Source: Lentinula raphanica
Lineage: Eukaryota > Basidiomycota > Agaricomycetes > Agaricales > Omphalotaceae
DNA: 64,000 bases
Direction: 5' to 3'
Assembly (NCBI GenBank): GCA_027919835.1
Contig: JANVFP010000014.1
Location: 558,001 to 622,000 of the forward strand
A program made the translations under genes and the position numbers. Under the pieces are notes generated by a model that worked only from the letters and a program-made list of their open reading frames with translations, searched no databases and was not told the origin of the DNA. Every line of letters begins with the position of its first letter. The stretch's first letter is position 1. Shown here piece by piece: positions 1 through 64,000 of this stretch.

Positions 1-985
1 CCAGGAATGATGGTCGATGCTCCCATGAGGATCAACGTAATCGCTAGAATTCCGAATCAGATCTCTATGCTTTTTGTTCAGAATACGTATATGGTACTTA
101 CTGTGCAGCCTCGAGAATCGAGCAGATAGTAGCATCATCTCTTCCACGGCATTTGTAGTATAATGAATAAAGCGGGCATGCTTCGAACAAACGACCTTCT
201 AAACACATACAAGTCCACCAGGACGGCTTTGACAAAGTTGGGATTCGTAGGAGAGACGGGCGGACGTCTGTGAACTAAATCTTGGATTTGCAGATCGGGG
301 GGTGATAGGTTGCTGAAGTATGCGTCCAACAAAGAAGTGTCCATGCGAGAGGAGGTAAGAGGAGAGTCCGAGGACAGGTTTCGCCGCTCTCGCATGCAAG
401 AAATTTTGCCAAGTGAGGAAGAACCTTTGAGAATAATGTGAAAGGATATCGATAGGAGCAGCTTAACGGCCTTTGACCTAACAAGGCTTTCCCGGATATC
501 TCGTCGGCGGTGCTGAAGGTAGGTAGGTATCCTTCTCCCTGTATTGTCTCGCTCGTTTCGGATAGAGACAAACAACTCGAATCTGCGTACATGACTTCTG
601 GGCGAGGGATATCCGGTTGCCCATGTTCAAAAATGTCGAGTTGAAAACTAGGCGACATGATTTCCTTCATATGTGCCTACTTTTGAGCTACTGTTGTGTG
701 GGCCAAGGGGAGATGCCCAAAAGACATGTGTTTTTGGTCTGAGGGGATTGAGATCAGGGAGCATGTATGCGGTACATATACAGTCTCGTGTCTCTTGACA
801 GTCATTGACGATCGACGAGAATGTAGGGAGAAAGCGGGGGGCGGAGAAGACGAAGACGTTATCCATGAATGAGGGAACGAGGACATGCGCGTACGCGTAG
901 GTTGAATTGGTGGAGGTGGAGGTGGGAACGTGCTGGAACCTGAAGGCATATGGAAAGGTTCTGTGTGGAGACGTGCGGAGAGAAG
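1..985. other. Unassigned flank, possible minus-strand coding remnants
   Basis: No family is recognised here. Several minus-strand reading frames of 60-146 codons overlap between 135 and 1060. A stretch near 530-670 reads like ordinary protein (start motif MKEIMSPSFQLDIFEHG), but I could not join the frames with convincing splice sites. It may be the 3' end of a gene that begins outside the window or a decayed gene. No RNA gene, terminator or mobile-element end is visible. Confidence 0.3.
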
Positions 986-989
986 TAAA

Positions 990-2000
990 AAGAAGTTAGT
1001 GAGAGAACAATGGATGGGGAAAAGGTTGTCATACCTCCAAGAACTCCAACACGGTCTCATGTTATTCCTGCCTTCTTCTATGATCCAACTTCCTCCTTGA
1101 CTTTGGATCTTGTGCGGGAAGATTTTGTCGATGGTAGATAGGTTTGAGATGGGATGTAGAACAGTCTATGCGTCAAAGTTTATATGAAGGTTGCTTCGGC
1201 TGGACGTTGTAAAACAACCCTGTTTCTTAGAGTCAGTGAGAGTTGACTTTGGAACAAAAAGGCCATGACGATGCAAGTTCGGTTTCACTTCGAGAGTTTG
1301 ATGAGCATCTGAAGGAAGGAAGAACCTAGATATGGTTGTATACCTGATGTCTGAATGTTAGTATTTTCACTCAGAAATCCACAAACACAGCAAATACCTC
1401 TGACATGCATAGATATCCCTAGATATCCTGAGACTGATAATTCCAAGTTCCCTCCCTTTTTCGTCGGCGCTATGTTGAGCTTTCAAATAATTTGTCAGTA
1501 TCATATCTCAATAGTTTATCAGATTCATACCTTCTATTGTCTATCATGTATGTCCCTCTGCCTCAGCCTAATGATCCAACCTAGCCCATTCCGGTCGATT
1601 CATCCCGACCTAGTCCTGCTAACCGAAATTCCGCAAGCAAGTCTATTTCCAACGTAGAAGTTGCAGACAAGTTTGTAAATGTGGTTTGAAAGCATTGTGA
1701 TGAGCGAAGACAACTGTGAGGAGGAAGTGAGCAAATGGAGGGGTACTCGTTGAAGACTCATTGGACCTGGGTACATGAATTGAATATTGGAGAGAGAAGA
1801 GGAAGAGGTCTAGACTCTGAGCGCAAATCGTGAAGTTGGTGTCAACTTTCTCACGATATCTCTTCCTCGGCATCACCGTTCTTTCAAATATCGAGCTTCA
1901 ATCTCTCGCTGGTCCCGGTTAGGGCTCGACCGATTCAAATATAGCTGCTGAATTGGAGCCAGCCTGTCAAAAAATTAGCCATATGATTATCATCTCTCGC
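990..2000. repeat. ~1 kb dispersed direct repeat, copy 1
   Basis: This segment is repeated in the same orientation at about 6690-7690. Shared landmarks are the block around CATACCTCCAAGAACTCCAA (1030 and 6721), the block around CTTGTGCGGGAAGAT (1109 and 6808), and the block after GTATACCTGATGTCTGAAT (1338 and 7017). The copies differ by many small substitutions and indels, so the duplication is old. Neither copy contains a coding region I can support. The pair brackets about 4.7 kb, but no retroelement proteins lie between the copies, so I do not call them LTRs. Confidence 0.65.
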
Positions 2001-2009
2001 TCGTTCAAC

Positions 2010-2165
2010 ACAATATTCCGATGTTGAGAGGTCTCCGACTAAGAGGCATTCCGAGTTCATGATGTCAGCGATGTCACGTATCGAGACGTTTCGCCTCATT
2101 TCGACCTCTTGATCATGATGTCACGACATCACGATTTCGCGATGTTGGTACAAAAATCCACAGTC
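2010..2165. repeat. Short dispersed repeat B, copy 1
   Basis: A ~150-base block starting TTCCGATGTTGAGAG and ending CGCGATGTTGGTACAAA recurs at 9734-9865 in the same orientation. It is rich in the words GATGTCA, TCACGA and TCGAGAC, which form partial inverted repeats, as in a degenerate miniature element. No coding potential is seen. Confidence 0.55.
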
Positions 2166-2248
2166 GGAATTGTTTGAAAAGAACCGAAGGCCCGAGAACA
2201 TTGGAAAAGTCCCCGGACGCGCTATCTATCACATTCACGTTTCCTCCA

Positions 2249-2974
2249 CTAGCATGCTGAACGAATGGCCACCATACACTTTCCTTGGTTTTTTCTGCCA
2301 TGGATTCTAAGCTGGTGAAACGTGAGTGGTGGAGAGAAGTGGGCCGTATGCAGAAGAGCCTGATCGGAAAGAAGACTCTGATCGTAGTACAATTCTGTTA
2401 TGAACTGGTTTTTCCTCGTGTCTTCTAGCTTTGCCGGGGGATGCGGGAGTACAGTGAGAGATATACCACGCTCAGAAAAGTAGGTGTCGAGATAACTTGC
2501 GTTGTCATACTTTGTCTGTCCCTTTGGGTCACCGAACATGACAAGGGCATCGACGATGTAGCCCCTGAGGCCTGAGGACCAGAGCTTCGTACGCTGCTAT
2601 CGTTGTCGATATTCCACCGAGCTTCTCTGGAGGTGAGAATTCGAGTACTCACCGGAACCTCCAGTGGCAGTCTCAACCGGTACATGCGTCCATACTTCAG
2701 GCTCTCGTTTGTTCGTTCAGCATATTGACGAATGTGAGACGCGACTCTTTTTACTTCTGTCATCGGAAGTAAATGTTTCCGCAGTAGGTGGGTTTATATG
2801 CACCATCTGAACGCCCAAATATGGACTGATACTGAGGATCATTGTAGCGAAAGGAGCCTTCAACATGAAGAGTCGAGAAGGCCAGCGACCAGTGTGTAAT
2901 TGGACGTGTCTAAGAAACAAGCAGAGAGAAACCATGAGTTTGTGAGGGAGGTATGTCGCTGGTGTATTGTCCAC
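2249..2974 (-). CDS. Possible unrecognised split gene
   Basis: Minus-strand frames over this interval look more protein-like than chance. An upstream piece contains LRHVQLHTGRWPSRLFMLKA, and a middle piece has KYGRMYRLRLPLEV. A downstream piece reads MFGDPKGQTKYDNASYLDTY followed by SERGISLTVLPHPP. The pieces lie in different frames and could be exons separated by short introns near 2560-2650 and 2760. I recognise no domain. The gene may equally be a pseudogene, since its 3' end runs into repeat B. Function unknown. Confidence 0.25.
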
Positions 2975-2975
2975 A

Positions 2976-4095
2976 GATCACCAGCGTCTTCAGAATAGCC
3001 TGGCTGGCTGCCTGTATTTTACAAAGTTAAGTACTGGATTGAGTCTACTGCATGCAGTGTTAATGCAGTGTTGTGACTTGCAACTTGCGAGAGTTGCTTC
3101 TGTTTCGAACAGTGCTTGGAATGGATTGACAGAACTTGGGTGTAGCTCTGCTCTGGAAATCGATATGCTATGACTTTATAGGTTTCGTGTGTCTAAGTAG
3201 TATGTAAATAGTTGGCGTTTCGGACGCTGACATCATTCTTGAAGTCGTCTGCCCTTCCCACGGTCTTGAACTTTCCGTTCCTTCCTTCCTCGAGCGCGAA
3301 TTGCCTCAGATTCACAGCTTGAACAGCTCGCTGAACACGCTTGGTTACCAGGCTAACTAAGTATAATACTTTGAACATGTGTTGCGAACATTGAAAATTG
3401 AGTCGGCCCCCCAGCTACGATTCCACGCTGAGAAGACTCCTTCTTGAGTTCCTTGCGTAGGTGATACTTGCCGTAGTTGCTATGCGAGAAATATGTGGTG
3501 ATTTGTAACACAATACGCATGGGCTGAACAAAAAGCTTGAACTACAGTGTACATTTCTCAAATGAGCAGTTTGCGTATTCTTCGATCCTAGCTGGCCAGC
3601 ATTTGCCAAAGCGGAATCCGTGAACAGCTTAGACGTGGCTGGTATCTTGGTGTCACAGTGTAGATACGGGGTTCTGGGAACGTGGTCTTTGGTTCCGTGA
3701 GGTGTAGAGCGTAGTCCCTTCTCGTAGGAAGTGAGATATGTGGGTTGTTTGAAAGCTGGGCTGGTAGCAATGACTCCGATGAGGTCTAGGATTCGAGCAT
3801 TCAGCAATACTTACCATTTTCATTTCGCCTGACCCATCGTTTGTCTTCATTATCATCGCGCTTCGCTTTGTTACACTATGTCCTTGCAGGTGAGCTTCTG
3901 GGTTATGCATTGTACAAGTAAGCGTATCTATCCTTGAGACCGGGGTTCCGTAGAATTGAAGGGAATGATACTGAGGGAGTTGAGGCATCGAGTGTGGTGC
4001 TGGGAGCTACGTTTGATGGCTCTGGCTGCTGAGTAGCGATGACAAATACAAGCTGTATGACTTCCCTCATGGAAAACAAAGAAGTACGGAGCGAG
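2976..4095. other. Intergenic region, no gene recognised
   Basis: Only short overlapping frames occur on both strands. None is longer than about 130 codons and none has a recognisable motif. No repeats, RNA genes or regulatory motifs could be supported. Confidence 0.4.
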
Positions 4096-6130
4096 CCTTG
4101 ATTTGCTCCTCCGGAACAGGTGACGATGGTGTTGTTTTTGGTGATGTTGTCACCGTCGTCAAAGCCATCAACGACCTCCTCCTCCTCACCATTCCCTTCG
4201 ACCAACATATCCCTCGCAGGTGCTATATTCTTCACCATCACCCCAATTGTTTCTAAAAAGGTCGTTGTGTGTATGTGTCCGTCGCCCCATCGTCGTGCCG
4301 GCGCTGGTGCTCGGAGTCAATTGCTAACAATCACCCCTCCTTTCTTCATTCTCGATCTTTCCCTAGCCCGATGGGAGGAGGTGAGATTTTTGACTTCCCA
4401 ATAGTGATAGGCTCATCCTTGACCGACTTGGGCAACCTCATCATTCCACCCATCTCACCACCTACCCCTACCCTACCTATCCCTATCCCCGTATTCGTCC
4501 CTATCGTCACCCCACTCGGAGAAACCGTACCGACCTCTCCCATCCCTCCAGCAACCCTAACCGCCAGCTGCACCTGGCCCACCCTCACCACGACCGAATC
4601 CCCAAAATGTGATCAGACAAACACATACTGGTTCCCAAGCGAGAGCAGCGTCGTTGGTGGGGAGGTGGATCCGAGTGGGATGAGGATCAGGCTAGGGCAG
4701 CTTGAGTTTGGGTTTGGAGAGTGTCCTCGTTGGTCTCATCGTCGTATTCCTTGTCGTGGGGTAATTGCGGCGAAAGTGGGGATGATCAACGTTAACAACA
4801 AGCAACGCCAACCTCCCCAGATACATATCACCCACAAGAAACTTGTTCTTCTCGACCTCTGTCCATGCTACGACGGTGCTCCAGGGTCAGTCGACCGAGG
4901 CGAGTTTTTTGATTCGCGTAGGAGGGAGGTTGTCATTATCTATCTTTCGAGGATTTGAATTTCGAGCCCTTCGAATCTCTCGAGGATATCGAGTGTTTGG
5001 CATTACCCTTCTCCTTCTCCTCATCCCTCTCAACTCGAGTCCGTTTCTTGCCTTTCCCTTGCCTTTGTCCCTCCCTCGATCCTTTTCATCAAAAACATGC
5101 CATATGATCATCCTCCCACGAAGCACAACCACTCCTCCTCCTCCTATCTGTCTTGTCCGCTGTGAAATGTCGGTTGTTTTCTTCGTTCCCATCCTCCTCC
5201 TCATCAACCGACACAGACACAGACACCCGTCTTGTCCTAGCCAAATTGCACCGAATCGGGGTGTACTCCATCAAGAGCGGAGGAGTGGAATACATGTCCG
5301 CAGTCGAGGTGAGGGGCAAGGTGAGGCTGGTTAGGGTTGTGAGGGGTGGTGCTGCTGCTGAAGGAAGAGAAGGAGCTGCAGGAGGAGGAGAGAACGACGA
5401 AGATGAATACGAAAAGGATAAGAAAAGAGATGAGGAAGAAGGTGGAGGAGGGCGAAGAGTTGAAAGAGTTGGAGGAGAAGACACCCAAGTCGAATTCGAT
5501 AAGATCCTCGTCCTCCTCGACAATCCAGATGTCGAGATCCTCGTCCTAGGCAATATCGGAAACCAGAACCAAAACGGGAACGTAAGCAATAGGATAGGCA
5601 TCCTAAAAACCATCCCGATACAAGAATGTGGACGACGCCCGGAGGAGTTTTGTATGGATCTGCAAGTCGTGTGGGGTACAAAGATCACAACGGGGAGTAC
5701 AGCGGCGGTGGCGGCGATATGCATTGCCTATGCAGGTGTCCTCCCCGTAGTATGTAAGAGAGCGGGGAGGTGGAGAGTGTGCAGGTGGAGGGGATGATGA
5801 ATCTCATTGGTGTTGGTGTTTCTGGCGCTCAAGGAGCAGAAAAAGACAAGAGACAGATATGGATGATCCACCTCCGAGATCGGAAAGAACGACTGGAGAT
5901 GGTGGTAAAGATTCTGGTTGTCCCGGTTGGGTTTGATTGGGAAGAAGGTGGTGTGGAGTTACTCGATGGAGATGGGGATGGAGACGGAGGAGGAGAACTC
6001 GACGTCGAGGACATCGAGAGAGATAACGATCCCATATAAAGATATCCCGCTGCCTGAGCCGGATGGTCAGGTGTTTATTGTTCCTCTTTCTTCTTCTTCC
6101 TCTGGTGAAGGGGTGAGTTTTGGAATGTAG
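4096..6130 (+). CDS. Unrecognised multi-exon gene or gene remnant
   Basis: Plus-strand frames across this interval have protein-like composition. One block near 4380-4560 is proline/threonine-rich. A block at about 5210-5330 contains RLVLAKLHRIGVYSIKSGGV. A Glu/Arg-rich linker is followed by VEFDKILVLLDNPDVEILVL at about 5490, and a hydrophobic stretch of Ala, Ile and Val lies near 5700. A last piece at about 5820-6120 contains IWMIHLRDRKERLEMVVKIL. The pieces are in different frames; I did not resolve the introns and cannot exclude frameshifts. No family was recognised. A long minus-strand frame at 5089-5724 is a Ser/Pro-rich antisense shadow. Confidence 0.3.
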
Positions 6131-6689
6131 TTGAGATGAGTGTCATTCTTGGGCTCGAGCTTGGGATATTCGAACGGTTTGAGAGCTTCGTGCTCTAGGA
6201 CAATAAAGGACGATGGAGGACTATGCCAATACTATGCACTGTCAGAGTCACAGTCAGAGTTGTAGCGACTTCCTGACTAACGAATCCTTACCGATCATTC
6301 CTACAATGTTGAGCAAAGTTGTTTGGGAGTTGGCTATAGTGGATTTCGAGAAGACACTTAAATCATAACGTGAACAGCTACTAACCTGGAACCTTGCGAG
6401 CTTGAACCTTGGTCTGCTCTACGGTCTTAGTCTACCTTGGAAAACCCAACTTTGACAAACAATAGTACAGTTGTTCCGATATCGATAGAGTATCTCCCTG
6501 TTATTTCAATGTTTGACCGGCAGCCCTTCCATCCTCCTGTAGTACACATTATGACAACAGTGACGATTGATGAAACTGGAAACGAAGGGAATTTGGACGT
6601 TATGTGTATGTGTGTGTTCAACGTTATAACGTTCAACGGACGTAGTCAATGACTCCTAGCAATAACATTCGAGCTAGAAGTAAAGAGAA
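6131..6689. other. Intergenic region, nothing recognised
   Basis: No convincing coding frame, RNA gene or repeat was found between the unrecognised coding region and the second copy of the ~1 kb direct repeat. Confidence 0.4.
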
Positions 6690-7690
6690 GTTAGTGAAGG
6701 ACCGAACGTGGAAAGGTGGTCATACCTCCAAGAACTCCAACACGGTCCCATGTTAATATTTATTCCCGCCTTCCTCTATGATCAAACTTCTTCCTTGACC
6801 TTGGATCTTGTGCGGGAAGATTTCGTCGATGATGGATAGTTTGAGATGGGATAGTAAAACGTTCATAGTTTGTGTGAAGGTTGCTTCGGCTGGACGTTAA
6901 ACTTGTAATATACCGGGTGGTATGAGAAACGACTCTGTTTCTCGGAGTCAATGGGATTTGAAGTTCGGTTTCGCTTCGAGAGTTGATGAGCGTCTAGAGA
7001 AAGCAAGATATGGGTCGTATACCTGATGTCTGAATTTTCGTTCTTTTACTCAAAAATTCACAAACACAACATGTACCTCTCTCGTGTATGGCTATCCCGA
7101 GACTGATCCTTCAGAGTTCCCTCCCGTTCTTGTCGTTGAGCTTTCGAAATAATTCGTCAGCATCATCATATCTCAAGCAGTCTATCAGATTCATACCTTC
7201 AATTGTCTTCCGCTGCCTCAGCATAATCCAACCTATCCCATTCCGGTCTATTTATCCCGACCTAGTCCTGCCGCTAACCGAGATCCCGCAAGCAGGTCCA
7301 TTTACGATGTAGAACTTGCAGGCGAGTTTGTACATGTGGCTTGCAAGCATTGCGACGAGCTAAGAGGAAGAAGTGAGCAAATGGAGGGGTCGTTGTTGAA
7401 GATTCATTGGGGGAGAGGTAGATATTGGGTACCTGGGTATGTTGATTAAATATTGGAGAGAGTCTGAGTGCACATGCTTGATCAAGCGCTCATCGACATC
7501 GTGAGCAACCTGAGTTAGTTTCAACTTTTCCACGATATCTCTTCCTCGACATCACCACCTCTGGACCACCTCTGTGCTACATAGCAAGTTTGTTCTTTCA
7601 AATATCTAGCTTCAATCTTTCATTCGCTGGTCTTTCGAACATAGCTGCTGAATTGGAACATAGCTGCTGAATTGGAACCAGCCCGTCGGA
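6690..7690. repeat. ~1 kb dispersed direct repeat, copy 2
   Basis: This is the diverged direct copy of 990-2000. It ends just upstream of the VWA pseudogene, where the words AACATAGCTGCTGAATTGGA are themselves duplicated in tandem (7638-7676). Small indels distinguish it from copy 1. Confidence 0.65.
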
Positions 7691-7699
7691 AAAAATAGC

Positions 7700-9075
7700 T
7701 ATATGATATTATCAACTCTTGCTTGCTCGACACAGACACAGACGCCGACAATGATGCACGATGTCTTGACCGTCCTTGCAATTCGGAAACTAGAACATCA
7801 TATGGGCGTTCATCTTGGTTTGGAACTTACAACTGTACTCATAGGCTTAGGGTGCATCCGGGATCGATACACCTCATCTCATTTCAGAATGCAACATTGT
7901 TCAGTATCGAATGCACGTCTTACCCACGAGAACGTTCCGTTCACTACCGACATCCCCATTCGGCAATGAGGCAGAATCCGCTGTCACGTCTTCCTCTGGG
8001 TACAACTTCACACTCGGTCTTGGACGACCCTCTAGTATCAGTGCCGTCAATGGAGTCCCTGATGCCAACTTTGCCACTGCCACCGTCACTGTTCGTCGAA
8101 TGGCGTTGACAACCGGTCCCGCCAAAGATATCATAGTCATCATCGCCGCAGATTGTCTCGTCAATCCCCGTGCATTCATTGAACCCCATCCGTCCCCAGA
8201 TCACTCGAAGGCTGCTATCGGGCTCACTTTGGTGCCACATTTCAATGTGCATATCTGTCCTGAGATGGAGTATATCGTGCTCGTCGACCGAAGTGGGAGT
8301 ATGGACGACGTGACGATGGAGATGACGCGTCAATCGATTATCGTGCTCTTGCCTGGCCTCCCTTCTCGTGGATCATATTCCAACATCTTCTCGTATGCTA
8401 CAACCGTCACTTCACTCTGGGACCGTAGTAGGACATATGATCAAGCAACGGTTGATGAAGCTTCGCGACACTTGAAGTAAGTCATTTACTACATCCAAAC
8501 TTCAACTCACTGATCAATTTCAGCTCTATGAAAGCAAACTCTGGAGGTACAGAAATTCCCGATGCACTCCAAGCCGTTTTCAAATCTCTTCCCTCAAAAC
8601 TCGCTCGCCCTGTTTCCATTTTCCTCTTGATGGACAGTGGTGTTTGGGGTTCACTCCTCCAAAACTGCGTGACCACAGACCAAAAAGCCATCGCTGACTG
8701 CAGTACAGACACCGCGTTCATGCATGTCTTCACCATCGGCATGGGCATCGGCAGCGGTGTCTCGACTGAAGCCTGTGACAGAATCGCACGGGTCGGGCAG
8801 GAGGCGGAACTTTGACCTACATCGTCGCTGAGAACGAACAGTTCATTGGAGATGTACCAGGATGGTTCGTGCGGCACGAACTCCTCCTATCGTTGATATC
8901 AAGGTCACTTGGGTCACCCTTCAGAAAGACCCAAGGGAAGTCCATGTGCTGCAAAGAAGACGAGAACTGGGGCGGGATAATGTTTCAGGCCTTGTGCTAC
9001 GCCATGTCAAAGTATGGTGGTTTTCCTGACGTCGTAGACTCTGTCATTAACAAGAACACAGCTACCTCAGCTTGA
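7700..9075 (+). pseudogene. VIT/VWA-domain protein, broken by frameshifts
   Basis: The middle of the frame at 7950-8815 encodes a von Willebrand factor A domain. The metal-site motif is VDRSGSM (about 8284), followed by YSNIFSYAT, GGTEIPDAL, RPVSIFLLMD and FTIGMGIGSGVSTE. The part before it resembles the linker after a VIT domain in fungal VWA proteins. An intron (GTAAG near 8479 to CAG at 8523) joins RHL to NSMKANSGG. The expected continuation GGGT-LTYIVAENEQFIG is present but one frame off, breaking at about 8797-8800. The further continuation TRMVRAARTPPIVDIKVTW lies in yet another frame from about 8852. At least two frameshifts therefore disrupt the gene. Such proteins are usually cytoplasmic scaffolds of unknown role in fungi. 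The degraded state fits the repeat-rich surroundings. Confidence 0.75.
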
Positions 9076-9733
9076 GTAAAGATATGTCCGTCTTGTATCG
9101 TTGAAAGTACACCGAATGGGTTGGTGGCCTGTCTTAGCTCCCCTGTGCCTTGTTCTTGTCGGTCCATAAGACTGTCATGAGGTCTGGTCATTTCTCAAAT
9201 TAAAAATTACAAGCTGATTGAATACCTTGCCCAGCAAAAATCTTGAGACCAGCGCCCTCCGAAGTACAGTACTGGGTCCAAGGAGGAACCACAATGAGGG
9301 AAAGCTTGCATGTAGCCACATCGAGGAAGGCTACCTCATCCACCAGGCTTGTATCCATAGGATGAAGAACATGGAAGACAACATCCTCGTTGAGCCTGGA
9401 TGCTGTGATGAAGAAGCTTGCATGGAGAATAACCGAAGGACTGGGAGACTCGAAGTACCTGGTACAGAGTATGAGATTGTAGCAAAGTCCTGGAGTGATA
9501 AATATATCATTATTCGCATGCTAGCAGAGTGCGAAGACATACCATCGCAGATTCGCTTGGGACTTGGCAAGGACTTGGCATGATTAGAGGCGTTGAATCT
9601 GAGCTCAAGCTGGAACGTTTATACACACCCTGGATGATAGTAGACTCTTTTTATAGGTCATTGAGCTATAAGTTACTATGTAGGATTCTTTTCAAGGTGA
9701 TTCGGACTTGATTCCGACATCCAGCTGGAGGCT
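9076..9733. other. Possible decayed 3' part of the VWA locus
   Basis: A plus-strand frame of about 120 codons at 9218-9583 contains YEIVAKSWSDKYIIIRMLAE. It could be a remnant of the C-terminal part of the VWA protein, but I see no diagnostic motif. Otherwise nothing is recognised. Confidence 0.25.
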
Positions 9734-9895
9734 ATTCCGATGTTGAGATTGCCCCGACTAGCCAAGCATTCCGAGTTCACCATGTCAGCGATGTCACGAG
9801 TCGAGACATTTCGATGTCTCGATGTCACAACATCACGACTTCGCGATGTCGGTACAAATTTTCTCAGCCAAATTTTTTTTAAAAATCTGGCTGAG
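9734..9895. repeat. Repeat B, copy 2, ending in a hairpin
   Basis: The first ~130 bases match 2010-2165. They are followed at 9863-9895 by an imperfect hairpin whose arms are CTCAGCCA and TGGCTGAG around an AT-rich loop. Copy 1 lacks this clear hairpin. The composition suggests a small non-autonomous element, but no target duplication could be fixed. Confidence 0.5.
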
Positions 9896-10185
9896 TTTAA
9901 TGTGATTTTTGTTTGAGGAAAGGTTATATTTTTACAAAATTTTTCCATTGCGGATATCGAGTGTAATCTTTACATTTGCTTGCCCTTGTTATTCTATCAA
10001 TTATTGCCTGGTTTAATGGGTGAAGTATAAAAAAATTCTCACATCAATTTCGGTCTGTCAAAGAAAGGGAAAGTTTATCATTTTGCAATATGTTTGAATC
10101 CAGAAAAATGTGAATAAAGTATATATTTCTTCAGCAATATTCCAGCATTCTCATGGTGTGCAAATGATGTTTTCCCCGTAGTGTA
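9896..10185. other. AT-rich spacer upstream of the oxygenase gene
   Basis: The stretch is AT-rich with no coding frame. It is the presumed 5' region of the TET/JBP-like gene. No specific promoter element could be supported. Confidence 0.35.
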
Positions 10186-10189
10186 GGAC

Positions 10190-11037
10190 TCTCCTCACAG
10201 TAGACTCGACCCTACCAGAAGAGCAACGAAAATGTCTGTGGAACGCCATAACAGCTTTCTGCCATGTCACCGGCGTGAATCTTCTCCATAGAGACACCTC
10301 TGCGCTGGAATCTCCCCCCATTTTCCAGGTTTGGCACCTTTCTTACTATGCCAGATTCGGTCAATCAGTATGCTTTAATCGTTCCTTCTACCTAGACTCA
10401 AATTGACAGTGTCATCAGGGAAAACCTATCCCCAAAGATTTTCATCCGTTGCATATCAAGAGATCAGACGATTCAAAAGTCAACCACGGCCAGTTTTTTG
10501 TGAGGGCTTCTAGGGATCTTCAAGTGTTCGGTAGAGAGTTTGTAGCGTTGTCCGAGGCCATAGGAGAAATCCTTCAGATCATAGTAGAGAAGGTAAGAAA
10601 GCTTTCGCTAACGTGAACGCTGCCTCAGTTGACCTTTCCGTAAGCGTATCGAGCGGGATCCCGATCTCTTTGGAAAAGATGTGGAGGCTATGATAGATAT
10701 CATGCCTCTTTATGATTTTACCCCGGTCAGGCCTTTCACAGGACTGGTCATTAATGTCAACACGGCCACGGCAGCACACAAAGATGTTGGAGATTTGGGG
10801 GGCTGTTTTGTCATAAGTCTAGGATCTTACGAAGGAGGAGAGTTATGCTTATATCAGCCACGCCTCGCTGTGGAGACCAGAAATGGAGACGTCGTTTCAT
10901 TCAAATCCCAAGACTACATACATTTCAACTTGCACTACAAAGGGGATAGATGTTCCGTGGTTGTGCAAGCTGATAAAATCGGACTAGCTTACTTGAAGGA
11001 CGATAATGGATGGCAGGGCAATCCCTGGGTAATGTAA
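10190..11037 (+). CDS. TET/JBP-like 2OG-Fe(II) DNA oxygenase (5' end unresolved)
   Basis: The C-terminal exon (about 10637-11037) carries the double-stranded beta-helix core of the TET/JBP family. VINVNTATAAHKD contains the iron-binding H-x-D. It is followed by GGCFVISLGSYEGGELCLY, then NGDVVSFKSQDYIHFN with the distal histidine, and an arginine in KGDRCSVVV suited to bind 2-oxoglutarate. Upstream exons read EEQRKCLWNAITAFC, then VWHLSYYARFGQS, GKPIPKDFHPLHI and LQVFGREFVALSEAIGEIL. They are joined by introns at about 10368-10420 and 10595-10636. The first in-frame codons after the last intron require an acceptor later than CTCAG at 10626, because TGA follows directly. I did not find the start codon. 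Family members oxidise 5-methylcytosine or thymine in DNA; in basidiomycetes they are amplified with transposons. Here the gene lies beside a Plavaka element. All catalytic residues seem present, but an intact 5' end is unproven. Confidence 0.8.
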
Positions 11038-11212
11038 TATAATGATTAGAAACATGTATATACAGCAGAGCCTTTCAGCAATCGAAGCTGTAGACGAAAT
11101 ATCGACGAAATATCGGTGGACCATAGTGTAACGGCAAAGCAAAGAGACAGCGTTGAATTAAAGGAAGGCTTCCATGAGAGTGTAGAGTAGATCGATCCGC
11201 CCCTCAAGTCCC

Positions 11213-12023
11213 TCAAGCATCAGAATTCGTACTAGTGGTATTCCCCTGAAACTGAGCGAACAAAGGGTTTATCCTTCTGAGTTTGATTCTTTGTCCTAGG
11301 AATTGTTCAAGGGAAAGATCCAATGAGGGTACTTCAGGGAGAGTCGAGGTTTGAAGAGAGACCTCTCCGTCATATTCCAGTGGGGTAACACTGGAGCTGG
11401 CTGGAGCTTGAAAATGTATCGTTTCGTGTCGAAGTAGAGACCTCCCCGGTATATACCGAGGTGTCGGGGACTCTGTAGGGATTAACACTGGAGGCTAGAA
11501 TCAGCAGATAGGTTCTGTGAGATCAAGAAAACCTATGCTACCTTGAGCTGTTGAAGTTTGAAAGTAGAAGGTTTCGTGGCGACGTAGAGTCCTTCCCTGT
11601 ATATCAGGAGTAGGGGTCGGAGGCGCTGTAGGGATCTCTACTGAAGTACGTTAGAAGAGACTTAACGAGATCAAAGAAAAAGATATAAAACCTCGAATTG
11701 TGGGGGCTTGAAAGTAGAAGGTATCGTGGCGACGTAGAGCCCTTGCCTGTATTTCGGGAGTAGGTGTCGGTGGTGCTGTAGGGATCTCCACTGAGAAGGC
11801 CAGTATCAGAATAAACTGAGCAAGATCAAGAGAGAACATTGACTACCTAGTCGAGCTCTACGTTCACTTATCTTTCTAGCCTTGACTCTTTTGAGGAATA
11901 TTTTATGACTTTCCTTCACTGCTTGAACTAATAACTCACTGTCGTTAGCCTTTCGAGGTGAGTAAATTTACTAAATGAATGCATACCTGTCTTTCTTCTA
12001 ACTCTCAAGGATTTATAGGACAT
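11213..12023 (-). CDS. Small protein built from duplicated phase-1 exons
   Basis: Five exons can be joined cleanly: 12023-11987, 11927-11847, 11790-11692, 11640-11542 and 11487-11213. Every intron is phase 1 and 51-59 bases long, and the product is 196 residues. Exons 3 and 4 are each exactly 99 bases and encode near-identical modules, VEIPTAPPTPTP, then LRRHDTFYFQ or LRRHETFYFQ. Exon 5 begins with a diverged third copy (VLIPTESPTPRY, then LLRHETIHFQ). The start codon at 12023 opens the peptide MSYKSLRVRRKT, and exon 2 is Lys/Arg-rich. No signal peptide or known domain is seen. The start faces the Ulp1-side coding region across about 40 bases, so the two could share a promoter. Function unknown. 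The open frame through all five exons and consistent splice sites argue for a real gene. Confidence 0.65.
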
Positions 12024-12063
12024 GAATAGCGCTTTGATATGGGAATGTTTAGGAAAGTAGAGC

Positions 12064-14788
12064 ATGCAGGATAGAAGCAAGATTACCTATATCCAACAAG
12101 CAGTGCTTCTCGAGGGGCCCCTAGTAAGTTATTCAGTTGAATGTGTCGCACGGTCACAAAGTTCTGTTTCCTGTCTTTATTCCAGATCAATGGGTTCGAA
12201 ACGTCCTTGCTAGAGCCTCATTCTGAATGGTTGACACTCCGAGTCATATACGTCCTGGCCTTGACTCTACCCTGCTTTTTCGATGTGAACGATTCTCCAA
12301 CCTTGTCCAAAGCCATCTTATTGGTCTACTACCTGGAGCGGTATCTCTTGGTATCTCTACGCGTGATCTTCATCTCTCCGCATCTTCATCTCTCTCCGCT
12401 GACCGCGCTCAAGTCATCAGTCTATTCAAAGGGTAAAGTAGAGCTAAAATTGCCTTAGGTGGAAGTATTTTGATTCACTTTTCAGCCACGTCAACCTATT
12501 GCCTATGTCAACGAAAACGCATGCGGCACAGCAGCTGTATAGCAAAGACCTTCCCGATGTTAATCCCTCAGCAGAAGACTGGCTTTCGCTCGGGCCTCGT
12601 GTATGTGTGCACCCTTCGTTTGAACGACTTCAAACAAACTGAGCTCGGTTTGATTTCTTCAATCTATATGATCATCGAGGTCTTTAGAATCACACAGGCA
12701 GTATTCTCCTCTATCTTCAATCGCAGCGTGGCGTACCGTACGATAGACCTGGCCAGCTCCTGTCGGCAAGGACTTGGGAAAAGCTTATTGGGGTCACACT
12801 CGGTTCTTCACAAAAAGCTAGTATCCTCCATAGATATAATCGAGAGAGATTGTGCTTCTGCTTGGATGGGTGGCTTGTCACATCTACCAATTTTGTCGAG
12901 TCGGAGTAGTTTGGGCTGGGATGGTAAGTGTCCTTAGTGCGTTCTCGATGCGATCGTCTAATCATTTGGTATCGTCGTTCTCGCTCAATCCCTTCAGTTT
13001 GTTCCCGTCATGCTGCTGGAGGACGAAAGAATGGCAATCAGGAGCCTGGAGGGCTCAAACAGATCTTGTAGAGAAGACGAGGGAATAAGAGATAAGAGAT
13101 AAGATAGCTGTAGCCGCATCTAGACTGCCTTACAAATTGACATGTGTTTTACGTCCTGTTCAACTTGAGTTCAACCACGCTTTGTTCCGCTCAGTTTTTA
13201 TCTTCGCCTTTCTTTTTTGAACCCAGGGTATATCTTGCTTCGATATCTGAAACTGTATTCTCTATGTTATCAAGGTGAGTGGTACAGATTAGAGGCATAG
13301 GCTAAAATAACCGTCTGAAAATGCAGGGCTTCTCGCGAAAGGAATAATCGACATGTCTCTGGTCGACAATTCCGACCATTTGGCTACGTCTGCCATTGCA
13401 ATCGTCAACAATTTCTCAAAATAACCACCTTACTGAAAAATTGTCAAGCCTTTCTTCCTTTCCTTACATTCAGCCTTGTATCTACCGTGCCAAGCCACCC
13501 AAATTATCAGAATGCTCTGGACCAGCTGTACCCCGTCCTTCCTTCGCTCAGTTCCCCTACTACTAGGGCATATTCTTACTTCGATTCTCAAATGAAACAA
13601 CTCCAGGACATCTCTCGACAGCTCTCCTCTGTACCTACAATGAGGAAGTTGTTCATTCACACTGGCCACCACGACATCCTCCCCTCCGACAATCTAGCCT
13701 TGATCGTTCTCAGGAACCTCGATATGCTTTTAATCGAAGTACAAAGGAAGAAATCCCTGCTTGAAGCCGCTTGGTGGAAACTGTTAGACGACAGTCCCAC
13801 TAAGGTAGAAAATCTACTCACAGATTTGATGAACGAGGTAAATCGCGGTCTACTCTCTACGAATATGTTCTGATTTCAGATAGACTCGTGGTCGCCCGGA
13901 CAACTTCTGGAAATCCATCCGCAATATCTCTTACCGCGATTTTTCGACCTTGGGAGTAGGTCGCTGGCTCAATGATGAGATAATCAATTATTTTATCGAC
14001 AAGTGGTGCTTCCGCTCTCGTAACACGTTGGGTCTTGGTACCTTTTTTGCTGGAAGTTGCCTGTTCCAGGACCAAAATTCATGCCTTGTGGCCAAGAGAT
14101 ATCTTACAGCGGAAGATGAGGATAAGGTGAAACGCTGTGGAATGAGAAGACAGGTAAGTTTTCAAAATTCAAATTGTATCGTGCACTTTCACCAACGCTT
14201 ACAACTTCCTCCAGAAAATGCTAGCTCTAGAGAGTTGGGATACAGTCTTCTTTCCTATACATGAGGGTTCGAGCCACTGGTATTCCGTCAGGATAGATTT
14301 TACCTTGAAAAGGATCGACATTTACGACAGTCTTCAAGAGACCTGCATCACCAACCGCCAGAAGCCAATAGCCAATCGCAAGAACACCAAAATCATGCTA
14401 GTAAGCATTAAGCTTCTCTCAATTTTGTTTCAGTCTCAAACCTAGGCAGGTTCTCATGTGGTTAACGGAAACTCTTGGCTCCATCAGGGGAGAGTCAGTC
14501 TGCTTAACGAACAATCTTCAGTCTGATTGGATCTGCGATCCTCATAGCAAGGTATGAGCTATGTCATATCGAGATTATCTTCTCTTCCTCACCGCTGCTC
14601 AGGTTCCATTTCAGCCCAATGCTTTCGACTGCGGCATTCATACTCTATGGCATTTGAAACATGTCCTGGAATACAGAGAAGTAACCGTTGGAAAACGTAG
14701 CGAGAAGGATGGTCTGTCATTTACTGAGAACATGGTGGGCAAATGCTTAAGATTGGCTCACGAGATACTTCAAGATCTTGCTCCCTGA
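12064..14788 (+). CDS. Ulp1-like cysteine protease (C48) of a Plavaka transposon
   Basis: The C-terminal half is a Ulp1/SENP-type protease. WLNDEIINYF (about 13965) is the classic opening motif. The catalytic His is in SSHWYSV (about 14272), the Asp in RIDIYDSL (about 14315), and the Gln and Cys in PFQPNAFDCG (about 14607-14632). The stop is TGA at 14786. Upstream frames look like the same protein: LPDVNPSAEDWLSLGPRV (about 12550), LYLQSQRGVPYDRPGQLL (about 12710) and LDQLYPVLPSL (about 13508). The exon structure before 13474 is unresolved, and one upstream frame contains a stop (near 12225), so the N-terminus may be damaged. Ulp1-type ORFs accompany CACTA/Plavaka transposases, and the transposase gene follows 300 bases downstream on the same strand. 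Expected role: cleaving SUMO-like conjugates during transposition. Confidence 0.75.
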
Positions 14789-15091
14789 ACCTTCACAGTA
14801 TTTGTTGTTCTGAGTACCTGTTGTTCGAAATTTGTACTATCTTCATCACCGCCAGTCTCTATCTGCAATCGTATACAAGCCAGCCTGGCTTATGTTTCCC
14901 AAAACGTGTTACCAGGTGTTCTCCTCGTCAAAACGTGTCTACCAGGTGTTCTCCTCGTGTCCTGAGTGTCCTTCCCGCTTTCTCTTCTGCCCTCTCTTCC
15001 ATCCTCTAAGAAACTCTTCTTGTTGCTGCTAATCCTTTCCCTTTCAAGACATTCCTTCTAGAAAATACCATCTCTATAAACTTTGCGTTCC
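14789..15091. other. Spacer between Ulp1 gene and Plavaka transposase
   Basis: No gene is seen. The words AAACGTGT-TACCAGGTGTTCTCCTCGT are duplicated in tandem at about 14901-14959. The spacer presumably holds the end of one transcription unit and the promoter of the next. Confidence 0.4.
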
Positions 15092-18000
15092 ATGGATTAT
15101 TCATGCCCCGTCTGCAACAAATATTTCTCTCGCCCCCAGGACAGGACTGCTCACATCAGTCAAAAGAAGGACGACCTGCATATGCAACATAGGATCAGCC
15201 AAGATCAAAAACTAAACCAGTTGTTCAAAAATACTGTAAAGGAAGCTACTAGGAAACGAACTGGCCAATCCCCTCCTGATGTCGCGGACATTTTCCCTGA
15301 TATTCAGAGGCGAGTGCAAGCTCGTTGCCCTTCTCCGACTAGTCCAGAAGACGACGTAGGACCGGAAAACTATGATGACGACGACATCTTCGGTTCGTCT
15401 GATGAAGCTATGGACGTAGACTCGGATATCCGCCACGAAAGCGATCCTGATGACGATACGGAGGGTGAAATCCTGTGCTCGGAACCTTCAGAGCAGTTCG
15501 ATGAAGACAACTTGCTTCAGGAAGAGATGGGTACTTCCCTGCAGGAGCTGTACGGTGCCAACATTGAAGACATTGACAGCCTTTTCAACTTTCTTCCTGA
15601 GGAAGAAGACAACGCTCCTGGCAGTGGTGACGGTTCCTCTTCTTCCGATCAGCCTATGTTTAGATCGTTGGTTGAAGAAGATGAACCGTGGACGACGAAA
15701 AAGCACCCCGAGGCTGGGAAAGTGTACAGAGTAGAGAAACATGTGTACGAACGTTGGTTGGCAATTTCTTCTGGGAAGGAGGAGAACTCTTACAGTCCAT
15801 TCGCCTCACGTCTGGAATGGGAGATATCTCAGTGGGCGGTAAAGGAGAAAGTGTCTCAAAGCACGTTCAATCATTTGCTCGATATCCCTCAGGTGCTTGT
15901 CTTTGCTGGTTGTCTTGCTCCGTCATTGACTACAACTCAACCCTCCTAGATGAAAGAAAAACTTGGTCTCTCTTTCGAAAATGCGCGATCTATGTTGAAC
16001 AGGGTGGATAAAATCCCTGATCGCAGTGGACGTTGGTTCGAAAAACGACTGTCCTTTAAGGACCGTCCCCAAGAAGAGTTCACGGTCAGATACAGAGACC
16101 CTATAGAAGCTATCAAAGCACTCTGGGGTGATCCTTCTCTGACTGAACACATGGTGTACAAGCCGGAAAAAATCTTTAGGAAATCAAATTGTGCAGAAAC
16201 CGAAAGGATATTTTCTGAAATGTGGACAGGAAGTTTCTGGCATGCTGTACAGGTAACCTAACGTCATCTATTGTCCTCTCGAAAGAGCCTATAAGTATGT
16301 TGTTAGAGACGTATACCAAGAGGGGGCACTGTCGCACCCGTCATACTAGCTACGGATAAAACGCAACTTACCCAGTTCTCCGGAAGTAAATCAGCTTATC
16401 CGGTCTACCTCACGATAGGGAATATTCCCAAGGAACTTCGTCGAAAGCCTGGATCTCGCGCTTGCGTATTGATAGCCTATCTTTCCGTCGATAAACTTTC
16501 CAAGAAAGGCCTCTCCAAAACTCAAATCAAACTTCGTAATTATCAAGTGTTCCATAAATCGATGGCGATGATATTAGAGTCTTTGAAAGTAGCCGGAGAT
16601 CCAGCAGGGCCTGGGGTAGAAATGGTAGGAGGCGACGGGGCTGTTCGACGTGTCTATCCAATCCTGGCGGCCTATGTGTGCGATTATCCTGAACAGTGTC
16701 TCGTCACTTGTACCAAGTATGGTACCTGTCCGAAATGCCAGCGAAAGGCTGGCGATCTAAACCTACCCACTCCTGGAGAGCCTCGAACACAGCGTTGGAC
16801 TGAGGAGAAGATTACCGACGCTCGGATAGCTGCGAAGGGTGGAGGTCGGAGTGTACACTCTAGGACTATGGTCGACGACGTAGCCGGGGGGAATTACGAA
16901 CCGTTCTGGGCTGGTTTTCCTCTCACAGACATACACAAGTGTATAGCTCCTGACGTTCTTCATCAACTGTACCAGGGAGTTTTCAAGTACCTGATAGAAT
17001 GGGTACAACGTGTCGTAGGGGAGGAAGAGCTGGATGAACGCATTAGCAAGCTACCCCATACTCCAGGGGTAAGGCATTTTGCCAAAGGGATCTCCAATCT
17101 CTCCCAGATGGCAGGAACAGAAAGAAAGCACATAGCTCGTATTCTCTTAGGTTGTCTAGTTGGGAAAATGGACGCTAAAGGGATTACAGCTTGTCGTTCC
17201 CTTCTTCACTTCATCCAACTTGCCCAATATCCTTCTCACGATGAGGACACTCTAGGATACATGAAGAAAGAACTGGATACCTGGCACAAAAACCGCGATT
17301 ACTTCATTACTCAACGCGCGCGTGAACATTTCAACATTCCGAAATTCCATAGCCTTCTTCACTACGTTGACTCGATCCGGTGGACAGGAACCACTGACAA
17401 CACGAATACGGAGGCGTTCGAAAGACTTCATATAGATTTTGCTAAAGAGGGCTGGAGGGCTAGCAACAAGAGAGATTTCTTCCCTCAAATAAATCACTTT
17501 CATTTCTCGCCAAGAAAAAGTCGCTTCTTTTGACTTTTACCAATCTTGGGCCTTTCCTAAGCCCCCGGACGTTTCCGATAGTCAGGAGGATCCAAAGGCT
17601 CCCGTAGGTCTTAACTCTGACCAGGAAGAGCATACTCGCCAACTCAAACGCAATCGCAAACAACGGAAATCGGGTGGACCAAACTCAACCGTGGAGTTTC
17701 AGCTAAGCCTGGCCAAAAATCCCTCCGAACCCAAAAAAACCCTGATTGCTATTACGCTCTTACACGACGCACCGGGTTTCCTGGGAGCTCTGAAGCTTTT
17801 CTTGAACTTCCAACTCCTGCCAAAGTCGGACCAGAGAAGCAAGGCCAAGGCTCTGAAAGGAATATTACCTTTCAATATGCTGGAAATTTGGCACAATGTG
17901 GGGCTGATTCCGCCGCAAGTTTTAGATGAACCAGAAAAGGCTCGTATGAAGGCTCGACCCCTTTCGATTCAGGACAAAACCTCAAGATTCGACACTGTCC

Positions 18001-18476
18001 TAGTACTAGAGAATGATGAAGCTGAATCTACTGCTGTTAAAGGTGACCGACAGATTTTCTATTTCAGAATTAACGCCATGATGCTCACACCAGACTCTAT
18101 CTATCTGGCAGGGTGTAGAGCTGCTCGTCTTCGAGTTATTTTCCGTCTTCCTACGATGGTTCATGATGGTGGTGCCCTAGTAAAGGCTCCTGCTAACTGG
18201 CCTAAAGAACATTTGGTGTACGTTACTTGGTATTCACGTTTCAAATCTTTTCCCGATACAGCTACTGGTATGTACAAAGTAGAGCCTGCTATTGGTTCCA
18301 ACGGTGTGCCCCAAGGAGCCATCATCCCCCTTTCTGATATCAGACAGAACTGCATGCTAGTACCAAGTAGAACATCCTGGGACAAACACTGGGATTCGGA
18401 CAATATCTTGGACAAGTGTTCTTCATTTTTCGTTAACAACTTACAGACAAAGTACGCCTACCAGACTATATATTGA
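15092..18476 (+). pseudogene. Plavaka (CACTA superfamily) transposase with a frameshift
   Basis: The chosen start (15092) opens with a C2H2 zinc finger, CPVCNKYFSRPQDRTAH, followed by a long acidic region. Introns at about 15890-15949 and 16255-16308 lead into the transposase core. The core reads IPRGGTVAPVILATDKTQL, then AYPVYLTIGNIPKELRRKPG (16408), CPKCQRKAGDL and FPLTDIHKCIAPDVLHQLYQG (16918). After DFFPQ (about 17487) the frame stops at 17531. The family-like continuation SRQEKVASFDFYQSWAF lies one frame over and runs open to 18476. One extra base in the AAATAAAT run at about 17488-17494 therefore breaks the gene, so this copy is probably inactive without correction. The element's terminal repeats were not located. 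Confidence 0.85.
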
Positions 18477-18992
18477 ATGCCTAATACTACTACTACTATT
18501 TTCACTCGTTCAAACAATTTCTTGCGGTAAAGATATATGCAGTATGTATTCTCGATTGTTCTTTGAAGCCGATGGAGTATAAGGATGGTTGAAGCCCCTA
18601 AAGTTTTGGCGTGAGAGTCTATCAACCTCTTGCCTCCCTACTACTACTACTACTTTACTAGTTCTTCACCAGTCTCATACAGCGAGTCGGATCTACTTCC
18701 ACGTTACCCAAACACCAGTTATCTGCTCTACTCCACGCCTTTAAACTGCTCCTCTTGGACTTTTTAAACAACTTGCCAGTGGCTTACTCGAGTCGGGGCT
18801 CCGTTATCGTCAACAAACAGGAGTTTACAATACTTATAAGATCACAAACACCTGGTAATTTCTCTTCATTTGAAGCTACTCTCACCAGCTGACAGTCTCT
18901 CTCTGTTGAAGGAGGATTTCGCGCCGCAAACTACTCTTTCTTCGTCTGCCTTCACCACAACTTACACGGGTATCACAGCTAGCTCTTAGGAT
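18477..18992. other. 3' flank of the Plavaka unit with ACT microsatellites
   Basis: Two runs of the trinucleotide ACT occur (about 18485-18499 and 18638-18653), separated by ~150 bases of unique sequence. CACTA-type elements often have repeats inside their ends, but no matching inverted copy was found left of 12 kb, so the element boundary remains open. Confidence 0.4.
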
Positions 18993-20128
18993 ATGGACAC
19001 CCCTCCTATCTCTACGCTTCGCCGCTCGACTAGGCAAAGAGGGTCCTCCAGACGTGTTTTGATGAACGTCGGTGGCCTCATGGAGAAAGAGGCAGCGGTC
19101 AAATATGTATACCTTACGCTTTTGATTCATGGACATCGGGCCTCTAGTGGGACAGCAGAGGGTTATTTGGGCTCCGGAGAAGGAGCCAGTAGTGAATCTT
19201 CGGTTCCAAGTGAAGGAGAACGTATAAGCATTGGAAGCAAAGGTGGTCGCAATATTGATATAAGCGAACTAGGGAAAGTCTTGGATGGGCATGCCATGGA
19301 GCAGTGAGTTCATTGATTTGCGCTCATTACTCTCCTCTTACGACTACCGTTGAACCATAGCCGATCTCCTCAGGACTTGATACTATCTCAAAGCTCATGC
19401 AGAACCCCTTTATCGATTGCAACGGTGTCAAGGTTTACTTCCCCAACTTCTCACAATATCTTTGAACGACTTCGATGGGCGAGGTCGCTTACAGGGTCAT
19501 CTTGGGTTGATTCTACATTGAGGTCCCAAAAAGACCCCACGTCTTGCCTAAGGGGATCGATCTCCCTAAGGAGATGAAAACATCATGATCGGTATTCTCT
19601 TCCAGCATCCCGACTCGTCTACAGCCTGCCGCGCACCTCACCCCTACAAGTTCCCTGTCCACGGAACCTTCGCATTCAGCAGAAGATCATTGCCCGCACG
19701 AACGAAACGAGCATTCCTTGAAACCACGAAATGCAATCTCAGCATCATGTATCCCTCTTCTGGATAGCTTACGGAGATGACAGACAGATTGTTCTGTAAC
19801 ATTTCAGTGCATTCTCTCCGAACCTTCCCTCACTCGGACTATCACTCGAAGTTGTGTCTCTCCTATTGATTCTATCCGTCCCATCATCTCGATGGAAACG
19901 TGCTCGGGTGTTTCTTCTTCTGCTAGCAGTGCGAAGTATGGTCTACGTCCCACCCATGTCCGACATTCCCGACATTCTGGAGATATACGCCGGTGGTAGA
20001 TGAGCATTACGCTTCCGAGCCAGCATAGAGGTCAATCTTCTTCAGGCTCTGGAAGGTATCATTCTCTTTCTTTCTTCACCTTCTGTGTCATTTCCTTCCT
20101 CCTCCTCATCGATCTCTCTTCCTCATCG
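18993..20128 (+). CDS. Unrecognised gene interrupted by the KDZ element
   Basis: An ATG at 18993 opens 104 codons beginning MDTPPISTLRRSTRQRGS and ending before an intron-like GT at 19304. Further plausible pieces follow: SKLMQNPFIDCNGVKVYFPN (about 19390) and EVPKRPHVLPKGIDLP (about 19520). The frames break several times, so decay is likely. The reading frames run up to the left target duplication of the KDZ element (20129), and protein-like frames resume beyond 36269. I infer the element inserted into this locus. No domain was recognised. Confidence 0.35.
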
Positions 20129-20136
20129 GATTTATC
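20129..20136. repeat. Left target-site duplication of the KDZ element
   Basis: GATTTATC lies directly outside the left terminal inverted repeat and recurs exactly at 36261-36268 outside the right one. Eight base pairs is the duplication length expected for KDZ/Zisupton-type transposons. Confidence 0.8.
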
Positions 20137-20227
20137 CATTCCAGGCTACCAATACCCAGTATCATACTAGATAGGACAGGACTTGCAAATCCCCTATCTA
20201 ATATGTCCAAAATCCCCGGGATTTCCC
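20137..20227 (+). repeat. Left terminal inverted repeat of the KDZ element
   Basis: It pairs with 36171-36260. The inner ~65 bases are nearly identical in sequence and spacing, ending in AAAATCCCCGGGATTTCCC, itself containing the palindrome AAATCCCCGGGATTT. The outer part keeps AGGC and ACCA but has drifted. Confidence 0.8.
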
Positions 20228-20472
20228 TTACTCTGGGATGTCCCCTTACTCTGGGATGTCCCCTTACTCTGGGATGTCCCTACTCTGGGATGTCCCTACT
20301 CTGGGATGTCCCTACTCTGGGATGTCCCCTACTCTGGGTGTCCCCTACTCTGGGATGTCCCTTACTTGGGGATGTCCCTACTCTGGGATGTCCCCTTACT
20401 CGGAGATGTCCCTTCTCTGGGATGTCCCTTAGTACTCTGGGATGTCACTTAGTACTCTGGGATGTCCCCTTA
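20222..20472 (+). repeat. Left subterminal array of GGGATGTCCC units
   Basis: About fifteen tandem units of the form CTCTGGGATGTCCC, with a period of 15-18 bases. GGGATGTCCC is a near-palindrome and its reverse complement GGGACATCCC forms the right array. Such clustered subterminal words are the usual layout of transposase-binding sites; that function is inferred. The last units shade into GTACTCTGGGATGTCACTTA. Confidence 0.9.
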
Positions 20473-20581
20473 CTATATGATATATTCTTACTGTAAAATA
20501 TATCTGAACTCTTCGTGCTCACTGTTCTCATATGTTCCTGTCAATTTTTTTGGAAAAATAGTTAAATAGTTATATCTCTTA

Positions 20582-23500
20582 TTATTCATCATCTACAAAA
20601 TTATCTACTTGATCTATCCCTTCCTCTAATGCATCTAAACGTTCAACTAATCCAATATCAAGGTCATCGTCATCGAAATCACTGAACTCATCTTCTGTTT
20701 CAACATACTCCTTGTCTTCCTCTTTTTCCTCACAGATATCCACTTTCTCTTCTGCCAACTCCCTTTCTATTTCATCTAACTCCAACGCTGATGGTCCCCA
20801 GTCAGAAATGTCTTGCAGCAGAGGAATAGGTTGCAGAGCCCTCCTCCATATAACACATAGACGAATCAAATCGCGCTTTCGCTGTTCAAGCTGATACATC
20901 AAATCTATCGGTGATCATTACTATCAGTGCTTTATGAGAGATAACACACATACCTGGATGAGTCGTAGCCTCAATACAATCATTAACCACACTCCATTCT
21001 TCATGAAACCATGATCGCAAAGCAAAACATTCATACTCGAGCCTCTTCATCTCCTCATCACACCTGTCCCGAAGTAAGATACCTTTAATACCAGAACGAA
21101 CGTCTTCATCCGTTAACCACGCCGGTGGGTTTTCATGGTCCGCTGTATCATCGAGTCCAACATCTTGCCAAATAACATCATCTACGTCAAGGTTGAACAG
21201 CTCTTTCATAGGTATCTGTTGCGGAACAAGAGCATTTTGTGGGGCTCTTCTCAAGTCGACGAGCTCCTTCATCTTCTTGCAGAGGTTGTTGTACTGACGG
21301 GCAAGTGACTGAATCCCAGGATCTCGCCGTTTAACAGCATCCTCAGTATGAGTGCGAACTTTTCGATCTGATTTTCTTTCAGAGAGTTTGTCAATCCACA
21401 ATCACCAAACACACACCATTGTATTGCTGACGTCTGAATGAGCGCTCAATTCGGTCGCGCTCGAACTTCCTGGAAGTAAGCCGATTCCGCAAACGAATCT
21501 TCAATGCATGTGCATTCATTCGTAGGCCAACAAAGGGGCTGGTCACCAAGTGCCGATACTGGGACCGTCCTGCTACACCTAGTGTCTGCTCCTGTCGTAA
21601 CAACCGGGCTTGGAGGGAGGAAAGTTTTTCACGTAAATCCGGAAGCTTTTCTTCAGCTTCAGCAACTTCATACACCTCTGAGTCAACATTTGTGACGGTA
21701 TCTTCTAGAGCAGAAATTCAATCCCGAAGAGTATCTCGAGCCTTTCGAAGGCGAATTGCCTCCTCTATTGCACTTCTTCCTGCAGTCTTGGATTGTCCTG
21801 TAGTTCATTAGTCTGGAACGAAAGATCGAGTCATAATACTCACTGGGTAGAGGCTTTGTTTGCAACAACACCTGTTCCTTCCACTGTTCACGAAGGTACT
21901 GAGCATCTCTACCTGAGTTGATGACCTCCATATCAGCTTCCCGGTGTTTCGCTTGTGTGATTCGCCATTTTCGTGCCAGCCAGTCTCCCAATCCAACCAG
22001 ACTCACGCAGTCTGCATATTGAACTTGTGCATCAAGAGTGTACAGCCGGGTATAATGCTATCAACTCAAAGTTAACAATTTGTGAAGAACAAGTTGAATT
22101 CAAGGCTCACCCCACAAACTCGAAGATAAGCGATTAGCTTACTGATGGAATGCCAAAACCTTTCACATCCTTCACCATCCGACAAGCCAAAGCCCTTGCA
22201 TTTACGTGGGTGATAGACACATTGGCATGGCCAACCATGTCCATAAGCGTGAAAAACTGATATGGCGAATGTCATCCTATCCAAGTATTGATCAAGAAAT
22301 CCCCACTTCACACAGCTACGATGGATCGAGCATCCTATGTCATACAATAAACCAACTGTGAACGTGGACGGAAGACTTTTGAAAAGTTGGTCTATTAGAG
22401 CAAAAGCATAGTGCTGACGTTCACCAGGTGAGGTCATATTCACAATCCACAGAACCCGATCATGGCGACAAAGCATGGCCATGAGAGCTGTGGAGTCAAA
22501 GAACTGGGTGCTAGCTTTTTCCCTGGAGCCATCAGCAGCTGTGAAGCTCTGTTCACAAGCATCCAGGACCGAGTTTGGGACTTTGAGAGATGTCTCATAT
22601 CCATCCTCCCTAACCTCCCTTGCAGCTGGTTCCTTAGCTTTCATTGGAGGACGTGCCCTGGCCACAATGTCTTCCCATCTTTTCACCTCGGCTTCAGGAA
22701 GGAATACTGTCTTCGGATGTTGGCGAGGAGGATCTTTGTATGGACCTTTATTATGCTTTTGCGTAAAGCATGCATCGATACACACAATAGCATTGAAACT
22801 ATGACCACATGCACATTTCAGTTCAAAAGGGAGTCATTGATGATGATAAACACATACTCTGATTTTCTTTGGGTTTCACCGCCAAAGCAAAGCGGACAGC
22901 GGGCCCGAAGGTATTCCGTAGGTCGAGACAAGTGCGTTGGCGCTTCATCACGAGCGTGAAAAGGCCTCTTCGCAACCTGACTGACATCACTCTCTCGGTC
23001 AGAGTCATCTTGTCCAGCCCCATCTTCTGTCTCCAGTTCCTCATCTCTCTCACAGTCCGCCTCGTCGAATTGCAGAACATTTTCCTTGCTATTATAGTCC
23101 CGAGCAGTCGACAGTACAGAATCAACGAATTCGACAGTCAAGTTCTGCAATGAGTTGTACCATTGAAGAGCATTCCCGAATCGTCTTCGGAGTGGATCCT
23201 GCAACGAACGCCTTGAGAATACTCACTAAGTAATAACAGAACACCCTTACCTTGCCCTGAAGTTGGTACCCTTGAGAATAAAGAAAATCATTGATCGTAT
23301 CAACCCAGGCAGTGTTGTTAGGTGCAATTCTCAGGAAAAGTCGAGTAACGAAGTCCAGTACACGGATATCGACTGCTAAAGTGGGGTGCATCGGGGCACA
23401 AGGAAAAAATCCTTGTTCTACAAGTTGCACAGCAGCAGGTTGACATGCACAAATGGAGAGCTCGATCCTTTCGAGTTCTGCGGAATTTTGTAAGATTATA

Positions 23501-24045
23501 TAGTGAGCCAATGAAAGGTCAGAAAACGTACTACTGAAGCGGACTATTACAACCGGAAGACTGCGTGGAACGTTCATACATGTACAAGCCTTCTCTACCC
23601 TGTTTACTTCATGTCTGAGATTACTCGTTTGGCGTAACAAGCCCATGTAAGGGCGTATCAAGCGAGGAAGGACCTCTGTCTGCCACCGATGAGTTTGCAC
23701 TAGCCGTTTGTGCTGATGGGTCGACATGACCGGAACTTTGATTGACAAATCCACCTCGGGCTCGACATTCACGGGACCAAATTCATCTGTGTCTGGACAA
23801 GAGTCATCCGTCTCTGGCAATGCGATACTCGGGCGTTCAAGCAAACCAACTTGACCTAGAGGACGAGCTAGACGCGGGCGTTGAATGAATTTCTCGCCAT
23901 TGGCAAGGTAAAGGGCAGGTTGACGAGTTAAATTCCGACGACGGGAAGGAGACGGTGAGGAAACGGGGAGAAGGGCGTAATCATTCTTTGTCGGTGAACT
24001 TGATGGATTTCGTTTCCTATCTTGGCGGATTCTAGGTCGAGACAT
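20582..24045 (-). CDS. KDZ transposase (CxC type)
   Basis: The gene reads leftwards in about eight exons. The chosen start is the ATG at 24045 (MSRPRIRQDRKRN); an alternative lies at 24087. The N-terminal third has the CxC-type cysteine cluster: CTCMNV, CACQPAAVQLV and FFPCAP, followed by VLDFVTRLFL and INDFLYSQGYQLQ. The catalytic RNase H-like core has its acidic residues in CIDACFTQK (Asp near 22778), LLYDIGC (Asp near 22341) and DGEGCERFWHSIS (Glu near 22164). Zinc-binding-type residues lie in HGWPCQCVYHPRKC. The C-terminal exons are charged and coiled-coil-like, ending in a Glu/Asp-rich tail and TAA at 20582. All three expected catalytic acids are present. The enzyme should excise and insert the surrounding element. 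Its orientation is opposite to both cargo genes, with a ~2.2-kb repeat-rich spacer between. Confidence 0.9.
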
Positions 24046-24786
24046 ATTTTCAGTGGGTATATCGCGAACTTGTCTCAATATCCTCACCCTATATACGTTT
24101 TTTGGCAGCTCCCTCCCGTTGAAAACGAGGAGGCCTCATGTTCGATCATAGAGTCACTCAGCCCTGAGTGCTCATGTCTACGCATTACGACGTTTAGAGG
24201 CGACTTGTGATTTATCGCTCAACATTTACACTAGTGATCATCAATGGAAACACAGCAGATCCGAAAGGTATCGCGTCAACTATCTAACTTTGACAGAGTG
24301 AAGTTTGTCGGACGCAGAGCACGCCAACCTCCGCCACCTGGTTATAACCGCAATGGATGGCGGTTGATCAATATAGGACTCGACTCGACTCGAAGTGAAG
24401 GTCCTGGTTGTCTGGTCAACCGAGAAACATAGAAGCAACACAAAGGAAACATACTCGGTGTGATTCCTTTAAAAATCTCAATGGTGGAGTACTCCGTCTT
24501 GACGAAGAGATTTCAGAGCTAATATGATGCTGAAAAGGTCCTACTTAGTGCTGTGTCATTGCTCGACAGATTAAAAAACATACCGAAAATAACGGTCCAG
24601 GCCCAGATAACACACGAGGTAATAAAAAGTGAGCACTGGCCAGAGGGGTACGTTGTCGAGCTTGTTCGCTATGACTAGAGAACAAGCTACCATTTCAGTA
24701 ACGCTGAAACTCAGGCGGTTGAGGATGAACGTGGCGAACAGCTGGCCAGAAACAGAGATTCACTAACGACGAACACAAGAGTGTTC

Positions 24787-25100
24787 ATCGTCGAATGGCA
24801 GTGGTAGAAACTCGTGGAGAGGATAACAGGTAGCGTGAACTAGGCCTCACGCTGTTGAGGTCGTTGAGATGAGGGATATGGAAAGTTCGAGTTCGCGCTT
24901 CGTTTCGAGGGCTACAGGACGTGGAGATAATGATGTTACTTCGCGTCGAATGGCAGCGGTAGAAACTCGTGAAGATGATAACAGGTAGCGTGAACAAGGC
25001 CTCACGCTGTTGAGGTCGTTGAGATGAGGGATATGGATAGTTCGAGTTCGCGCTTCGTTTCAAGGGCTACAAGACGTGGAGATAACGATGTTACTTCGCG
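24787..25100. repeat. 160-base tandem duplication
   Basis: Two adjacent copies start CGTCGAATGGCAG (24791 and 24957) and end GATGTTACTTCG (24946 and 25098). They differ by about a dozen substitutions. Degenerate relatives of the sub-block around CGCTTCGTTTCGAGGGCT occur again at 25223 and 25310. Frames in the copies repeat the same peptide and look non-coding. Confidence 0.85.
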
Positions 25101-25807
25101 AGCTGCAGGAGATAAAGATCCGGGCACTCTGAAACCCCAGATTGTGCAGGGTTTGACAATTTTTCAGGGCCAGGTATAGACGAACATTGCAGACTTGGAA
25201 GGACGTGTAGAAGGAGCTGGCGATGGCGATTTCGCTTCGAGAGCGGGAGGAAATGAGAAGACTCCAACCCCTCTGTGGGGAAAGAACGCGCAAGGTTGCT
25301 GTGAGTGGCGGTTTTGCTTCGAGATCTGGTGGAAATGAATGTCTTGAGCTCTTTGGGGGTGCAGAAGCCGGAAGGAGATGGCAATTTCGATTGCTATTAG
25401 GTGCTGGAAACCGGAGAAAGTTATAGCTTATGGTTAACGCGAAATATTGCTATAATATATGGAGGTGTCGTACCTCGAGAACTCCAACATTCACAGCAGG
25501 TGTACGACTCCTCCAACGAGATACAGGAACCGGCGACGGAGGCGGCGAAAAACGAAGATCGTGTTCATATTGTCGTCGTGAGCGTCCTGGAGCATGACGA
25601 GGGGACTGGTAAAGAGTAGCGAAGGTTTAAACGAAGGGGTGATGGGGTATGGGGAAAGAGTAGCGAAGGTTTATAACGAAGGGGTGATGGGCCACTGGCG
25701 ACGACGACGGACAACGTCGGTGAAGAACATAGAGTGGAAGAATTTGATATACCGACGACGATCCTACTTCGTCGTCGTCAATAACAGTGAAGGGCACCTA
25801 TAGAGAT

Positions 25808-26043
25808 GGTGAAAGTAACGAGAGAAGAGAAATACTGATTACATAATACAAACATGAGAAAGATGAAGCCTGCCGAACTAGCAAAGTGTTGCTCATCGCC
25901 GAGATCATGAGTTTCGCCGAAAGCTGCCGAAGTCTCATGACTTTCGGCGATGAGCAACACTTTGCTAGTTCGGCAGGCTTCAACTTTCCCTCGTTCGCAT
26001 TACGTAAACATTTTTCCTCTTCTCTCGTTACTTTCACTATCGC
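25808..26043. repeat. 236-bp hairpin (inverted repeat)
   Basis: The inner arms are nearly perfect: 25873-25909 (AAGCCTGCCGAACTAGCAAA onward) pairs with 25944-25980. The outer parts, beginning GTGAAAGTAACGAGAGAAGA at 25808 and ending in its complement at 26036, pair more loosely. The loop is about 30 bases. It could be a miniature inverted-repeat insertion, a recombination product, or a structured RNA element in the cargo gene's 5' region. Confidence 0.85.
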
Positions 26044-26267
26044 TACCCTGGTAAGTTCAATACTTTCGACCCTCGCTCTATTCATCGCGTATCGTACTTC
26101 AACATTAGCGTAGACGGTTATTCAATAATTAATGAGACGTCTGAGACTCTGAGCAACCCTAAGTTAATGAATAAGAAAGGCCAAAGGCCAACAAGAAGGC
26201 AGAAATTGCTCGAGATATTGAAAAAGACGACGAGAGGCCATGTCCGTACGACGAGAACTCATTGCTC

Positions 26268-29200
26268 ATGATATCCCGTCATCTAGGTGGTAGCATCCTC
26301 GATACGATGGCCAGCAACGCAAGAGATGTGGAACGCAACGTTTTCATCCTAGATGAAGCGGAGGAGGAGGAGTTGGATTGGGGTGACGAAGATGATGAGG
26401 ATGAGGATTTAGCGGCTCGGGAAGAGGCAGAGCGTGCGCGACAGAAGGCGGAGAGTGTGTTATTGCGAGATCGGACGGAGCGGACGATGCTACAAGAAGT
26501 AGTATCTCGTTGGGAGGAACGACTCGATTCAAACCAACAGAACCCCCCAATCGCAACCGAAACCCCACAATCATTCCAACGGCGCAGGATTCGTCCCCTT
26601 CCAAGGCCTTCCCAATCTCCCGCACCTTCGCCATCGCCCCATCCCGCTCCTGTTCCACATCCTTCACCTTCAGAACGCTTGGGAGATTCATCTCTCGCAG
26701 CTCCTGAGGCTAAATTGCCACCTCCTGCTCTTCCTGCATATCTTCCGCCTTCAGAGGACTCGGGAGAGCTATCTCCTGCAGGTCCCGAAGCACAATCGAC
26801 ATCTCCCACTCTTACTGCAATTCCTGAAGCACAATCGACGCCTCCTACTTTTCCAGCACCAACTCCAGAGAACTCCGGAGATGTCGCTCGGGCTGCTCCC
26901 TCTCCTGCGCCTTCCGCACCTGCACCATCTTCAGAGGGCTCAGGAGATGTTACTCCTGCAGCTCCTGAAGCGAAGATGCCATCTCCTCCCACTCCTGTGC
27001 GTTCTCCTGCCCCTCCTCCGTCTTCAGAGGGCTCAGGAGATGTTACTCCTGCAGCTCCTGAAGCGAAGATGCCATCTCCTCCCACTCCTGTGCGTTCTCC
27101 CGGACCTCCTGCCCCTCCTACGTCTTCAGAGGGCTCAGGAGATGTTACTCCTGCAGCTCCTGAAGCGAAGATGCCATCTCCTCCCACTCCTGCACCAAGT
27201 GTGCGTTCTCCTGGACCTCCAGCCCCTCCTCCGTCTTCAGAGGGCTCCGAACATGTAATTCCTTCAGCCTCTGAAGCGAACATGGAATCTTCCGCCTCTC
27301 CTGCTCCTTCTCCGTCTTCAGAGGGCCCCGGAGATGCTTCTGAGGCGAAAATGCCATCTCTTCCCGCTCCTGGACCTCCTGCCCCTCTTCCAGCTCCTGA
27401 AGCGATGATCCAATCCTTCGCCCCTCCTGCCTCTCCTCCTTCATCTTCATCTACAGAGGGCACCGGAGGTGTAACTTCTAATGTCCCTGCACATCCTTCG
27501 TCTTCCGGGGCCGCGCAAGTATTATCTGCGCCGCTCAAACCGCCTCAGCACACTTTGCGAGTTTCACCTCCTCCTGACCGTCCGTTGTGGATTTTACCCC
27601 CTCCTACGACGAATCTATGGGAGCCGAATAGCAAATACTTTACACTAGTTGACGGCACTTGGTACGCTGACGAATCTTCATTATGCCCCGCGGGCTATGT
27701 ATACAGGGAGCGAGAAGGTGGATTCCTTCGTCACGACCGCGGCCCAACTTCTCCCCCTCTTCCTCCTACCACGTCGCGATCGTTGAGAGATTCAGATGTC
27801 ATCGTTATCGATGATGTCGAAGTTAATCCCGTAGTTGCTTCCGGGAGTGCCGATCATCCGATCGCAATCGATGTTGACATTGACGGGGGTGTTCCAATGG
27901 ATGTTGACCCCCCGCAAGTGTCATATTCGAAGAACGGCGATGGGAACAAAGGTGATGGAGACTACACGATGGCAGACCTTCCTTCTGGCCAAAGGTATGT
28001 CCCACAACACTTTACTGAGTTTCAGTCTTCATCTAACTCTGCTTTCACAGTGTCAGCAATGATAACGATAATGAGGATGATGAGGATGAGGATGAGGATG
28101 ATGAGGATGAGGATGAAGAGGATGAGGGGATTGCATTCGACATGACAGAGGAGCAGCACCAACTTGCTGAATGGATTAAAGATCATCACGTCCCGACTTG
28201 GGGGCCGGGCCCTTATCACATATACCATGTTCGCTGTAAGGTATGACCTTTCTTTCCATCTAGCCTTTTTTGCTCCGAGATTCACATTACTTCCTTCACT
28301 TAGAGGGGCTTTGAACGAACGACTGTCAAACGTATCAACGATGATATCGCTTCCGAAACAATTACTCTCAACCTGATTCGCGCCGCATTCATCTCGCAAT
28401 ATCCTGGCGGATTCTACCTTCAAGCTCGCAGCATGCTACCTGGGAATACACCTTTAGCATTGTATCTCAACCTTATCCCGAACCTCATCTATCCCCGTGG
28501 TAAAAGAATATCTGTAAGGCAGGGCACTCTGAACAATCCTCCGTCCACAATATCACAGTTGCGGGAGGAGTGGGATCAGCTCGGTCTTGGAATGCCCCTT
28601 CACACGTTGGTGGACGATCTTTCCGGTACCGAAGACTCTAAACGGAGGTTCTATGCTAATAGCTTTCGACCGGGGACTTGGGTGGTGCCTACGAAGGGTA
28701 GGTATCGGGGTGATACGGGATTGGTGGTGTTCGACGATTTCGATGAGATCGATGAAAGTACTGAGAGTTTGGTACTCTTCATACCCCGTCCGCAATTCAA
28801 CATAAACCACCCTCTCTATCCAAACAAGTTCTCTCACAAACCATCGATGCAGGCTCAGCCTGCATCAGAAGAGGTGCATGATCAGAATATTCCATCTGTG
28901 CGCGACTCTCGCTTCGAGTTACCAGACTTCGAAGAGGCAGGCTTCCCGCTCCCGGTTGAACCTCGAATTCCCAAAATGACTGTATCTGCCAAATATCGAA
29001 CCGGTAAACGACCTCTTCGAGTGACCTTCGGCTTCGACTTTCAAAAGAATGTAGAAGTTCAATGGAAATCCTTTTGTTCTCTTTATCCCAAACTCAAGGA
29101 CGTCAACTTTGAAGCTAGGTGCTCTCAACAATGCGAAACTCCTTTCACATGCCAACATCAACCAAACTATCTGAAGCGCTTCATATTTGATAAGGCGGTC

Positions 29201-31105
29201 ATACGCGGTGGCCTCGCACTTGTGCGACACCAGTTGTCTGATCTCGAGATGGCTGAGAGCATTGACGATCTAACGTTGAAGACGTTTACGCAGTACCCTG
29301 TTCCAGATATCCTCTTAGATCGTTTACCCCCTCCGCGTACATGGTCTTTCATCGCCAGTGAGACTGTCATCTATGTTCCAGAAGGCTCGGGACTTGAAGA
29401 GGTGAAGAAGGGAGAAGAGGGCATAATTCAAAGGGATGGGTTGTTGGAGTGTGAGGTTCTATTCTCACACAGTCAGGCCAACGTATCCATCTTAAAACGT
29501 CATCTGCGGAAAAACTGGAGGTTGGGTCAGATCGTGGAACTCTCCCCTCACAGTCCATCTGTTGTGCTGCGTACACGAGAGCAACTGGGCTACTCTGGAG
29601 TTTCAACACTCAACGAAGATCACTTCACACCGGCAAGTCAAACTGGACTAATCACCAAAGTCAAATTGGATCAACTTGATGTCTGGTTGACAGAAATCAA
29701 CTCTATCTGCACCGTTCATCCCAACTCTGTTCGAGAGGTGGCTGCATCCGCCGATACTTCTAGTCAGGAATCTGCGTTCCAACCAAAGCTAACCAACCTG
29801 GGTGCTACCCTTGCTCTCAAACCCAGTCTTTTGGCAATCCAGAAGATCGGAAACCTCGACCAGAAGGCGGATTTGGCAGACTTTGCGGATTCCTTCATAA
29901 CCCGTGAGGTCAACCGGTTCGACCTGCGACGGAGTGAACATGGCGTTCAAAGCCGTACCTCAACAGTTACTTCTGTTGATGAAATGATCTCCTTCCTGAA
30001 TCCTACCATTCGCTCTACGCTGCTAGGCTATATAGCAACTGAAGGCACGGTCCCTCGTACAGAGTACACCGGCCGAATACCTTGGTTGCATGTAGAAGTC
30101 AAACCAATCACTGGGGAACGGAAGGGATATCTGGCCAGAGTGTTCGATGTGAAATCTGATTGGAAGAATACCAAGAGCGGGCTTCTCGTACTCATTCGTT
30201 TCCAAAATCCATCAATAATAGGCAATCACGAAGAGTGGTATGATTATGATCAGCTGCGACGGGTAGACAACGGCGGGTTCATTCACGAATCTACGTTCAC
30301 CAAGCAAACCAGCTCATATTTCAACTTCCGAATGGGATACCTACCTCGGCACCTAGAAACTGAAGCTACTGCCATAAATCTTTCATCAACGCTCGATCGA
30401 GCAGATGGCAGTCGAACCCCGAAAGGTCATTGGGCAGATGTTGACTACAGCCTTCCTGCTTGGGATCCCAGCTCACATACACCCAACCCATATGCCTCAT
30501 CTTCTGCCTCTGCTTCTGCTCCTCCGCCGCCTAAGCATTGGATTTTGGATCCTCGTATCTGCCAAGGCCTTGCGGGAAGGGAGATATGGGTGAATGTTCG
30601 ATCTGAGAAGGATGCAGTCCGGGTTTCTTTGCACGTAGGGTCCAGTGGCGAAATTGTGATATCTGCTCAGGACGATCATGTAGGAGGCCGTAAGGTGAAC
30701 GTTGCGACACACGAAGTGAATCCCCAAGCAATACTTTCCAACCCTCGATGCAGTAAAGTCACGAAGGGTCATTCGGCTAGTGGGCTTTATATCATATGTG
30801 AAGGGGAACATACGGGAAAGCTTGTCCGACGGGCGAATTACTTTGCTCAAGAAAATCTCTGGGTGTTGCAGGTAATGCGCCCGGTGTTTCGCCCAGATCT
30901 GAGGAAGCAATTCTCAGTAGAGATTGATAGCAGTGACCCAGTGCTGAAGAGAATTCCAGGCAATGCACTCGCCATGGTTCATGAGTCACGATCAGATGCG
31001 GAAGCTGGGAACAAAGTGATGTGCATTGTGCGCAAAGCTGCAGGAGGAAATACCAATGGTTATGACATAGATGGGCATGGACGTATAATCAAGCAAGGAC
31101 GTTAG
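26268..31105 (+). CDS. Spt5-like NGN/KOW protein carried by the KDZ element
   Basis: Three exons can be joined: about 26268-27994, 28051-28239 and 28304-31105, giving a protein of roughly 1570 residues. The first ~570 residues start acidic (EEEELDWGDEDDEDEDL), then contain a Pro/Ser/Ala repeat region with units like SSEGSGDVTPAAPEAKMP. Exon 2 is an Asp/Glu run leading to GPYHIYHVRCK, which with RGFERTTVKRIND and QYPGGFYLQARS (about 28410) has the look of an Spt5 NGN domain. KOW-like motifs follow: GTWVVPTKGRYRGDTGLVV (28675), KPITGERKGYLARVFDV (about 30110) and GEHTGKLVRRANYF (about 30805). This is the Spt5 architecture: acidic N-terminus, NGN, several KOWs. Spt5 is a universal RNA polymerase elongation factor. 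In a transposon a paralogue could promote transcription of the element; that is inference. The start is uncertain (ATG at 26240 or 26268). Confidence 0.75.
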
Positions 31106-31428
31106 AAATATCATATTATTTTGTATTTTTTTTGGTAAGAACTTAATGTATATACTGATTGGAACCGACGCTCGTGCGCAAACACGTTAAACTATCATAA
31201 GTCTTCAGTACTGGTACTTGAGCATTACTGATGCCGTGCGCAAACACGATAAACTAGAATTTGCCATGCCGCTGATGCCGTGTGCAAAAACTTGAACTTA
31301 GTGGCGTTCGCTTAGTGCTTAGTGTTTTACGCGTTGCAACGTCGTCAGTGGTTTACTGAGGTGATTTCTCCAGCCTCTAATTTTCTTCGTGTCTGACTTT
31401 AACAGCCTTTAATTGTCTTAGAAGAAGA
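31106..31428. promoter_or_regulatory. Spacer with repeated GTGCGCAAACACG words
   Basis: Between the two cargo genes the word GTGCGCAAACACG-TAAACTA occurs at 31174 and 31235 and a degenerate copy GTGTGCAAAAACT at 31279. Repeated words just upstream of a gene suggest factor-binding sites for the second cargo gene; this is inferred. A T-rich stretch after 31105 may serve 3'-end formation of the Spt5-like gene. Confidence 0.4.
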
Positions 31429-34400
31429 ATGGCCCCTCGAACACGAGCAGCACAGGGAACCCGAAAAACCCGGTCCAATAATGTACCAGACACAGAACAA
31501 ACGTCGCTTTCCACCATAGTTCAGCCATCGAAACGTAATACGAGAACAGGTGACACAGTGGAGGGGGAGGGGAAGGGGAAGGGGAAAGGGAAGGGGAAAG
31601 GGAATGGAAGGGGAAAGGGCAGAGGACGAGGAGGGAAGGGAAACGGAAAGCAGAAAGCGGAAGAGGCCAGCGCAGATGAAATGGAAACAGTAAGCACAAT
31701 CCAAAACTCAAGTCAATCTGTGTCTAATTGCCAGTTTTAATATTAAGGACAAGAATAGTGAGGATGAAGGTCCACAAGTTGTGAAATCCCGAATGCGCCG
31801 ACTCAAAAACTCTGTTGCTGCTTCCACTGCTGCTCCTCTAGCGCCCTCTGACTCTCCGCCAGTTGCGAAACTCCGAACGCGTCCACTTACTTCTGCTGCT
31901 CTTCGATATTCTGACTCAGAAGTCGAAGACAGCGCGTCACGCCCTTCCTCGCAGGCGCTTCTGGGCTCAGGCAAGAGCATCGCCGTTGAAGAACCTACAT
32001 ACAGCACTGCTTTCCCAGTTCCATTGGTGACTCCCTATGACATCGAATTAGAGGCGTTCCGCATCCTTCAAGGTTTCATGGCCAACACGCACACCTATCC
32101 CTCAGCTGAACGTGCTATACAGGACATATTCGGTGATACGTATGATGCCAGGAAGTGGGAACCTTGGCTTTCACGTATCACGAGCATAGAGCCTGATGAT
32201 GAAGTATCCCTGGCGCTGGTCAGCAAAGAACTAGACACCGAAATCGCAGCCCTTGGCAAAGCAGCAAAGGATCAGCATAAACAGGATAGCGAGGAGTTGA
32301 AGGCTGCTGATGATAGAGGTGTTGAGAACGAGAGTCAGGGTGGACGTACAGCCGCAGACAATGACGCAGCAAGTAAACGGGGAGTTTTTCTTCCTGAAGA
32401 CAAAGACGTCGAGGACCTCTACAGTGACGCTATGCTTTGTGATCCAGACCAAGCCTGTCAGGTTCTGGCAAATTTTCGCGACTATCTTGAAGATGCGTTA
32501 ACAAAACACTGCAAGCGAGCCATCAATTTCAAAGAATTCAACATCTGGAATCTCGCAAACACTTACATTTCTGACGAATACGAACTTGCTCGCAGCACAG
32601 CGCTGATCGAATGGGGCGAGATCTTGGAAACGCATCTGGCTACAGCGAAAGATAACGACAACAATCATGACAACGGCAATGCCAACGACAACAACGACAA
32701 CAACAACAACAACGACAACAACGACAATGCGAATGCCAACGCCAACACCAACGACGCCAACACCAACGACGCCAACGCCAACGGCAACGACGACAACGGC
32801 AACGGCAACGGCAACGACGACAACGGCAATGTCAACGATGACAACGACAACGATGAGGACGACAACGATGAGGGTCAAACGGTTGACTCGTTGTTGTCGA
32901 ATTTTGTTGAGGAAGAGGAACTCGAAGAGGAAGCAGAAGAGGAAGAGGAAGCAGAAGAAGCTAGTCCTCGAAAGCGGCATGGCGGGGGTTTGACAAAGGA
33001 GATAAGAGAAGAGCTTGACAACTGGCACGCCAAGTATAAAGAAGGCATCAAGGATATCGCGAAGAAGGTCGGAGTCGACATGCACACTTGCTTCTCATAT
33101 CTTGACCAACAAATGAGTCGTCCCCGTGCTATCAATCGCTTCAATGCCTTCAAAGCACACTATGCTGTCCATGGTAGTGTGAAGAAAAACCCAAACAGTG
33201 AGTTTCTTTTGTGGAATCCTTTCTTCCATCTGATTGTTTTCTACAGAAGATTTATCCGAGTATAATGACTTTGTGCGAGCAGAATACTGGAGAACACTCA
33301 AGTCCCGTCTGCCTGACAATGAGCTGCAAGATCCTAAAGCCAGGAGCCGCGCTATGCAACCTGAAGTCGACTGGTACCGCGAGCAAGTTAACAACTATAT
33401 TGAGGTTTCAAGGGAATCTGGGAAAATCAAAGGAACGGTGAAAGCTATGATACGTCCGGTGTTGACATTGGTTAGTCTTCTCTTTGTTGTCAGCATTTGT
33501 TTCACTGAATCGATATAATAGGCGGAGAAACTTTACGAAACGTCGGGCTATCATCTTCTTGGATGGCTTATCAACTCCAAACGGGATGGCTTCGGACGTA
33601 GTACCAGTGCGTTTTTTGCTGGTGACTACATTGCGAAGCAGGCAAAGGAGCACTTTGCTTCCCAGATGGAGGCACAAATAGCGGACATGGAAGGTATATT
33701 TCAGGTAGTTGAGATGGACAACAAACAAGTCGACATCCGTCTAGCGAAACTTTATAGTTCGCTGCTCATAAAAGAGGGGCAATCACGCAAGGATTGGGAG
33801 CGACGCGTTATGCGTTTATTATTTAAGAATGACATTAGTGAGTACCTAGCTGGCTTGGATACAGCCACAACTGATATACCATTACCAGACGACTTTTTGA
33901 ATCGCGACGCCAAAATCAACATGAATGGGTTTCTCGATTCAGCCTGGAAACAACATATACGCATTCGAAATTGGCCGGAAGGTGTGCCCTTTCCAAAGCA
34001 CAAAGTCACAGAGCATAAGAAACTCTCAGTGAAAGAGTGCAGGGCCATCTACACCCCGCGAAAGGCACTCGTAGATCAAGAGTATCAGATTGCAACCAAT
34101 ACTGGTGGAAATAACACCCAGCCGATTCTGGGTATCCCTTATGAGTTTGAACATTGGACTGAAGGTTTGCTCCACTCACACAACTTGATGACAATGTTCT
34201 AATGATCGATTTCAGAAGAGATAGCTATGGATCTGGAAGACCAAGGAAGCATCCCCGTTGTGGTAGATGTGAATAACGAACCTGTTACCTTGGTCAGTGA
34301 TGTTACATCATGGAGAAAAGCTGTATATGGTCCAGATACAGTAGATGGTAACGCTGTGTCTGCTCCTGTGCCTACTCCTGTGCCTGTGCCTACTCCTGTG

Positions 34401-34979
34401 CCTGCGCCTACTCCTACTCCTGCGCCTACTCCTACTCCTGCGCCGACGCCTACTCCTGCACCTACTCCTGTGCCTACTCGTGCTCGTGCTCCTGCACCTG
34501 CTCGTGTGCCTACCCGTGCACCTCCTCATGCACCTTCTCGTGCATCTGCGGCTGCACCTTCTCGTGCATCTGCGGCTGCACCTTCTCGTGCACCTGCGGC
34601 TGCACCTTCTCGTGCACCTGCGGCTGCGCCTTCTCGTGCGCCTTCTCGTGCGCCTTCTCGTGCACCTGCGGCTGCGCCTACTCGTGCAGCTGCACCTACT
34701 CATGCGCCTACTCGTGCGCCTGCACCTACTCCAGTACTTATTTCAGATGAAGTACACAAGTATGCAGTGACAGCACCTCCTGCAGCTCCTGGTAGTAACC
34801 GTCCTTTGCCCCGTCCTTTGCCACGCATGAATGCTGTAGCAGGGCCTTCTAGACTGGAGCAGGATCACAAGCGTCGTCGTGAAGAAGATATAGTTCCCAG
34901 TAATAGGGAACTGAAGAGAGCAAAAGGGAAGGGTAGAGAAATAGTTCCTGTTATTGATTTGGAGAAATTCCATATCTAG
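31429..34979 (+). CDS. Large unknown cargo protein of the KDZ element
   Basis: The start ATG (31429) opens MAPRTRAAQGTRKTRSNN, then a Gly/Lys/Arg tract (31560-31660). An intron of about 70 bases (GTAAG at 31690) leads to DKNSEDEGPQVV. The main exon holds LEAFRILQGFMANTHTYPS and AINFKEFNIWNLANTYIS. An Asn/Asp/Ala tract (32650-32870) and a Glu-rich tract follow. After it come LDNWHAKYKEGIKDIAKKVG and RPRAINRFNAFKAHYAVHG, which is faintly HMG-box-like. Further exons contain YNDFVRAEYWRTLKSRLPD, YHLLGWLINSKRDGFGRS and WPEGVPFPKHKV. The C-terminus is a Pro/Thr/Ala/Arg tandem-repeat region (34350-34740) and a basic tail ending at TAG 34977. No known family is certain. Its place inside the element suggests a role in transposition or expression of the element. 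Confidence 0.7.
32650..32870 (+). repeat. AAC/GAC trinucleotide-type tract in coding sequence
   Basis: The DNA is an imperfect run of AACGAC and AACGCC words encoding Asn, Asp, Ala and Gly. Length variation by slippage would keep the frame. It lies inside the second cargo gene, between its N-terminal and HMG-like regions. Confidence 0.85.
34350..34740 (+). repeat. Coding minisatellite (Pro-Thr-Pro then Arg-Ala-Pro units)
   Basis: Units of 6-24 bases such as CCTACTCCTGTG and CCTTCTCGTGCACCTGCGGCTG are tandemly repeated and encode PTPVP then SRAPAAAP repeats. The repeated peptide is basic and proline-rich, probably disordered. Confidence 0.9.
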
Positions 34980-35049
34980 ATCATCTTAAGTACTATATAA
35001 GTAGTCCTTGAAATCATATTCAATAATATAATTTCTAGCATACCTCTTG

Positions 35050-36170
35050 AGGTGGAGGGACATCCCAGTAGTAAGGGATATCCCATATAGGGGACATCCC
35101 AGTAGGGACATCCCAGTAAGGGGACATCCCAGTAGGGACATCCCAGTAAGGGACAGCCCATAGACAGGGACATCCCAGTAGTAAGGGACATCCCAGTAGG
35201 GACATCCCAGTAAGGGACAGCCCATAGACAGGGACATCCCAGTAGTAAGGGACATCCCAGTAGTAAGGGACAGCCCTTAGACAGGGACATCCCAGTGGTA
35301 ATGGATATCCCATATAGGGGACATCCCAGTAGTAAGGGACATCCCAGTAAGGGACATCCCATATAGGGGACATCCCAGTAGTAAGGGACATCCCATATAG
35401 GGGACATCCCTTGTAGGAACATCCCAGTAGTAAGGGATATCCCATGTAGGGGACATCCCATGTATACTGTCAGTAGTCCTTGAAATCATAGTCAGTGATA
35501 CAATTTTCAACATGCTTTGGTAAATAAATAAAGACTATATTCACTGAAAGATTGGTGTATCCAATGTAAGAGGGACATCCCAGTGGGGACATCCCATGTA
35601 TAGGGACATCCCAGTTGAGGGACATCCCATGTAGGGTACATCCCAGGTGAGGGACATCCCATGTAGGGTACATCCCAGGTGAGGGACATCCCATGTATAG
35701 GGACATCCCATATAAGAGGGACAGCCCAGCTGAGGGACATCCCATGTAAGAGGGACATCCCAGCTGAGGAACATCCCATGTAAGAGGGACATCCCTGTTG
35801 AGGAACATCCCTGTTGAGGAACATCCCATGTAAGAGGGACATCCCTGCTGAGGAACATCCCATGTATAGGGACATCCCAAGTGGAACAGCCCAGCTGAGG
35901 AACATCCCTAGTGGTGAGGGACAGCCCAAGTGGGACAGCCCATGTTAAACAAAGAACATCCCAAGTGGGATAGCCCAGTCGAGGAACATCTCAAGTGGGA
36001 CAGCCCATGTGGGACAACCCAAGTAGGACAGCCCATCTACAGGGGATATCCCATATGGGCCGTTCCAGATGAGGGATATCCCATTGAGGACATCCCATTC
36101 AAAAAGGGACATCCCAATTCAGAAGGAACATCCTATAGGGACATCCCAGGTGGGAGGGAACATCCCATGA
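35050..36170 (-). repeat. Right subterminal array of GGGACATCCC units
   Basis: Dozens of units built on GGGACATCCCA with spacers of 5-15 bases fill about 1.1 kb. The reverse complement of the unit is the left array's GGGATGTCCC, so the arrays are inverted to each other. Two sub-arrays are separated by ~80 unique bases (35461-35570). Spacers come in families (GTAGTAAGG, CATATAGG, TGTAAGAGG), showing local unit amplification. Apparent long frames across it (repeats of GCPLLLGCP) are by-products of the repeat. Confidence 0.9.
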
Positions 36171-36260
36171 GGGAAATCCCGGGGATTTTCAGCATATTAG
36201 CTAGGGGATTTACGGGTCTTGTCCTATCTAATATGATACCTTTTGGTGGTTGCCTAAAGT
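36171..36260 (-). repeat. Right terminal inverted repeat of the KDZ element
   Basis: It pairs with 20137-20227. It begins inside with GGGAAATCCCCGGGATTTT-like sequence and ends CTATCTAATATGATACC plus a diverged tip ending AAAGT. It is immediately followed by the second GATTTATC. Confidence 0.8.
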
Positions 36261-36268
36261 GATTTATC
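36261..36268. repeat. Right target-site duplication of the KDZ element
   Basis: An exact GATTTATC, matching 20129-20136. Confidence 0.8.
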
Positions 36269-38268
36269 AGCAGCGACGGCGATAAGATCGGAATGCTTCG
36301 CAAGGTGGCTCAGACTCACACCCCTTCGTCGGAAGCAACATTCAAATCTCTGCCTCCTATCCCTTCCTAATTTACTACCGCTAGCGAAATGCCTGTCGCT
36401 TACAAGACTGTATTCGAACCTTGCACTAAGCCTACAACTCGGTACTCTACTGCAGAACTTTGTCCCAGTGAGCCTGGCCAATACCTAGTGAAGAAAGGCA
36501 CACCGGAAGGCGCCTTCAATACATCTTGTTAATCGCGTTCTCTACCTCCAGGCTCCTTCCGCGCTAGCCAGTGAAGCACCAAGTCAGCTTTTGTCCGTCG
36601 TCTCTTCCTCGGCCGCTTCCCTTCCTGCTCCCACATCTACAGCACCTCCCTGTAACCAAACGTACCGTCTCTTCTTCTTCGGTTTGTACTCTGCAGCGTC
36701 AGACCTCTCGAAGTTAGACTTGTCTCTCTACCCTGCCTACGGGGCTAAGTACAAGTGTACCGACTCCAACCAGTGTACGTTGGTCAGAAAGGGAACAAAG
36801 TTCCCGTCTTTTGTCATTGCCACCTACACCTCCGACTGAAGTCACCAGGGATGGCATTGACTAGGCGTACTCATCAAACCCGACATGCTGGGCACGGGTT
36901 CGACCAAAGCTCAATTGTGGCTGGATGTAATCGACGGTTGCCGGCATCCTCTGGTCTTTGGATATCACTGTACCCTCCAACCCAATGATGATCGAGTAGT
37001 GCCGGTTAAGGATGACCGCCCCCTGGTGTCAATCCACGAATCCCTCGAAATTCGAATTTTGGTACTCACAATCTTGTCTCCACCCTCAGCAAACTTCTGG
37101 TACAGGTTATCGACCGCCGGTGAGTACGTTTGATAGGATGATATCGAGATACATACCATCTAAATCATCACAGTAGCTTGCTTCGAAATGGTTTTGGGAA
37201 TGTTGCATGGCCTCAACCAGGGTCGCTCCTCCCACCTCAGAAAAACTAGCGACATACATGTTATCTGTTAACAACCACCTTCTGTACAGATTTCCAAACC
37301 CTTGTTCTCTGAACTCATCCGTCAACACCGTCAAACCTTTTGAAAATTCAAATTCGCCATTCTCAAGACAGCTCCTAGCTTTGTTACATTCGAGTCACGT
37401 CTTGATAATCATGACGAACTGTCTAGACGACGAAGAGATGCAGAACTATCATTATCTTGCGTAGTGGAAACTACCATTATCTCGAGTCCACTACGCATAC
37501 AGAGCGATAAGGTCTGGTAACCTTGTGGAAGACTGCCCGGATTCTCAAACCAAGAACGATTCCGACTCGCTCGACTCGCTTTCAGTGCCCTTCAGTGGTT
37601 TTGATCCTAATCCCAAGTCGACATTGGATTCAAGTCAGTACAACGTGATACGATATCTCATTCTGACGAACCTAACAACGCTGTTGTTTTTGTAGACGGT
37701 CAAACTCCTTTCAGCTTTACTGGTCTTTACACTCCTCTTGAACTACATTTGTCTTCATTATCATCAACGTCCAGCATATCGAATCGTTCCTCCTCTACGT
37801 TTATTTTCACACCGTCCAAGCGAACTTCGCAGACTTGACCATTTCCATTCATAACTCCCATTCCTTCTAATGCTCTGACCTCTTCATTCTGGTCGCAACC
37901 AAGCCCAGTCTCTGCTAATACTGCAAAACCTCCCGAAACGTGCAACACCGAGTGACACGGTCTGCTTCAGTCCTTTGTGTTTACCACATTAACGGTTCAC
38001 GGGCACCACGTTGACAGTCAAGAAGTTCACCACGTTATCATTCGTGTACATCACTCTCATCGGAATCACCCCTTTCTTCATTTACCCTAATGTTCACCTG
38101 CACGTTGGCAATATAAGCCTCCGGGGCTTGAATCGTCGGAGGCTAGAGAAAGGTTTTGTCCGGGCGTGGGGCGCGGATATCAGAGGAGCTGAAGCCAGAG
38201 AAAGGCTAGGTAAGCACCAGGAGGGCTCAGTTCGATCTGTATTCAACATTCTTCGCTTTTCTAGCTAT
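36269..38268 (+). other. Continuation of the interrupted locus, no recognised gene
   Basis: Protein-like plus-strand pieces include TYRLFFFGLYSAASDLSKLD (about 36660), LWLDVIDGCRHPLVFGYHC (about 36912) and CFEMVLGMLHGL (about 37172). They are in different frames with stops between, and no domain is recognised. They may be the downstream part of the gene at 18993-20128. A small minus-strand frame at 37727-37948 (LAETGLGCDQNEEVRALEGMG) has no known relatives that I recognise. A 14-base inverted repeat around CATTATC-TTGCGTAGTGG (37450-37490) is a minor hairpin. Confidence 0.3.
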
Positions 38269-38276
38269 CTTGAACC
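38269..38276. repeat. Candidate left target duplication of the fold-back element
   Basis: CTTGAACC occurs here and at 41428-41435, just outside the paired arms. The outermost ~6 bases of the arms do not pair well, so the exact boundary is uncertain by a few bases. Confidence 0.5.
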
Positions 38277-41200
38277 ACCCGTAGCTGTAGAAACTTCGCG
38301 AAGTAGTCCGATAAGTCTCCACCACAGCTTTGCGAAGTAACAGGACTCGCTCTCGAAGCTCAACAAACCCTTCCGGGTAGGCCAGTAGGGCTCCGGGGGG
38401 TGCTCGGCTATTTAGTATATTTAATAATATTTAATAATTCTTTTATTATTTAATAGGTATATTATAATAAATCTACTTTGCGAAGCTGTACTGCACTTTG
38501 CGAAGTGACTACGTTTACGGCAATCATGAAATCAGGTAAATTAGGGTTAGATCATTATGTCATTGATTTCCTTTTTGGGTTATGATATTTTTGAATAGAA
38601 AAAAGCATAGAATGATATTATTGATCTTGAGGTGCTAAAATATGACAGAGGAAACCAAAAATAGCTACAATGGGGTATTGGCTACCTCAGGCACATCAAA
38701 ATTGCCTAAAAAGGAAATTGGTCCAAAAATAGAACTTGATCTCATCAGATAGCAAAAAATCTGAAAAAATCATAAAAAATACTCAAAAAATTCAGGGATG
38801 CCCTGTTGGCCCTGAAAATGCAAAATAAAAAAAAATACGCGACAAGTGTAAAAAATGTTATCACTCCAAATCATACCAAATCTAGGTATATATGATGTAC
38901 ATGCTATTTTTAGCACACCTAGTACCCTCAGACACTTAGAATGACTTATATCATTCAATATATTCAGTACACTCAATGCTTGATAAACTTAACACACTTG
39001 TTAATGAAAAAACTCAGAACAGTAGTAATATATATTATACTCAATATGCTTAACACACTCAACAATGAAAAACCTCAAAACAGTGTTCATATGTGTTATA
39101 CTTAAAACTCATAATACACTTAACAATGAAAAGTCTCGGAACAATACTAATGTATATCATACTCAACATATTTAACACACTCAACAATGAAAACCCTTGA
39201 AACAGTGTTCATATGTGTTATACTTAAAACTCATAATACACTTAACAATGAAAAGTCTCGGAACAATACTAATGTATATCATACTCAACACACTTAACAC
39301 ACTCAACAATGAAAACCCTCAAAAAAGTGTTCATGTGTGTTATACTTAAAACACATAGTACACTTAACAATGAAAAGTCTCGGAACAATACTAATGTATA
39401 TCATACTCAACACACTTTACAATGAAAAAACTTGGAACAGTGCTCATGTGTGTTATACTTAATACACTTCATCAATCAATATGACACACTTAACAATAAA
39501 AATCAGAGTAGTGTAATCACTCATAACATGTATCACACTGAACACACTTCATCAGTAAGAATAACATACCTTTAATAAGACATTGTTATACTATAACACA
39601 CATATTACAACGAGTTTTGGGCGCTTATGGGCGCTTATTTGATGTTTTTGAGTCGAAATTCATTTATACCTCACTCAATTATATTTGTGAGGACTTTCTG
39701 TTCAGTCAGGATGTTGTATACATCATACTCCCCTAGATACAATTCGGAGAACTCAAGATTACAGCCTGTAGGGATGGCTATATCATGATCTTTTATGATT
39801 TAACAGTGTTTTAGGTAAATGACAATTCATATGTTCATGTATTGCATAGATACCAAAGCTGTCTCATGGGGAGAGCACTCCTACAGTGTACTAGCAGTGT
39901 ATGAACATGATTCAGATACTCACCATGACCATTGGACTCTGTAATATACATCTACATATTTCATGTATATTGGTGATATGTATACTTGCATGTAACTACA
40001 GATGTCATACTCAATGACTCCCATTGTAAGTCTCTTAGCTTTATGACACAGAGTAAGCATAGAATAGGTTGTAGGATGTCTCCTTTCATTGCCCAGAAGG
40101 AGTTTGACTTCATAACATGGATGTATGCACTGTGATTTACACAAAACAGTGTAAAATCATAAAAGATCATCATATATCCAGCTCTATAGGCTGAATTTTT
40201 TGGTTCTCCAAATTGTATCTAGGAAGGTATGATATAAACAACATTCTGACACAATATAAAGGACACATGAAAATTATTGAGTGTGTTATTAATGATTTTC
40301 GATTCAAGAACACCAAATAAGCGCCCATAAGCGCCCAAAACTCGTTGTTATATGTGTGTTATAGTATAACAATGTCCCATTATAGGTCTGTTATACTTAC
40401 TGATGAAGTGTGTTCAGTGTGATAAGTATAATGAGTGATTAAACTACTCCAAGTTTTTGATTGTGAAGTGTGTTATATTGATTGATGAAGTGTATTAAGT
40501 ATAATACACATGAGCACTGTTCCGAGTTTTTTCATTGTGAAGTGTGTTGAGTATGATATACATTAGTATTGTTCCGAGACTTTTCATTGTTAAGTGTATT
40601 ATGTGTTCTAAGTATAACACACATGAACACTGTTTTGAGGTTTTTCATTGTTGAGTGTGTTAAGTGTATTGTCAGTATTGAGTATAAGATACATTACTAC
40701 TGTTCTGAGTTTTTTTCATTGTCAAGTGTGTTAAGTTTAATAAATTGAATGATATAAGCCATTCTAAGTGTCTGAGGGTACTAGGTGTGATAAAAATAGC
40801 ATGTACATCATATATACCTAGATTTAGTATGATTTGGAGTGATAACATTTTTTACACTTGTCGCGTATTTTTTTTTATTTTGCATTTTCAGGGCCAACAG
40901 GGCATCCCTGAATTTTTTGAGTATTTTTTATGATTTTTTCAGATTTTTTGCTATCTGATGAGATCAAGTTCTATTTTTGGACCAATTTCCTTTTTAGGCA
41001 ATTTTGATGTGCCTGAGGTAGCCAATACCCCATTGTAGCTATTTTTGGTTTCCTCTGTCATATTTTAGCACCTCAAGATCAATAATATCATTCTATGCTT
41101 TTTTCTATTCAAAAATATCATAACCCAAAAAGGAAATCAATGACGTAATGATCTAACCCTAATTTACCTGATTTCATGATTGCCGTAAACGTAGTCACTT

Positions 41201-41427
41201 CGCGAAGTGCAGTACAGCTTCGCAAAGTAGATTTATTATAATATACCTATTAAATAATAAAAGAATTATTAAATATTATTAAATATACTAAATAGCCGAG
41301 CACCCCCCGGAGCCCTACTGGCCTACCCGGAAGGGTTTGTTGAGCTTCGAGAGCGAGTCCTGTTACTTCGCGAAGCTGTGGTGGAGACTTATCGGACTAC
41401 TTCGCGGAGTTTTTACAGCTTCAGCTG
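38277..41427. mobile_element. 3.15-kb fold-back (long inverted-repeat) element
   Basis: Almost the whole interval is one inverted repeat. The outer arms 38283-38600 and 41100-41421 are nearly identical in reverse complement, for example CTCCGGGGGGTGCTCGGC at 38394 against its complement at 41298. Inner landmarks such as GGGCGCTTATGGGCGCTTAT (39625) pair with 40319-40338. Weaker pairing continues to a centre near 39,980. The arms contain AT-rich minisatellite units around CAATGAAAAGTCTCGGAACA. The word CTTCGCGAAG or CTTTGCGAAG recurs near both ends. CTTGAACC flanks the element at 38269 and 41428, suggesting an 8-bp target duplication as in hAT-like elements. No transposase is encoded; small mirrored frames in both arms are not credible genes. 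Confidence 0.8.
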
Positions 41428-41435
41428 CTTGAACC
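41428..41435. repeat. Candidate right target duplication of the fold-back element
   Basis: Second copy of CTTGAACC, matching 38269-38276. Confidence 0.5.
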
Positions 41436-41779
41436 CCTCAATCACTACTTAGCAATAGGGAGGAGATTCACTCTCTATAGAGGAGAGTTTTCGCTTTTCC
41501 ATACCTTCACCAATGCGACTGGCAGTACGAAAGTTTCTCCCAACATATCACTTCTGATACATCTGTCACTACCACTATTGCTACTTCCATTACTCTACAG
41601 GCTATCCTTGCTACTATCCCTACAACAACTGTACGACAAATTGCTACCTATGATTGTCTTTACCAGGACGGTTTCAAAAAGAATAGGCGCGCGTCAAGCT
41701 GAATGCCATGTGATTCATATTATTTAAGGTTGAGAAAGCGCGATCTAGAAGATGAGATCGCGCTTTCTTCTTTTCCTCC
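41436..41779. promoter_or_regulatory. Presumed 5' region of the DUF6532-like gene
   Basis: No coding frame is convincing. A short inverted repeat, AGAAAGCGCGATCT / AGATCGCGCTTTCT (about 41735-41770), lies just before the start codon at 41780 and could form a hairpin in the leader. Confidence 0.4.
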
Positions 41780-44217
41780 ATGTCTAAGCGTAGAAGCTCC
41801 AAATCAGAGAAGAGTGCTCCCTCTGAGGGCCACGACGCTAAACGCAGGAAAGACAAAGATACGAGGGACAAAGACCTTGCTGCAGAAGATTCGCTTTGGG
41901 ATTCAAAGGCAACTTCGAACGCGACTCCGAATACATCGAGTACTTCAAAGGCTTCAACGAGGGGTTCGACTTTGAGGGCCTCGACGTTGTCAAATTCAAA
42001 AGTATCATCTTCAACTACTAAGGCATTGCCCAAGACTAATTTCAAGAATTTGTCCAAGAAAGCTTCGAGTTCGAAGTCCTCCAGTTCGAAGTCCTCCAGT
42101 TCGAAGCCTTCGAAGAAGGATTCCGGGATGAACAAGGGAAATTCCAATGCTTCCGGTGTCACATCTGGCTCGAAATCCTCTTCGAAATCCTCTACGTCGC
42201 AGAAAAAGGAATACCACAAGCTCAAGAAATCCAAAGACTCCGAAGACACTTATATGTCAACTCTTAATGGGATAGCTCCTCCCAAGGAAGGCCCTTCCGA
42301 GAGCAAAGGTCATTGTTATTTCGATTTTGCGTATACTTTTGATTGACTTCTTCCGGCCCCAGATATCTTCCTCAATGAAGAAGAAACAAACGTGGATTTA
42401 GGAGACGCTATAGAACTATTCGACTCGGGTAAGGGTTTTTAGCATTTCCGGCTCTTATTCTAGCCTCAACTACGTTTACTCTTCACTCTTGCAGACGAAG
42501 AGAGGAAGAAGAACGTTCCACAAAGTGACAATGACGCAGAACTGCTTTCGGACGGCGACAGCTCCGGTGGAGACATGGACGTAGGATCTGATCTCGATGA
42601 TAACGTAGGTCTATGCTCACTACTTCTATGCTTCACTGCTCATAACTGGATATCAGATGAACGTCAGAGACGTTAGCAAGCCTACCAAGACTACCAAGCA
42701 TGCCAAGGATAGCAAGAGCAAAAATCATCTACCAAGAAAACGAAGATCCTCGAATCCTATTTTGAGGACGTCGAACTTGCGCATCTAGGCAAGAGTAGCG
42801 TTCGAATGGCTATTTGTATCAAAGATATGTGGCCGAAGGAGGAGGAGCCTGATCTAGACTTACTGAAGGAAGAGTTAGGAAAGATGGGGAATGAAGAGCA
42901 GCTTCTAAGCCTGAAGAAGATAAGTTCCGATCCCGTAGAAGTCAAGGTTTTCCGTAGATTCGTAAGTCCCCCTCTCTTGAATTCAAGTTATACTAAGCTG
43001 AAGTCTTCGTAAGATAAACTATGGTACCTCTGCTGTCCGGTCGGATATAGGAACTATTGTTCGAATTCTAGTCGCTCAATTCTTTAAACTATCGGTATCC
43101 AAGGGAGAGAAGGCACAAGAAGAAGTAGTTCAGTCCTTTTTTCGCTCTATCTCTTAATGGTTGGGTGCTCAACTTCATTGTTTCTAGTCAGATAGAGTGA
43201 AGTGGCTGTTGGCCCAGAAGAAATATCATCAAGATCTTGATTTCAAAGTAAGATTTCCTTCTCTCAGTTTCACTGGCTGAACCTATACCTATTTTGCAGA
43301 CGCGAACAATCACAGGGGGTCCTTTTTCCTCTCCCTTGATAGGAATGATCCTCCGCGCCTATTTCGTCGATTCTCCTTCTCAACAAGATGTTTTTCTTAT
43401 CAAACGCATGAAGAAGACGAGGAAGGTGCCCTTACGTTTGATTGTAATGATAACTGCCTTGGTATTCTTTCCCTGCTTCACTTAAGAAAAACATTTACAA
43501 GTTCTCCTATAGATGGGTCACTCGATTAGGGAATGGTACGGCGGTGTAAAGGTGAAGATTCATTTGACTCGACCGAACAATGAAGCCATGTAAGTTTCTT
43601 TGATATTCTCAAGGCTTCATAGCTCTGATAAGGACAGATATCATTCTTTGTGTACTACAATGCGGAGGACTAAGAAGAATGCGAAGACATATACTGAAAA
43701 CTTGCAGATTGATCTTTTCCAAGAAATGAGGTAAGAGCAGCTAGTCATTTAACATATGTTATCTAACACCAGTCTGTCTTCAGTTCAGACGACGTCGACG
43801 ATGACAATATTCCCAATTACGATTACGAAGCACTTGAAGCTGCTGCTAAAGCCAAACGCAAGGAGCGCGAAAGTCTCAAAGCCTCTCATGACTACAGCGA
43901 AAACGAGGACGAAAGCGGGAGCGGCAGGAGCAGGAGTCATAGTAGGAGCGGGAGCGGGAGTGGTAGCGTTAGCGGGAGTGGTAGCGGGAGTGGTAGCGGG
44001 AGTGGTAGCGGGAGTGGGAACGAGAGCGACAAACGAAGTGACACAGGGACCGTCAAAGGCAGAAGGACCAACAATGACAGAGGGACGGACAACGATAGCG
44101 AGAACGATGTTGGCAAGGGGTCGAAGAGTAAGAACCGGGTAGACACAGAGGAAGGTGATGAGGATGTTGCTAGCTCAAAGGATAAGGGTAAAGGAGTAGT
44201 AGGCAGAGGAGATTAAG
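41780..44217 (+). CDS. DUF6532-like basidiomycete protein with SR/SG-rich tails
   Basis: About ten exons are split by short introns, starting MSKRRSSKSEKSAPSE. The N-terminal ~180 residues are Ser/Lys-rich, then acidic (DIFLNEEETNVDLGDAIELF). The folded part reads AHLGKSSVRMAICIKDMWPK (about 42780), VKVFRRF, SDIGTIVRILVAQFFKLS, then GGPFSSPLIGMILRAYFVDS (43317), KVPLRLIVMITAL (43426) and MGHSIREWYGGVKVKIHLT (about 43515). The pattern of PF-x-x-PL-I, a hydrophobic helix and EWxxG resembles DUF6532, a domain of unknown function common in Agaricomycetes. The C-terminus has a Ser-Gly repeat region (43910-44030) and a basic tail ending at TAA 44215. Function unknown; nuclear location is plausible from the charged tails. 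The fold-back element ends ~350 bases upstream. Confidence 0.55.
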
Positions 44218-44755
44218 GACAATCTGTTTTCTTGGCAACGCTCACTGATGTTTCCATGTATATAGCCATAGTATTCTGGTAGCCTACAACCATCTATAGC
44301 ATATCTGGTTCCTATCTGAACTGATTATAAGTCCTTCAATGCATATTCAATGCTTCCCAGAAAGTTCCAAAACTGTGTATAAATGTCTTGAAGAAGTAAA
44401 AAGCATTCCAAAGATATTGAGAGAAGCTGAAAGCATCCCAAAGACGCTCAAAGAACCTGAAAGACGCTCAAAGAACCCCAAAGACACTCAAAGAACCCAG
44501 AGGCACTAAACGTTCCTCAAATTAATGATAACAGCTTCAAAATAAAAGAAAGAACTCATAGGTTATAAGCAGAAGATTTAAAGCTCATTAAATTGATTGA
44601 AAGTTTTTCAACTCAATGTCAAAAGTATGAGAGCGATAGAAGGTACATGAATCCAAGTCAGTAGTACTAGAAGCCAACTAGATACAAAATGAAGTACTCT
44701 CAGGTCATCCAAATAGATTTTCTTTGCTCTACTATTATTTCAGGATAATTAAAGT
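44218..44755. other. Gene-free AT-rich region with short AAAGA-type repeats
   Basis: Around 44400-44510 the words CCAAAGACGCTCAAAGAACC recur three to four times with variation. No coding frame is seen. Confidence 0.4.
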
Positions 44756-45320
44756 ATTTTCAAAGGAGGAAGATTGATTGCAGAGATTAAAATGTTCTTT
44801 GAAAGCTTCTGAAAATATTTATTGGTACTTTCTGATACTTTAGGAGTGTTCAATTGATTGAAGATTATTTTGAGGCTACTCAACAGTGAGCTCAACTCTA
44901 TTCCATCCTTTTTGAATACTCTGCTTAAGTTTGACAGTGTCTCATAGAATAGAAAAGTATTTTACAACTAACAGATATTGATTTCAAAGAAGGTAGACTC
45001 TTTCAAAGTTACTGAAAGTAGTGAATGTTACTTTCTAATACTTCTGAAGTACTCAATGCAGTGAAAGTTTCTTTAAGGCTAATCAAAAGTGATGTCAACT
45101 CTCTTTTTATTGTTTTTGAAATCTTTGCTAAAGCTTGAGAGTATTGATGTAGACCAAAAAGCATTCTCAAATTGATATAGATTTATCTCAAACACTATAG
45201 ACTCTTTCAAGAATTCTGAAAATATTAACAGTTGCTCTCTGATACTTCAAAAGTGAATAAATTTATTAATATTTTCTTTAAGGCTGATTAAAGTGCATTC
45301 AACTCTCTTTTTATTAGCTT
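44756..45320. repeat. Degenerate ~204-bp tandem repeat
   Basis: Three diverged units can be aligned by the anchors TTCTGAAAATATT (44808), TACTGAAAGTAGTG (45010) and TTCTGAAAATATT (45214). Each is followed by CTTTCTGATACTT-like and AACTCTCTTTTTATT-like blocks. Divergence is high, so the array is old. No gene is present. Confidence 0.6.
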
Positions 45321-45770
45321 GGGTGCTTGGGAAATTAGGGGGTATCTCTGGATACCCTCAGGGCTTGAGGTGGCCTAGGGCCTCTAGGTAGCTTGAGGCT
45401 ACTCTATAGTAGCTGCAGGATGGGTATGTTTTTGCTGATGTGGAGATTTTTGACCAGAACTAACCATAATTCATCAAGTCCTCAAGATATTGATGGTCCC
45501 GTCTCACAGGCTTGGAAAGTACGGTGATTCTCCATCTTCATATATCTCATATTTTGACGACTCATCTATAGCGCAGATCGTCAACGAAAATCAATGTTTG
45601 AACTCCTGCGAGTTGAGTGTTCATTCATACCTTGGGTCTGAGTGACTGAGGATCATTAATCTTCCATAGATGTCTCGAATTATCAGGTCAGACAGGTCCT
45701 TCAACACTATTCTATATTTTGCTGAAATGGACCAGAAGCAAATGGATAAATACGAACCAGTCCAAAATCG
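45321..45770. other. Gene-free spacer before the RPL11 relics
   Basis: Nothing is recognised apart from short runs of GGCCTAGGGCCTCTAGGTAG-type partial palindromes near 45370-45395. Confidence 0.35.
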
Positions 45771-46861
45771 TTAAACAGGATAGTGCACTCTCGCGAACAC
45801 TTTATGACTTGCAAAAATATCTACGAACCTTGGGCTCGACATTTCAAAAAATTTGTAATCCCTCTGTTCATTGATACCCACCAACAGGTCGATGAATCCA
45901 CACATAACAAGATGGTCGAGCTGCGTCTCACATTGCGAACAGGTTCCACCCTCTGAACGAATAAGAGCTCTTTGCCAGCAGAAGTTCAAACAGAGCGTAG
46001 CATTCGGGGAAACGGATCGAGCAGTGTAACTCCCACGTTGAGATCCTCATGACCATCGCTGAGTTTGCTCTACAGTCATCAGCCAATGAGTTCTATTCAG
46101 GCATCAAACAAGCTTGGTGAACTCTACTTCACGCTTACTCAAAAAGAAAGAGACATCCAGGCCAGTCCCAATGACCACATATCCAAATACCACGCTCACG
46201 TCTTGCATTAGGCACGCAAGCTCTCGTTTTCATGTTGTTGATCAATCGTCCCCTCTCTAGCTTCGGAAAATCGTAGAGGACGACCTGCAGCAAATATTGA
46301 ACCAGTTACGGAATGTCATTCAAAGCGATGCTCAACAAGCCTTATCACCTTCACCAGTTTCTAGCCAAGCGTGGTCATCCAATTCATATTGGCACCGTGA
46401 CCTGCATCAATACCACCTCTCCCGCCATCTATCGTGGTTTCTACTTCAACCACCTTCAATCAGATGCCTAGTTCGTCCTTACCGACCTTCAAACCTGTCG
46501 ATGTCCCTTCTATCAAACCCTCCACTGATTCCGCACCTTCTCCAAACACTCAGAACATGCAGGACTCTCCACACCCGCGAACCTTTTGCGATTAGCAAGA
46601 ATATTTACAAACTTTACGCTCGACATTTCGCAAGATCACAAGGCAAAAGAACGCAATGATGACCAGCTTATCAATCCGTGGCTCCTTCATAACGTTTGCT
46701 GGTGTGGTTTTCTGGTCAGCCAGAATCAAGGTCGATGAAGGTCCTGTGCTATCCTCAGGAATCAATCAAGTAGCAGCAGCCAGAACAATATTCATGATCT
46801 GCTTCGGCTACTGAGCGCATTCCAGACCTGGACAGATTACAGGCAGCATCTTTGGACATTT
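45771..46861 (-). pseudogene. RPL11: RPL11 (uL5) relic, disrupted copy
   Basis: The minus-strand start peptide MSKDAA of RPL11 is at 46861. The following N-terminal segment, recognisable in the other copies, appears only at about 46090-45960. Roughly 700 bases of unrelated sequence (about 46100-46830) lie between. No RPL11 C-terminal part is seen in this copy. It is the oldest-looking member of the cluster. Confidence 0.5.
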
Positions 46862-46904
46862 CGTGATTGTTGAAGCGCATATTGCAGACGTACCATACGC
46901 AAAC

Positions 46905-47462
46905 ACGGAGGAGGCTCGCCAGAATGATACCGTCGAATCTCTGCTTCAACCAGCCCATTGTATCCTCCTTCTTGATGCGGTGTTGACATCCAACACGAGC
47001 ATTCTGCTTTCTCCTTGCTACCCAAGCACCAGGCTTGCCTACGACAACATAGAAGTCCATACCCAAGATACCAATACCTGGGTCATATCGGGCACCCAAG
47101 TTGATGTGCTCGTGGATAATGAAACCAAAGTTTCCAGTCTCGTTACGACGGATACCGAAAGTACGGACAGTGTATCGTGAGGCTTTTGATGTAATCGGAG
47201 TCTGTCTAGTTAGCTGTTCGAGAACTTGGCTTGGGCGAGTCGATCACCAGATTCAAGATGGTTGAGCTCTCCCTCCCATGGCGAACAGATTCCTCCCTTA
47301 TTGGTGAAGAGGTTTTTAGCTTGCCAGCACAAGTTCAGATAGAGCGTAGTATTCGGGGGAAATGGATCGAGCAGTGTGAGTCCCACCTTTGAGATCCTTA
47401 TTACCATTGCTGAGTTTTCTCTGCTCCAGACCTGGACGGGTTACAGCAGCATCTTTGAACAT
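46905..47462 (-). pseudogene. RPL11: RPL11 (uL5) relic, tandem copy 1
   Basis: Read leftwards from the ATG at 47462 (MFKDAA). SGDRL appears near 47240 and VRTFGI near 47160. The C-terminus is the best preserved of all copies: [20 protein letters not shown], then [10 protein letters not shown] and [18 protein letters not shown], followed by an intron-like donor. These are diagnostic for eukaryotic ribosomal protein L11 (uL5, part of the 5S ribonucleoprotein on the large subunit). Frameshifts and retained introns prevent a full protein. Confidence 0.8.
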
Positions 47463-47599
47463 TTGATGATCGTTGAAGAGCATATTGCATACGTATCATA
47501 CTCGACATGGAGGAAGTAATGGAAATAAAGTAAGATGCTATGCAAAAACGCGAACTTGTTATTTCGAGAAAGGCTGATAATTTAGGCTACAGGATCAAT

Positions 47600-48240
47600 A
47601 TATGAGCGAAGCTCACCAGAATGATACCGTCGAATCTCTGCTTAAGACAGGCCCTCATATCCTCCTTCTTAATGCGGTGCTAGCGTTCTTTCTTCTGCTT
47701 TCTCCTTGCTGATCGAGCACCAGGCCTGCCTACGATGACATAGAAGTCCATACCAATGATATCAATACCTGGGTCACAATGGAAACCCAAATCGACAGTG
47801 TTCTTGGATACCGAAACCAAAGTTTCAGTCTGCGAGAAATTCCTTCGTCGCAACTCGTATTCCTTCACTTTGAGTGCTCGGTCCAAATCCTTTGCCTTTG
47901 GCCATCTGATAGTTACGTGCACGGTGATCTTCTCGTTACGACGGATACCGAAAGTACGGACAGTGTACCGTGCTTTTGGTGTAACCGGAATCTGTCCAGT
48001 TAGCTGTTCGAGGACTTTTGAGGCTCGGGTGAGTCGATCACCTGATAGATATTTGAGCTCTCGCTCACATGACGAATAGATTCCTCCTTCAAGGGTGAAA
48101 AGCTCTTTGTTTCACCAGCAGAAGTTCAGATAGAGCGAAAATGAATCAATTAGTGTAAGTTCTACGTTTGGATCCTTATGACTATCGCTGAGTTTTCTCT
48201 GCTCCAGACCTAGACAGGTTACAGCAGCGTCTTTGGACAT
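47600..48240 (-). pseudogene. RPL11: RPL11 (uL5) relic, tandem copy 2
   Basis: The start is at 48240 (MSKDAAV). [20 protein letters not shown] is near 48010, and [19 protein letters not shown] with [12 protein letters not shown] is near 47890. The region normally reading NFGFGI-EHIDLG is altered to [20 protein letters not shown]. The C-terminus ([19 protein letters not shown]) ends early at KKER and resumes in another frame. Intron-like segments between exons are retained. Confidence 0.85.
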
Positions 48241-48390
48241 TTGGTGATTGTTGAAGAGCATGTTGCATACGTATCATACTCAACATGGAGGAGGTAATGG
48301 AAATAAAGTAAGATGCGACACAACGACGCGAATTCGTTCGTTTCTTTCTGAGGAAGACTGATTAATCAAGGCTACAGAATCAATATATGA

Positions 48391-49024
48391 GCGAAGCTCA
48401 CCAGAATGATACCGTCGAATCTCTGCTTAAGACAGGCCCTCATATCCTCCTTCTTAATGCGGTGCTAGCGTTCTTTCTTCTGCTTTCTCCTTGCTGATCG
48501 AGCACCAGGCCTGCCTACGATGACATAGAAGTCCATACCAATGATATCAATACCTGGGTCACAATGGAAACCCAAATCGACAGTGTTCTTGGATACCGAA
48601 ACCAAAGTTTCAGTCTGCGAGAAATTCCTTCGTCGCAACTCGTATTCCTTCACTTTGAGTGCTCAGTCCAAATCCTTTGCCCTTGGCCATCTGATAGTTA
48701 CGTGCACGGTGATCTTCTCGTTACGACAGATACCGAAAGTACGGACAGTGTACCGTGCTTTGGTGTAACCGGAATCTGTCCAGTTAGCTGTTCGAGGACT
48801 TTTGAGGCTCGGGTGAGTCGATCACCTGATAGATATTTGAGCTCTCGCTCACATGACGAATAGATTCCTCCTTCAAGGGTGAAAAGCTCTTTGTTTCACC
48901 AGCAGAAGTTCAGATAGAGCGAAAATGAATCAAGTAGTGTAAGTTCTACGTTTGGATCCTTATGACTATCGCTGAGTTTTCTCTGCTCCAGACCTAGACG
49001 GGTTACAGCAGCGTCTTTGGACAT
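48391..49024 (-). pseudogene. RPL11: RPL11 (uL5) relic, tandem copy 3
   Basis: Almost identical to copy 2 across ~785 bases, with a one-base deletion near 48760 relative to it. It shares the same altered segment and the same early stop, so the lesions preceded amplification. Confidence 0.85.
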
Positions 49025-49174
49025 TTGGTGATTGTTGAAGAGCATGTTGCATACGTATCATACTCAACATGGAGGAGGTAATGGAAATAAAGTAAGATGC
49101 GACACAACGACGCGAATTCGTTCGTTTCTTTCTGAGGAAGACTGATTAATCAAGGCTACAGAATCAATATATGA

Positions 49175-49809
49175 GCAAAGCTCACCAGAATGATACCGTC
49201 GAATCTCTGCTTAAGACAGGCCCTCATATCCTCCTTCTTAATGCGGTGCTAGCGTTCTTTCTTCTGCTTTCTCCTTGCTGATCGAGCACCAGGCCTGCCT
49301 ACGATGACATAGAAGTCCATACCAATGATATCAATACCTGGGTCACAATGGAAACCCAAATCGACAGTGTTCTTGGATACCGAAACCAAAGTTTCAGTCT
49401 GCGAGAAATTCCTTCGTCACAACTCGTATTCCTTCACTTTGAGTGCTCGGTCCAAATCCTTTGCCTTTGGCCATCTGATAGTTACGTGCACGGTGATCTT
49501 CTCGTTACGACGGATACCGAAAGTACGGACAGTGTACCGTGCTTTTGGTGTAACCGGAATCTGTCCAGTTAGCTGTTCGAGGACTTTTGAGGCTCGGGTG
49601 AGTCGATCACCTGATAGATATTTGAGCTCTTGCTCACATGACGAATAGATTCCTCCTTCAAGGGTGAAAAGCTCTTTGTTTCACCAGCAGAAGTTCATAT
49701 AGAGCGAAAATGAATTAAGTAGTGTAAGTTCTACGTTTGGATCCTTATGACTATCGCTGAGATTAGTCTGCTCCAGACTTGGACGGGTTACAGCAGCATC
49801 TTTGGACAT
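49175..49809 (-). pseudogene. RPL11: RPL11 (uL5) relic, tandem copy 4
   Basis: Almost identical to copies 2 and 3. Scattered substitutions include a change of the GTCGCAACTCG block to GTCACAACTCG at about 49416. Confidence 0.85.
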
Positions 49810-49956
49810 TTGGCGATTGTTGAAGAGCATGTTGCATACGTATCATACTCAACATGGAGGAGGTAATGGAAATAAAGTAAGATGCGACGCAACGACGCGA
49901 ACTCGTTCATTTCTTTCTGAGGAATACCGATTAATCAAGACTACAGGATCGATATA

Positions 49957-50300
49957 TGAGCGAAGCTCACCAAAATGATACCGCCTATTTTTTTTTGCTT
50001 CAATCAGACCATCGTTTCCTCCTTCTTAATGCGGTGCTGGAATCCAACACGAACTTTCTTCTGCTTCCATCTTGGTACTCGAGCACCAGGCCTGCATACG
50101 ATAACATAGGAGTCCATACCAAAGATACCAATACCTGGGTCATATCGGGCACTCAAGTCGATGTGTTCTTGGATACCAAAGTTTCCAGTCTCTGAGAAAT
50201 TCCTTTGTCACAACTCGTATTCCTTCACTTTGAGTGCTCGGTCCAGATCCTTTCCCTTTGGCCATCTGATAGTTACGTGCACGGCGATCAGGGTATTTAA
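49957..50300 (-). pseudogene. RPL11: RPL11 (uL5) relic, truncated copy 5
   Basis: Only the C-terminal half remains, from [19 protein letters not shown] (about 50280) leftwards. Upstream of that point the sequence is unrelated to the other copies, marking the edge of the array. It is more diverged than copies 2-4 and keeps the [13 protein letters not shown] codons seen in copy 1. Confidence 0.75.
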
Positions 50301-50883
50301 AATTTGTCTACCTGCGCTTACTGAACCTCCAATTCTGACCACTGCATTATAGTTGCGTCTCAGCTCAATTCCTCTCTGCTTCCCATCGCCGTTATTACCG
50401 TTCTTCTTCCTGTAGCCTTCTACTACAATGTTACCACCGAGACAGGTTCCGACGAAGGCCAAGATCTCTTGAAGGTTTCCCATGGAGTCACATTGATTCT
50501 GCTCTTTAGTATGGTACAAATCTTTCTCTATGCTTTTCTCGTTCTGAATACGGTGTCCATGAACAGTCTATGCACCACAATGTTCGGTCCTGCTCCACAG
50601 TATCCGCTCTCAGTGTGATCTCGTCGACTTCGTTCGAAAACCTCGGAAAGAATGGATTCATGAAGTGCACCAGCATTGTCGGGACACAAATCGATCTTCG
50701 GGATGATAGCCAAATCATAGAGAACCTTGTAAGACAAAAGCAGAAGGGTGTTAGTGGTGGTGATGGATGTAGTGAGTTTGGGATGTGCTCCTTCATTGAA
50801 TCCCGTCTAATTCATTCCATACTCCCAGATTGTGACGGTCGTGGAGGAGTCAGTGCAGGGATCGCAGATAGACCGATGCATAT
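50301..50883. other. Unassigned region right of the RPL11 array
   Basis: Protein-like frames exist on both strands. The plus frame contains IVGTQIDLRDDSQIIENLV near 50670; the minus frame contains VGTCLGGNIVVEGYRKKNG near 50440. No family is recognised. They may be exons of the gene at 50884-51390 or its remnants. Confidence 0.25.
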
Positions 50884-51390
50884 TTGCGAGTTCTATTCGG
50901 GGTAACTCCCACCGCAACTGTAGTGTTTCATAGTGAGCCTCATATTCGATGTGTCAATCCGAGTGCACCTTTGATATGTGCAGAAGACATTCGTGATGGT
51001 GGATTGACTGAGGAATGTGCATTGGATTGGATGTTGTTGAAGAGCGTGAATCGAAACGGGCTTCAACCACTAGCTCGTATAGCCTATGTTAACCGTGTAT
51101 GTGTTCATGCCTTACATTACCGCGTCCCTCAACGGATTACAGTTCACGGTTGGCGGAAAGGAAAATGTCCAAAGACAGACAGCCGAAAACGTAAAGTGGA
51201 TGCCGATAATGCACACAGTACAGAAGATCTTGAAAACCCACTTATCAAACCAAGCGATAGTCCTTCCAAACACGATCCCAGTATAATGCAAAACTCTGGC
51301 AGCGACAAAAGTAACCTTGAAGAGTCCTCAATCACAAGATTTGGACGGCGAATCAAGATCAACGAGTTCAAAGCAAGGGGATTGGCGTAA
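50884..51390 (+). CDS. Hypothetical basic protein fragment
   Basis: An open frame without an ATG at its 5' end reads VVFHSEPHIRCVNPSAPLI, then EECALDWMLLKSVNRNGLQP and ALHYRVPQRITVHGWRKGK. It ends with a Ser/Lys/Asp-rich tail and RFGRRIKINEFKARGLA. Composition and length suggest a real last exon. The upstream exons were not resolved and I recognise no domain. Confidence 0.4.
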   Translation: MRVLFGVTPTATVVFHSEPHIRCVNPSAPLICAEDIRDGGLTEECALDWMLLKSVNRNGLQPLARIAYVNRVCVHALHYRVPQRITVHGWRKGKCPKTDSRKRKVDADNAHSTEDLENPLIKPSDSPSKHDPSIMQNSGSDKSNLEESSITRFGRRIKINEFKARGLA

Positions 51391-51811
51391 CGCCTCAGTA
51401 AAGCTTTGGCTGCATACTATCTCGTGCGAGCTTCGTATGAGTACGGTGCGTGGGTATCGTTGAACAGATTCCGACTAAACATCCGAATACGGAAGGGCCT
51501 TCTGAGGGCGGGGGAGATGAATACAAAATTGATTACTAATCGGATTGACTGCAATGCAAGGTACAGGAAGCCTCCATCGACGCCAGTACTCGAGACTGTA
51601 ATAGGCAACAACACATGATGACTTGATCCCAGATCCCATCGACTGCAACAAGTCATCTTACTCTTTTGAGTCTTCCTCAACGTTTATAAACTTGGTTTCT
51701 CCCAGCTCTCACTTCCCCAAAACCATCATCAACTCTGACCCCCCCACACTCTCAACCACAACTCCCACTTCCCCAGACACCGTCATCGACGCTATCCACA
51801 CACACTCAGCC
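51391..51811. promoter_or_regulatory. 5' region of the T5orf172 gene
   Basis: No gene is convincing. The last 130 bases before the start at 51812 are strongly C/T-biased on the plus strand (ACTCCCACTTCCCCAG-type blocks), as in many fungal core promoters. Confidence 0.4.
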
Positions 51812-52309
51812 ATGGCCAAGCGACCTCGACGAATCTTGCACACTATGTACGCGTCCAGAAGAGCCCGTTCGACTTCCCCCGCGGATGGACCGGGTTTCCT
51901 CTACATCTTCATCGACAACAGCACCCGATGGAAGGTCGGGATGTCCAATAACTTCAGGCGTCGAAAAGCAGAGTGGAACAGGCAGTGTCCGTGCCCCAAT
52001 CGAGTGTGGATGAAGCCCATCGCGGTCAGGCAGAGGCGCAGAGCAGGTATGTCCTTCGTTATCGATTCAGACGGTTAGCTCATCGTTGCTTCAGAGGCAC
52101 TTGCTCACCTTATGTTGGAAATCGCATGCCTCGATCGCCCGTTCATCTACTGTCCCAACTGTACGTTTTTGATTTCTCCTCGCTCAGCTCGCCGACATTT
52201 TCGTCAAGGCCGAAAAGTTCACCGCGAGATTTTTGTCTTTAACGGGAATGCAGGGAGCGTATGGAATTCAGTTGTTGGTCCGTTGCTTGCGAGGGCTGCA
52301 AAGGCGTGA
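51812..52309 (+). CDS. T5orf172 / GIY-YIG-like domain protein
   Basis: The ATG at 51812 opens MAKRPRRILHTMYASRR. The domain begins GPGFLYIFIDNSTRWKVGMS, then NNFRRRKAEWNRQCPCPNRVW, matching the fungal T5orf172 pattern (a GIY-YIG relative): two short beta strands, a K-[VI]-G motif, and an R-R-x-x-W helix ending in C-P and W. A 48-base intron (GT at 52047 to CAG at 52094) joins RRRA to EALAHLMLEIACLDRP. A CPNC knuckle and VHREIFVF follow before the stop at 52307. The normal family tyrosines are partly replaced (LYIFI, K-V-G). Nuclease activity is uncertain; many fungal copies are probably DNA-binding or degenerate. The protein is about 149 residues. Confidence 0.7.
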
Positions 52310-52361
52310 GGTGGGTTTTTCCCCTTCTTTTTGAAACTTGTTCGCTGATTCTCGTTGACTA

Positions 52362-53042
52362 CAGTGGGATGGATGTAACACCAATAATATTCATTGAATT
52401 ACCTGTAGTTTTTGTCAATTTTTGAGCACGAGAATTACGTGCCACATACCGAAACAAGAGTGCTGCGCCACATAACATAGCCATCAGATAAGTATCCTGT
52501 AATTTCTTCATGATCCTCGATTCACGAAGCCGCCAGGACGAACGCACACAGGTCGAGTTTTCGAAGGTCGAGGCCTTCGCGAGAACAAGAAAAGGGACCC
52601 TACTGGTGCGCACATTCAAGCTTCTCTTTTTAATCATTGCTTACCATTGAAACGAGCGTTGAGCCCGCGGGATCTTTACCATGAGGCTTCACATCGTCGA
52701 ATCGAAGACTGCTTGGTGTATTGAAAACTGCTTAGTGGGATCGCGAGCTGCTTAGCAAAGATGTAATACATACTTACATGGTAATTCAAAAAGTTGCTTC
52801 TTTTCTTTCTCGTGCAAATCACGGATCGTAAGTCTAAATTTACACATTCGACCTGCTTCCGAAAGTCCGGATGAAATTCCGAGAATCAGCGATTCAGAAA
52901 ACAATTCTATTGGTTGGCTACACTTGTACATTGTATGAATATGTACCAGGAAAATTGTAAGTAAAGTATTCCAGAACCAACGATCAACCACCTCGGGCCA
53001 GTGGTCCATGAACCGGAACGCGAGGTCTGAAAATGCATACAC
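52362..53042 (-). CDS. Possible small split gene, unrecognised
   Basis: The minus-strand piece at 53042-52752 reads YAFSDLAFRFMDHWPEVVDR, then WNTLLTIFL. A possible intron (GTACATATTC to CAATAG) leads to ELFSESLILGISSGLSEAG and LHEKEKKQLFELPC. A second piece near 52500 contains a hydrophobic stretch, YLMAMLCGAALLF. No family is recognised and the joining is speculative. Confidence 0.2.
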
Positions 53043-53091
53043 ACTAATCTACACATACACAGACCTACTCGCAACGGGATCAACCGGAATT

Positions 53092-53212
53092 AACATGAGT
53101 CGTCTCCATATCCAACAATGATCGGCGTAGGTCAACATGAGTCGTCTCCATATCCAACAATGATCGGCGTAGGTCGATATGAGTTGTCTCCATATCTAAC
53201 AATCATGAGTCT
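53092..53212. repeat. 42-bp tandem repeat, three units
   Basis: Units begin ACATGAGTCGTCTCCATATC at 53093 and 53135, with a diverged third unit at 53177. The third unit ends into a run of ATGAGTC words that continues sparsely to 53400. Confidence 0.85.
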
Positions 53213-53499
53213 TTCTCTGACGAACATGAGTCGATATAGTAGATTTCTCACGAAAGTCCTAGGTCCCACTCAGAGCTAAAAAAAATGAGTCGCAGTCCAA
53301 CATGCTGTTTCTTCAATTCTATCAAAGGGAGTGGTGAGTCATAGATGGCGGTTGCCGCGAAAGTCAAAGTCATCATTCTATAGCGCTCATATGAGTCGAG
53401 GTACGAGGTACAAGTCGCGTCTCGAGTCAAAATCACGACGGCATGTCCGGAAAGCTAGTCGATGTCAAATATTGTCCGAAAACTCTCGCCATAACTTGC

Positions 53500-53770
53500 C
53501 AACAAAGTCAATGACCTTTGACCCTAAGTCAATGACCCACGGTCAATGACATTGACATTGACTTCAACGGGCCGATTTTGTGGTTGTACGACCGTTCGGC
53601 AGCCCGCGGCAAGTGAGCACCTAATCGGGAAGCTAAGTCTCAGGACTGGATGGTAGCGCCTGGTAAGCGCCGGGGTCAATGTCATTGACTTTGACCAGCG
53701 GTCAATTACTAAGCTGTCATGTCATGTCATTGACCTTTGTCATTGTCTTCAAGTCATTGACTGGCCATCA
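53500..53770. repeat. GTCAATGAC-rich block around the 5S-like sequence
   Basis: The words GTCAATGAC, CATTGAC and their reverse complements occur many times between 53505 and 53765. They directly abut both sides of the 5S-like sequence, suggesting they grew by slippage or serve as its flanking target. Confidence 0.6.
53582..53690 (+). ncRNA. 5S rRNA-like sequence, 3' end degenerate
   Basis: The sequence starts GGTTGTACGACC, like the 5' strand of a 5S rRNA. It has CCTAATCGGGAAGCTAAG with AAGCTAAG at offset 49-56, the exact spacing seen in eukaryotic 5S rRNA. It continues GGACTGGATGGTAG and CCTGGTAAGCGCCGGGG, resembling the internal control region and helices IV-V. The last ~15-20 bases that should pair with the 5' end are replaced by GTCAATG repeats, and no T-run terminator follows. 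It may be a pseudogene, a 5S-derived SINE head, or a diverged gene. Confidence 0.45.
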
Positions 53771-53889
53771 CTGGCTCTCAGACAGTTTCATGATCAGACG
53801 ATATGGCACAGTACTTATGTTCCCTCAACTCAGCGAAGTTCCACAATTGCAAAGCCAGTGACCATATACTACCTGAGGTTACTAGGTGA

Positions 53890-55111
53890 CTAGCGCCACT
53901 CCTCTGGGACCGTTTCCGGGGCCACGAACTGCGCTTGAGAAATTGGCCCTTTGTACAAGTACATGAACCGTGGTCTGAACCAAACCGTCAAGAAACTTTG
54001 AACATCCCGAGGAAAATGTTCAGGATTGATCCAGAACAGCGAAGGCGCGCCAGGGTCAATGAGAACGCATTGCGTTCGGCCAATTGCGTGGAGGTATTGA
54101 CATATAGCATTCGTTTCATTGAAGTCACTGAACAATCACTGTTAGATTCAGTGCAAGCGAGCATGGGATGAACTTACACATAGATGATGTTGCTCCTCCG
54201 AGCGAGGTCGTATACTAGGAACAGAAGATCCCAGAAAGCGTCATTCATCATTTTTGCCTTCTGCCCAACATCACCTTGTTTCCATTCCTCCAACTCAGTC
54301 AAATACTTCCCAGGCATTTTGGCCATGACGATCAAACCTTTTTTGGTACCGAAGGAATTGAAGAACCCACTGTCGATGAACAGATTATGCTCCTGTACAC
54401 CCCAAGGGTATTCACGCTCAGGCCCAGGCTCTACATCGATTGTGTTAACTTCATATCAGATCCATATTTAAAACATGAGTCTTACTCTGTGGCCCATCCT
54501 TCAGTCGTTCTTTCACAAGTTTGCGCTCCTCCTCCTGCAGTTCATTCAATTTTGTGATACCAATTTCCTCGCTGGAAGCCTTTATGTAATTGAGATTGAC
54601 GACTTTCAGAATGGCCGGAACGTATTTGTCGCCAACTTTAACAACTTCTTGAAACATTTCCACATGATTGTTGCCAGGTAGACCATGTAACTGTCCACGC
54701 ATTCGACTTAGAGTGTATTTGCCTGTCAAATCTGTCTCTACAAGGAATCCAAGAGCAGATGTTCAGTCGATGTCTGTGAACAGAAAGTTGCGACGTTGTA
54801 ATCACTTACTGAACGTATCGCTGCCCTGGTCATATCCCACGCAGCTCTCGCAGTCCTCGGAGCCTGCCAGGATTTTTTGTTTATTGATCTTGATCCAAGG
54901 TTGGTTCTATGGGCATGCTAGGTTTGTCAAGTGTCCAGTGAACAACTTATAATGCGGAACTTACCAACTGCTGCCACCATTCAACTTTCTTCTGTTGCTC
55001 GGTAGGAGAAGACTGCGATGGCCCCCCAGGTGCGGGTAGGGCATATACGGTGCCGCATTCATACAGCCAAACTCCAATCAAGAGCTGAGATAGGATGGGG
55101 GTAAGATGCAT
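53890..55111 (-). CDS. Secreted atypical kinase-like protein
   Basis: Five or more exons read leftwards from the ATG at 55111. The first residues, MHLTPILSQLLIGVWLYECG then TVYALPAPGG, look like a signal peptide. Joined exons continue NQPWIKINKQKILAGSEDCE, then GKYTLSRMRGQLHGLPGNN, VGDKYVPAILKVVNLNYIK, NLFIDSGFFNSFGTKKGLIV and MAKMPGKYLTELEEWKQGD. Then comes the splice NIIYV|DFNETNAICQYL (intron about 54122-54166). IIYVDFNETN matches a kinase catalytic loop D-x4-N with the usual His replaced by Tyr, and CVLIDPGAP sits where DFG is expected. The stop is at 53890. A secreted protein-kinase-like fold is my inference; such proteins occur in basidiomycete secretomes. Catalysis is doubtful because the usual His and DFG residues are altered. 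Confidence 0.55.
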
Positions 55112-55440
55112 TGCGAATAGCGAGCAAGATCAACAATTCGGCGAGTAATGCGAATGGAATGTGTCTCTGACCAGCAGAGTTTTCGAAGCTTTGAGGGCGA
55201 AAAGAAGGGGGTTACCAGAACGACGATATCAGGAGTCGGAGGAGGTGATATATAGGCTTTTTTCAAGGAGCCTACCAGAGCCTATCACGGAAGACTACCG
55301 GTTCTATCTGGTTCCAATGAATTCCACCGACGCGAATCGCCCTCGATACAGGGTCAACAAAAATGTACAGGTACAATCTTGTACAAACGAGTAAAACCTG
55401 TACAGACGGTAACAGACCAATCAGGCTGAGTTGAGAGAAT
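55112..55440. other. Upstream region of the kinase-like gene
   Basis: No gene is recognised. A short plus-strand frame (VIYRLFSRSLPEPITEDYRF) lies at 55161-55394 but has no supporting features. Confidence 0.3.
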
Positions 55441-56780
55441 TTAGAAAGCTTGAAGTCGAAGTCGCACCCAGTCGCACCCGACGCGATATAGTGCGTAGTA
55501 TAGGCTCATAGTAATACCCTGCAGCTGTGGTGCCCTAACAAGTATCGAAGTCAGCATGAAGCACAGATGAAGGAAAAAGTGTTCGACAGAGGCCGACCGT
55601 TGGTGCCGATAGGATTGCGAGGCATTGCAGGGCATTGCCCTCGCTTGATCAGACAATTGTAGCAGATTGTAGCAGATTGTAGCGCTGTAGGTGAAGAATC
55701 ATCGATACATGCTTATCAGTGGTTATCCGAGTCGGAGAAGAACAGGGATGATCCAGGATGATCCTGAAGGATACTGAATAAAAATTTCGAGGGATTTGTT
55801 TCTGAAATTGTTACAAGGTTTCAAGCGACAAGACGCTATCACAGGCGATCACCTATCAGAACTCATTGTAACAAGAATCTGAGTTTCTTCGGCAGACATT
55901 CCATTCGTGAAGGGCTTGAAACAACCTCTTGAACTTGATAGATTTGTTTCTGAAATTGTTACAAGGTTTCAAGCGACAAGACGCTATCACAGGCGATCAC
56001 CTATCAGAACTCATCGTAACAAGAATCTGAGTTTCTTCGGCAGACATTCCGTTCGTGAAGGGCTTGAAACAACCTCTTGAACTTGAAAAATTTGTTTCTG
56101 AAATTGTTACAAGGTTTCAAGCGACAAGACGCTATCACAGGCGATCACCTATCAGAACTCATCGCAACAAGAATCTGAGTTTCTTCGGCAGACATTCCAT
56201 TCGTGAAGGGCTTGAAACAACCTCTTGAACTTGATATCGAAGCACCCGGGAGCCCTCGCGGCTCCTCACAGCCTCTTAATAGTCCTCATTGACGTATCAT
56301 CTCGTATCATATACACATAGCGCATCATGTCAAAGACGGGACAGGGGATTCTGCTCATGGTAGTACCCTGGGGTACCCTAACAAGTACTGAAGTCAGAAT
56401 GAAGCACAAATGAAGGAAGAAATTGGTCGACAGAGACCAACCGTTGGTACTGATAGGATTGCGAGGCATTGCAGGGAATTGTCCACTTTTGATCAGACAA
56501 TTGTAGCAGATTGTAGCGTTGTGGATGAAGAATCATCGACATATGCTTATCAGTGGTTATCCGAGTCGGAGAAGAACAGGGATGTACCAGGATGATCCTA
56601 AAGGATAATCAAGATACTTTAGTATTTCGAGGGATTTGGTTCTGAAACTGTTACAAGCATTCAAAGGTATTCAAGCGACACGATGCTACTCACAGGCCAT
56701 CACCTATCAGGGCCTATCAGAACTCATCGCAACAAGATTGTGAGGCTTGAAACAACCTCTTTGATATTAGAGCACCGGGG
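55441..56780. repeat. Nested direct repeats: 0.5-kb duplication and 147-bp triplet
   Basis: A block at 55480-55800 (landmarks GATTGCGAGGCATTGCAGGG and TATCCGAGTCGGAGAAGAAC) is repeated at 56300-56640. Between them, a ~147-base unit beginning TTGTTTCTGAAATTGTTACA is repeated three times in tandem (about 55796, 55945, 56091), with a shortened fourth copy at about 56637. Both large copies end near CCGGGGAGCCCTCGCGGCTC or CCGGGAGCCCTCGCGGCTC. No coding sequence is convincing. It looks like a satellite or the remains of a non-coding mobile element. Confidence 0.8.
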
Positions 56781-57753
56781 AGCCCTCGCGGCTCGTCATA
56801 GCCTCGGAGCTGCGCGCAGCTAGGCTCAGCCCTCATTGCACAAAAGAATTCGTTTCGGAGATGCAGCATGAGGCATGCCAAGATAGAGCTTTTTTCCCGG
56901 CATTTCTGATCTACAGACATCACAGGCAGTGTTGAGAGAGCTGTTGAGAGGTATTGAAGTAGGGAACAGTGAGATATAGGATAGGATAGGGTCTGGCAGA
57001 GTGATATCTGCTGAACGCTTACCGTAGTTAGCCTAATCTCTATGGACCCCAATGGAGAATCGATCCAATTAGTGTCGCAGAGCCAGACTCAGTCTATTTT
57101 CATCACCGTCGTCGCTGGCTGACAAGAGAATTGGCTCACGTCTGGCCAGAACGAAGAGCATATGTAAATTTCTTAAGTGTTTGGCTGGGTCTTGGACCTA
57201 CGTGGCTGGGCTACACAAGCAGTGTTCAGAAGTGTTCAGAGCATTCAACGTTCAAGATTGGAGAGTCTAAAATCTTGGACACTTAAACGTTGAAGGATAA
57301 GGCAATTGCAACTTGATTTTGCAGCAGTACATATGCGCCGTGCGGTGATGAACGAATGGGAAAGATGAGACGATGGAGGACGATGGGCGCCACAATTGTT
57401 TGGTGCCGGCAGACTCATCGCCGTGCTTATCTTATCCTTACGTAAGCCAGCTTCGTACCATGATGATGAAGTTCTCACCACTCTCAGCTCTAGCTCTATT
57501 CGAGCACGCAAAGTTGAATGGCATAAACTCGTCCAATCCTAAACCATCCGTTGTCAACTTGAAGAGCATTCAACGTGTGCAAGAAAGAGTATGAGAACGT
57601 GCTTTGAACTCAATTCAAACATTCAACAACGATTACAGCATTCTAGTCCACTGTCTTGTGATCGTTCTCGGGCAACTTGATCAGTCGCTTTTACACTGTC
57701 AGAACAGTTAAAGCCTTCCGAGTCCCGACGAGGGTCTGCTATCAAGCTTGGAC
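56781..57753. other. Intergenic region before the PI-PLC gene
   Basis: No gene is recognised. The word AGTGTTCAGA is doubled at 57222. Related words GAGCATTCAACGTT occur at 57239 and 57565, and TTCAACAACG-type repeats occur near 57627. The promoter of the downstream gene is presumed in the last few hundred bases. Confidence 0.35.
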
Positions 57754-59525
57754 ATGATATACTCGCGCTCTTCCAATATCCTTCTCTACCTCACGCCCTG
57801 GCAGTGGCTTTTGTATGTCGGTGTTGCACTCGGAATGTCGGTTTTCGTGTTAGGATCAACACAACAAAATCTTGCTCAAGCGGCTCTGGCAGAGCTATTG
57901 CAACGGGGAGCGCCAATACTGGGTAAGGGATCTCGAGGCTCGTTCCCTTCCTACATAATTAACTAGTTGAACTTCTCTTGCGGTTTCGCTCCTCTTCGCA
58001 GGCTTCGACACAGGCTGCCAGGCTTCCTTGAACGTCACATGCGATTGGATGGCGAAGATACCAGACGACACTCGGTTGGTTCATATGAGTATCCCAGGAA
58101 CGCATGATTCGTCTACGTGTGTGTATCTTCATCCATGATGCACCGGTACCCAGAGTACTTAGCAGATCTTTTTCTCTTCTCGCCCTATCGTTCCGCTATC
58201 ATATCCTGATACTGCGACTATTCGTCCAACACTGAAGGGAACTATACTCAAGCCACGCAGGACTCTCTTCTTGGTTACACTGGACCGTGAGTCTTCCACG
58301 ATTGCTCCTCTTTCTTCTACGCTCAAAACTAGAACTAAGGATCGTGCCAGCAGAATACTTTCAATGCCAAGAACATTCCTTCTTTCAGATGCTCAATGGT
58401 GGTATCCGTGTCTTTGACCTGCGTGTTGCTTTGAATCCAGGAAACGGAACGATTGGATTCTATCATTGTGAGTAATTTCACGTAAAAACTACCATTCACA
58501 TTGAACATGTTCGTCGTACTTTGCACACAATGCTTCTCCAGCGCAAGCTCTACTCGCCCCAAACACTCGCCTTGAGGATGTGTTATTCGGTTTCTACTAC
58601 TGGCTTGATCTTCATCCAACTGAAGCTGTCCTTCTTTCTATCAACTACGAAGGTGGAACGGGCACGCAGGATACACAGGCATTTCAGGAGCAGCTGTATG
58701 ATATCCTCGACGACGAACTGGCCACTCAGTACTGGGTACAGATCAACGGCACGGTACGTTTCGACTCTTCACTTGCGAAGCAGAATGCCACTCATGGGCT
58801 GTTTCTAGCTTGGGACCCTGGGCGAGGCTCGAGGCAAACTCACCCTCTTAGAGCGGTTTGACTACAATCTCCTTCCTGCCACTCCGGAATACAGCAAACG
58901 TATAGGAATTCATCTTGACCCGGAAGACTGGCACGACAATGACCCTAATATCACGTTGGTGTATAACATAGTTAATGGGGAAGAGCAGGTTGCTTACATT
59001 GAAGTAAGCTTAGCCTAGAAGCGATCCTTTCAATCCGTCTGCATCACTCATTTCCATTCTCTACTAATAGGATTACTATGAGATGGATGGTCTTCCTCCA
59101 AGTGCCGGCGCCGCAGAAAATATACAGTGGAAGTACAACGCGACGATTGCCCATCTCAAAGACGCAATCGATCCCGATTTTCATCCAGATCAGCTATACA
59201 TCACCTTTGCGAGCTCGGAGCACGATACGGATGGGGAGACGCCCAGGGTACGTCAAAACACCTGCCCTCCTAGAATCCGTTCATATACATTCTATTTTAT
59301 AAATCATCGAGGTGATGGCACTAGGAAATGGCACAGATGTCCCGGGAGTCAATCAAAAACTCCTTCCTTGGCTGAATGAGAATAAGGGGAGAAGGTTTGG
59401 AATTGTTAGTGAGTAACGATATTGCTTCCTGGATCGTCACCCTCGGTGGTTGATGTGAATTCTCATCAGTGCTAGACTTTTTCGACTCCGTTCCCGGTGT
59501 TGTCGAAGCTATCATCGGGGTGTGA
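57754..59525 (+). CDS. PI-PLC X-domain-like phosphodiesterase
   Basis: Nine exons join cleanly; introns are 57923-58001, 58119-58237, 58287-58339, 58468-58541, 58754-58808, 59005-59070, 59248-59312 and 59409-59469. A hydrophobic segment (residues ~14-33, WQWLLYVGVALGMSVFVLG) is a signal anchor or signal peptide. The catalytic domain has MSIPGTHDSSTW with the first active-site His, GGIRVFDLRVALN with the metal-site residues, and GFYHSQALL with the second His. It continues HPTEAVLLSINYEG, RGKLTLLERFDY and IVMLDFFDSVPG. The layout matches fungal PI-PLC-like phosphodiesterases, which lack the Y domain and C2 domain of eukaryotic signalling PLCs. Likely a membrane-linked or secreted phosphodiesterase acting on phosphoinositide-like substrates. 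The frame looks intact. Confidence 0.85.
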
Positions 59526-59759
59526 AGCACACGATTAGTCCAGATCTATCTCCTTCGCTCGTACACATAGAGTTAGCTCTCAAACGTTGTCATTCACCGG
59601 ATACAAGTACAGACGGGGCATGATATCTTTGCTACGTTTTTCAATTTGGATATTCTTTCTCCAGCGATACTTATGTGTGAAGCATTACACTGTGGCGTGG
59701 GCGCTGTCGTGTGGAGGCTAGGTGGAGGTGTGGCATACGATATAAGCACAAGGAAGATT

Positions 59760-60198
59760 TTATGAGATGACTGTAATGCTCACTGCGTCGGTGATACCCA
59801 AAACTGTTGCGAGGGCGTTGAATTCAGCAGCAGTAGGTTTGACAGTCCCAGTACAGACTAAGATGGTACAGAGGATGTTGAACGCAGGATGGTAGCGATT
59901 AGAATCAGTATGAGAAGAGATTTGGTACTGTCTCACCGTCAATAACATGTTGTTCAGGCTTTCCAACCTTCGTAGCGATCTGCTTATAAGACATACCTGT
60001 AGAGACCGTGCCGACCAGAGAAAGGAAGAAAGGAGAAATAACGTTGAAGACAAGCTTATCAGTATTCATCGATACGAATGATAGTATAAAGAACAAGCTA
60101 TAGCTATAGCCTATCGGAATTGAGGTTTCTCGTTGAGAGAGCTTACCAGTTCTGTTCATCGCAGCGTTCAAGGCAGCACATTGAGGATCGGGAGCCAT
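59760..60198 (-). CDS. Short cyanase N-terminal-domain (HTH) protein
   Basis: Three exons: 60198-60147 (MAPDPQCAALNAAMNRTG), about 59998-59940 (MSYKQIATKVGKPEQHVID) and about 59857-59760 (VCTGTVKPTAAEFNALATVL then GITDAVSITVIS). The product is about 70 residues. The segment SYKQIATKVGKPEQHV-x8-KPTAAEFNALATVLGI matches the helix-turn-helix N-terminal domain of cyanate hydratase. The catalytic C-terminal domain with its Arg-Glu-Ser residues is absent, so it cannot be a working cyanase. Similar stand-alone short proteins occur in basidiomycetes. The first intron (about 148 bases) is longer than usual here; an alternative splice could retain an internal exon. Function unknown. Confidence 0.65.
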
Positions 60199-60988
60199 CG
60201 TAGATAATCTGGGTCAAAGAGTTGCAAGGTTCAGGTTGTGTGTTATGGAGGAATTTTAACGAGATCGACGTTCGCTGCAGAGGTTTATATACCCGCTGCC
60301 CGAATCTTCGGTTTAAAATAGCGCGTGGGTTGCCGGTACTTACAAGAGTTCGCACACAATCACCGAAGCCGAATAAGCAGCTTCGAAGAATCCAGGTGTA
60401 TGTAGCCTGGTGTAGCAACGCTACATGATAGCATTCCAATATGAGAAGACGACACTCTCGATAGCATGTACATCGAGAGCATGGTCACCCAAACCTAACA
60501 AAATCGATCTAGCGTTCAGCCTCTAGTGCCGATACATCCAAGATAAGTTTCGATCCGAGTTACATAGAGGCCTCTGAGAAACGGCGAGTGAGCATTCCCA
60601 TGCCATCGTATCTGGGTATCATCTCAGAACGTTCGGTATTGCTTCTGACGCATATATATTGATGCACTGAAATTTCAGTGGGGCTGCTGGGTGAAATCGA
60701 GGTACAAAGGAAAGTTTTCTCCATCTGCAATGTCTTCTCAGTGATCATCTACTCCTGATGTCCTCCAAGTAGCTGGCGTGTGCTGTCGGGTCAGATGGAA
60801 GCAAACTACACCAGTCAGTGGTCACTTGTCATAAGCCCATACGAGCATGAACAACCAAAGGACTTTCGATCATCAACCATGGACAATCTATGTTCAAGCC
60901 TAGCACTCACGATTATATTGTACAATACCAAGAGCAAAAGATAAGAGACGAAGAGCTCATGGAAAGAAAAGCATCACACCAGTCACCC
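60199..60988. other. Intergenic region, nothing recognised
   Basis: No convincing gene lies between the start of the cyanase-domain gene and the end of the NADAR gene. The presumed promoter of the former and terminator of the latter fall here. Confidence 0.4.
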
Positions 60989-62246
60989 TTAATCGGCACG
61001 GAACAGCTCTCTCAGCCTCTCCAAAGCCTTGCCCAGCTCATTTCTTCCACGACCATCAGCACCGATACCCCAGAAAGCGTCTTTATCTGAATCCTAAGAA
61101 ACGAAGGGAAGTTCAGATAATTGCGATCATAGATTGAGAAACACGCGAAAGGCTACCTCAACGAGCTCTGCATTGCCAGTAGCTAACAGTTCTTGCATGA
61201 GATCTGGGTGTTGGGTGAATTTGTGGTAAAGGGCTTCGTCCATCTATGATGTGTTCTAGTCAAATGCAAGACGAAGTTTGAGCAAAAGGACACGTACTTT
61301 CTCAATATTGATTTTTTTCCAATCAGACCTGACTTCTGACTGAAATCTGCGCGCTTCAGCGAAAGCTACGCTGGGTCGTTCACTACAAGTCCTGATGTGA
61401 TCCGCAATCCCTGGCTTGTGACCTTGGAACTTTAGAATGAGAGGCAAAGATTAGCGGGCTTGTAACTCGAAAGTTCGCTGGAATACATGCCTTGAATGAT
61501 TGGAAAAGATGTTCGCTGGTGGGATATCGTTTGCCCTTATACATCACCGAGTGGCGCGAGAAGTTCGTGAATCCATAGTGTGGGTTGTGCTTGTGGTAGA
61601 AGAGTATACGGGGGCGGGAGGGTACTGCAACGGCCATAGTCATTGGCCTCGAAGTATTGGACGTTTCGGGCAACATATTGTTCCTCGGCCCAGGGTTGTG
61701 GGGTTTCCAAACCGCAGGAGAATTCGGTGGAGTGTTGGGCGTCGTGGACAATCGGTTGTAGGTGGCCGTGGCAGTTGTGAGTGCGTCACTGGGCTTTAGG
61801 CTCGTGCGACGGCTTTGGTAGCGGGAATGTGAATGGGAAGGGGTGCCACTGGGAGAACCGCGATGGTGGTGTTGGTCCATTGGAAGGTCTTGTGTGGATC
61901 GAGGGCGTGTTGAATCTATCACGGTAGCCCCAATGACATCGGCACGAGGTCTCTCCGAAAGAGACTTACTTCGGTGGACCTTTACGGAAATATCCTCTCC
62001 GTCATCGTCTTCCTCGCAGATATCAGTGATGTTGAGGATTTGATGAGTCTCCCACTGCTCCGGTGGCACGTTCGATTTGACGAAGACCGTGCGACGACGA
62101 CGTTCTTCCAACTCTACTTTGTATTTCTTCGGACCGCTTTCGGTAGTTGAAATGAATGAGTTTTGTGAAATACTCGAGCTGTAGCTAGAGGAGGTGTAAG
62201 GCGTCGTGGCAGTCGGCGAAACTCGAGTGACAACGATAGAGGCCAT
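60989..62246 (-). CDS. NADAR-domain protein (ADP-ribose-linked hydrolase family)
   Basis: Exons: 62246-61491, 61429 to about 61300, then two short exons down to the stop at 60989. The N-terminal ~220 residues are Ser/Thr/Pro-rich, probably disordered (MASIVVTRVSPTATTPYTSS). The NADAR domain starts RILFYHKHNPHYGFTNFSRH and continues YPTSEHLFQSFK, KPGIADHIR, ARRFQSEVRSDWKKINIEK, MDEALYHKFTQHPDL and KDAFWGIGADGRGRNELGKAL. The N-F-S, the E-H-x-x-Q helix and the W-G-x-G-x-D/GRN motifs are characteristic. The first intron (61430-61490) uses a GC donor (AAG|GCATGT) with a normal AAAG acceptor; reading through it would break the domain. NADAR proteins were originally linked to NAD and ADP-ribose chemistry, and some are reported to remove ADP-ribose from guanine. 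A PARP-like gene lies divergently next door. Confidence 0.85.
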
Positions 62247-63235
62247 GCTGAGGACCGGTGAAACTTTTGGAGCTGGTATATGGCTTCTATACTCACTTAA
62301 CTGGATGAACGATCACTTATAGAGGTAGATATGTGGGCGGATGCGGAAGACTGCTGCAATGACTTGTCAGAGCTGGTGCTGCTGGAGATATAGAGGCATC
62401 TTGGCGCTCACGGACGCGATTGGTTTAATGCATTGGTAGATACATGTGCTGAAAGCTGCGTACAAACAGCTCAGATCACAGCTTATGAACGGTCCTAAGC
62501 ATGCAGTCAGATACTAGACTCACGTCAGAAGACAGGACGCCTCATTTCTAACAGGTGGCCTTGCGCGAATAGCTCACACACCTCGAGCTGCATGCGCGGT
62601 GACGATCGAGTACAATCTGGTATTTTCGGGTATCTTGAATGCGGGATTAAGTATTGGGAAGAACTCAGAGACGCCCTGTGGCTCGCTGTGGTAGAAGGTA
62701 GTAGGAGATGGTAGGTGTGAGAAATTTGAATTTGCGGTGGCAAGTGGTTCTAGATCTTCTCCTTCACTCCAGCTTCAACAGTTCAACAACTCTTCGGCTT
62801 CTAAATTACAGCTTCATTCTCTGCGTTTGAAGTTTTATTTCATGAATTGGCCATAAACATGCATATGCGGCTATGATACGGTATCTATGCCCCGCTATGT
62901 ATTACATCTCTTCTATGGAATCGATATGATCAACGCGTGGATCACAGCCGTCACGCCAGAGAAGGATGAATCAGCCTTGCGTTCGAGGCGAAAAGCAGTG
63001 GAGAGCCAGATGGATTAGCTTATGACGAATCATTACTACTTCCGCTCACGACGCGCTTCGACCAGCGTGTAGACAAGACAATTTCGTACCGACCCGCAAA
63101 GAAACCAGTGCAGCCACCGGTTCAAAAACTGAATTCGGGCCATCTCATGCACTAATATCTAGCATCTATCTTCCCCTTCTTCCTAGTCGTGATACTCAAT
63201 GATTGTCGACGAGTTCAGTCTCAAGCATCCCGATA
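62247..63235. promoter_or_regulatory. Divergent intergenic region between NADAR and PARP-like genes
   Basis: About 990 bases separate the two start codons. No coding frame is convincing; a 72-codon minus frame at 62525-62743 has no features. Both promoters must lie here. I see no clear TATA box or repeated operator word. Confidence 0.5.
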
Positions 63236-64000
63236 ATGGACATCGTAGACGATCTTCGCGGATACTTCCACTGGATTCTTCAGACCCCATGTTCGTTCAA
63301 GGTATGTCGTGTGATCATACGCTGGGGTGCTGACTCTGAGTAACACCTTTAATCCTTTTCTGTGTTTAGTAGAGAGATTATTCTCCAAAGGCTGGCGTCA
63401 TAGACAGAAACCTAGACCAGTGATTCAAGGGATTTTCAAGATACTTTCGTCGGATGAAAGCCTCGAAGCATACGCTATTTATAAGTGAGATGTGGCATGT
63501 TCGTGTCTGGATTCACATGCTGACACTCTACGCTCGCAGATCGCAAGTCCAAGCATTCAACCTTCTGTCAAGGTACAAGAAAGGAGCCAATGAGCAACTG
63601 TGCTTTCACGGCACTCGGCGCTCGTGCGCACTGGGAGATGATAGTGACCAGCTTTTTCTGTGCAACTCTGCGGAATGCTCACTATGTTGTATTATACGCG
63701 GCTCCTTCGATATCGCGAGAAGCGGTAAGTTTTTTTTCAGTTATCTTCGCGACAGCAAACTTATTCATATGCACAGGCGACGCAAACTCATTCAAGAGGT
63801 GAGTCACAACATAAGAAAGAAGTACCTTTTCAATTAGTTATCTATTGTATAATTGTTACAGGTTTGGCGCAGGAATCTATACCACATCTTGTTCGTCTAG
63901 TGAGCTCAATTCGTTGCTTCCAAGTTCCTTTCACGTTGACTGAGTGCCGTTGAGTAGAAGCCGACGATTACTATTCTGTCGGACGATCGAGACAGCAACA
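63236..64000 (+). CDS. PARP-like ADP-ribosyltransferase (truncated by window end)
   Basis: The first exon (63236-63301) is MDIVDDLRGYFHWILQTPCS then FK. After a short intron, RLFSKGWRHRQKPRPVIQGI and FKILSSDESLEAYAIYK follow. An intron ending GCTCGCAG (63540) leads to SQVQAFNLLSRYKKGANEQ and LCFHGTRRSCALGDD, then CNSAECSLCCIIRGSFDIA. After two introns come GDANSFKR and FGAGIYTTSCSS. The His of FHGT and the Tyr of FGAGIYTT are the NAD-binding pair of PARP catalytic domains, and the C-x4-C-x2-CC pattern between them is typical of the short fungal PARP-like family. The third catalytic position (usually Glu) would be beyond the window. Substrate unknown: protein, RNA or DNA. Confidence 0.8.

Follow-up and report, generated by a model that had tools for sequence, protein, structure and literature searches.

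The interval 20137-36261 (16,125 bp, unstranded) of the 64,000-nucleotide stretch of Lentinula raphanica DNA analysed here (the window) is, judged by its sequence, a complete KDZ-superfamily DNA transposon with 5'-CA...TG-3' ends, and this 16-kb transposon of a shiitake-relative mushroom may bring its own transcription helper. The explanation as a whole, in which a complete KDZ transposon inserted into a Plavaka element with a 7-bp target duplication and two selected genes travel with it, one of them homologous to Spt5, is considered highly probable.

Ends of the element and target duplication

The ends were established by register alignment, by 11 other copies of the family and by empty paralogous sites. 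The string GATTTATC was present at both 20129-20136 and 36261-36268, as an earlier note on this DNA had reported, and it had been read there as an exact 8-bp duplication. With the right end set at 36261, the two ends of the element matched at 74/100 positions without gaps, against 29/100 with the right end set at 36260. Since the 7-bp register keeps the terminal repeat and the 8-bp register does not, G36261 was placed inside the element as its own last base, and the duplication is therefore the 7-bp ATTTATC, located at 20130-20136 on the left and 36262-36268 on the right (both unstranded). Of the base-exact boundaries claimed earlier, the left one (20137) was retained and the right one was moved outward by one base. 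The left terminal inverted repeat (CATTCCAGGCTACC type; 20137-20227, plus strand) and the right repeat paired with it (CACTTTAGGCAACC type; 36171-36261, minus strand) agreed in register at 72/91 positions, while 300 shuffles of the right end gave at most 43/91, in keeping with the inverted repeats of ~90 bp described before.

The inverted subterminal arrays that had been noted were also recovered. The left array (20225-20474, minus strand) held 13 units of 16-18 bp and the right array (35056-36160, outer limit approximate, plus strand) held 61, all GGGACATCCCA-like with at most two mismatches and in mutually inverted orientation. No further instance of the exact 9-base core of these units occurs in the element or the window; off the arrays, matches with two mismatches were few, two in the rest of the element and eight outside it.

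Fifteen two-ended copies were sought in the genome, and the 12 that were readable with direct flanks, the window copy included, all displayed perfect duplications, 7 bp long in six copies and 8 bp long in the other six. One family is thereby shown to make target duplications of both lengths. The 11 other copies had CA...TG ends with the terminal TG just before the duplication; comparison with copies in the same genome, a check proposed in the earlier note, thus returned the same left base and a right end one base further out. The three copies left out were the element at C14:1086975, whose left end was not found in 1901 bp, one at C42:363536 with no recognisable left end, and C11:1371273-1384022, where the flanks are inverse complements and form no duplication. 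Eight further ends or regions (L100-L107), for which a partner was not sought, included six with a CA/TG end; L105 was diverged and L106 had none. One family element, at C24:668678-699423, extends over 30.7 kb, and partial copies 94-98% identical to the window element suggest recent activity of the family.

Insertion site

The KDZ element is seated inside a Plavaka-type transposon (10184-45441, plus strand), which also contains a second insertion at 38277-41427 and a Plavaka match (PF18759) at 15974-17005. Empty paralogous sites in contigs C45 and C26 carried one target copy and aligned over 408 bp ungapped with three mismatches each; the empty site proposed as a check accordingly rejoined, in paralogs of the same genome, at a single (G)ATTTATC. 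Stretches of the host element were 97.4-99.5% identical to C45:116998-133509, the comparison covering the 408 bp at the insertion site together with 10184-11194, 36437-38276, 41428-43417 and 43418-45441. Together with the ends, the target duplication and the transposase, the two empty sites uphold the earlier claim of a complete 16-kb KDZ insertion. A TET/JBP match below threshold was observed at 10660-10965 within the host Plavaka; none of the 28 PF12851 matches fell between the ends of the KDZ element, the nearest being the one in its host.

The transposase gene

A Pfam scan of nine ORFs of the element identified a KDZ transposase and no tyrosine-recombinase domain, the captain that is the hallmark of the Starship giant transposons. 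The transposase gene lies at 20582-24045 on the minus strand and is multi-exon (24045-23251, 23198-22858, 22798-22111 and 22057 onward; GT-AG models, with the later exon borders approximate). It matched the KDZ transposase model PF18758 (E=1.1e-57) and the cysteine-cluster model CxC1 (PF18802, 2.1e-8) above the cut-off, with CxC2 below it. The three catalytic acids claimed earlier were located as codons for D (22774-22776), D (22339-22341) and E (22171-22173 or 22162-22164, within GEGCERFW), residues taken to be the catalytic ones.

The same frame contains a TGA at 21718-21720 (minus strand), downstream of the catalytic core, which the earlier note did not mention when it called the element possibly active. 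A stop at this codon was present in 0/24 paralogous loci (those of L001-L035 that aligned over it); in one of them a stop follows three residues later. The window copy is therefore probably not autonomous and would at best be mobilised in trans. These data bear on the alternative that the window holds an autonomous, active KDZ element ending at 36260 with a true 8-bp duplication. The identity of GATTTATC on both sides and the 8-bp duplications in six of the 12 family copies would suit it, but that register destroys the terminal repeat (29/100 rather than 74/100), the terminal G lies inside the element in the 11 other two-ended copies, and the interrupted frame speaks against autonomy, so that this alternative is very improbable and largely refuted.

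The Spt5-like NGN-KOW gene

Two large plus-strand genes had been noted in the element, and both were confirmed, an Spt5-like NGN-KOW gene at 26307-31105 and a second gene, ORF3, at 31429-34979. The first was modelled with exons 26307-27994, 28051-28240 and 28304-31105 and encodes 1559 amino acids. Sixteen annotated Lentinula homologues were found, the nine best being 63-92% identical, and in UniRef three annotated homologues have names beginning 'Chromatin elongation factor'. The window protein alone matched no Pfam model, neither NGN nor KOW, and returned nothing significant from the PDB (best Spt5 E=2.1); likewise, the narrow family profile A1 retrieved no Spt5 structure from the PDB, its one hit being to a low-complexity part of NELF-A (E 5.1). 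The assignment to Spt5 therefore rests on intermediate paralogs. Paralogs in the same genome matched Spt5-NGN (1.5e-5) and KOW1_SPT5 (3.1e-5), and among the ten members of the family profile A3 Pfam detected NGN in five, KOW in four, KOW1_SPT5 in three and KOW5_SPT5 in three.

Profile A3, which was built without the host Spt5, matched Spt5 structures in the PDB at 2.9e-17, the best match having a weak NGN part (11 bits) and a KOW part of 50 bits. Among the 20 matches listed, 15 were to Spt5 and one to the related RDM3 ('RNA-directed DNA methylation 3'; E 0.0019), and these include all 15 with E <= 0.0051. In addition, a round-1 profile not containing the host Spt5, which is located at C42:206727, recovered that protein at 1.8e-7, the best decoy scoring 2.9. 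These profile searches show the predicted gene to be homologous to Spt5 in its NGN and KOW parts. As in members of the Spt5/NusG family (host Spt5, PDB 5xon), KOW1 and additional KOW-like segments come after the NGN domain in the homologues; unlike those family members, the carried protein has a long Pro-rich N-terminal part, is strongly diverged and occurs in many copies in repeats.

ORF3 and the gene pair in the family

ORF3 (31429-34979, plus strand; exons 31429-31689, 31748-33197, 33247-33470, 33522-34164 and 34216-34979; 1113 amino acids) is a conserved second gene with no assigned fold, and its profile gave no match in the PDB up to E=1. AlphaFold models of the NGN-KOW protein (mean pLDDT 28.8) and ORF3 (36.2) were unusable because alignment depth was too low. 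Protein searches placed relatives in Lentinula only (16, 10 and 8 proteins), which, given their length and word limits, is weak evidence on distribution.

The occurrence of both genes was followed at 30 family transposase loci, kept out of 91 transposase matches by taking the close family, merging fragments and dropping distant 24-38% matches; the near-identical pairs C3/C60, C10/C64 and C1:170731/C25:120270 are among them, and the number of independent loci is therefore lower. An ORF3 homologue was found on the 5' side of the transposase at 23/30 loci, 21 of them divergent. Random placement, in a control that excluded C17, C48 and C70, gave a mean of 0.50 such neighbours, and a repeat to which C17 (a minimum length) and C48 were added gave 0.58, with a maximum of 5 (2000 trials each). 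The NGN-KOW gene was present at 11/30 loci, in varying orientation. Where both genes were compared, their order was constant in 5/5 elements checked, and the gap between their conserved parts was 585-678 bp in four and 3110 bp in the fifth. In another strain, consecutively numbered records on one 7137-bp contig correspond to homologues of NGN-KOW and of ORF3; L. guzmanii has two records that stand two numbers apart, the contig likewise being 7137 bp long.

Selection was estimated between copies. For pairs of NGN-KOW copies dN/dS was 0.12-0.27 over up to 932 codons, eight of nine comparisons yielding a value, two of which represent the same segment in overlapping loci, and the ninth being saturated. 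ORF3 exon 2 gave 0.16, 0.16 and 0.37 at three of the four loci tried, and the transposase core 0.07-0.11 in three of 11 comparisons, the other eight being saturated. As pairwise point estimates, these values show purifying selection between copies on the two predicted genes. In one element (C6) the NGN-KOW gene differed from that of the window by a dS of only 0.46 while the corresponding transposases were saturated; the gene is much closer than its transposase and therefore probably moves between elements.

The earlier note had described the two genes as cargo. An explanation of this kind, in which NGN-KOW and perhaps ORF3 were captured from the host and ride along as neutral freight, would accommodate both the minority of loci with NGN-KOW, in variable orientation, and its probable movement between elements (C6). 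It is judged unlikely, however, in view of the low dN/dS between copies, the presence of ORF3 at most of the loci, the adjoining positions of the two genes and their paired records in the other strain and in L. guzmanii. Somewhat less likely again is a nested origin, with the NGN-KOW gene forming a transposon of its own inside the KDZ element. Of the more distant NGN-KOW loci, 21/23 lie more than 32 kb from any KDZ or Plavaka among the matches listed, 15/17 (L052-L068) have long stretches, also in the flanks, in common with others of the set, and a 245-bp palindrome (25801-26045) stands just upstream of the gene. All three points would fit nesting, but no inverted-repeat pair was found round the gene within 24150-31500 (395 bp on the right), and the order of the two genes is kept in the five elements checked. 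NGN-KOW and ORF3 thus have the look of components that selection maintains in the element family, not of freight gathered on the way, and the description as cargo was not borne out.

Discussion

In the proposed mechanism, the subterminal GGGACATCCCA arrays would bring the KDZ transposase to both ends, and the enzyme would excise the element at CA/TG, reinsertion following with a stagger of 7 or 8 bp; as its own transposase frame is interrupted, the window copy would depend on movement in trans. The Spt5-like protein may then take the place of the host Spt5 on RNA polymerase II and help transcription of the element's own genes to proceed through silenced chromatin, a role drawn by analogy and put forward tentatively, at rather less than even chances. 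Bacterial RfaH and plant SPT5L/KTF1 are specialised elongation-factor paralogs that act on particular DNA, and as a working analogy the carried protein would function in the manner of RfaH, or with a sign opposite to that of SPT5L/KTF1. A little more doubtful is the candidate role of ORF3 as a DNA- or transposase-binding partner. Equally speculative is the wider idea that a transposon family's own Spt5-class factor reprogrammes RNA polymerase II to escape silencing, its gene being swapped between transposon families. If true, this would be a eukaryotic counterpart of RfaH and, beside the TET/JBP demethylases, a second way for fungal transposons to protect their own transcription.

In plants, SPT5L/KTF1 takes part in RNA-directed methylation, and the reverse of that arrangement provides another reading, in which the Spt5-like protein would trap host polymerase, as a dominant negative or as a repressor, to counter silencing transcription. 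RDM3 is among the structure matches, and the TET/JBP enzymes on other fungal transposons are thought, in the part of PMC12730594 used here, to counter silencing; but RDM3 is matched much less strongly than Spt5, and a trap is improbable, on a par with neutral freight. A relative of Spt5 maintained by transposons would tie transposon survival to the only transcription factor family common to all life, and the idea is open to direct assay of expression, polymerase binding and element transcription.

The literature searched, a set apart from Iyer et al. 2014, reportedly the founding study of KDZ, yielded no account of an Spt5-like gene encoded by a transposon. The words 'KOW' and 'Spt5' are absent from the available portions of PMC12062965 and PMC12730594, and that of PMC13289920 held nothing relevant. 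Mushroom genomes commonly contain KDZ elements, which have been called understudied (PMC8290104, in part); exact ends are now given for a multi-copy KDZ family of Lentinula, and its apparent cargo is recast as a selected gene set.

According to the sections consulted of PMC12810828, Cryptococcus KDZ1-KDZ3 measure ~9-11 kb and have terminal repeats of 139-241 bp and duplications of 4-8 bp, the last range being given also for KDZ2/3. The present element resembles them in its KDZ transposase with CxC1, long terminal repeats and short duplications, and differs in its size (16.1 kb, and 30.7 kb at C24), two further genes, one of them Spt5-like, CA...TG ends and subterminal arrays. Laccaria bicolor Kyakuja, as described in part of PMC12730594, has a 7-bp duplication and 5'-CA..TG-3' termini; the Agaricomycete host is common to both, and CA..TG ends recur in the 12 copies here, of which six have 7-bp and six 8-bp duplications. 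Two Laccaria families are reported in the same text to carry TET/JBP and to lack terminal inverted repeats, whereas the Lentinula element has a 91-bp imperfect inverted repeat, duplications of 7 or 8 bp and no TET/JBP inside; it is not assigned here to the Kyakuja lineage.

There is precedent for large KDZ elements that carry accessory genes. In the part of PMC12477816 considered, elements of up to 30.3 kb are described for Ectocarpus, as is an active one of 31.7 kb for Chlamydomonas, so that 16 kb is not exceptional. These giants belong to a different lineage, and that part of the text mentions no Spt5-like gene in them. Their transposase is often pseudogenised, the element then being moved in trans, and they share with the Lentinula element its large size, nested insertions and extra genes (PMC12477816, same part).

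Boundaries of the element and its target duplication

The assembly searched comprised 49.06 Mb in 75 contigs. The sequence GATTTATC was present on either side of the KDZ element, as the earlier note had stated, where it was read as an exact 8-bp target duplication. However, ungapped alignment of the two ends gave 74 of 100 matching positions if the element stops at 36261 and 29 of 100 if it stops at 36260, indicating that the terminal G is part of the element and not of the duplication. On this register the element is 20137-36261, with termini 5'-CA...TG-3', and the duplication is 7 bp, ATTTATC; the eighth identical base beside it is a chance match, of the kind expected about once in four. The proposed inverted repeats of ~ 90 bp were recovered (72 of 91 positions match between the ends, against at most 43 in 300 shuffles), together with the inverted subterminal arrays, which are mirror images and in which 13 and 61 units were counted.

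A query joining both flanks through one target copy gave two genome matches, each over all 408 bp with no gap and with 3 mismatches, at C45:122738-123145 and C26:772246-772653 (contigs of the same assembly). An empty site rejoining at one target copy was found twice. Neither site is an allele of the window locus; both are paralogs, since the target, a transposon in its own right, occurs repeatedly in the genome. On either side of the insertion the DNA is that of a Plavaka-type element (window 10184-45441), with the Plavaka domain PF18759 at 15974-17005 and three stops in the matched frame. Over the stretches compared (10184-11194, 36437-38276, 41428-43417, and 43418-45441), this host element was 97.4-99.5% identical to C45. 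Less its insertions it measures about 16.0 kb and the C45 counterpart 16.5 kb, in agreement with this reading. A sub-threshold TET/JBP match lies at 10660-10965 of the host element. A second insertion of 3.15 kb (38277-41427), absent at C45, is AT-rich (32-39% GC in 1-kb steps), with inverted ends and CTTGAACC on each side.

Other copies in the genome

The left end as query gave 129 genome matches, many of them array units and not separate copies. Both ends were read in 12 copies, the window copy counted and three more without a readable end pair left out, and all 12 carried a perfect direct duplication. The CA...TG termini were kept in the other copies checked, but the duplication was not always the 8 bp claimed: it was 7 bp in six (the window copy, C33:128063, C28:415927, C24:191198, C3:2064606, and C28:451856) and 8 bp in six (C21:41993, C20:444544, C42:239942, C1:369797, C24:668678, and C32:509478). 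Among the copies in the window, C24, C28, and C36, the transposase-side end was of the CATTCCAGGCTACC type and the opposite end of the CACTTTAGGCAACC type wherever read. The CACTTT type occupies both ends in the seven copies of 2.0-2.4 kb and likewise in C21 (13.4 kb) and C42 (7.6 kb); such copies resemble two right ends in inverted orientation and were presumably mobilised in trans.

A 12.7-kb copy with no transposase match (C11:1371273-1384022; loci L040, L096, and L097) carries NGN-KOW (98%) and ORF3 (94%), with a right-type end on each side and flanks that are inverse complements, with no direct duplication. Two 2.3-kb copies, C42:363536-365994 (left end damaged) and C3:2064566-2067024, have the right flank aggatgctggtgtt in common.

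The transposase and activity of the family

The minus-strand gene matched the KDZ domain (1.1e-57) and CxC1 (2.1e-8), its three catalytic acids were located, as previously noted, and its first exons have GT-AG joints. An in-frame TGA at 21718-21720 falls within a conserved segment past the catalytic core; none of 24 paralogous loci aligned there has a stop at that codon position (one stops three residues later), and uninterrupted copies of the segment are present elsewhere in the genome. Because of this TGA, the suggestion of a possibly active element is not supported for the window copy as an autonomous element. Identities of 95-98% in ORF3 exon 4 for right-half copies (C11, C22, C32, C28:193508, and C33:150176) and of 98% between the C11 and window NGN-KOW genes suggest that the family was probably active recently. 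Between the transposase and NGN-KOW gene lie a 155-bp tandem duplication (24789-25100) and a 245-bp palindrome (25801-26045).

An Spt5-like gene and ORF3

The plus-strand NGN-KOW gene has three exons and encodes 1559 aa, an outline confirmed by annotated Lentinula proteins; three of 16 homologues have the UniRef name 'Chromatin elongation factor', as far as given. The window protein alone matched no Pfam model, and four steps connect it with Spt5. Searching the genome for Pfam NGN returned host Spt5 (C42:206727, 7.5e-23) and nine weaker matches; the NGN match at C14:1236529 has the transposase on one side and ORF3 on the other, at a different locus of the family, and those at C48:20546 and C2:410337 lie at most 5 kb from ORF3 matches. 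Three NGN paralogs scanned in Pfam matched Spt5-NGN (1.5e-5, 0.0035, and 0.0057), one also matching KOW1_SPT5 (3.1e-5). In a small database of ORFs from sampled loci and shuffled decoys, the window protein directly found such paralogs (L113 at 3.8e-7), with host Spt5 at no better than 0.026, and a profile of the round-0 hits, host Spt5 excluded, recovered host Spt5 at 1.8e-7 (best decoy 2.9); the round-2 value was disregarded, host Spt5 being already inside that profile. Finally, profile A3, built from the window protein and nine paralogs without host Spt5, found Spt5 structures in the PDB at 2.9e-17. Its 20 rows to E=1 comprised 15 Spt5, one RDM3, and four ADP-ribosyltransferases (E 0.51-0.56), and the 15 with E of at most 0.0051 were 14 Spt5 and RDM3. 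The best match to Spt5 drew 11 bits from the NGN stretch and 50 bits from the KOW stretch; five of the ten A3 members matched Pfam NGN.

The plus-strand ORF3 was modelled with five exons (1113 aa). A protein search found relatives in Lentinula only (10 proteins), the best Pfam match was E=0.19, the PDB gave no match up to E=1, and structure prediction gave no usable model. Among the 30 transposase loci of the family, 23 had an ORF3 match no more than 32 kb away on their 5' side, and in 21 of the 23 the two genes diverged, the arrangement also seen in the window. Two controls with random placement, each of 2000 trials, averaged 0.50 and 0.58 such neighbours and never exceeded 5.

Selection and exchange

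Between copies, dN/dS was 0.12-0.27 for the NGN-KOW exon, 0.07-0.11 for the transposase core in three of 11 comparisons (the other eight saturated), and, for ORF3 exon 2, 0.16 vs two distant copies and 0.37 vs the near-identical C11 copy. These low values argue that the accessory genes are most probably maintained as working proteins. The C6 and window NGN-KOW genes differ by dS 0.46 (about 80% protein identity), whereas dS of the transposases is saturated (69% identity), and the C6 gene is in the opposite orientation, so the gene has probably been transferred between elements. For 21 of 23 more distant NGN-KOW loci, no listed KDZ or Plavaka match fell within 32 kb; 15 of the 17 loci L052-L068, from these 23, share long stretches, flanks included, with others of the 17, L052 sharing less and L068 nothing in that comparison. 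Most of the L052-L068 genes lie within repeats scattered through the genome, whose identity reaches 99.95% over 4 kb.

Relation to known elements

A transposase gathering both ends, cutting at CA/TG, and inserting with a 7- or 8-bp stagger would be consistent with the mirror-image arrays and the CA...TG termini, a mechanism drawn from the layout of this element and from KDZ elements known to be active in other genomes (PMC12810828). Among fungal transposons, KDZ and Plavaka elements are known carriers of TET/JBP enzymes, to which a role in escaping methylation-based silencing is ascribed (PMC12730594); by analogy, we propose that the Spt5-like protein may serve the element's own transcription. 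Already on record are KDZ elements of large size that have accessory genes and a pseudogenised transposase (PMC12477816), Kyakuja with a 7-bp duplication and CA..TG ends (PMC12730594), and KDZ duplications of 4-8 bp (PMC12810828). A literature search, with Iyer et al. 2014 outside its scope, found no published report of a transposon-encoded Spt5-like gene. We file the element as KDZ and name no lineage within it.

Elsewhere in the window, a tandem array at 47138-50289 has units of about 790 bp, roughly 81-92% alike, and a 147-bp tandem repeat, 98% alike, occupies 55793-56236.
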